The notes under the pieces were generated by a model. That model was not told where the DNA came from. It did not search any database and saw nothing but the letters and a program-made list of their open reading frames with translations. A program made the translations under genes and the position numbers. From positions 1 through 32,093 of the IMG/VR virus record IMGVR_UViG_3300037010_000735: a stretch of DNA of 32,093 bases; one strand, written 5' to 3'. Positions 1 through 32,093 of this stretch are shown piece after piece. The stretch comes from a virus. Numbering within the stretch: position 1 is the stretch's first letter; each line of letters opens with the position of its first letter.

Positions 1-2
1 AG

Positions 3-83
3 CTGTTCCAGCTGACTCTTGAAGGTAATCTTATTGACGACCTATCCCCGCTAGCGGGGATACCGCATCTTACTGTGTCTTGA
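3..83 (+). CDS. Leucine-rich repeat protein, C-terminal end only (partial)
   Basis: The window opens inside a reading frame that ends at TGA 81-83. Its last 26 residues contain one internalin-type leucine-rich repeat, with a GN-x-I-x-D-L-SPLAG core, in the same style as the complete LRR gene that follows. The DNA encoding PLAG is the palindrome CCCCGCTAGCGGGG (47-60), also found repeatedly in the next gene. This is therefore the tail of a neighbouring paralogue and shows that LRR genes are tandemly duplicated here. Start, full length and function lie outside the window. LRR solenoids normally bind proteins; nothing here says which. Confidence 0.8.
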   Translation: MFQLTLEGNLIDDLSPLAGIPHLTVS

Positions 84-110
84 ATAAATGAATATCAACT
101 CTATAACAAC

Positions 111-144
111 TACTTCAGTCTCTATACTTATAGAGACTGAAGTA
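111..144. terminator. Loopless hairpin after the upstream LRR gene
   Basis: A perfect 16-bp inverted repeat: TACTTCAGTCTCTATA at 111-126 pairs with 129-144 across a 2-nt loop (CT). It lies 28 nt after the stop codon at 83 and before the promoter-like block of the next gene. No T-run follows on either strand, so it is not a standard intrinsic terminator. It belongs to the window-wide family of 3'-end palindromes and probably marks or protects an mRNA 3' end; that role is inference. Confidence 0.6.
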
Positions 145-195
145 AAAGATAGTATACGACTAAACCAGCCGATTCTTGTATATTTATATTTTTTT

Positions 196-217
196 AATTA
201 CATAGTCTATAGGTATA
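196..217 (+). promoter_or_regulatory. Candidate phage promoter upstream of the LRR gene
   Basis: ATTACATA at 197-204 is followed by TATAGGTAT at 208-216, about 20 nt before the ATG and preceded by a T-run. Nearly the same arrangement occurs at 6093-6114 and, in variant form, at 6840-6868, 20891-20918 (minus) and 28558-28586 (minus). Recurrence at the same distance upstream of separate units supports a promoter. It does not resemble a spaced sigma-70 -35/-10 pair. Recognition by a phage RNA polymerase is inference. Confidence 0.55.
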
Positions 218-235
218 AATTCAAAAGGAGTTAAA

Positions 236-1015
236 ATGGAAGACTTAACAGAAGAACAACAATACACTGTAAAGTGTGTTGAACACTACACCGGTAAATC
301 ATTCAGTGATAGTCAAGATATCACTGAATTAGACTTAACCGACAGTGCCATCGAAGACACATCCCCGCTTGCGGGGATGTCTAAGCTGAAGATACTACGT
401 CTTAGTTATAACGAAATCGAAGATCTAAACCCGCTTGCGGGGATGACGAAACTCACTGAGCTGTACCTTGGTAGTAACGTTATCGAAGATATAACCCCGC
501 TAGCGGGGTTAATCCAGATGAAAAAGCTATATTTTAGATATAATGAAATCAGAGATTTAACCCCGCTAGCGGGGTTGACTAAACTCACTTGGTTGGATAT
601 CGGTCACACTTTCATCAGAAATCTATCCCCACTAGCTGGGTTAACCCAATTGAGAACGCTACATCTCGATTACAACACCATTGAGAGTCTATCCCCGTTA
701 GCGGGGATGACTAAACTTACTTGGTTATGTCTTGATAGTAACCGTATCGAAGATTTAACTCACATAGCTGGGTTGACCCAGCTAAAGAATCTAGGTCTTG
801 TTCATAATAGAATAACAGACCTGTTCCCACTAGTGGGGCTAACACAGCTCATTGAACTGGAGCTAGGACGTAACAAAATCGTAAATATATCCCCGCTAGC
901 GGGGATGACCCAGTTGGAAAAGCTTAGTTTATATAGTAATGAAATCGAAGATCTAACCCCGTTAGCAGGGATGAGACAACTAACTGAGCTGATAACTGAT
1001 AAAGATCTGCTGTGA
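236..1015 (+). CDS. Internalin-type leucine-rich repeat protein
   Basis: 259 residues, of which roughly 29-255 form about ten 22-residue leucine-rich repeats with the core PLAG-[ML]-T-x-L-x-x-L-x-L-x-x-N-x-I-x-D. No signal peptide, transmembrane segment or wall-anchor motif is visible, so the protein should be cytoplasmic. The start has a good ribosome binding site (AAAGGAG, then TTAAA before ATG 236). Family knowledge says such solenoids bind partner proteins; the partner is unknown. It follows a truncated paralogue at the window edge and precedes an ATPase gene by 24 nt, so the two are probably co-transcribed from the promoter-like block at 196-217. At the DNA level each PLAG codon set is a near-perfect GC-rich palindrome in an AT-rich genome. 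A role in host interaction or counter-defence is possible but unsupported by sequence. Confidence 0.9.
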   Translation: MEDLTEEQQYTVKCVEHYTGKSFSDSQDITELDLTDSAIEDTSPLAGMSKLKILRLSYNEIEDLNPLAGMTKLTELYLGSNVIEDITPLAGLIQMKKLYFRYNEIRDLTPLAGLTKLTWLDIGHTFIRNLSPLAGLTQLRTLHLDYNTIESLSPLAGMTKLTWLCLDSNRIEDLTHIAGLTQLKNLGLVHNRITDLFPLVGLTQLIELELGRNKIVNISPLAGMTQLEKLSLYSNEIEDLTPLAGMRQLTELITDKDLL

Positions 1016-1039
1016 GTAATAAAACAAAAAGGGGCTTAA

Positions 1040-1762
1040 ATGGAAAACAAAGCTAATAAGCTAGGGCAATTCGTCCTATCTGATGTCGAAGGACTCGGAA
1101 ACGAGCCTGTTAAGGTGGATTTCACTGACGGCGAAAATCCGCTACCAGTTGTTTTTGTGGTTGGACCTAATGGTGTTGGTAAAACAACACTGTTGGATGC
1201 TATTAACGATATGGTTATACGTATGGGTATACCAACGCTCTATCCTACTAAGATAGATAGTCTTGATGAGAATAAGGTTTTTACGACCGCGCTCAAGTCA
1301 TACATAGATAAAATAGTTTATGACGAAAGAGTCGAAGTTTCCGTAGCATATAATAGGGTAAACGACGAATTTGGAAGTTACTTTAGCATAGTTCAGGATG
1401 GACTGGTTTTTACACGCCTATGCGATCTCAAAGGGCTTGTATTCGATACCAAACATGGTTATAAAGAGTTCGCAGATCTCTCGTCCGGTGTTAAACGATA
1501 CCTTATCAATATAGTTTATATGATGTTGATCGGTTTTAAAAACGGTATCGTTTTGTTAGATAACCCAGACTGCAGTATACACATAGTTGTTCAGAAAAAG
1601 ATGCATGACCTGTATGTAAAATATGCCGTAGAGAACAACTGTCAAATCATAATCGCTACACATTCGCCGTTCATCATTGATAGTAACTGGAATTATGTAC
1701 GAAATATGGAGTTAGATGCAGCCGGTAATATTCTAGATCTAGTTGCGGAAGATAACATATGA
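1040..1762 (+). CDS. Small ABC/AAA-type ATPase (AAA_21/OLD-like)
   Basis: 240 residues with the core of a soluble ABC-class ATPase. Walker A is GPNGVGKTT at 42-50, an ABC-signature-like LSSG lies at 147-150, Walker B reads LLDNPD at 172-177, and the H-loop is ATHSP at 206-210. Relatives (AAA_21, OLD, RecF-like proteins) normally have DEP at Walker B, with the Glu catalytic; here it is Asn (DNP), so hydrolysis may be weak or switch-like. There is no membrane domain and no long SMC coiled coil, so this is not a transporter. It is preceded by AGGGG and sits 24 nt after the LRR gene in the same orientation, suggesting a two-gene unit. Its stop codon lies inside the stem of a strong terminator. 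Function is unknown; small ATPases of this type occur in phage accessory and defence modules, but no nuclease or effector domain is visible. Confidence 0.8.
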   Translation: MENKANKLGQFVLSDVEGLGNEPVKVDFTDGENPLPVVFVVGPNGVGKTTLLDAINDMVIRMGIPTLYPTKIDSLDENKVFTTALKSYIDKIVYDERVEVSVAYNRVNDEFGSYFSIVQDGLVFTRLCDLKGLVFDTKHGYKEFADLSSGVKRYLINIVYMMLIGFKNGIVLLDNPDCSIHIVVQKKMHDLYVKYAVENNCQIIIATHSPFIIDSNWNYVRNMELDAAGNILDLVAEDNI

Positions 1763-1792
1763 GCCGTTGCTCATATGTTATCTTTTTTTTTT
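1749..1792 (+). terminator. Intrinsic terminator after the ATPase gene
   Basis: A 15-16-bp perfect stem (AGATAACATATGAGC at 1750-1764 pairing with 1769-1783) with loop CGTT is followed by a run of ten T residues. The stop codon of the ATPase gene lies within the left arm. On the minus strand the same hairpin follows the end of the DNA polymerase gene, but without a U-tract. Confidence 0.88.
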
Positions 1793-4007
1793 AATATCCA
1801 GACTCGCACAGCAGTCTATCATTATTTTTAACATAACCAATAGCTTCAAGTATCATATATAAAGCTTTACAGTTTTTTTCAACGACGCTTCTGATATCTA
1901 CTATTGTCAGTATATCCTCAATCATTCTTTCAACAACATTAGCCATCGGTACGTACAATGTTTTTACAGGATTCCGGTTAGACTTTCTCATATACTCCTC
2001 GAATCTAATAGCCAAGGCTCTATCACTTAGATTATTTAGAAAATCGTTAAAATCATTTCTATTCTCTATAGTTAGCGGAACAACATAAACCGTGTATGGC
2101 GGTTCCCCTGTCGAGCCATATTTGACAGAAAAAATACTATCCCATAAAACGTGTTCACGATATTTTGATTCAGTCCCACCCTGTTTGTATGCTTTTTCTG
2201 GTTGCAGTTGATTACGTTCGTAGTAGATAGTGCCACCAGCTCGGATATCATCCATTATAGTTCTTTCGTAATTAGCTACCCATCTGAGTTTACTCTCTAT
2301 ATCTATCAGATCACCCTGCATTATTGTTCTGTTTATTTCTGTTATAAAATTGTGGGCAGATTTAACAATGTTCTGTTCTGTTTTTGAGGATAGTATATGG
2401 ACCCCTTTGATCTCTGGTTTAGAATCTATTAGTACAATATCTTCACGAACAGCTGGTTGAGCGAAATAATGTCCAGCTACATTGGACGCAGTAAAAACAG
2501 GCCAACCAAACTCATTCTTCATAGCTAAAATACCTCTTTTTTCCTTAGGTACACCTATAATGGACGAATATATAATTATGTGGTGATCTGAGACTAACTT
2601 ATTAAGAGTCATAACAGTTGCCGAAATACCCATAGCTTCAGAGTTAAAAATCAATTTTCCAAAATACCACTTAACCCAATCATCATATGAACCACAGGTA
2701 CTATCTGTGTTCGATATAACTATGGATTCTCTGTACATATCTTTTATATATGCTATAGATGGTGGCGAGATTTTAGTCATAAAGAAAGCTTTGAACAAAT
2801 CCGAGTATACTTCGAGTTGTTTTATGATATTTTCCATAGTCGCCCCTATAGTGATACCCATAGGCTTAGTGGAGTTCTCCCGTATATTGTCATCGTCATC
2901 GTAATCTATAAACGAACCACGTATCTCATCCATACATATGTAGTGAGTTAAACTTCTTATTGTAGTGTTTGTATCACTCATTAGCTCATAGCAGTCTGAC
3001 GTCGTGTGTGTTTTTTTTTCTGATATATTTGTAAGCATATCACACACAAAGTCTTTATTCAATACACGCATATGGTAGAAATCATTCGTGTAATAAATGC
3101 TAGCTCTATCTATATCGGACATTGAATTTAAATAGTTAGCAAAACCATTATAAGCTGTATCGTTAACATCGTCTAACCAATAATTATCCGTAGATTTATG
3201 TAGAGAGGTTAATATATCTTCTGTGGATGGGTAGCATAATTTAAATTTTTCCATAGCCTTAGACACCAGCGTCTTATCGGTATGTGTTATTACTGCTGTA
3301 AAATAGCTGTAGACTTTGTCTATAGTATCGAACATTTTATTACCCATAACAAATGATTCCGTTACGGCATTACTAGTCGATGTAAGAACCCTCGTGGTAC
3401 TTGTGAGGGAACTATGTCCAGATGGCATATAAAGATTAGTAGACTCCGAAACTAGTGCGCCAGATACCGAGTTATTAGCGGTCTTCATGTTATTAGAAAG
3501 ACCTAAATAATACGAAGCTTTCTCGTACTCCCCTTTTTGAGTGTAATTAAAGAAGTTTTTTTTATAACCACTGCGTTCAATAGAACATTTCTCGTTGAAA
3601 ATAGATATAACGCTACGTAGGTTATTTGGATTTGTATAGACTGTTAGTGACGGAACAACAAGCGCGTCAGATTTATGGATCCTGTCGAAGTAAGACTGTA
3701 TAGGAGTTTTTTCCTTAATACGATCACCATTAGATTTATACATACTATTTGTGACCGTAACTTTATTAAGGTCCTCTTCTTTTGTTTTTTCTAATACAAA
3801 ATCATACGCCTCTTTCGCAGATATATTATATCTAACCATTAGTGCTTTTGTTAGTTGTTTCCTAGACTCTGTCAAAAAATTACCGTTTCTTGTATATAAA
3901 GCTTCATTTATATTAAACATCTTAACCTCATCCGTATATAATTCATAGATTAATGTTCGTATAATATAATGTTGACTTATTTGATCTGAATCTAATAACA
4001 TATCCAT
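1791..4007 (-). CDS. Divergent family-B DNA polymerase, polymerase-domain part
   Basis: 738 residues. Two family-B hallmarks are visible: motif B, K175-x3-N-S180-x-S-G183 (canonical K-x3-NS-x-YG, here Tyr to Ser), and motif C, SNTDS at 432-436 (canonical YGDTDS; D435 would be the conserved metal ligand, the first Asp is Asn). A basic segment, KEKRGILAMK at 488-497, is where KKRY-type thumb residues are expected. Motif A is not convincing; D114 with P119-S120 is a weak candidate. No 3'-5' exonuclease motifs are seen in the roughly 100 residues before this, so proofreading may be encoded elsewhere. It would replicate the phage genome. The gene is divergent from DNA ligase; the ATG has no clear Shine-Dalgarno, because the 22-nt gap holds the ligase's site on the other strand. 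Polymerase assignment is fairly confident; the exact subfamily (phiKZ-like) is inference. Confidence 0.72.
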   Translation of the reverse strand: MDMLLDSDQISQHYIIRTLIYELYTDEVKMFNINEALYTRNGNFLTESRKQLTKALMVRYNISAKEAYDFVLEKTKEEDLNKVTVTNSMYKSNGDRIKEKTPIQSYFDRIHKSDALVVPSLTVYTNPNNLRSVISIFNEKCSIERSGYKKNFFNYTQKGEYEKASYYLGLSNNMKTANNSVSGALVSESTNLYMPSGHSSLTSTTRVLTSTSNAVTESFVMGNKMFDTIDKVYSYFTAVITHTDKTLVSKAMEKFKLCYPSTEDILTSLHKSTDNYWLDDVNDTAYNGFANYLNSMSDIDRASIYYTNDFYHMRVLNKDFVCDMLTNISEKKTHTTSDCYELMSDTNTTIRSLTHYICMDEIRGSFIDYDDDDNIRENSTKPMGITIGATMENIIKQLEVYSDLFKAFFMTKISPPSIAYIKDMYRESIVISNTDSTCGSYDDWVKWYFGKLIFNSEAMGISATVMTLNKLVSDHHIIIYSSIIGVPKEKRGILAMKNEFGWPVFTASNVAGHYFAQPAVREDIVLIDSKPEIKGVHILSSKTEQNIVKSAHNFITEINRTIMQGDLIDIESKLRWVANYERTIMDDIRAGGTIYYERNQLQPEKAYKQGGTESKYREHVLWDSIFSVKYGSTGEPPYTVYVVPLTIENRNDFNDFLNNLSDRALAIRFEEYMRKSNRNPVKTLYVPMANVVERMIEDILTIVDIRSVVEKNCKALYMILEAIGYVKNNDRLLCESGY

Positions 4008-4026
4008 AAAGAATATAAGGAGTTAA

Positions 4027-6012
<1,986 letters not shown>

Positions 6013-6054
6013 CCTATCGACCTGAAAAATATTTAAGTGCGTGTATACATAGAG

Positions 6055-6091
6055 CATCCACTAGTTTATAACTGGTAGATGTTTTTTTTTT
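6055..6091 (+). terminator. Probable intrinsic terminator after ligA
   Basis: CATCCACTAGTT (6055-6066) and AACTGGTAGATG (6070-6081) form an imperfect 12-bp stem with a 3-nt loop, followed by ten T residues. It lies 43 nt after the ligase stop and directly before the promoter-like block at 6093. A weaker 10-bp hairpin (5989-5998 with 6017-6026) spans the ligase stop codon. The same sequence in degraded form recurs at 6804-6839, before the next paralogue. Confidence 0.6.
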
Positions 6092-6092
6092 C

Positions 6093-6114
6093 AATTACAT
6101 AGTATATAGGTAAT
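6093..6114 (+). promoter_or_regulatory. Candidate phage promoter
   Basis: ATTACATA at 6094-6101 and TATAGGTAA at 6105-6113, 19 nt before the ATG at 6133 and directly after a T-run. This is the closest match in the window to the block upstream of the LRR gene (196-217), with the same spacing between the two boxes. Confidence 0.55.
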
Positions 6115-6132
6115 AAAACCAAAGGAGTCAAA

Positions 6133-6705
6133 ATGGTAGTAGGTTATTTTAACGGCAACATCGGAGCGCACTTCATCGATAATGATGGGCATTTAACACA
6201 TTTCTGTATCGAAGAACATGATGTCGATAACCTGGAAACTCTCTCTGGAGAGGATTTTAAGCTATACCTAAATGAGCTGGTGACCTACTTTAAGCTCAGA
6301 ATGGAGTCCATTAAAGATAGAGTCGAGGGCTATAATATTATAAAAAGACTAAATCTCGAAGGTATCGATGTGAGAGTGTTTGTTACAGAGCCTTTAGAGA
6401 ATGTGCTAAAACGGCATATCGGTAATTTAGCTATAATTAGTATATACGCTAAAGAATTCTTTAAGGAGCTTATAAACTATGCGAATAGTGTAGAATATCC
6501 TTGGTTTATTGTCGACCCAGGACGAGACCCTGGAGAGGGCGAAGATATGTTCGAAAAATATAAGAGGGTTGATGATATTTCATATATCTTCGACCTAGGT
6601 CGAGAAGCTCGAAATGGCGTTTCGATGTTTGAAAAATACACTGAACTGGCTAACAATTTATTGTTACCACTATTTCCTGTAGAGCAATATAGCTATAAAG
6701 GATAA
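6133..6705 (+). CDS. Unknown protein, paralogue A of a tandem pair
   Basis: 190 residues, no family recognised. It is soluble, acidic and probably mixed alpha/beta: it opens GYFNGNIGAHFID, followed by a long helical middle (about 45-125) and a charged C-terminal half containing two similar short segments, EDMFEKYKR and VSMFEKYTE. It clearly resembles the next gene over its whole length; shared blocks include NLETLS, FKLYL, HIGNLA, YAKEF and EYPW. Ribosome binding site AAAGGAG, spacing typical. It has its own promoter-like block and is followed by a perfect 30-nt palindrome, so it is probably expressed on its own. No catalytic motif is evident. Confidence 0.8.
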   Translation: MVVGYFNGNIGAHFIDNDGHLTHFCIEEHDVDNLETLSGEDFKLYLNELVTYFKLRMESIKDRVEGYNIIKRLNLEGIDVRVFVTEPLENVLKRHIGNLAIISIYAKEFFKELINYANSVEYPWFIVDPGRDPGEGEDMFEKYKRVDDISYIFDLGREARNGVSMFEKYTELANNLLLPLFPVEQYSYKG

Positions 6706-6723
6706 CGAGAACAGACCATCACT

Positions 6724-6753
6724 GGTCAGAAGCAGAGTACTCTGCTTCTGACC
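6724..6753. terminator. Perfect 30-nt palindrome after paralogue A
   Basis: GGTCAGAAGCAGAGT at 6724-6738 is followed immediately by its exact reverse complement (6739-6753). It begins 19 nt after the stop codon at 6705. There is no U-tract. It is one of the family of 3'-end palindromes in this window. Confidence 0.65.
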
Positions 6754-6839
6754 GTCACATTTAAATTCTCACGTAGCAACTATATTCTTTTTAAATTTTA
6801 AACATTTATCTAGTTATAAACTGGTAGGTGTTTTTTTTT

Positions 6840-6868
6840 AAATTATATACAATGGATATGTATTTAAA
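6840..6868 (+). promoter_or_regulatory. Candidate promoter, diverged copy
   Basis: ATTATATA at 6842-6849 and GATATGTATTTAA at 6855-6867, preceded by a T-run and by a CTAGTT-ATAAACTGGTAGGTG stretch matching that at 6060-6081. The whole leader appears to have been duplicated together with the downstream gene and then to have drifted. Confidence 0.45.
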
Positions 6869-6882
6869 CACAAGGAGCTAAA

Positions 6883-7443
6883 ATGGAAATAGGTTTTTTT
6901 AATTACAGTATTGGTGCGAGTTTCGTTGACGATCATGAAAATGTTACACATTTCACTATTGACAAACACTATACCGCTAATCTGGAAACTCTCTCTGAAG
7001 AGTATTTTAAACTTTACCTAAGCGGACTAATAGTAAAACTAAGATCGGAAATGCAATTCGTTAAAAATAGAATTGAAGACTATAATAATATGAAAAAAAT
7101 AGGTCTCAATACTATAAATTTAGAACAATTTGCTATAGACCCCTTAGAAGACATGCTAAAACTACATATCGGTAATCTAGCATTACTTAATGTATATGCT
7201 AAAGAATTTCTTAAAGAGGTTCTAGTCTATACAAAAAGATTAGAATATCCATGGACTCCTATCGATAAAAAACAAGTACACGAAGAAAGCGAAAATATAG
7301 ATATTTCGCATATTTTTAGTACAAAAATCGAGGCTGAATTCGGTCTATCAGATTTCATAATATACACGGAACTTGTTAACACTGAGCTATTACCGCGGTT
7401 TCCGTTAGACCAATATAGCTATAATGAAAGAGGATCCGAGTAG
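6883..7443 (+). CDS. Unknown protein, paralogue B of a tandem pair
   Basis: 186 residues, no family recognised. It aligns along its length with the preceding gene, sharing the opening GFFN-x-x-IGA-x-F and the NLETLS, FKLYL, HIGNLA, YAKEF and LEYPW blocks, but lacks the repeated MFEKY segments of paralogue A near the C-terminus. Ribosome binding site CAAGGAG. Leader and terminator context match those of paralogue A, so this is a gene-plus-leader tandem duplication. It is soluble, with no signal peptide or membrane segment. The divergence with retained core suggests both copies are under selection; function unknown. Confidence 0.8.
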   Translation: MEIGFFNYSIGASFVDDHENVTHFTIDKHYTANLETLSEEYFKLYLSGLIVKLRSEMQFVKNRIEDYNNMKKIGLNTINLEQFAIDPLEDMLKLHIGNLALLNVYAKEFLKEVLVYTKRLEYPWTPIDKKQVHEESENIDISHIFSTKIEAEFGLSDFIIYTELVNTELLPRFPLDQYSYNERGSE

Positions 7444-7461
7444 CGTAACAACCAATCACAA

Positions 7462-7495
7462 TCAGTCTGAAGCACGGCACCGTGCTTCAGACTGA
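7462..7495. terminator. Hairpin between convergent units
   Basis: A 16-bp perfect stem (TCAGTCTGAAGCACGG at 7462-7477 with 7480-7495) and a 2-nt loop (CA). It follows paralogue B (stop 7443) and the converging metallopeptidase gene (ends 7520). It has no U-tract on either strand and could serve both directions. Confidence 0.65.
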
Positions 7496-7519
7496 CGTAC
7501 AAGAACGTCTATATAAAGA

Positions 7520-8881
7520 CTATATTTTTTTTAACCTTAGTGGTGTGTCTGATATATCATTTATAAGTTCATCCGTAACTCGACCACCAATAAAGTCTGT
7601 CCCGCCTGTTCTAGTTAACGAATTTTCCAACCTTTCTATTTCTCCACCATACACATCCTGACCAGCTATATACATATCAACAGCCGTAGCAACTAAGTTC
7701 GCGTTATCTTGTAGAGCTTCTCTCTGTTTTTTATTACATCCATAACATTCACGTAGTTGTCTTATAGCCTCATTCCTTATACGTAACAACCTGCGAACTC
7801 CAGTATCATATGTGTCCGTATCCTTAGATGGCAGTAAATGATCGGAGAATAAAAATAAAAACACTCCTATAATACTAGATGCTGTAATCAATAATACGCT
7901 ACCGTTTATAAGTAACACACCGAATATATAGATCCCCCACACCATATTAATCAGTGTACTGAAATCCATACCGACATTTATACCATTATCGCGTAATTCT
8001 ATCTTTTTCAATAGACCAGCTAAAGTTACACCCAAACCAAACCTAACTACAAACCTATCAGCAAGCGATTCATTATCCTTAACGCTATACGGGCTTTTAC
8101 TGCTGTGAGTCATTTTTTCATATGTCGTTTTAGCCAGTTCCACTAGTGTTGTTTCTGGTGATGTATCTGGCGATTTATCACCGAAAGTCCCACTATATAC
8201 CAACAACATTATCCTGTTTATATCTGGTCTATTCTTATTAAGCTCTAATTGTATGTTTTCCATATTAGTCGTTACAGCCTTAACTCGCTTATAGGAATCA
8301 GCTATAGCGTACCAAGCGTGTCCGATCTCGTGTAAATACGCGGCAGCTAATTCAGAGGGTGTCGTTCTGTATGTGTGTAACAGCGATACAAAATCTATCG
8401 TTAAGTTAACTGTTACATCCTCAGGGATGCCCGTAATTTTAACTTCGTCTAAGTCAACAATAACACCTGATGTATTTAATATTTTATCAAGCTTTTTAGA
8501 ATTGCTGTACCAATCTTTCTGGTCTTCGTTTATTAAATCGACTCGTCCCTCACGGAACCGCTCTTTTATCATTTTAAATGCTAACATTACATCAGCATAT
8601 AGGACATGACTATTAATCGGTATTATTGGGTTAATATAAATAGGTCCATGGGTATTGTCGGAAACTAGGTTTATACTAGGCTTTATACCGAACCTAGTAT
8701 ATGTAATCTGAGCAAGTTCTTTTACCCGCACTTCAATATCTGAGTCTGTTAAAAGACTGACGGATTTAACGTACCCTTTATTTTCCACTATGCCGCCTAT
8801 ATCTGTCATAACGCCTATCAAATCATCTACGAACTTGTCGTCTAACTTCGCTTTGATAGTCTCCAGACCTAATTTTAACAT
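7520..8881 (-). CDS. Membrane-anchored zinc metallopeptidase (gluzincin-like)
   Basis: 453 residues. A classical zinc-protease motif, HEIGH (184-188), lies in a helix followed by WYAIAD; a second helix with ESLADRF (E271) is placed as expected for the third zinc ligand of gluzincins. Downstream, about 311-346 is strongly hydrophobic with room for one or two membrane spans, followed by a charged, probably helical C-terminus. The length and architecture do not match a prohead protease, usually a serine enzyme in phiKZ-like phages. It is the last gene of the minus-strand run starting at the capsid region, 9 nt after the RNA polymerase gene, with its own AAGGAG site. It may process virion or host membrane proteins; the substrate is unknown. 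Motif assignment is sound; family (M48-like or other) is not settled. Confidence 0.75.
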   Translation of the reverse strand: MLKLGLETIKAKLDDKFVDDLIGVMTDIGGIVENKGYVKSVSLLTDSDIEVRVKELAQITYTRFGIKPSINLVSDNTHGPIYINPIIPINSHVLYADVMLAFKMIKERFREGRVDLINEDQKDWYSNSKKLDKILNTSGVIVDLDEVKITGIPEDVTVNLTIDFVSLLHTYRTTPSELAAAYLHEIGHAWYAIADSYKRVKAVTTNMENIQLELNKNRPDINRIMLLVYSGTFGDKSPDTSPETTLVELAKTTYEKMTHSSKSPYSVKDNESLADRFVVRFGLGVTLAGLLKKIELRDNGINVGMDFSTLINMVWGIYIFGVLLINGSVLLITASSIIGVFLFLFSDHLLPSKDTDTYDTGVRRLLRIRNEAIRQLRECYGCNKKQREALQDNANLVATAVDMYIAGQDVYGGEIERLENSLTRTGGTDFIGGRVTDELINDISDTPLRLKKI

Positions 8882-8890
8882 ACAGACTCC

Positions 8891-11800
8891 TTACTTTTTA
8901 AAAAATTTAGCAATAGCTAACTCAGTTACACCATCACATAATAAACCAGTTGTCCCTAATAAGTTTGCTGATTCAACAATCCTAGCACCCTCGGCAACGG
9001 CACAAAACAGACCATCTATAGGTTTACCACTCATTGTTGTTCTATTCTCAGAGAAAATATCACCGACAGTACACTTAAGTTGATTCCCTACGATAGCCTT
9101 ATCACTATGCCCCATATGCTCGTAGACTTTTATATAAAACTTTAGCTCTACTTCACCAGCTTCTAATCTACGACCATTCACACTATAGCTATTGTCAACA
9201 CGACCTGTGAATGTGGTTTTGTCTATAGTGTCGCTATCTGATTTATTCACGAGTTTTCTTATTGTTTTAGACATATCGCTTTTTTCACAGTTATAGCGGA
9301 TAGAGACATCGTTAATTGTTCCTAACACCTTAGCTTTTGGTGATGTCGACGCTATATTTTTAAGTGTCTCTAAAGATAATTCATCTAAGCCGACATCATC
9401 ACTATAACTATCTGGTAGAAGAACAAAAAGTGAGGTGTCTGGATTAACTTTTTCTCCAACCCGCAACACAGAAACTAAATTATCTGTCGCTTTTATAATA
9501 TACGACTTAGTTTTAGTTACCGTAGTGGCTAGTTTAGCTAAAACTTCATCGCTAAAAGAAATAGAGTCTTCATGTGTGGTTCTATCTATGACCTTAGCTA
9601 TCCTTAGGTTCGTCGACGACTTGTAGACAAGTTTAGTTTTATCGAAGATATCTGGTACAAAGAATAAACTATCATAAGATAAACAATCGCCCATTTTGAA
9701 CACGTGTCCGACACCCTTCACGTTAGGTACCTTATTGTGTGTGTAACAAACACCACTCTCTTCTTTAGAAGTCCACTCACCCAAACTGAAGGAGTCTTTA
9801 CTACCGTCCTCATACGTTACATCAATACCAGTAGTCTTGAACCCTGTCACCCTTCCGTTCATCTTTGCATAAACCGCAAACTTTTCACCAGCTTTCATAG
9901 CTATTGTGTTATCATAGCCCGTTGTTACAAATGGAATAACAGCATTATCGATAGGAACGATATGTGAAGCCATAATATTGGAAAAAGAAGCCCTCTTAGA
10001 ATCATCTTTATTTACGAACGGAGCCATTAAACCAGGTGTGGAGTATATATTAGCTTGACCGATACTTGATAATTCTGGCTCACTAACCAAACCCCGTATA
10101 TCATTCATCATCGGCGACCCAGTTAAAAAAGAGCTTAGACCAACGTCACCATTATCTTTATTCGCTTCGGAGATTATACCTATTTCAGATGGGTCCATTG
10201 CCCTTGTATCGATATTCATAGATATGGCTGTTCTACCACCAGCACCTAAATATGTCGTATCTTCCAACTGTTTTATTACGCTGAGCGGGTTGAGATCGTC
10301 GATTAGGACCTTGGAACTATCTTGATCTACCTTACTTGTGACTGAGTAGGGGGCTAATGAAAATTTTGCATTCTTGAAACGTTCTTTTGTACTGTAGTCC
10401 TTAACTGCTGTGGCTATTTCGCGGTAGAGCATACCAGCTACACGATCATACCCTCTGAAATAGAATGTACTTATGTCATACGGATTTTTATAGTTAGCAT
10501 CAACCAATAGTTCTGCAGACCTGATAAATAAACCTGATATTGTCGTTGGTTGTTTGAGTTCTTTCAATAGGGATTCTGTACGTGGGTCTACAAACATATC
10601 CATTACATTTTTTACTTCAGCTAAAACCCCTGCTTGTATGTTCAGAGTGGTTGATAATACACGCCCTATATGAACACCCTCAAGACTATCTCTAGATATC
10701 ATACCTGTACCTCGAGCCATAAGCTTAAAACCACCCAATATTAGGTCGCTAAAACCATAGTCTCGATCAATAACTAGATAGGCGTCTTCTAAACTAACGA
10801 TAATATAGTTATCTTTCGGCATACCTCTGACGAGCTTCGGTGTATACATATACTTGACACCCATAAGACCCATCGTCTTTTTAAAACCCAAAGTATATAA
10901 CAACAAGAACACTATAGGTAACTTCTGGGAGTATATCTCCGTGAATATGTATTCTATAGGTAAAGTTAGATCCCTTAAACCAAGAAAATCGATAAGATCA
11001 ACACTATCGATTATTGCATTGTTCTCATATACTTTAACAACACCATCGCTCCCAACGCTACCTATTTTATCACCACTTTTATAAAAGACAACAGAATTTT
11101 TTTTCTCAAAAATCTCACCATTCTTTTGTTCAAGACCCAAGATCTTAAACCTGTTCATATAGTCAAAACAGTAAACGTCGTCTCGAGATTTATAACTACC
11201 AACATATCTTGATATATACTCGTAATATCTGGGTAGATTAAGATCTAATGTATCTGTTGTCGCGGACACAATATTCGTTAACTCACCATCACGCTGTCTC
11301 CTCAATAATTCGTTATAAATAACATACCCTATATCGTTTCTTTTACCATCCACTCGCCGAACAAAGAGTTTGCCGTAATCCGACGATAACGAGACGGTCG
11401 TTCCGTCTATTTTTTTTATGGGTAGATCAGACCTCTGTTTTCTTAACGCGTATGAGTTACCACCCGACATGAATGTCCCGTCTTCGTTGATTTTATATAG
11501 ATTAAATCTAAATGTGAAACGGTTACCCTTAATGGTGCTAGCCACTACAGTGTGGGTTTCGGTACCTCCGAGTATGTTTTCTTCGTCCACCACACTGTGT
11601 TCGAGTACGATGTGACCTTTATTCTGTAAACCACCATATACAGACCGTAGTATATCTTTTTTGTATTTCTCTTTAATATATTTTTTAGTTAAAACCTTTG
11701 TTGTTACTTTTATACTTTCGGCTCCTAGTCCGAGATAATCAGGTGATGTTATTGTTTCTTTTGACTCAACTATGTCGACATCTAGATCGCTGTCTAAAGC

Positions 11801-13021
11801 TTCATTTATTGTCATACCTGTATACGCTGACTCTTGTGTCTTCTGATTTTCCAGCGCTTTTAATAGATTTTTACTAACAATTTTAGATATGAGACCACTA
11901 GATGCTGAGTCCGCTATTTTACTAGATATATCTCCAACATTATTCCTAGTGCTACTCATGATTTCGTTTTTTGTTACAACAACATCAACTGGTGTTTCAA
12001 TAGATCCATCTGTGTCTTCTGCGCTCAACTCGATTTCCTCGTCGATATGAGTCATAGCTGTTTCGTAATCATCACCGTCTTCGGATTGTGAATCTGCGGG
12101 TAGTTCTGTGTTAGAATATTCGGTGTCACTGTCAACAGTAGATCCATCATCGCTTATCTGGATTTGGTTATTCAGCTTCATTATGTAGGAGTATAAAGCT
12201 TTACGTACTAATTTAGCCGGTTCACTACCAGGAGCATCATTACTAAACTCAGAAATAAGACTATGAGCTGTTTTAAGTGTTATTCCACCTGTTTTTATTC
12301 CAAAAGAAAAAACAATAATCATGTCAGTATTTTTCAGAGCGTTAAACAGAGACTTCTCATAGTAATCTGGATTTAGATACATCCATAACTCGATTAAGAA
12401 CATAATCCTATAATCTTTATATTTCTTAAAAATAAGTACATCGCCACCTACGTATCTTTCTACCAAAGCTTCAATAACTCGTAGCGGCGGGATAACTAGC
12501 GGAATAGTTATGATTAAGAATTGATTTATTGGTTTCTGAGTGACAACCATAGGATTCAGGATGTTGTCAATAACCGTTAAAAGAGTGTTCTTGAACCGTG
12601 TGTAATTTGTTGTTATTTTGGTTTCGTCGTATTTATACATTTCAGATAATGTAGTGTAATTATACACGAAAACAGCGGTCGCTGGTAGGATGAATTTTGT
12701 AGCGGAGTCTTTTAGGTTTCGAATCCTTTTATCGTTTACATTGAAATCATCTATAATGTTCTTAATTAGTGGTCTCTTAACCCTAAATGGTTGCTCAGCC
12801 TGATCACTATATCTGAATACATTTTTTACTACTACAGTTTCCTGTAATGATATAAAGTTGTCATTCGCGTTTACCTCTAAACCACCGTCAGTTATCTTCA
12901 TATAGTGTATTACACTATATGGCGGTAGTTCGATCTCGGTTTGGTGAATAAATTTATCGTTTATAAGCGAACTAAATTTAGTAATACTAAATTGTTTAAT
13001 AAAACTGCTGATAGAGATCAT
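8891..13021 (-). CDS. RNA polymerase beta subunit, single unsplit chain
   Basis: 1376 residues. The C-terminal two thirds follow RpoB. The fork/rifampicin-region equivalent is at about 918-966 (YLGAGGRTA, then DTRAMDPSEIG and GDVGLSSFLT, where RpoB has the HPSHYGR and PEGPNIGLINSL motifs). An IPF at 1029-1031 matches the RpoB IPFLEHDDANRA segment. HEDSISFSDE at 1150-1159 matches FEDSI-x-SE, with E1151 and D1152. K1308 and K1316 have the exact eight-residue spacing of E. coli K1065 and K1073 in GDKMAGRHGNKG. The beta N-terminal lobe is recognisable near GTFMSGGNSYALRKQR (515-530). About 400 extra residues precede it, including an acidic stretch (about 290-345). In phiKZ-like and AR9-like phages beta is split over two genes; here it is continuous. 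It starts 8 nt after the baseplate-like gene, with AGGAG. Neighbours suggest a virion enzyme; beta-prime is outside the window. Confidence 0.9.
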   Translation of the reverse strand: MISISSFIKQFSITKFSSLINDKFIHQTEIELPPYSVIHYMKITDGGLEVNANDNFISLQETVVVKNVFRYSDQAEQPFRVKRPLIKNIIDDFNVNDKRIRNLKDSATKFILPATAVFVYNYTTLSEMYKYDETKITTNYTRFKNTLLTVIDNILNPMVVTQKPINQFLIITIPLVIPPLRVIEALVERYVGGDVLIFKKYKDYRIMFLIELWMYLNPDYYEKSLFNALKNTDMIIVFSFGIKTGGITLKTAHSLISEFSNDAPGSEPAKLVRKALYSYIMKLNNQIQISDDGSTVDSDTEYSNTELPADSQSEDGDDYETAMTHIDEEIELSAEDTDGSIETPVDVVVTKNEIMSSTRNNVGDISSKIADSASSGLISKIVSKNLLKALENQKTQESAYTGMTINEALDSDLDVDIVESKETITSPDYLGLGAESIKVTTKVLTKKYIKEKYKKDILRSVYGGLQNKGHIVLEHSVVDEENILGGTETHTVVASTIKGNRFTFRFNLYKINEDGTFMSGGNSYALRKQRSDLPIKKIDGTTVSLSSDYGKLFVRRVDGKRNDIGYVIYNELLRRQRDGELTNIVSATTDTLDLNLPRYYEYISRYVGSYKSRDDVYCFDYMNRFKILGLEQKNGEIFEKKNSVVFYKSGDKIGSVGSDGVVKVYENNAIIDSVDLIDFLGLRDLTLPIEYIFTEIYSQKLPIVFLLLYTLGFKKTMGLMGVKYMYTPKLVRGMPKDNYIIVSLEDAYLVIDRDYGFSDLILGGFKLMARGTGMISRDSLEGVHIGRVLSTTLNIQAGVLAEVKNVMDMFVDPRTESLLKELKQPTTISGLFIRSAELLVDANYKNPYDISTFYFRGYDRVAGMLYREIATAVKDYSTKERFKNAKFSLAPYSVTSKVDQDSSKVLIDDLNPLSVIKQLEDTTYLGAGGRTAISMNIDTRAMDPSEIGIISEANKDNGDVGLSSFLTGSPMMNDIRGLVSEPELSSIGQANIYSTPGLMAPFVNKDDSKRASFSNIMASHIVPIDNAVIPFVTTGYDNTIAMKAGEKFAVYAKMNGRVTGFKTTGIDVTYEDGSKDSFSLGEWTSKEESGVCYTHNKVPNVKGVGHVFKMGDCLSYDSLFFVPDIFDKTKLVYKSSTNLRIAKVIDRTTHEDSISFSDEVLAKLATTVTKTKSYIIKATDNLVSVLRVGEKVNPDTSLFVLLPDSYSDDVGLDELSLETLKNIASTSPKAKVLGTINDVSIRYNCEKSDMSKTIRKLVNKSDSDTIDKTTFTGRVDNSYSVNGRRLEAGEVELKFYIKVYEHMGHSDKAIVGNQLKCTVGDIFSENRTTMSGKPIDGLFCAVAEGARIVESANLLGTTGLLCDGVTELAIAKFFKK

Positions 13022-13029
13022 ATACGCTC

Positions 13030-15894
13030 CTAATTCAAAGATATTATTTTAATTTCTATATCGTACCCGACTGACATAGCACCCATTGGATCGATATATA
13101 ACGTACGTTTCATAGACAACCTATTCTTATCAGTTAGAAGCCTAAAATACTGGGCGTTATTAACTGGATCTAGATTATCGATCCTTACAGCTATGACTCC
13201 AGTGGGTAGCTTACTTTGTAATTCTTTATTCATATTAACAACATCAATAAGGTACGACGACGATAGTTTATCGCTTATGTACTCTGTTACCGTGGACTTA
13301 ATATCGTCGATGGTGGCTTGAGTAAATACCGTATAATCTCTGTATATCATTACGGTAGGGGTAATGTAATACGGTATCGAGTATACACTCTCACCCGTAC
13401 TTATCAATATCGGCTTTGACGTATAGTATGACGATAGTTGGATGCGGGAGTTCTCAAGAACACTATTAACTAAGTTAGTTAATATACCACTATCCCAAGA
13501 TTGTATTGTCGGTACCACTGTGTTAAAATAGTTAATGTATGCTGGGCTACTAGCTAAATAGTATCTAATGTCGATCATGAGAATGTTTATAATTCTTACA
13601 ACACCTCCAGCTAGGTCAACTATTGGTTTACTGCTATCATCCAACATGACATCACCAGATCTAAATTCATACATAGGATTTCCACTGGAATCTAAGAGTA
13701 TATCTCCTCGATTAGACGAACAACGGGTCTCCATAGTACACTCACCAGGGGATACTGCACCAACCTTATTGAAAAAAATCGTGTTATTATCTGGGTTCAC
13801 GTCATATACGTTTTCAGTCTGTCTCAACGGCATATCAACCTCATAGGTCTTATAACGTTTATCGTTATAATACGAATATACGTCACTGTCTATATTGCTA
13901 AGCCTAGAACCTAGGTTGATGTTAAAACTCTCTTCTGTTATGAAAACTGAGTCGTCACTATTGGGTAGATCTTTTATTCTATACCCAGCTGAATCAGTTA
14001 TTGTCATCGTTTGTGTATAAATAATTAGGGTACAGATCCCAGCTAATTGGATATACCTAGTGGATATATTAGAGACACCCATTATGAGCTGTATATTATC
14101 ATTAGCGTCCATATGGAATGTTGTGTAAACATCCACAACGATCATACCAACCGCTACGTCATACTGCCCAGTGTAATAGACATCGCCCTTACCACCGTAC
14201 GTAGTGAATTTCAACTGAGCTTTTATAACGGTTTTGTCAACCAGCTTATCGTAATCGCTATTCCCAATAACAGAGATATATATTCGAAATTTATCTTTTT
14301 CCTGTGTAACGACATAGGACGAGCTATTGATATTTATACCAACTTTCCTATTTTTATCGACGATGCGACTACTGGTGACTGTTGGGTGACTGACATTGTA
14401 TACTCTACAGCTACTAGTGATGTATTCATTACCACAAAGATATAGCAGAGGGGAGACGAATAAATTACGACCCCCAACTAGGTTAATTGCCGTCGCGTTA
14501 GTCGCATTTAGAATGGTGCTTATATCAACGTCATCAACTGGCTTCACTACCCCATTGATTTCTTCATAAATATACCCTGGTTTGATAATGATCTCATTAT
14601 CTACGGCACTCATATACAGACTAGTTGCATCGAATGTTATCATGGTTTTGTTAATAAAAAAATCTATCCTAGATGTTATACCACCACCGACAGTGTTCGG
14701 TAGCTCTCCATACACAGAGAATGTCCGACCCATTATATTATCGGTTTTCTTTTCTAACTCGAACCCATTCAAAGCTGATATATTAGATAAACCATCAATA
14801 GTGAGCGGATACTGTGGTGAACCAACTGTGTTACTAACAACTATTGATTTCATAGCCGAATCACTGATACCCGTACTACCACCCGTTACCACATCAACAC
14901 CACCCATAAGTAATGTAATATTGTTAGCTACCGCAGTCTGTGGACTGACTGATGTATTACCTAATGTCACCACGAAATCTGTTATCGAGTATTTATTTAT
15001 AGGTAAAAATAAAGAACCAGATGTCTCAAAAACAACTATTGAAATACCACCTGATACTAGTCCGTTATTAGTATATATCGCTGGAATGCGCACAATAACC
15101 TTATCACTAAGAACCGTCACGATCGCTGTCGGTGTGGTTACATCTAAAAAATCGTCAGTTAATTTAACATTCATAGATGTATACATTCCATTGGTTTGAT
15201 TGTTCTTGTATTTTACGACAATACCGCCGAACCCAGTTGTTATGTTATGAGTTAAATCGAAACCGTTTGATGTTATTATTGTTTTATTATATGTTGTCGT
15301 AGAGTATTGCAATATAGGTATGTTAAAACCGATCCATACGTTGCTATCGCTATCCGTTACTACTTCGTTCGGTAATAATCCTATATTAGAGAACCCATTC
15401 GGGTTTGTTGTGCTAAGCATTTCAACTTCGGCTATTCCTGTATTAAAAAATCGAACCGATATCGGATTCATTATTGTGAATATATTACCAGCGAGACTTA
15501 CGCTGGTTAACTCAGGAACAACCATCTCAACCATACTGCTATCACCGAACCGATATCCATTGTTGCGTAAGTCTGTTAAACTGACATATATGGTGAAAAC
15601 CCCAGTAGACGGGGTGTTAAAAAGGGTCTTGATATCATCACTCCCAAAAAATGGGTAAAGTTCCTCTCTGTTATAACATAGCTCTGGAAACTTCTTTTTT
15701 AATATGTTATCAGAAGCTGTAATAGCGTTCGCAGATATTTGCGCAGCTGTTTCTAACAGAAAAATAAAAGGGTTTGTCGGTTCGCCTATTACTATAGACC
15801 CATTTGTGGCTAACTCTAAGTAATCTAGAACACGCTGCTGGGTTAAACTCGGGTTATACACATACTCGATTAGATCGCTATTATCTATTGTCAT
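13030..15894 (-). CDS. Large virion protein, probable baseplate wedge component
   Basis: 954 residues from the ATG at 15894. An ATG 24 nt further upstream (15918) is in frame, but the Shine-Dalgarno AGAGGAG falls between the two and serves the inner ATG. The first 110 residues (PSLTQQRVLDYLELA, NPFIFLLETAAQISANAI, ELYPFFGSDDI and a TPSTG turn) resemble the opening of baseplate wedge proteins of large myoviruses, which share helical N-termini with a LYP-x and TP motif. The middle (about 200-700) is beta-rich and low in charge; the C-terminus (KRTLYIDPMGAM, then a final beta strand) fits an assembly domain. It lies between the capsid gene and the RNA polymerase gene in one operon. Virion role is likely; the specific baseplate assignment is inference from sequence style. 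A perfect palindrome separates it from the capsid gene. Confidence 0.65.
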   Translation of the reverse strand: MTIDNSDLIEYVYNPSLTQQRVLDYLELATNGSIVIGEPTNPFIFLLETAAQISANAITASDNILKKKFPELCYNREELYPFFGSDDIKTLFNTPSTGVFTIYVSLTDLRNNGYRFGDSSMVEMVVPELTSVSLAGNIFTIMNPISVRFFNTGIAEVEMLSTTNPNGFSNIGLLPNEVVTDSDSNVWIGFNIPILQYSTTTYNKTIITSNGFDLTHNITTGFGGIVVKYKNNQTNGMYTSMNVKLTDDFLDVTTPTAIVTVLSDKVIVRIPAIYTNNGLVSGGISIVVFETSGSLFLPINKYSITDFVVTLGNTSVSPQTAVANNITLLMGGVDVVTGGSTGISDSAMKSIVVSNTVGSPQYPLTIDGLSNISALNGFELEKKTDNIMGRTFSVYGELPNTVGGGITSRIDFFINKTMITFDATSLYMSAVDNEIIIKPGYIYEEINGVVKPVDDVDISTILNATNATAINLVGGRNLFVSPLLYLCGNEYITSSCRVYNVSHPTVTSSRIVDKNRKVGININSSSYVVTQEKDKFRIYISVIGNSDYDKLVDKTVIKAQLKFTTYGGKGDVYYTGQYDVAVGMIVVDVYTTFHMDANDNIQLIMGVSNISTRYIQLAGICTLIIYTQTMTITDSAGYRIKDLPNSDDSVFITEESFNINLGSRLSNIDSDVYSYYNDKRYKTYEVDMPLRQTENVYDVNPDNNTIFFNKVGAVSPGECTMETRCSSNRGDILLDSSGNPMYEFRSGDVMLDDSSKPIVDLAGGVVRIINILMIDIRYYLASSPAYINYFNTVVPTIQSWDSGILTNLVNSVLENSRIQLSSYYTSKPILISTGESVYSIPYYITPTVMIYRDYTVFTQATIDDIKSTVTEYISDKLSSSYLIDVVNMNKELQSKLPTGVIAVRIDNLDPVNNAQYFRLLTDKNRLSMKRTLYIDPMGAMSVGYDIEIKIISLN

Positions 15895-15947
15895 CTTTTC
15901 TCCTCTAGTTACTATCATCGAATTAAATATAGTTAAACAAATACGAT

Positions 15948-15989
15948 AACTACTAGTAGTTCATGTTGCGTTATAACGCAACATGAACT
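15948..15989. terminator. Overlapping palindromes downstream of the capsid gene
   Basis: A perfect 32-nt palindrome (left arm AGTTCATGTTGCGTTA at 15958-15973, right arm 15974-15989) starts 5 nt after the capsid stop codon. It overlaps a second, 14-nt palindrome, AACTACTAGTAGTT (15948-15961). Neither has a U-tract on the minus strand. It may set the 3' end or stability of the abundant capsid mRNA while allowing some read-through into the next gene. Confidence 0.65.
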
Positions 15990-15994
15990 AACTT

Positions 15995-18292
15995 TTAAAC
16001 GTTATGTGTATTGAAAACTGTTTTTTGGGCTAAAGCTTCATTAACACCCGTTAACTCGATCAAATGCATAACAGGTGCTGTTACGTAGTGACTGAATCGT
16101 TGGATGTTTTGCGCTGTTTTGACAACACTGGTTTTAGTCGTCATACCAGTACGTTGACCAACAGGAATGATCAATGGAGGGCATACTAGACGTACACCCC
16201 AGTTTGTGATAGACGGTTCCCCGCTTGTTTCTACTGTGGTTGCTGATGGAACAATAACAACAGTATCCCGCATTGTATCGTACAAAGTACTAACAACGTT
16301 TACAATTACATTATCTGAAATAGCAATATCATCATGACCCAACTCTAACAACATGGCCAAGCTACTATGAATAGCGATAGTCAAACGGATAGGTTGGTTT
16401 TCACCATGAATTTGTTGATGTGCGATCATAAATCCTGAGTTGATCAACATATTAGTAATAGCTGGTCGGATGCTATTAACTAGAGCTGCCCGCATATCAA
16501 CCATTTTTTCAGATGAACGCAATGTATTAACCGCAGCGCCTAAATCTAAAGTACCTGTTTCAAAATAAGGGTTATAGAAAGGTCTGTGTGGAGACACTGG
16601 TGTATTAAATGCAGTTTGGAAAGCTGCTTCTCCATTAGTTTTAGCCGCTTTCATTTTGTTTACTGTAAACAAAAGATGTTCAACAGCTTCTGAGTGCATC
16701 TGCATACCGTTTTGGGCTGAAAGACTATCAATAAGGTCTGCATCAGGTCCGTTATTATCAAACACAGCTTCAATAAGCGCTAAACCTGTGCGGGTATTTA
16801 CACCATAACGACGACTAAATGATGTCATACGGATTAAACGTCCAATACCAGAAAGATCAAGGTTACTGTAGTTGGCATTCAACGTACAACCGGCTAAACT
16901 TAGATTAACGCTTAGAGCATCTGCTATACTGATAAATTCAGCACTGCTACTAACGATAACATCGCCAGCTGGGTTCGTAACACTTAAAATTTCAAGATTA
17001 CCAAATGGTGAATACATTTGAGTTCCACTAGCTGTATTAATATCACCCGACAGACCATATCCAATTTGAATAACATAACCAGCTGGTAGAGCCGCTAGAA
17101 TAGCTGATTTTTCTCCAGTGTGTTTTGTTGTTTTTGATGTATTAATAACGAACACTTGATCTTTGAAACTTAGACGCATATCTTTGGTATCGACAGTCGT
17201 TCCAGTTGCTTCTACAAAGTCTCCGCCACCTTTACCAGATACGTCGTCAAACAAATACTCCACAGCAGAGTTTGCCCCGGTGAGTTTGAAGTACACCCGT
17301 TGTAGAGAAATTGCCGGCGATAGCGTCCGTGATAGTGAAGGAGATCCAGATGTTAGCTCACTATCAGGGATAGAGAGACCAATCAAGCTAGTCTTTACAT
17401 TCAATGCCAATGGAGCCGTTGTTGTTGGGGCTCCGTTCGCTGAGGTTACATACGAACACGCACCGATAAATTCTTTATCATTAACGCCCACGATGTAGTT
17501 AGGCACGACCTTAGTGACTTCTGTATCATATAAACCTGGTTTATATAGTTTAGGGATTAAAGCATTGTCGATGAGGGGAGACATGACAGACCCGTTTATA
17601 TTCTGACGCGCGTTAGCATCCAAAATAGCTGGGTATCGGATTGTGTACTGAAAACCAGGTGATAAAGCTTCAATAGCGATCGAAGGGTATAGAGCTCTGT
17701 CGAACTCGTTGAATCCGTTCGCACTATTTACGCCTACCAAGAAACTCAATTTAGCTAGGGCCGATCCGTCAGCAGAAGCTGAATCAAAGTTCTCAAGTCC
17801 AGCCAATGCTCCCGAGGCGTACATTTTATCGTATAGGTTATAGTCGATGTTGGTTACGTTACCTGAATCAGCAATAGATAATTCTGGTTTAGCTCCCTCG
17901 GCACCGACTGAAAGATTCAACAATGTCGCCTTTGGATCAATCATAGCTACAGCGGAGTATCGAGCCATATTCCGCTCAGCTAACGTATATGTTTGTGGAG
18001 TAGTAACTTTACTCAAACTACCATTAGGATTCCTCTTAACCTCATTTACATTAGTTCCCATATAGAATGATTGCAAAGCACCATCTAAACGGGATACCGC
18101 ATCAGTACCGCCTGAAGTTGAAGCAACTCGATCCGCTTCAAAACCTGGAGTGATACCAGCGATTTTTTTAAGTGCTACTCCCGTCGGTGTGGCACCATAG
18201 CAACCAGATACGTACTCGTCATACGCTTTTAACGTTGCAACTGTTCTTGGGTTATTAGACCCATTTTCATTTTCTGATTTAGACCAACTCAT
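15995..18292 (-). CDS. Major capsid protein (phiKZ-like)
   Basis: 765 residues, close to the 747 of the phiKZ capsid protein. GFNEFDRALYPSIAIEA then GFQYTIRYPAI (193-222) matches the N-arm/E-loop signature of jumbo-phage capsid proteins (GF-x-E-A-x-YP-x-x-V then G-x-x-x-TIR). The C-terminal 200 residues contain a P-domain-like helix-strand pattern (IRLTIAIHSSLAMLLELG, then IVNVVSTLYDTMRDTVVIVPS), as expected for an HK97 fold. phiKZ-type capsid proteins lose an N-terminal propeptide by cleavage after S/A/G-x-E; GAE at 130-132 is a candidate site here. Compared with its neighbours the gene is less AT-rich and uses more regular codons, as expected for the most abundant virion protein. It starts 17 nt after the preceding gene, with GGGATAACC before the ATG, and is followed by a strong palindrome. 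Confidence 0.85.
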   Translation of the reverse strand: MSWSKSENENGSNNPRTVATLKAYDEYVSGCYGATPTGVALKKIAGITPGFEADRVASTSGGTDAVSRLDGALQSFYMGTNVNEVKRNPNGSLSKVTTPQTYTLAERNMARYSAVAMIDPKATLLNLSVGAEGAKPELSIADSGNVTNIDYNLYDKMYASGALAGLENFDSASADGSALAKLSFLVGVNSANGFNEFDRALYPSIAIEALSPGFQYTIRYPAILDANARQNINGSVMSPLIDNALIPKLYKPGLYDTEVTKVVPNYIVGVNDKEFIGACSYVTSANGAPTTTAPLALNVKTSLIGLSIPDSELTSGSPSLSRTLSPAISLQRVYFKLTGANSAVEYLFDDVSGKGGGDFVEATGTTVDTKDMRLSFKDQVFVINTSKTTKHTGEKSAILAALPAGYVIQIGYGLSGDINTASGTQMYSPFGNLEILSVTNPAGDVIVSSSAEFISIADALSVNLSLAGCTLNANYSNLDLSGIGRLIRMTSFSRRYGVNTRTGLALIEAVFDNNGPDADLIDSLSAQNGMQMHSEAVEHLLFTVNKMKAAKTNGEAAFQTAFNTPVSPHRPFYNPYFETGTLDLGAAVNTLRSSEKMVDMRAALVNSIRPAITNMLINSGFMIAHQQIHGENQPIRLTIAIHSSLAMLLELGHDDIAISDNVIVNVVSTLYDTMRDTVVIVPSATTVETSGEPSITNWGVRLVCPPLIIPVGQRTGMTTKTSVVKTAQNIQRFSHYVTAPVMHLIELTGVNEALAQKTVFNTHNV

Positions 18293-18308
18293 GGTTATCC
18301 CTTTTTTT

Positions 18309-18866
18309 TTATAGTTTCATTAAAGATGAAAAATATGGATGCTTTAGAACAGCATCATCACCGTATTGCCGAGAATACTTACTCAATATAGGTCTAGCTA
18401 ATTTATCCATAAACACGTCATTTTCTGCATTTAGGAGCTTTAAAACATTCAAACTAACAGAAATAAACATAACACACGATCTTGTGTCGAATACGAGCTT
18501 ATAATTATTATCATCGCTATCGTAATAATCAGATAAATTTATACGACTATATTCGCTTTCAGAACTACCGATCTCCATAACCTTACTGACAAAATCTATA
18601 CCTTGGCGATCCGGCGTTATAGCCGAACCAAACATTTCACCCCCCACATTAAGTCTATTATCCAGCTGTTTGTTTAGCTTATATAATATAATTAAATCAT
18701 CTAACGATAACACATCCCTTAATTCCCTCCTAATAGTAGCTACTACATCCACATCAGATGTATCACATAGCAATCGATCTATACGGTATAATAATGATCG
18801 ATCGGGACCACTAATAAGAGCATCATATATCTGCGACGGTATAAAAAAAATAGATGGTCTTTCCAC
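18309..18866 (-). CDS. Unknown protein encoded just upstream of the capsid gene
   Basis: 185 residues, no family recognised. It begins with GTG at 18864-18866, with GGAG eight bases upstream. It is soluble and mainly helical in the first 90 residues (RSLLYRIDRLLCD, VVATIRRELRDVL, LDDLIILYKLNKQ), with an acidic DYYDSDDNNYK stretch around 120. It is the first gene of the capsid operon, 17 nt before the major capsid gene, and is transcribed divergently from the helicase. By position it could be a capsid accessory or assembly factor, but it lacks the length and uniform coiled coil typical of a scaffold. Function unassigned. Confidence 0.75.
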   Translation of the reverse strand: MERPSIFFIPSQIYDALISGPDRSLLYRIDRLLCDTSDVDVVATIRRELRDVLSLDDLIILYKLNKQLDNRLNVGGEMFGSAITPDRQGIDFVSKVMEIGSSESEYSRINLSDYYDSDDNNYKLVFDTRSCVMFISVSLNVLKLLNAENDVFMDKLARPILSKYSRQYGDDAVLKHPYFSSLMKL

Positions 18867-18940
18867 TATTTACGCTCCAATATTTTAATTCATTAAAAAC
18901 AACACCATTTGATACCGAGCATATAAAATATAAAAATGGT

Positions 18941-18971
18941 CTAGTTACGTAATTTTCCAGATAGGTATTTA
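18941..18971 (+). promoter_or_regulatory. Candidate promoter upstream of the helicase
   Basis: GTTACGTA at 18944-18951 and ATAGGTATTTA at 18961-18971, 23 nt before the ATG. The downstream box matches the TATAGGTAT of the other candidate promoters; the upstream box is looser and the spacing between boxes is longer. It lies in the 127-nt divergent gap between helicase and capsid operon. Confidence 0.4.
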
Positions 18972-18993
18972 GTAGAAAGATAAGGAGTACTGT

Positions 18994-20517
18994 ATGCCAA
19001 CAATCGATAGTATCATTAAGTGTTTAAACTTAGCATATAACACTAGGATAATCACAAATACATTTAAACAATCAGATAAGAACATTATAATGTCTATCTT
19101 AAACCCTAAAAAGAGGTTTAATCAGCCGTCATCTGTTGATAGCGATACAAACGTAGTCGCTGAGCTAACTAGACTAATAACCGACATTATATCAACAGAT
19201 AACAGACACTCAACTAAATCCATAATCCAGTCTCTTAACGTAATATTGGTTAACGATAAAGATCTTTTAGTCGAAGCTATGAAGTTCATAACAGAACAAG
19301 AAGATGTTAGCCGTGTCAAAGAGGATACAAAACATCTACGAAAACAATTATCAGCTATCAATAGGTCTAAAGTCGTTGTAGAGGCTGTCAGTTCAGCTAG
19401 ATATCAGCTGATGGATTCTGCCGATAAAGATGAAGAGAGGTTTGACAGTGAACTAATTAAGTTAATAAATACCCTCCAAACTTTTAGAAAAAACAATTCC
19501 TCAGACGGTATGATGGATCATAAATTCGTTCTTAGTAGTAATGATAATGATTTATCTGAGCTAGATCTAGTAAATACAGAAACAGCGGAACGTTTCGTTA
19601 GTGGATGGGCTAAACTAAACACAGCACTACAGGGTGGTGTAGCTCTCGGAGAGATGGTCGTCTTTAATGCTTTAGCGTTTAACTACAAAACATCGTTATT
19701 ACAGACCCTGTTTATACACGCTGGTCTATTCAACAAACCTTTCGATCGTGGTCGTGGTAAGGGTACTATTTTATATATCACTCTAGAGGAAGACCCTAGA
19801 CGATATATCTGGTTTTTCTATAAATATCTGTACTATCTCAAAAATGGAGTACTTCCTAAAAAAGGTGCTGAGAATAGCGCAAGCATAATGAGCTTTATAG
19901 CTGAAGAAATGTCTAGAACAGGATTTCATGTTGAAGCTATTAAAATATTAGCCTCAGACTTCTCTCTTGATAAACTTAAGACTTTAGTCGAAGATTATGA
20001 GTCTGCTGGTTTTGATATACAGGGTATCTGGTACGACTATTTAGCTAAAACCCCGCTTACTGGTTTATCTGAAGCTAATAGTGTTGTATACGGTACAAAA
20101 GAACTATTTCGATCTACTAGAGAATACTTTAATGGTAAGAAAATAGCTTTCACAACAGTACATCAACTCAACTCGTCAGCTAAAGATAAATTAAAAGACG
20201 GAACACCATCTATGGATTTTGTTAAAGAAGTTGCTGGTAAAGGGTACACTGAAAAAAACAGAACTCTGGATCAGGAACCAGATATTGATTTTACAATACA
20301 TATCGGACATGAAAACAGAAAAAGCTATCTGACATTCATGAACACTAAAAGTCGTGGTGATAAGGTGATCACCGAAGAAGAAGCTTATTTTGTAGAAGAA
20401 TTTCCAAAAGAGGCTCCGATTATGCCAGATGTTTTTAATAAGAACCGAATCCACGGCGAAGCCGTAAAAGAAACAAAAAAATCCAACTCCACATTAGAAG
20501 AATTACTTGGTCTATGA
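18994..20517 (+). CDS. DnaB-like replicative helicase with degenerate Walker A
   Basis: 507 residues. A poorly conserved helical N-terminal part (1-190) precedes a RecA-like motor of the DnaB/gp41 class. The entry GWAKLNTALQGGVALGEMVV (204-223) matches TGF-x-x-LD-x-x-x-GGL-x-x-GE. The P-loop reads NALAFNYKTSL (225-235): both glycines of GxxxxGK[TS] are replaced but K232-T233 remain. LEEDPRR (264-270) is at the catalytic-Glu position, WYDYLAK (346-352) is Walker B with D348, and TTVHQLN (387-393) is the sensor equivalent of DnaB SQLNR. It would unwind DNA at the phage fork. It is a single plus-strand gene between minus-strand virion operons, with AAGGAG before ATG 18994. Its stop codon lies in a hairpin. 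An inactive motor is unlikely because the other motifs are intact. Confidence 0.82.
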   Translation: MPTIDSIIKCLNLAYNTRIITNTFKQSDKNIIMSILNPKKRFNQPSSVDSDTNVVAELTRLITDIISTDNRHSTKSIIQSLNVILVNDKDLLVEAMKFITEQEDVSRVKEDTKHLRKQLSAINRSKVVVEAVSSARYQLMDSADKDEERFDSELIKLINTLQTFRKNNSSDGMMDHKFVLSSNDNDLSELDLVNTETAERFVSGWAKLNTALQGGVALGEMVVFNALAFNYKTSLLQTLFIHAGLFNKPFDRGRGKGTILYITLEEDPRRYIWFFYKYLYYLKNGVLPKKGAENSASIMSFIAEEMSRTGFHVEAIKILASDFSLDKLKTLVEDYESAGFDIQGIWYDYLAKTPLTGLSEANSVVYGTKELFRSTREYFNGKKIAFTTVHQLNSSAKDKLKDGTPSMDFVKEVAGKGYTEKNRTLDQEPDIDFTIHIGHENRKSYLTFMNTKSRGDKVITEEEAYFVEEFPKEAPIMPDVFNKNRIHGEAVKETKKSNSTLEELLGL

Positions 20518-20538
20518 GTTCACATGAACTCATAGACC
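20509..20538. terminator. Hairpin spanning the helicase stop codon
   Basis: A 14-bp perfect stem (GGTCTATGAGTTCA at 20509-20522 with 20525-20538) and a 2-nt loop (CA). The helicase TGA (20515-20517) is inside the left arm, and the convergent gene ends 7 nt beyond the right arm at 20545. It has no U-tract. Confidence 0.65.
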
Positions 20539-20544
20539 TACTGT

Positions 20545-20877
20545 TTACTTAAAACCACTTCCCTTGAAAGAGAAGAGGTCTCTTTGATTTCCAAGGACCG
20601 TACGTCCTGAGAAATTCTCGTATAGTTTAGTGCCAGCATATATCGCCAGCCCGATACCTCCAACAATTCCGACACCAGTGAGGACATCACCGACAGTGAT
20701 GTCCTCATCTCTACGACACCCGCCACCTTGAATTGTTATTGACATCGGTGGTGGCGTAGCCGTATTCGCTGCTTTTTTAGCACGGTCAATTTCCTCTTGG
20801 GCATTTTTAAGTGCCTCGTTCAGTACATCGTCATTAGATGGTTCGTCGACACCATCGTCCCTATGGTCTTCGGTCAT
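20545..20877 (-). CDS. Small protein with one membrane span
   Basis: 110 residues, no family recognised. Residues 1-40 are charged and helical (rich in D, E, N and A), followed by a TPPP linker, a short hydrophilic patch with GGGCRRDED (51-59), and one glycine-rich hydrophobic segment (about 63-82, DVLTGVGIVGGIGLAIYAG) that could span the membrane. The C-terminus is basic. AAAAGGAG precedes the ATG, and a clear member of the candidate promoter family lies at 20891-20918, so it is probably transcribed on its own. Size and topology could fit a lysis accessory or inner-membrane virion protein, but nothing is diagnostic. A perfect 12-bp hairpin lies within the coding sequence (20679-20707). Confidence 0.72.
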   Translation of the reverse strand: MTEDHRDDGVDEPSNDDVLNEALKNAQEEIDRAKKAANTATPPPMSITIQGGGCRRDEDITVGDVLTGVGIVGGIGLAIYAGTKLYENFSGRTVLGNQRDLFSFKGSGFK

Positions 20878-20890
20878 TTTATCTCCTTTT

Positions 20891-20918
20891 AATTAAATAC
20901 ATATATACTATATGTAAT
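20891..20918 (-). promoter_or_regulatory. Candidate phage promoter, minus strand
   Basis: Read on the minus strand it is ATTACATA, then TAG, TATATATGTATTTAATT, preceded by a T-run. It ends 13 nt before the ATG, with the AAAAGGAG site in between. The ATTACATA box is identical to those at 197-204 and 6094-6101, and the arrangement T-run/boxes/Shine-Dalgarno is the same. Confidence 0.55.
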
Positions 20919-20942
20919 CGAAAAAAAATCAAATAGCATAAT

Positions 20943-20976
20943 AAGCTGTATACACCTTATAAGGTGTATACAGCTT
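20943..20976. terminator. Perfect 34-nt palindrome spanning a stop codon
   Basis: Left arm AAGCTGTATACACCTTA (20943-20959) is followed directly by its exact reverse complement (20960-20976). The stop codon of the FN3-like gene (20957-20959) lies at its centre. There is no U-tract on the minus strand. It is the longest perfect palindrome noted in the window. Confidence 0.65.
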
Positions 20977-21814
20977 TAGTTGATATTCCGTTATCTGAAT
21001 CAGTTATTAACACAATAGTATAGAACTCTTTACTCAACAAGGTGTTTGCTGGAACGACTATATTCGCAACGGTAGTGGTTTCGTCAAAATATGCTTTGGA
21101 CATATCGCTATTACCATAGATTATCCATCTATAAGTACTGTTACCACCACTAGAAATAGCGTTTATAGTTAAATCAGCACTGCTATCTAAAACTCCGTTC
21201 ATCCTAAGAATCCGTCCAGCATCTGCCGCTGTTTTGACTACTAACGTGTAAACATCTGAGACATCATTACTACCTAGTTTCAAAGTAATATCGAATTTGA
21301 CTATAGTGTTGTCAGGTAGCACATAATCCTTTACAGATAAACCTTCGCGCATAACTTCATCAACACCACTAACCTGTATGGTGTGTATTATTTTGCTATC
21401 TATATCAGATATAACCACCAATATAGAATCTGGTACCGCTGATGTAACGTATGTGACATCATCTAGGAACAACTTGAAATTATACCTAGAATGATTCTTA
21501 ATATCGGAATCTGTTCTAATATTACCGATATTTATGAAGCTCGGTATAATATCATCAATGATCGTGGTATTTTCTGCAACAACCTCTACGATATTACTAA
21601 ACTCGCCATATCCCTTATCTGTAAGTAGCGGTCTAGCACAAACATAATATTTTACTCCAGCTTCTAAATGATAGTTAAAAGCTTTAAAATTCACATTACT
21701 ATCGGCTGTGGATACAGCTAATACATTATCAAAACTCATGCTATCCGACAACAACCAATCCATAGCGTATGTTTCATCTCTGACATTACTACTAACAACG
21801 TTTATATAAACCAT
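20957..21814 (-). CDS. Beta-sandwich protein with FN3-like domains, probable virion protein
   Basis: 285 residues. The first about 90 residues read as a fibronectin type III-like domain, with the characteristic turn LEAGVKYYVCARPLLTDKGYGEFSN (51-75) before the last strand. The rest is also beta-rich and may hold one or two further immunoglobulin-like domains (about 95-195 and 200-285). There is no signal peptide. Such domains decorate phage capsids and tails and often bind host surfaces weakly. The gene lies in the tail-fibre cluster, starts with AGGAGT five bases before the ATG, and is bounded by hairpins on both sides (21836-21872 upstream and 20943-20976 downstream). FN3 assignment is by pattern only. 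Confidence 0.65.
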   Translation of the reverse strand: MVYINVVSSNVRDETYAMDWLLSDSMSFDNVLAVSTADSNVNFKAFNYHLEAGVKYYVCARPLLTDKGYGEFSNIVEVVAENTTIIDDIIPSFINIGNIRTDSDIKNHSRYNFKLFLDDVTYVTSAVPDSILVVISDIDSKIIHTIQVSGVDEVMREGLSVKDYVLPDNTIVKFDITLKLGSNDVSDVYTLVVKTAADAGRILRMNGVLDSSADLTINAISSGGNSTYRWIIYGNSDMSKAYFDETTTVANIVVPANTLLSKEFYTIVLITDSDNGISTKAVYTL

Positions 21815-21835
21815 GTCGTACTCCTATACTTAGAA

Positions 21836-21872
21836 GAGTAGTTGCTTTGGGAATGACCCCAAGCAACTACTC
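21836..21872 (-). terminator. Hairpin after the YiiX-like gene
   Basis: GAGTAGTTGCTT (21836-21847) pairs with 21861-21872, extended by a 3-bp GGG/CCC stem above a single mismatch, with loop AATGA. The right arm touches the stop codon of the YiiX-like gene (stop 21871-21873). No clear U-tract on the minus strand. Confidence 0.6.
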
Positions 21873-22353
21873 AGTTAATTTTACTCTGATAAATATTGTA
21901 TAACATACCTGGGTTTACCTCAGATGGAACAAGGTCCCATACAGCTGTGCTACCGAATAGTTGCAATATTTTAGTAACCAACTCTGAACAAAACCACTTA
22001 CTATTATCGTTTACACCAAATTTTATAAATTGGCTAAAAAGAATACCCTTGTAGTCGTATTTTTTACCGCGCTGAGAAGTCACCCACGACATGATATTAT
22101 TATATTGATCCTCAGTCAGATCAAAACAACCGACGTCCACTAAAGTATATTGTTCAGCACAATGTGCCATATTAACTATGGTGTGAACTCCACCTGTGTT
22201 GGAAGAGACCCACAGGGCTTCATCGCTAGTTGGATCACCGATAAGGAGTTCAACATGAACAAAGTTAGATTTAGTCACCAGACTAATAAGTCTTTCAAGT
22301 ACAGATTTCCTACCACATAACTTGAAAGCTAGCGATATATTACATTTTATCAT
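21871..22353 (-). CDS. YiiX-like permuted papain-fold hydrolase (NlpC/P60 superfamily)
   Basis: 160 residues from the ATG at 22353. A longer frame from TTG 22380 is possible, but AAGGAG lies directly before the inner ATG. The permuted NlpC/P60 (YiiX/DUF830-type) signature is present: histidine first (NFVHVELLIGD, H33 with E35), and later cysteine in KWFCSELV (C122, S123, E124), with a conserved KYD segment (98-100) between. The fold hydrolyses peptide, amide or ester bonds, for example in peptidoglycan or lipids. No signal peptide. The start overlaps the previous gene by 14 nt and its Shine-Dalgarno lies inside that gene, so translation is coupled. Near tail genes it could be a virion-borne or lysis-related enzyme; the substrate is unknown. 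Confidence 0.72.
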   Translation of the reverse strand: MIKCNISLAFKLCGRKSVLERLISLVTKSNFVHVELLIGDPTSDEALWVSSNTGGVHTIVNMAHCAEQYTLVDVGCFDLTEDQYNNIMSWVTSQRGKKYDYKGILFSQFIKFGVNDNSKWFCSELVTKILQLFGSTAVWDLVPSEVNPGMLYNIYQSKIN

Positions 22354-22720
22354 TATAACATCTCCTTCTAATTTCGTCAATATCTTGTTGTATCGTAGAC
22401 ATCTTTTGAATGAACACGTCTTTAGTTACGAAAACTTCAATAAACTCACGGGTGTTGTCTCTGAGAACTAGCTGATTCAAAGTTTCACCTATTTTGTTCA
22501 TCCTATCTAACAGTATTGCGTCACTATCGTTCTTACTGTTCTGTAGGTCACCAAATTTCTGTTCGAGTAGACGTACCTCATTCATATAGACGTTAATCAT
22601 GTTAGTGATTCTAACATTAAGATACGAAATGGTTGCCACAATAACAGTGCCACCTAGTGTTAATATAAAGCCAAGAACATCTATGTATTGATGTCCTCGT
22701 TCGATTAATTCATATACCAT
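22340..22720 (-). CDS. Membrane-anchored coiled-coil protein
   Basis: 126 residues, no family recognised. One N-terminal hydrophobic helix (about 13-35, IDVLGFILTLGGTVIVATISYL) is followed by a long amphipathic, probably coiled-coil region (36-120) rich in E, D, N and L. This is an N-in single-span topology with a helical domain, reminiscent of some holin or spanin-like accessory proteins and of anchoring adaptors, but no specific motif is present. It is tightly coupled to the YiiX-like gene, overlapping it by 14 nt, which suggests the two products work together, perhaps at the inner membrane. Confidence 0.7.
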   Translation of the reverse strand: MVYELIERGHQYIDVLGFILTLGGTVIVATISYLNVRITNMINVYMNEVRLLEQKFGDLQNSKNDSDAILLDRMNKIGETLNQLVLRDNTREFIEVFVTKDVFIQKMSTIQQDIDEIRRRCYNDKM

Positions 22721-22734
22721 AATTCATTCCATCC

Positions 22735-23118
22735 TCACACGTTTACTGATGAAGGATATGAAAATGATTTAATCCATGTATCTATATCTTCTGGTTGTGT
22801 GGTTAATGCAGCCTTAGCATCCCAAATAGAATCATACCAACTAGCGAAAACTTTAGCTTGTTCATCTCCCATTGCTGCATAAACCAACACTTCTGTAGCA
22901 TTTTTATAGTCACCATCAATTGACGTAGCCATTTGGTCACAATACCTTTGTAGATTTTGTTTCAACTTATCCATGGTAATAACGGGCGTTTTAGGCGACA
23001 GGTAATCTAGCCGTTCGGATTCCGTTAACTCGGCTAAATCATCCACATTTACCCACAGATCGGGCTCCATTATGACTAAAACACTTTTTTCTTTCGTCCA
23101 ATAGTATTTATTTTCCAT
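22735..23118 (-). CDS. Probable tail-fibre assembly chaperone
   Basis: 127 residues. The C-terminal half has the AKVFASWYDSIWDAKAAL pattern (88-105), an aromatic-rich helix like the V-x-W-R-D-x-x-W motif seen in small phage tail-fibre assembly and XkdW-type proteins. It sits directly downstream of the tail-fibre gene, 31 nt away, in the same orientation, exactly where such chaperones are usually found. Ribosome binding site AAAGGAG with TTAAA spacer. The N-terminus (KYYWTKEKSVLVIMEPD) is beta-like. Assignment rests on position plus this motif; hypothetical is the safe alternative. Confidence 0.5.
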   Translation of the reverse strand: MENKYYWTKEKSVLVIMEPDLWVNVDDLAELTESERLDYLSPKTPVITMDKLKQNLQRYCDQMATSIDGDYKNATEVLVYAAMGDEQAKVFASWYDSIWDAKAALTTQPEDIDTWIKSFSYPSSVNV

Positions 23119-23149
23119 TTTAACTCCTTTATGTTTTTGTATCTAGGTG

Positions 23150-25534
23150 TTATGTTCTTTGGATTGGATAACCGGTCACAGCAACTGTCTCCCATGCGTC
23201 ATTTCCACTAGAAGTTAATTTAAAGTACCACCCCCCTGGAACATCAGCTGAAATACTCGCTTCTTTTGTGTTATTATCTATATCATCCCCAAAACTTCCA
23301 ACGCTATAAGATGGATTATTTGTTGATCCAACGAGCATTGTTATATTATTCTTATGATCGCCACTCAGTACCGCAATGATTCTAGTGGGTACTGGACAGT
23401 AATATACGGTGTTATCGGCGTATGAGTACGATATCGGTAAATCATACTGAGGTAAACCATAATTTAGACTAAGTTTTCGGGCAATATTACTAGCTGAACT
23501 GACATTACCAGTATTACCATCAATTACTTGCCAACCTGTATCACCTGGATTGTATCTTAACACCATGTACTCACCAGGATAAATAATATTACTGTACCCT
23601 AATTCAAATGAATCTGATCCACTCGTAGTGACTGTTACTGTGGTCCCCATCGATGTTTTTAGTAACAATGTCAAAGCACCGCCTAAGATATTTCGGCTCG
23701 ATAACGGTGGTAATACAACTGTCTGCGCACTCCCGGAATAAAATTTTATAACACGATAAGCTTGACCGTTATTTGTTAATGTCACAGTAGCTGAATTATA
23801 TCCCTCAATACCAGTTAGTCTAAATAGGTTTATAACTGAGGAGACAAAACTCGTATTAGCTATCCTAGTGCTATTGTCACCAGCTGCGGGAGTGGTTGTC
23901 GTCGGGGTTCCCGTTAAAGCCGCTGAGGCTAACGGCGCCCCACCTATAGAATTTAGAAGAGCGGTTGCATTAGACGACCCAAATAATGAAACGAAAAAAG
24001 CGCTCGTCCCCAATATTCGTTCAATATTACTGGCTGAACTGCTATGACTAGAATTACCATCAATTACCTGCCAACCTGTATCACCTGGGTTATATCTTAA
24101 TACCATGTACTCACCAGGATAAATAATATTACTATATCCTGGGTCAAATGAATCTGACGTACTCGTAGTGACTGTTACTGTGGTACCCATCGCCGCTTTT
24201 AATAGTAATGTTAAACTACCACCTGCGATATTTCGACTCGATAATGGCGGTAATACAACGGTCTGCGCACCCCCGGAATAAAATTTTATAACACGATAAG
24301 CCTTAGAGGTGTTTGTCAGCGTTACATTAGCTGTATTATATCCCTCAATACCAGTCAATTCAGAGTATAGTTTATTGGCGTTAACCGCCTGGGTACCTGT
24401 GGTTGGACTAGCCACCGAAAAAGCATTATTAATATTACCGTATTTCGGGGCCAGGTCGCTGTTATCGGAAATAACCATATATGTGTTACTAGCGTCGGAA
24501 ACAACTGTTTTATATGTATTCGGTAGTAATGTATTTGAGTTATTGGTTATAGTGTCGCTACCGCTACAAACCAGAGTGACAGTACCCGAGCTTCTATTAA
24601 CAATTGTGAATTTAGCTGTATGCCCATTCAGAACACTAGTGGCTGGCGGTAGTGTTATTGTTATACCGCTCGAATACGAGCTACCATATACAATTGTTTT
24701 ACCAATATGTCCAGCGAGGAGTGTTGTGTTCCCTGAAATGTTCATGACCCCAGACTCTAGTAACAGACCATTTGTTAATGGGTTTCTATTATTAGTGTCA
24801 ATAACCACGAATGTGCCATTAGAACTACCGACGACAATCATATACTGACCTGTTAATAAAGTGTTTTGCTGCTCTGTAAATGATCCATTCATTGCATTAG
24901 CTGAAATTACCACAGAACCAGATCCACTATTCATAATCAGTGTAGCTGGGTATGTATTGTTAATCGTCTGCCTAGGATCATATAGAGTTAAAGTCCCAGA
25001 TGACGCGGTATTTAATACGATGATATTACTCATATTAGCTGTGTTCAGCGTCGCTGGTAAACTAGTAATTGTCGTAATAGAACTCTGTGTCGCATAGTTA
25101 GCTAGCATAGCGTTACGCATATCTAAAAGGGTAACTGGATCCGTATTGTCAATAGCCGGGTTATAAACTGGATTCTTAGACGTCGATCTGACCTTCCAAC
25201 CATTAACATCGACATAGATGAATGATGTTATTCCACCTGGTGAAATTTTTGTGGTTGACGTATCGTTAAATGTCAGTGTTATATCACCGCTATATGTATT
25301 TACAATAGTTATCTGATCGCCTATCGCGGCTGACGTTGGTAGAGTGTACGCAGATCCACCGGTCAAATTAATAGTTCCAAATATATCGACTGAGGATAGT
25401 GTTCTATTAGTACTGTAGGATGTCGAGTGGTTGGTTAGGATTTCTGAAAAATGCTTAACAGTCCCAGCGTCGTTCACTATCGTACCGTCCGGGTTAAAAG
25501 TCCAAGTTGGGTTCGGCATAAGGGGTATCTCCAT
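23150..25534 (-). CDS. Tail fibre protein with internal duplication
   Basis: 794 residues from ATG 25534; an inner ATG at 25519 (residue 6) with GGAG upstream is an alternative start. It is extremely rich in T, S, N, G and V, as in trimeric beta-fibres. GAPLASAALTGTPTTT followed by PAAGDNSTRIANTSFV (about 533-564) is the well-known tail-fibre repeat. Two copies of an about 115-residue beta module, beginning IEGYN at 396 and 576, are separated by exactly 180 residues. The N-terminus (WTFNPDGTIVNDAG) is a likely attachment region, and the C-terminal 100 residues differ and may carry the receptor-binding tip. It would recognise the host surface. It heads a minus-strand group with a putative chaperone immediately downstream and is divergent from an HNH endonuclease gene. 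A 7-bp hairpin (25537-25552) directly precedes the first ATG. Confidence 0.9.
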   Translation of the reverse strand: MEIPLMPNPTWTFNPDGTIVNDAGTVKHFSEILTNHSTSYSTNRTLSSVDIFGTINLTGGSAYTLPTSAAIGDQITIVNTYSGDITLTFNDTSTTKISPGGITSFIYVDVNGWKVRSTSKNPVYNPAIDNTDPVTLLDMRNAMLANYATQSSITTITSLPATLNTANMSNIIVLNTASSGTLTLYDPRQTINNTYPATLIMNSGSGSVVISANAMNGSFTEQQNTLLTGQYMIVVGSSNGTFVVIDTNNRNPLTNGLLLESGVMNISGNTTLLAGHIGKTIVYGSSYSSGITITLPPATSVLNGHTAKFTIVNRSSGTVTLVCSGSDTITNNSNTLLPNTYKTVVSDASNTYMVISDNSDLAPKYGNINNAFSVASPTTGTQAVNANKLYSELTGIEGYNTANVTLTNTSKAYRVIKFYSGGAQTVVLPPLSSRNIAGGSLTLLLKAAMGTTVTVTTSTSDSFDPGYSNIIYPGEYMVLRYNPGDTGWQVIDGNSSHSSSASNIERILGTSAFFVSLFGSSNATALLNSIGGAPLASAALTGTPTTTTPAAGDNSTRIANTSFVSSVINLFRLTGIEGYNSATVTLTNNGQAYRVIKFYSGSAQTVVLPPLSSRNILGGALTLLLKTSMGTTVTVTTSGSDSFELGYSNIIYPGEYMVLRYNPGDTGWQVIDGNTGNVSSASNIARKLSLNYGLPQYDLPISYSYADNTVYYCPVPTRIIAVLSGDHKNNITMLVGSTNNPSYSVGSFGDDIDNNTKEASISADVPGGWYFKLTSSGNDAWETVAVTGYPIQRT
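23481..23818. repeat. Tail-fibre internal direct repeat, copy 2
   Basis: This segment matches 24021-24358 at a constant offset of 540 nt, with scattered mostly synonymous differences. Long identical stretches remain, for example around the codons for YPGEYMVLRYNPGDTGWQVIDGN. It encodes the second of two beta modules of the fibre. Confidence 0.85.
24021..24358. repeat. Tail-fibre internal direct repeat, copy 1
   Basis: Partner of 23481-23818 at an exact 540-nt offset. On the coding (minus) strand this is the upstream copy, encoding the module that begins at residue 396. The 67 residues between the copies hold the PLASAALTGTP fibre motif, so the duplicated unit may be module plus linker. Confidence 0.85.
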
Positions 25535-25536
25535 TT

Positions 25537-25552
25537 GTTTACTTCAGTAAAC
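25537..25552 (-). promoter_or_regulatory. Leader hairpin before the fibre start codon
   Basis: GTTTACT and AGTAAAC form a 7-bp stem with a 2-nt loop, 2 nt upstream of ATG 25534. On the mRNA the weak GAAG Shine-Dalgarno candidate falls in the loop and right arm, so it could hinder initiation at that ATG and favour the inner ATG at 25519, which has GGAG nine bases before it. Confidence 0.35.
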
Positions 25553-25577
25553 TATGAATAACTGGTGTAAGCACTTT

Positions 25578-25592
25578 TATGAATATATTAAA
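25578..25592 (+). promoter_or_regulatory. Promoter-like box upstream of the HNH gene
   Basis: TATGAATATATTAAA occurs here 14 nt before ATG 25607 and again, identical over 15 nt, on the minus strand at 28558-28572, upstream of the 33-residue membrane protein gene. This suggests a shared promoter element. There is no ATTACATA box upstream in this case. Confidence 0.4.
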
Positions 25593-25606
25593 ACGGGGAC
25601 CTCTAC

Positions 25607-26062
25607 ATGGACGCTTTAGAAAATAGAATAACTATTCTGAACAAAAAAGATGTAAAAATGCTCGAACAGGTCGGGGATAGTTCATTCGGAGATAACTACT
25701 ATGTTATAACGGACGGCAGCGTCTATAAGAAGATACACAGGGATTCTAATATGGCTAAACAAATAGTGTGTCGAAAAGTATTACCATTCAAAACACGAGA
25801 CGGGTATATAGAATATGTTCTGACCGATATAAATGGAAAACAAAAACACATACAGGGTCAACGAATAGTGGCTCTTACGTATCTGTTTAAACCAGAAGGT
25901 TCAGACTACGTCAACCATATAGACGGTGATAGATCTAATAATTCAGTTAGTAATCTAGAGTGGGTTACCCAATCTGAAAATATACAACATAGTTACGATA
26001 AACTAGGTAAGGTACCTTGGAACAAAGGTCTGAGATCTAAGGAAAATCAGTCTATAAAATAA
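25607..26062 (+). CDS. Free-standing HNH homing endonuclease
   Basis: 151 residues. The C-terminal half has the HNH fold of phage intron and intergenic endonucleases: QRIVALTYLF (85-94), then NHIDGDRSNNSVSNLEWVT (103-121), with H104, D106 and N112 as metal- or catalysis-associated residues, then the ENIQHSY helix and a KG-x-PWNKG tail typical of the NUMOD/HNH group. The N-terminal half (YVITDGSVYKKI) resembles the small DNA-reading beta motif of the same proteins. It would cut a specific DNA site and promote its own spread. It stands alone on the plus strand between two minus-strand groups and no interrupted gene is visible nearby, so it is free-standing rather than intron-borne. Its ribosome binding site is atypical (CGGGGAC, about 7 nt before the ATG). 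Confidence 0.88.
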   Translation: MDALENRITILNKKDVKMLEQVGDSSFGDNYYVITDGSVYKKIHRDSNMAKQIVCRKVLPFKTRDGYIEYVLTDINGKQKHIQGQRIVALTYLFKPEGSDYVNHIDGDRSNNSVSNLEWVTQSENIQHSYDKLGKVPWNKGLRSKENQSIK

Positions 26063-26064
26063 TA

Positions 26065-26100
26065 AACGTATAGATTACACTGTAGTGTAATCTATACGTT
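26065..26100. terminator. Hairpin between HNH gene and convergent virion gene
   Basis: A 17-bp perfect stem (AACGTATAGATTACACT at 26065-26081 with 26084-26100) and a 2-nt loop (GT). It starts 3 nt after the HNH stop codon, and the stop codon of the convergent gene (26092-26094) lies inside the right arm, so one element serves both transcripts. It has no U-tract. Confidence 0.65.
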
Positions 26101-27675
26101 GTTTAAGTTGATTTTCGTTATAAAATTCACTACTTCCTGTGCAGTTTTCGTCTTATCAATCATACTTCTAAGCGTTATAAGATAAACCTCAAAATCTAAG
26201 ACAGACCATTCAGATTTGTAAATATTCAACATAGGCCGACCTATACCAGATTGGTCCATATCCAAGATAGATGTACCTAGGATAGAGAAAGAGAAGTCCA
26301 CTAGACCACCTAATTCGACATCCAGACCGTGTTCTAAGTAATACGCGTACATAAAATCAAGTAGCCGCTTTAACGCTGCGGTATTTAAATAATTTATGTC
26401 GGTTATAAAGTACATAACAACCCGATAGATAGACATAATATCTGGTGTTTCGTAGCTGTTCAACATAAGATTAGTATCTATCGATAATTTATTACTGTAT
26501 TCTTCCATACCGTCGCGATTCAACGTGAAAAGAAAAAAACTTTCTCCGTATGAACCTATGTGTGAACCCTCGTTCCTCAAAAAATCCAATAGCACTGGCG
26601 ACATATCTAATTCATCTATGTCTGTGATGGTTAATATATTGCTGGGGTTTTTCTCGTCGAGTTTAATAAGTACGCTCAAAAACGACCTATATCCGGTTTT
26701 TACAGTTGGTTCCGCGATAATATCCATGGATGGGGTGACCACGGTGGAATACAACATACCGTTGTTATTCATATCGATACTCTTATTCAGTAAGTAACCA
26801 TCACTCTGTCCGAACTGAAATTTCTTTAACACACGTACTTCTTCACCTATAAATTCAATAAACCTCTTAGGTAAACCTACGTTATGATTTAATAATTCAT
26901 AGCTAAGAAATAATTGCAGTGGTTTTTGATACTGTAGGGTATATGTGAACTCCACAGAAAATCTGTTATTGTTCTTTTGTTTTTTCATTCCCAACGTGTC
27001 ATCTGTTATGCTTCCCTGTACGTTTATCAATCGTTCTCTTACTGAGTAATTTGCTTTACTAGGATCCCCATCAGCCGATAAACCTAAATTAACACGATTA
27101 TCAGATATACTAGATACGTAGATCGGCAATGTAGTATTAGAAAAGTCGCTAACTCTCATTTTTTTTACACTCAATATATGTTCGAGTAAATTTATGACGT
27201 AATTCGGTAGCGGATAAGAGTATTCTAAATTATGTTGAGTTGACACACCAGTTGTAGCTGCTAACATATTAACTGTAGATATCATAGCTGTAGCTTTCGA
27301 TTTAGATGATGTATAATAACTAAAACTCACCTCTACGTTATGTCTGTGATACACAGGTATCACAGACATATTAACAAATCCATCCCGAATTAAAGGCTCG
27401 TTCCGAGGGACTGAATTTATACGCTGAGGCATTGTGTTAGTGTCAACACTCTCATCTATAACGACCTTTATGTACTCAGACGGTAAAGTATTTTTATTAC
27501 TAAGTTTTCCAGTCGAACTCATGTTAGCAAAGACAGCTATGTTATCCTCTCCATATAGCACAGGTATTTTTCCATTGAAACCAAGCATGCGATATATGTC
27601 TTTTGTAACGGATATACCTATACTATTATCAATACCGCTGTCAACACCGAAAATAGGTATAAGGACCCTAGGCAT
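26092..27675 (-). CDS. Unknown protein, probable virion component
   Basis: 527 residues from ATG 27675. A longer frame extends to 27735, but it overlaps the end of the preceding gene by 59 nt; with the inner ATG the preceding TGA (27677-27679) is separated by one base, a typical coupled junction. No family recognised. It is mixed alpha/beta, soluble, with VIPVYHRHNVEVSFSYYTSSKSKATAM (about 112-138) and QKPLQLFLSYELLNH in the middle; the alternation of beta strands and polar helices is like neck or tail-completion proteins of large phages, but this is only an impression. A perfect 14-bp hairpin lies within the coding sequence at 27339-27370. Confidence 0.75.
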   Translation of the reverse strand: MPRVLIPIFGVDSGIDNSIGISVTKDIYRMLGFNGKIPVLYGEDNIAVFANMSSTGKLSNKNTLPSEYIKVVIDESVDTNTMPQRINSVPRNEPLIRDGFVNMSVIPVYHRHNVEVSFSYYTSSKSKATAMISTVNMLAATTGVSTQHNLEYSYPLPNYVINLLEHILSVKKMRVSDFSNTTLPIYVSSISDNRVNLGLSADGDPSKANYSVRERLINVQGSITDDTLGMKKQKNNNRFSVEFTYTLQYQKPLQLFLSYELLNHNVGLPKRFIEFIGEEVRVLKKFQFGQSDGYLLNKSIDMNNNGMLYSTVVTPSMDIIAEPTVKTGYRSFLSVLIKLDEKNPSNILTITDIDELDMSPVLLDFLRNEGSHIGSYGESFFLFTLNRDGMEEYSNKLSIDTNLMLNSYETPDIMSIYRVVMYFITDINYLNTAALKRLLDFMYAYYLEHGLDVELGGLVDFSFSILGTSILDMDQSGIGRPMLNIYKSEWSVLDFEVYLITLRSMIDKTKTAQEVVNFITKINLNNV

Positions 27676-27676
27676 C

Positions 27677-28264
27677 TCAAAATACCGACAACAGTGTAGC
27701 GAAATAGCGTATCGTTTCGTGAACACCAAGCACACGGTATAACAACATTAACTCCTCACCAGACGTCATATTTTTATATGATTCATCGGGACAGAAATCT
27801 ACCGAGAAAACTGGTTTATCATCGTATTGTGATACTGCCTCCACTTCACCTAACCCCACATTACAACCATCTGTTATGGTTCGACAGAATATTTTCAATA
27901 TAGCTCTTAATTTTATGCCGATATAGATATCATTTGTTTTCAACAGATATATTAAATGCATTACACCATATTGGGGATCTATGTGTCTATATACCCCGTT
28001 AATTAGTTTTGTTGTATTGACGATATCATATTCTGGACCCGAATTGTAGTTTAATAGAAACTCGTTTAGCTTACCAAGATTGCTACCGAATACAGATCGA
28101 ACAACGTCGGAGTCGTAGTCATTTGAGTTATCTTTTTTAATAAAAATATTGGACACATATGTGAGTTTTCCGCCATCTGATATCTCATCAACCATATGAT
28201 CTGCGTCATTAGCCACGATTTCATCTGGATGTTCTGAATGGGGTTTAAGTATTGCTGGTATCAT
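27677..28264 (-). CDS. Unknown protein, coupled to the next gene
   Basis: 195 residues, no family recognised. Acidic N-terminus (HSEHPDEIVANDADHMVDE), then mixed strands and helices; a helix at about 118-135 (YGVMHLIYLLKTNDIYIGIKL) is hydrophobic but contains charged residues and is not a clear membrane span. It starts at ATG 28264, downstream of the terminator at 28282-28310, with AAAGG about 12 nt upstream. It ends one base before the next gene's ATG, so the two are probably translated together. Confidence 0.75.
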   Translation of the reverse strand: MIPAILKPHSEHPDEIVANDADHMVDEISDGGKLTYVSNIFIKKDNSNDYDSDVVRSVFGSNLGKLNEFLLNYNSGPEYDIVNTTKLINGVYRHIDPQYGVMHLIYLLKTNDIYIGIKLRAILKIFCRTITDGCNVGLGEVEAVSQYDDKPVFSVDFCPDESYKNMTSGEELMLLYRVLGVHETIRYFATLLSVF

Positions 28265-28281
28265 TTTTTACGAACCTTTCT

Positions 28282-28310
28282 AAAAAAATAATGGTGGGTC
28301 TAACCCACCA
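28282..28310 (-). terminator. Intrinsic terminator, minus strand
   Basis: On the minus strand TGGTGGGT, loop TAG, ACCCACCA and then TTATTTTTTT: an 8-bp GC-rich stem with a U-tract. The loop is the stop codon of the 49-residue gene (28300-28302). It should separate the small-gene pair from the 195/527-residue pair. Confidence 0.85.
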
Positions 28311-28449
28311 ATGTAACCGAAACTATAGTTATTTTGGATTCCATCCTCTTAACCTGTTTCTTAGCCGCCGAAGCACTACTAGCAAATACATTAACGCTAC
28401 AATAACTACCGTCGCTGATATATTCCACGCAGTATTCTACACTAGCCAC
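28300..28449 (-). CDS. Small protein of 49 residues with GTG start
   Basis: The sequence from GTG 28449 reads VASVEYCVEYISDGSYCSVN and continues through a short alanine/serine-rich helix, a basic KKQVKRMESK stretch and a final beta strand ITIVSVTLVG. This beta-helix-beta pattern is compact and protein-like. The GTG overlaps the stop codon of the 33-residue gene and is preceded by GGGA, which suggests translational coupling. A longer reading of the same frame, starting at TTG 28524, lies over the 33-residue gene and has no Shine-Dalgarno, so the short form is preferred. Function unknown. Confidence 0.6.
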   Translation of the reverse strand: MASVEYCVEYISDGSYCSVNVFASSASAAKKQVKRMESKITIVSVTLVG

Positions 28450-28543
28450 GGATGATTCCCACGACAGCCATAATACCAATAAACAAAATACATGCGCTGA
28501 TAACTCCCGCCATGTAATAAACAATTTTATCTGAATTCAACAT
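28442..28543 (-). CDS. Very small membrane protein (33 residues)
   Basis: ATG 28543 has the strongest Shine-Dalgarno in the region (AGGGAGG, spacer ATTT). The product, MLNSDKIVYY followed by MAGVISACILFIGIMAVVGIIRG, is essentially one hydrophobic helix (about 10-31) with a charged N-terminus and a terminal Arg-Gly. It overlaps the next small gene by 8 nt. Size and topology recall small phage membrane proteins such as pinholin- or antiholin-like peptides or inhibitors, but nothing is specific. It lies directly behind a candidate promoter (28558-28586). Confidence 0.65.
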   Translation of the reverse strand: MLNSDKIVYYMAGVISACILFIGIMAVVGIIRG

Positions 28544-28557
28544 AAATCCTCCCTATA

Positions 28558-28586
28558 TTTAATATATTCATATACTATATGATTAT
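28558..28586 (-). promoter_or_regulatory. Candidate promoter, minus strand
   Basis: On the minus strand: ATAATCATATAG, TATATGAATATATTAAA, then AGGGAGG and the ATG of the 33-residue gene. The TATGAATATATTAAA box is identical to the one at 25578-25592, and ATCATATAGTATAT resembles ATTACATATAGTATAT at 20891-20918. Confidence 0.5.
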
Positions 28587-28603
28587 ATTTTAACAACTTT
28601 ACG

Positions 28604-29827
28604 CTACTCTCCGCTTATGGGTCGGACTAACAGATATATCAGTAACCCTATAGTAATATTAGCTTTGTTGTTTCGATTAACACCATGATTTTTAATAACA
28701 CATGATTTCATAACTCGTTCCTTCAAACTAGTGAAACCTTCATCCGGAATATTACCACTACTCCAGTATCCTTTCATAAAACGGATAACCTCCAACATTT
28801 TCATTTTGTAGTTATTATTTATGCCTCTTCTATTAAGATAGTCTATAGACATTTTAATAGCTTTTTCTGGTATGTCTTCATTTTCTTTCATTGCCAAAAT
28901 AGGTATTGATTTACCTAATATTACCCTAAATAAATCTTTATCTAAAGTGACCATAATATTAGCTACTAGATGTATTAGCCCTTCGTCTGTAAAATCAGAT
29001 TCAGTTATCATCAACCTATGTAGATTATGTAGGATTATGTCTGGTCTCTCTGAAACATCCCTCATCCTACCACCCTCATCGTCAGAGATAACCGATGATT
29101 GCGAGTGGGTTTTTATATTCTGCTCATTAACTCGTATCAGAACCTCGTATATGTTTTTCATCATGGATTTATACCTATTACGAGAATCCTCGAGTATGTA
29201 GATGCAGTCCAAAGTTGTAAATCTTGTCAATCTCTCCAAGTTGTATCCGTCAGGTGGTAAGAAGTCTGCTTTAGCTCTGTACTTAATAAGAGCTGACCAT
29301 GACTTAACCCTTTTCAGCAAAAACTTCATATCTAGTTCCTCATACACACTTATAGCTACTTCTTTCTTAACTTTTATAGGAAAATACCAGCTATAGATAC
29401 TGCCTAATGTTTTAAAAGAAAATAGTGTGTAGAGTAGTTCCATAGCCATAATTTTATTTTTATCGTTTAGATCAGAATGTAGGTACCTATGCATGAAATA
29501 AAAAAGTAGTATGTATGGTGCTGAGGATTTATACACCCACGTAGAACTAATCCCATCCACCTTATATATCTCATTCTGTACGGCGGTTCGGCTTTCTTTA
29601 AAAATGTATATAAAGAGGTCGTCGTCATCGTCCACTGTAAACGAGATTTCATTAACACCAGTCAAGTTAGAACCCAGAAACTCCATATGAGCATCGTTTT
29701 TAGTAACCCAATTATCGACGCACCTCTTAATGTTACGGATAGAGTTTGTATCGAATTTATGTTTAATAAACAGGGCATCTAGCGTTGTAACTATCTCAGC
29801 ATATTTATTATCGCTTTTCGTTTTCAT
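28604..29827 (-). CDS. Unknown protein, possible virion component
   Basis: 407 residues, no family recognised. Mostly helical, with many K, E, D, N and L; it ends with a hydrophobic stretch (NKANITIGLLIYLLVRPISGE) that could be a terminal membrane-active helix. An acidic DDDDDLF around 77-83 and an aromatic YSWYFPIKVKKE segment (about 144-155) are noticeable. Ribosome binding site AAGGAAAT lies across the stop codon of the previous gene, one base before the ATG, so it is coupled to the two genes upstream. About 60 nt after its end the small-gene promoter block begins in the other direction of reading (that is, further left on the map lies 28543). Confidence 0.7.
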   Translation of the reverse strand: MKTKSDNKYAEIVTTLDALFIKHKFDTNSIRNIKRCVDNWVTKNDAHMEFLGSNLTGVNEISFTVDDDDDLFIYIFKESRTAVQNEIYKVDGISSTWVYKSSAPYILLFYFMHRYLHSDLNDKNKIMAMELLYTLFSFKTLGSIYSWYFPIKVKKEVAISVYEELDMKFLLKRVKSWSALIKYRAKADFLPPDGYNLERLTRFTTLDCIYILEDSRNRYKSMMKNIYEVLIRVNEQNIKTHSQSSVISDDEGGRMRDVSERPDIILHNLHRLMITESDFTDEGLIHLVANIMVTLDKDLFRVILGKSIPILAMKENEDIPEKAIKMSIDYLNRRGINNNYKMKMLEVIRFMKGYWSSGNIPDEGFTSLKERVMKSCVIKNHGVNRNNKANITIGLLIYLLVRPISGE

Positions 29828-29828
29828 T

Positions 29829-30542
29829 CTATTTCCTTAGTAATTCAACAACTGGAGAGGTTGACGTTTCTGGTCGTACAACGGAATTTGTTAAACCTTC
29901 AGCCATATACCCACCTATTAGTTTAGCTCCAGTTGATCGATATGACCATCTTATATCTGATAGACCAACAAAAACAGGTTTATCCTTCATGTCAGTTTGT
30001 CTGTAAAACACACTCTTATCTTTTCTAGATCGGGCTATAACAGACGTAAAGATAGAGAATATGAACTGATTCTCTCCGATACCATTACCACAGTAATCCG
30101 TTGATTTACTAAAAATTCTAGATATATCTTCATAACTCATATACCACGGTACATTTCCCATCTGGAATATCTCTTTAGATAAATCCTGCAGATATTCAGT
30201 ACTAACAACTAGCGTATTAGAAACTATAACAACACTACCGCTTGGAAAAGTCAACTTAATATAACTTACGTCATCAATAGTAATTTCATCTATAGACTGC
30301 GGGTTTAATTCAACAGCCGTCGGTACCGACACAACAGAATACTCATAACTGCCAGTGGCAACAATAAATATCGCAACAGTTCTAACTGTACTACCTATAA
30401 CAGTAAACCCTCTATCGATGAAACGCGATGGGATATAGACATAAAGATCACTGTTAGCTATAGTAACATCGTCATTAACCCAGAGAAGCGTTTTTAGCTT
30501 CTCTGGGTTACGATTAAAAGCACTAGAATCTAAATTAATCAT
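29829..30542 (-). CDS. Unknown protein, translationally coupled
   Basis: 237 residues, no family recognised. Mainly beta structure in the first 120 residues (DLYVYIPSRF, GFTVIGSTVRTVAIFIVATGSY, GSVVIVSNTLVVS), helical in the middle (DLSKEIFQMGNVPWYMS) and a flexible tail with SPVVELLRK. ATG 30542 overlaps the upstream TGA as ATGA, which is classic coupling. A perfect 13-bp hairpin lies 33-65 nt after the start codon (30477-30509). It is part of a three-gene run (506/237/407 residues), probably structural. Confidence 0.7.
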   Translation of the reverse strand: MINLDSSAFNRNPEKLKTLLWVNDDVTIANSDLYVYIPSRFIDRGFTVIGSTVRTVAIFIVATGSYEYSVVSVPTAVELNPQSIDEITIDDVSYIKLTFPSGSVVIVSNTLVVSTEYLQDLSKEIFQMGNVPWYMSYEDISRIFSKSTDYCGNGIGENQFIFSIFTSVIARSRKDKSVFYRQTDMKDKPVFVGLSDIRWSYRSTGAKLIGGYMAEGLTNSVVRPETSTSPVVELLRK

Positions 30543-32093
30543 ACGATGACCCCAGACTTAGGTATTTTCGGTTTAAATACCGTCACTGCGCTGAGAATAT
30601 TGTCGATAGCATTTTCAACATATCCGTAGATAACCGAACTATTTTGATCGTAACCTAGATTGCGAAGAGATCTAATCTTTTTTATAGTGCTAGCTAAACC
30701 ATGAGCGTCAGCAACAATTACTTCAACTAAGCTTGCAGCCATTAAGTCAAAATCGTCAATATCGACACCACCGTAAATAATATTATTAATAGGACCCACT
30801 AACTCGTTATATCTGTGGATTCTATCGTCTATTGCTTCAAACATGGTGTTAGTAGCGCTCATATATCCATTTAGGATGTCGACTCTAATTACGTTATCTG
30901 GTGTATCGAAAAGTTTACTAGCAGCTTCTCCGAATTTATTAGCTGTGAATACAATATCGACAGCCTCCATAGCTCGAACAAACCCCTTTGTAGCGTTTAA
31001 ATAAGCTACTGATAAATAGTATTTTTCAAGAAATGTATCGGGAATATCCTCTCTAATATTATCTAATACAGATTTATTTACTGTTAATCTAGCTACGAAA
31101 TCTTTATCAGATGATCTAGTATCTTCTACGCTAATAATGAGCTTATTAAATTTTATATCGTTATAATACTGCTGCACTGAACCAATAATTTCGGCATTAA
31201 TATAACTAATAATCCCATCAACACAGACTCTTATGTTTGCGTTTGATTCATATGTATTTGAATTATCGCGTAGTCCATTGAACAGAATAGAATACTCTAT
31301 TAATGTTTCAAAGTCGTATTGCAAACCATTAGAGATAAATTCACGGAAACGGTTCACTAGATGTCCATACAGTACAACACCATTTTCACAGAATATTCTA
31401 CCAACACCCTCCCTAGCTAACATTTGTTCAGCGATCCCAATTAAATCACTACGTGTCAGAGTCTTGATACTCACTATCTCTTCGAGACTAAGATCAATAA
31501 CAAAACCCAAGTCTACGTTAGAAACGAGCGCATCAAGCGATGGAGTAGCTGATATAATATCCACACCCCTATCATTATTTAGTTCATTGTAGAGATCAAC
31601 ACAATACGCTGGTAAAGAGACCTCTATAACCTGGCACTGAGCTTTCGTCTCACGAGTTTCTCTAAATATACTTTCAAACTCTTTCGATAGTTCGTTTGCT
31701 ATCGGTAGAATCTTTGTCCTAGTGTGTTCGAAGGACTCGGCTAAATGTGTGGCTAAATCAATGATGAAATTATCGTAAAGACCATTCACATACCTATCGT
31801 ACATAGTGTTCACAGCTTGTGTTAGGTATAGTTTGTTACTATCCAGCGCACCATACAGTTGTCCAAACGTTTTAGTCGTTTCAGCAGTCACGTCACGGTC
31901 AAATTCATTCACTATTTCCAGAATATGTTTAAAAAGAGCTATTTCTGTATAAGTAGCCACGTAGCTACTAAACTCTTCACTCTGGACTATATTCGAATAT
32001 ACAGTCCTAGTTACTCTTAATCCAAAACTATCGACAACCTTAACTACATCGTCAACCACTCTATCGACAAACTCTTTATTAACTGTGTTTGTA
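30539..32093 (-). CDS. Large unknown protein, 5' end beyond the window (partial)
   Basis: At least 517 residues are encoded here. The frame can begin at GTG 32059, but it stays open to the last base of the window and reads smoothly upstream of the GTG (TNTVNKEFVDR), with no Shine-Dalgarno, so the true start is probably beyond the right edge. It is mostly helical and acidic (long amphipathic stretches such as YDRYVNGLYDNFIIDLATHLAESFEHTRTK, about 90-120) with low cysteine content, as in phage tail, neck or internal head proteins. No catalytic motif recognised. It ends ATGA-coupled to the following gene. Confidence 0.75.
   Translation of the reverse strand, partial: TNTVNKEFVDRVVDDVVKVVDSFGLRVTRTVYSNIVQSEEFSSYVATYTEIALFKHILEIVNEFDRDVTAETTKTFGQLYGALDSNKLYLTQAVNTMYDRYVNGLYDNFIIDLATHLAESFEHTRTKILPIANELSKEFESIFRETRETKAQCQVIEVSLPAYCVDLYNELNNDRGVDIISATPSLDALVSNVDLGFVIDLSLEEIVSIKTLTRSDLIGIAEQMLAREGVGRIFCENGVVLYGHLVNRFREFISNGLQYDFETLIEYSILFNGLRDNSNTYESNANIRVCVDGIISYINAEIIGSVQQYYNDIKFNKLIISVEDTRSSDKDFVARLTVNKSVLDNIREDIPDTFLEKYYLSVAYLNATKGFVRAMEAVDIVFTANKFGEAASKLFDTPDNVIRVDILNGYMSATNTMFEAIDDRIHRYNELVGPINNIIYGGVDIDDFDLMAASLVEVIVADAHGLASTIKKIRSLRNLGYDQNSSVIYGYVENAIDNILSAVTVFKPKIPKSGVIV

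Follow-up and report, generated by a model that had tools for sequence, protein, structure and literature searches.

A promoter-like sequence family ahead of four units in a fragment of a phiKZ-like jumbo phage

The DNA described here, referred to throughout as the window, is a virus record from IMG/VR with a length of 32,093 bases and is probably a fragment. Judged from its sequence, it is a 32-kb piece of a divergent phiKZ-like, RNA polymerase (RNAP)-encoding jumbo phage. Profile matches were obtained for a major head protein or major capsid protein (phrog_3231), a DNA polymerase (phrog_2927), a DnaB-like helicase (phrog_3213) and a virion structural protein (phrog_2926), and an NAD-dependent ligase and a PHIKZ087-like baseplate protein are encoded as well. 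The window carries one homologue of the beta subunit of the virion RNA polymerase (vRNAP; phrog_3148, 8891–13021, minus strand), which matches the virion-associated enzyme in some annotated phages; the remaining subunits lie outside the fragment. Since the polymerases of the window share only about 22–35% identity with known relatives, the lineage is considered divergent. Protein-based searches for near relatives of the window phage found none, and no further contigs of it were found. The gene order helicase, small gene, major capsid gene is common to the window (15995–20517) and N1M2 (L056, 29558–33979), and in both the helicase gene is divergent from the other two. The genes of the DNA polymerase and the ligase start back to back, 22 nt apart (4007–4030), with none of the modules described below between them. 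The tail fibre gene (23476–24315) contains two 300-nt direct repeats that are 85% identical.

Four genes in the window are preceded by the same module, whose consensus reads T7–10, 1–2 nt, ATTAYATA (box 1), 3–6 nt, a TATAKGTAW-like box (box 2), 8 nt, AAGGAG, 2 nt and AAAATG. The first module (189..238, plus strand) consists of T7 (189–195), ATTACATA (197–204), TATAGGTAT (208–216), an 8-nt spacer, AAGGAG (225–230) and the ATG at 236. It stands before a unit (236..1762, plus strand) encoding a leucine-rich-repeat (LRR) protein (236–1015) and an AAA/ABC-type ATPase (1040–1762). The LRR gene is itself preceded by the apparent end of another LRR reading frame (1–86), and its 66-nt repeats (window 1–1015) contain CCCCGCTAGCGGGG-like palindromes. 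The second module (6082..6135, plus strand) is composed of T10 (6082–6091), ATTACATA (6094–6101), TATAGGTAA (6105–6113), the 8-nt spacer, AAGGAG (6122–6127) and the ATG at 6133, and the third (6831..6885, plus strand) of T9 (6831–6839), ATTATATA (6842–6849), GATATGTAT (6855–6863), the same spacer, AAGGAG (6872–6877) and the ATG at 6883. Behind these two (6133..7443, plus strand) lie paralogous proteins without assigned function, of 190 and 186 aa and 48% identical. The fourth module (20875..20928, minus strand) comprises T8 (20928–20921), ATTACATA (20918–20911), TATATGTAT (20905–20897), the 8-nt spacer, AAGGAG (20888–20883) and the ATG at 20877, is near-palindromic, and precedes the gene of a 110-aa protein without assigned function (20545..20877, minus strand). 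While the start-to-start distance of the two boxes varies slightly (12, 12, 14 and 14 nt), the distance from box 2 to AAGGAG is exactly 8 nt in all four cases. In each of them, 19 nt thus separate the end of box 2 from the ATG, a distance inside the range of 13–23 nt that a preliminary description of this DNA had given for the distance of its proposed promoter family from the start codon.

The module was tested against shuffles of the window. The pattern ATTAYATA-N0–6-ATAKGTA was found four times (0.03 expected), as was ATAKGTAW-N8-AAGGAG-NN-AAAATG (0.00 expected), and the combination of T-run and box 1 never occurred in the shuffles. ATTACATA alone shows no enrichment in the window (4 found, 4.25 expected), so the enrichment lies solely in the combination of the boxes and their position and not in ATTACATA by itself. 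Because both two-part patterns were written after the sites had been seen, two less circular tests were added: the ranking of held-out sites and a pairwise comparison of upstream regions. In the former, a matrix built from the other three sites ranked the held-out one first among about 64,000 positions in all four rounds. With the four-site matrix, the members score 35.5–39.3 in the window; once shifted-register reads of the same sites are set aside, the best score elsewhere is 18.9, from the opposite strand of the fourth module, which is near-palindromic. In the latter, 276 pairs of 24 upstream regions were aligned unsupervised, with the ribosome-binding site left out. Five of the six pairs among the four module genes reached a similarity of 21.3–30.4; the highest value among 150 shuffled sets was 21.1, and the real pair that came next scored 15.2. 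A plain ZOOPS expectation–maximization (EM) motif finder run on the same 24 upstream regions gave no significant result relative to shuffles; given such a small set of sequences, it places too many sites. The pairwise comparison picks out just the four modules. Taken together, the four sites form a real, tight, promoter-like family.

The preliminary description had proposed a recurrent promoter family before separate units, with seven sites. This is borne out for the four at 196–217 (plus), 6093–6114 (plus), 6840–6868 (plus) and 20918–20891 (minus) and fails for the three called related boxes, at 18941–18971, 25578–25592 and 28558–28586: the 20 best places in the matrix scan include none of the latter, and the pairs they form score within the noise. 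Two of these places share an identical 15-mer, TATGAATATATTAAA, at 25578–25592 (plus) and 28572–28558 (minus), which is unrelated to the module family. It stands 29 and 27 nt ahead of two unrelated starts, those of an HNH endonuclease and of a small gene from 28545 (minus strand). TATGAATATATTAAA, which contains TATATTA, may be a second, rarer signal.

A further question is whether the four sites resemble each other simply as copies of one duplicated gene-start cassette, alike by common descent and not by function. For the genes at 6133 and 6883 such a duplication is clear: they are paralogues whose upstream regions were duplicated along with them, and the DNA likeness of these regions continues into both genes. 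As their products are 48% identical, the four sites amount to about three independent cases. Beyond this pair, no recognisable relationship links either the LRR gene or the 110-aa gene to the genes at 6133 and 6883, and divergence between the modules has altered the 8-nt spacers but spared the boxes, which makes descent from a common cassette a very improbable account of the family as a whole.

The T-run was originally described as the tail of a terminator-like sequence from which most of the motifs follow. A T-run is indeed present in all four modules, but a hairpin is attached to it only at 6133 and 6883, where the hairpin (fold z −4.6 and −4.2) stops immediately upstream of the motif. Ahead of the LRR gene and of the 110-aa gene, the closest strong hairpin is a perfect inverted repeat that lacks a T-run, and a gap lies between it and the T-tract. 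Since the T-tract is not always a terminator tail, it looks like a part of the module. Perfect inverted repeats with arms of 13–16 bp and a 4-nt loop, mostly without a T-tract, are found at the 3′ ends of many units (111–144, 1749–1784, 6724–6753, 7462–7495, 15957–15990, 20509–20538, 20943–20976 and 26065–26100) and are perhaps terminators or 3′-end stabilisers of the phage polymerase system.

The position of the hairpins also bears on the level at which the module acts. The invariable 8 nt to AAGGAG could be expected of an RNA-level leader signal, such as a translation enhancer or operator, held at a fixed distance from the Shine–Dalgarno sequence. Yet the structure of the leader RNAs is no better than chance (z 0.35, 0.05, 0.07 and −1.25), and no promoter could fit ahead of the boxes at 6133 and 6883, where the hairpin and its T-run take up the space. 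Because the hairpin ends right before the motif, only the module stretch is left to restart transcription there. A purely RNA-level role is therefore considered improbable, and a promoter is preferred.

The distribution of the modules over the window is uneven. Genes of the capsid, vRNAP, baseplate, polymerase, ligase and helicase are without a module, while accessory genes and genes of unknown role have it; with 25 genes, this preference falls short of significance (hypergeometric p about 0.11). In the matrix scan no module was found across the capsid/vRNAP block (7.5–18.9 kb), including the stretch before the vRNAP gene, which agrees with the absence from the capsid operon noted at the outset. 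The density of four modules per 32 kb is similar to that of early promoters in phiKZ, with 28 (PMC13282480), and N1M2, with 20 in the 200 kb read; for AR9, 41 early starts have been reported (PMC5312081). Among the sites found in N1M2, no early promoter stands directly before the annotated genes of DNA polymerase, ligase, helicase, capsid and vRNAP.

Each RNAP-encoding jumbo phage has been described to possess an AT-rich conserved, phage-specific motif near −10 upstream of its early operons, and the same review states that the reader of this motif must be the virion polymerase (PMC7598289). Against this background, we regard it as modestly probable that the four modules form one promoter class read by a multisubunit RNAP of the phage, most likely the virion enzyme. 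Because the reader would most likely be an enzyme carried in the virion, the units behind the modules would be early genes. Such a class fits the density of the modules, their spread over separate, small, mostly unassigned units and the lack of any in the capsid/vRNAP block. The upstream part of the promoter would comprise the poly-T tract and ATTAYATA, with the TATAKGTAW box as its −10-like part. Initiation would then take place a few bases past box 2, just ahead of the Shine–Dalgarno sequence, leaving a leader of about 13 nt; with box 2 taken as the −10-like element, the putative starts are near 223, 6120, 6870 and 20890. The choice of a phage RNA polymerase as reader, already made in the preliminary description, is hence plausible, given the vRNAP-beta homologue in the fragment, the AT-rich early motifs of RNAP-encoding jumbo phages (PMC7598289) and the lack of an excess of sigma-70-type promoters.

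Two other polymerases have to be weighed. Promoters served by the host enzyme, under a sigma factor of either the host or the phage, come to mind since many sigma-type promoters have AT-rich boxes before genes. Among the matches listed (13 weaker ones lie outside), none of the TTGACA-N16–18-TATAAT type falls at the four modules; sigma-70-type matches are no commoner in the window than expected (73 found and 76 expected; 51 found and 60 expected); and phiKZ-like phages are known to need no host polymerase for their transcription (PMC7598289, PMC13282480). The chance that the modules belong to this type is accordingly small. The second candidate is the non-virion RNA polymerase of the phage itself, which would make the modules middle-class promoters. 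Such a second polymerase exists in the same phage group, phiKZ middle promoters have a weak AT-rich element near −24 (PMC7598289), and box 1 lies upstream of box 2, where a middle-type element might sit. The middle and late promoters of phiKZ are little conserved, in contrast to the strong conservation of the modules, which is typical of the early class, so that a middle class appears rather unlikely. The late promoters of phiKZ (TATG) and AR9 (AACA-N6-TA/G), served by the non-virion polymerase in the phage group to which the window belongs, are likewise short and weakly conserved, unlike the modules, and the AR9-type late pattern does not single out the modules in the window.

The virion polymerase thus remains the preferred reader, and the closest counterparts of the modules are the early promoters of phiKZ (TATATTAC), AR9 (AAATATATATTAT-N6-G), EL, OBP, 201phi2-1 and N1M2, whose motifs are likewise AT-rich, strongly conserved and placed before several separate units. 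The early vRNAP promoters of phiKZ-related phages are also phage-specific, of similar density and absent from the capsid and vRNAP genes. Unlike phiKZ-type early promoters, the modules have no TATATTAY core and no G at the expected start, but two boxes, a poly-T tract and a fixed 8-nt distance to the Shine–Dalgarno sequence. TATATTAC was found upstream of none of the window genes, and the place of the expected G, six bases after the core, is taken behind box 2 by A, C, A and A in the four modules. The missing TATATTAC core with its G after six further bases speaks against the preferred reading, as does the small number of about three independent sites. It is conceivable, if doubtful, that the modules represent a two-box, poly-T promoter type of a jumbo-phage polymerase, without the TATATTAY core and locked at a fixed distance to the ribosome-binding site, which would give all messages of the class an identical, minimal leader of about 13 nt.

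Kinship with the early motif of N1M2 was considered and rejected. The printed consensus ranked three modules first to third window-wide. With a matrix built on 20 real N1M2 sites, however, the modules were not at the top in any trim, and the best placing was rank 7, at full width. In the reverse search, the window matrix missed the N1M2 sites as a group, though two were matched. The consensus match is put down to the degenerate A/T letters of the consensus, and the comparison with known jumbo-phage early motifs suggested at the outset brought no counterpart, neither through TATATTAC nor through the N1M2 matrix. Applied to 86 phiKZ-like stretches of about 2 Mb (80 contigs and slices of N1M2, phiKZ and EL), the window matrix gave a best score of 23, compared with 35–39 for the modules. 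Exact and relaxed pattern scans of viral and genome collections returned isolated matches, one per contig, that look like chance; those from the viral collections, when read, showed no likeness to the window phage besides a generic HNH match, and those from the genome collections were judged from their number and titles only. Two records from one sample (L008 and L030) carry the pattern before a ribosome-binding site, but each has one site and no vRNAP match. As far as can be seen from these sequences, the module family seems specific to the lineage of the window phage; its sequence is new, its kind already known.

Little is yet understood about sigma-free promoter recognition by phiKZ-like virion RNA polymerases. 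Here, a divergent lineage whose motif is clearly different and well defined would offer a contrast case, in which the motif may be paired with the sequence of its vRNAP in the search for co-varying recognition residues. In the lineage of the window phage itself, the modules would mark candidate early, host-takeover genes.
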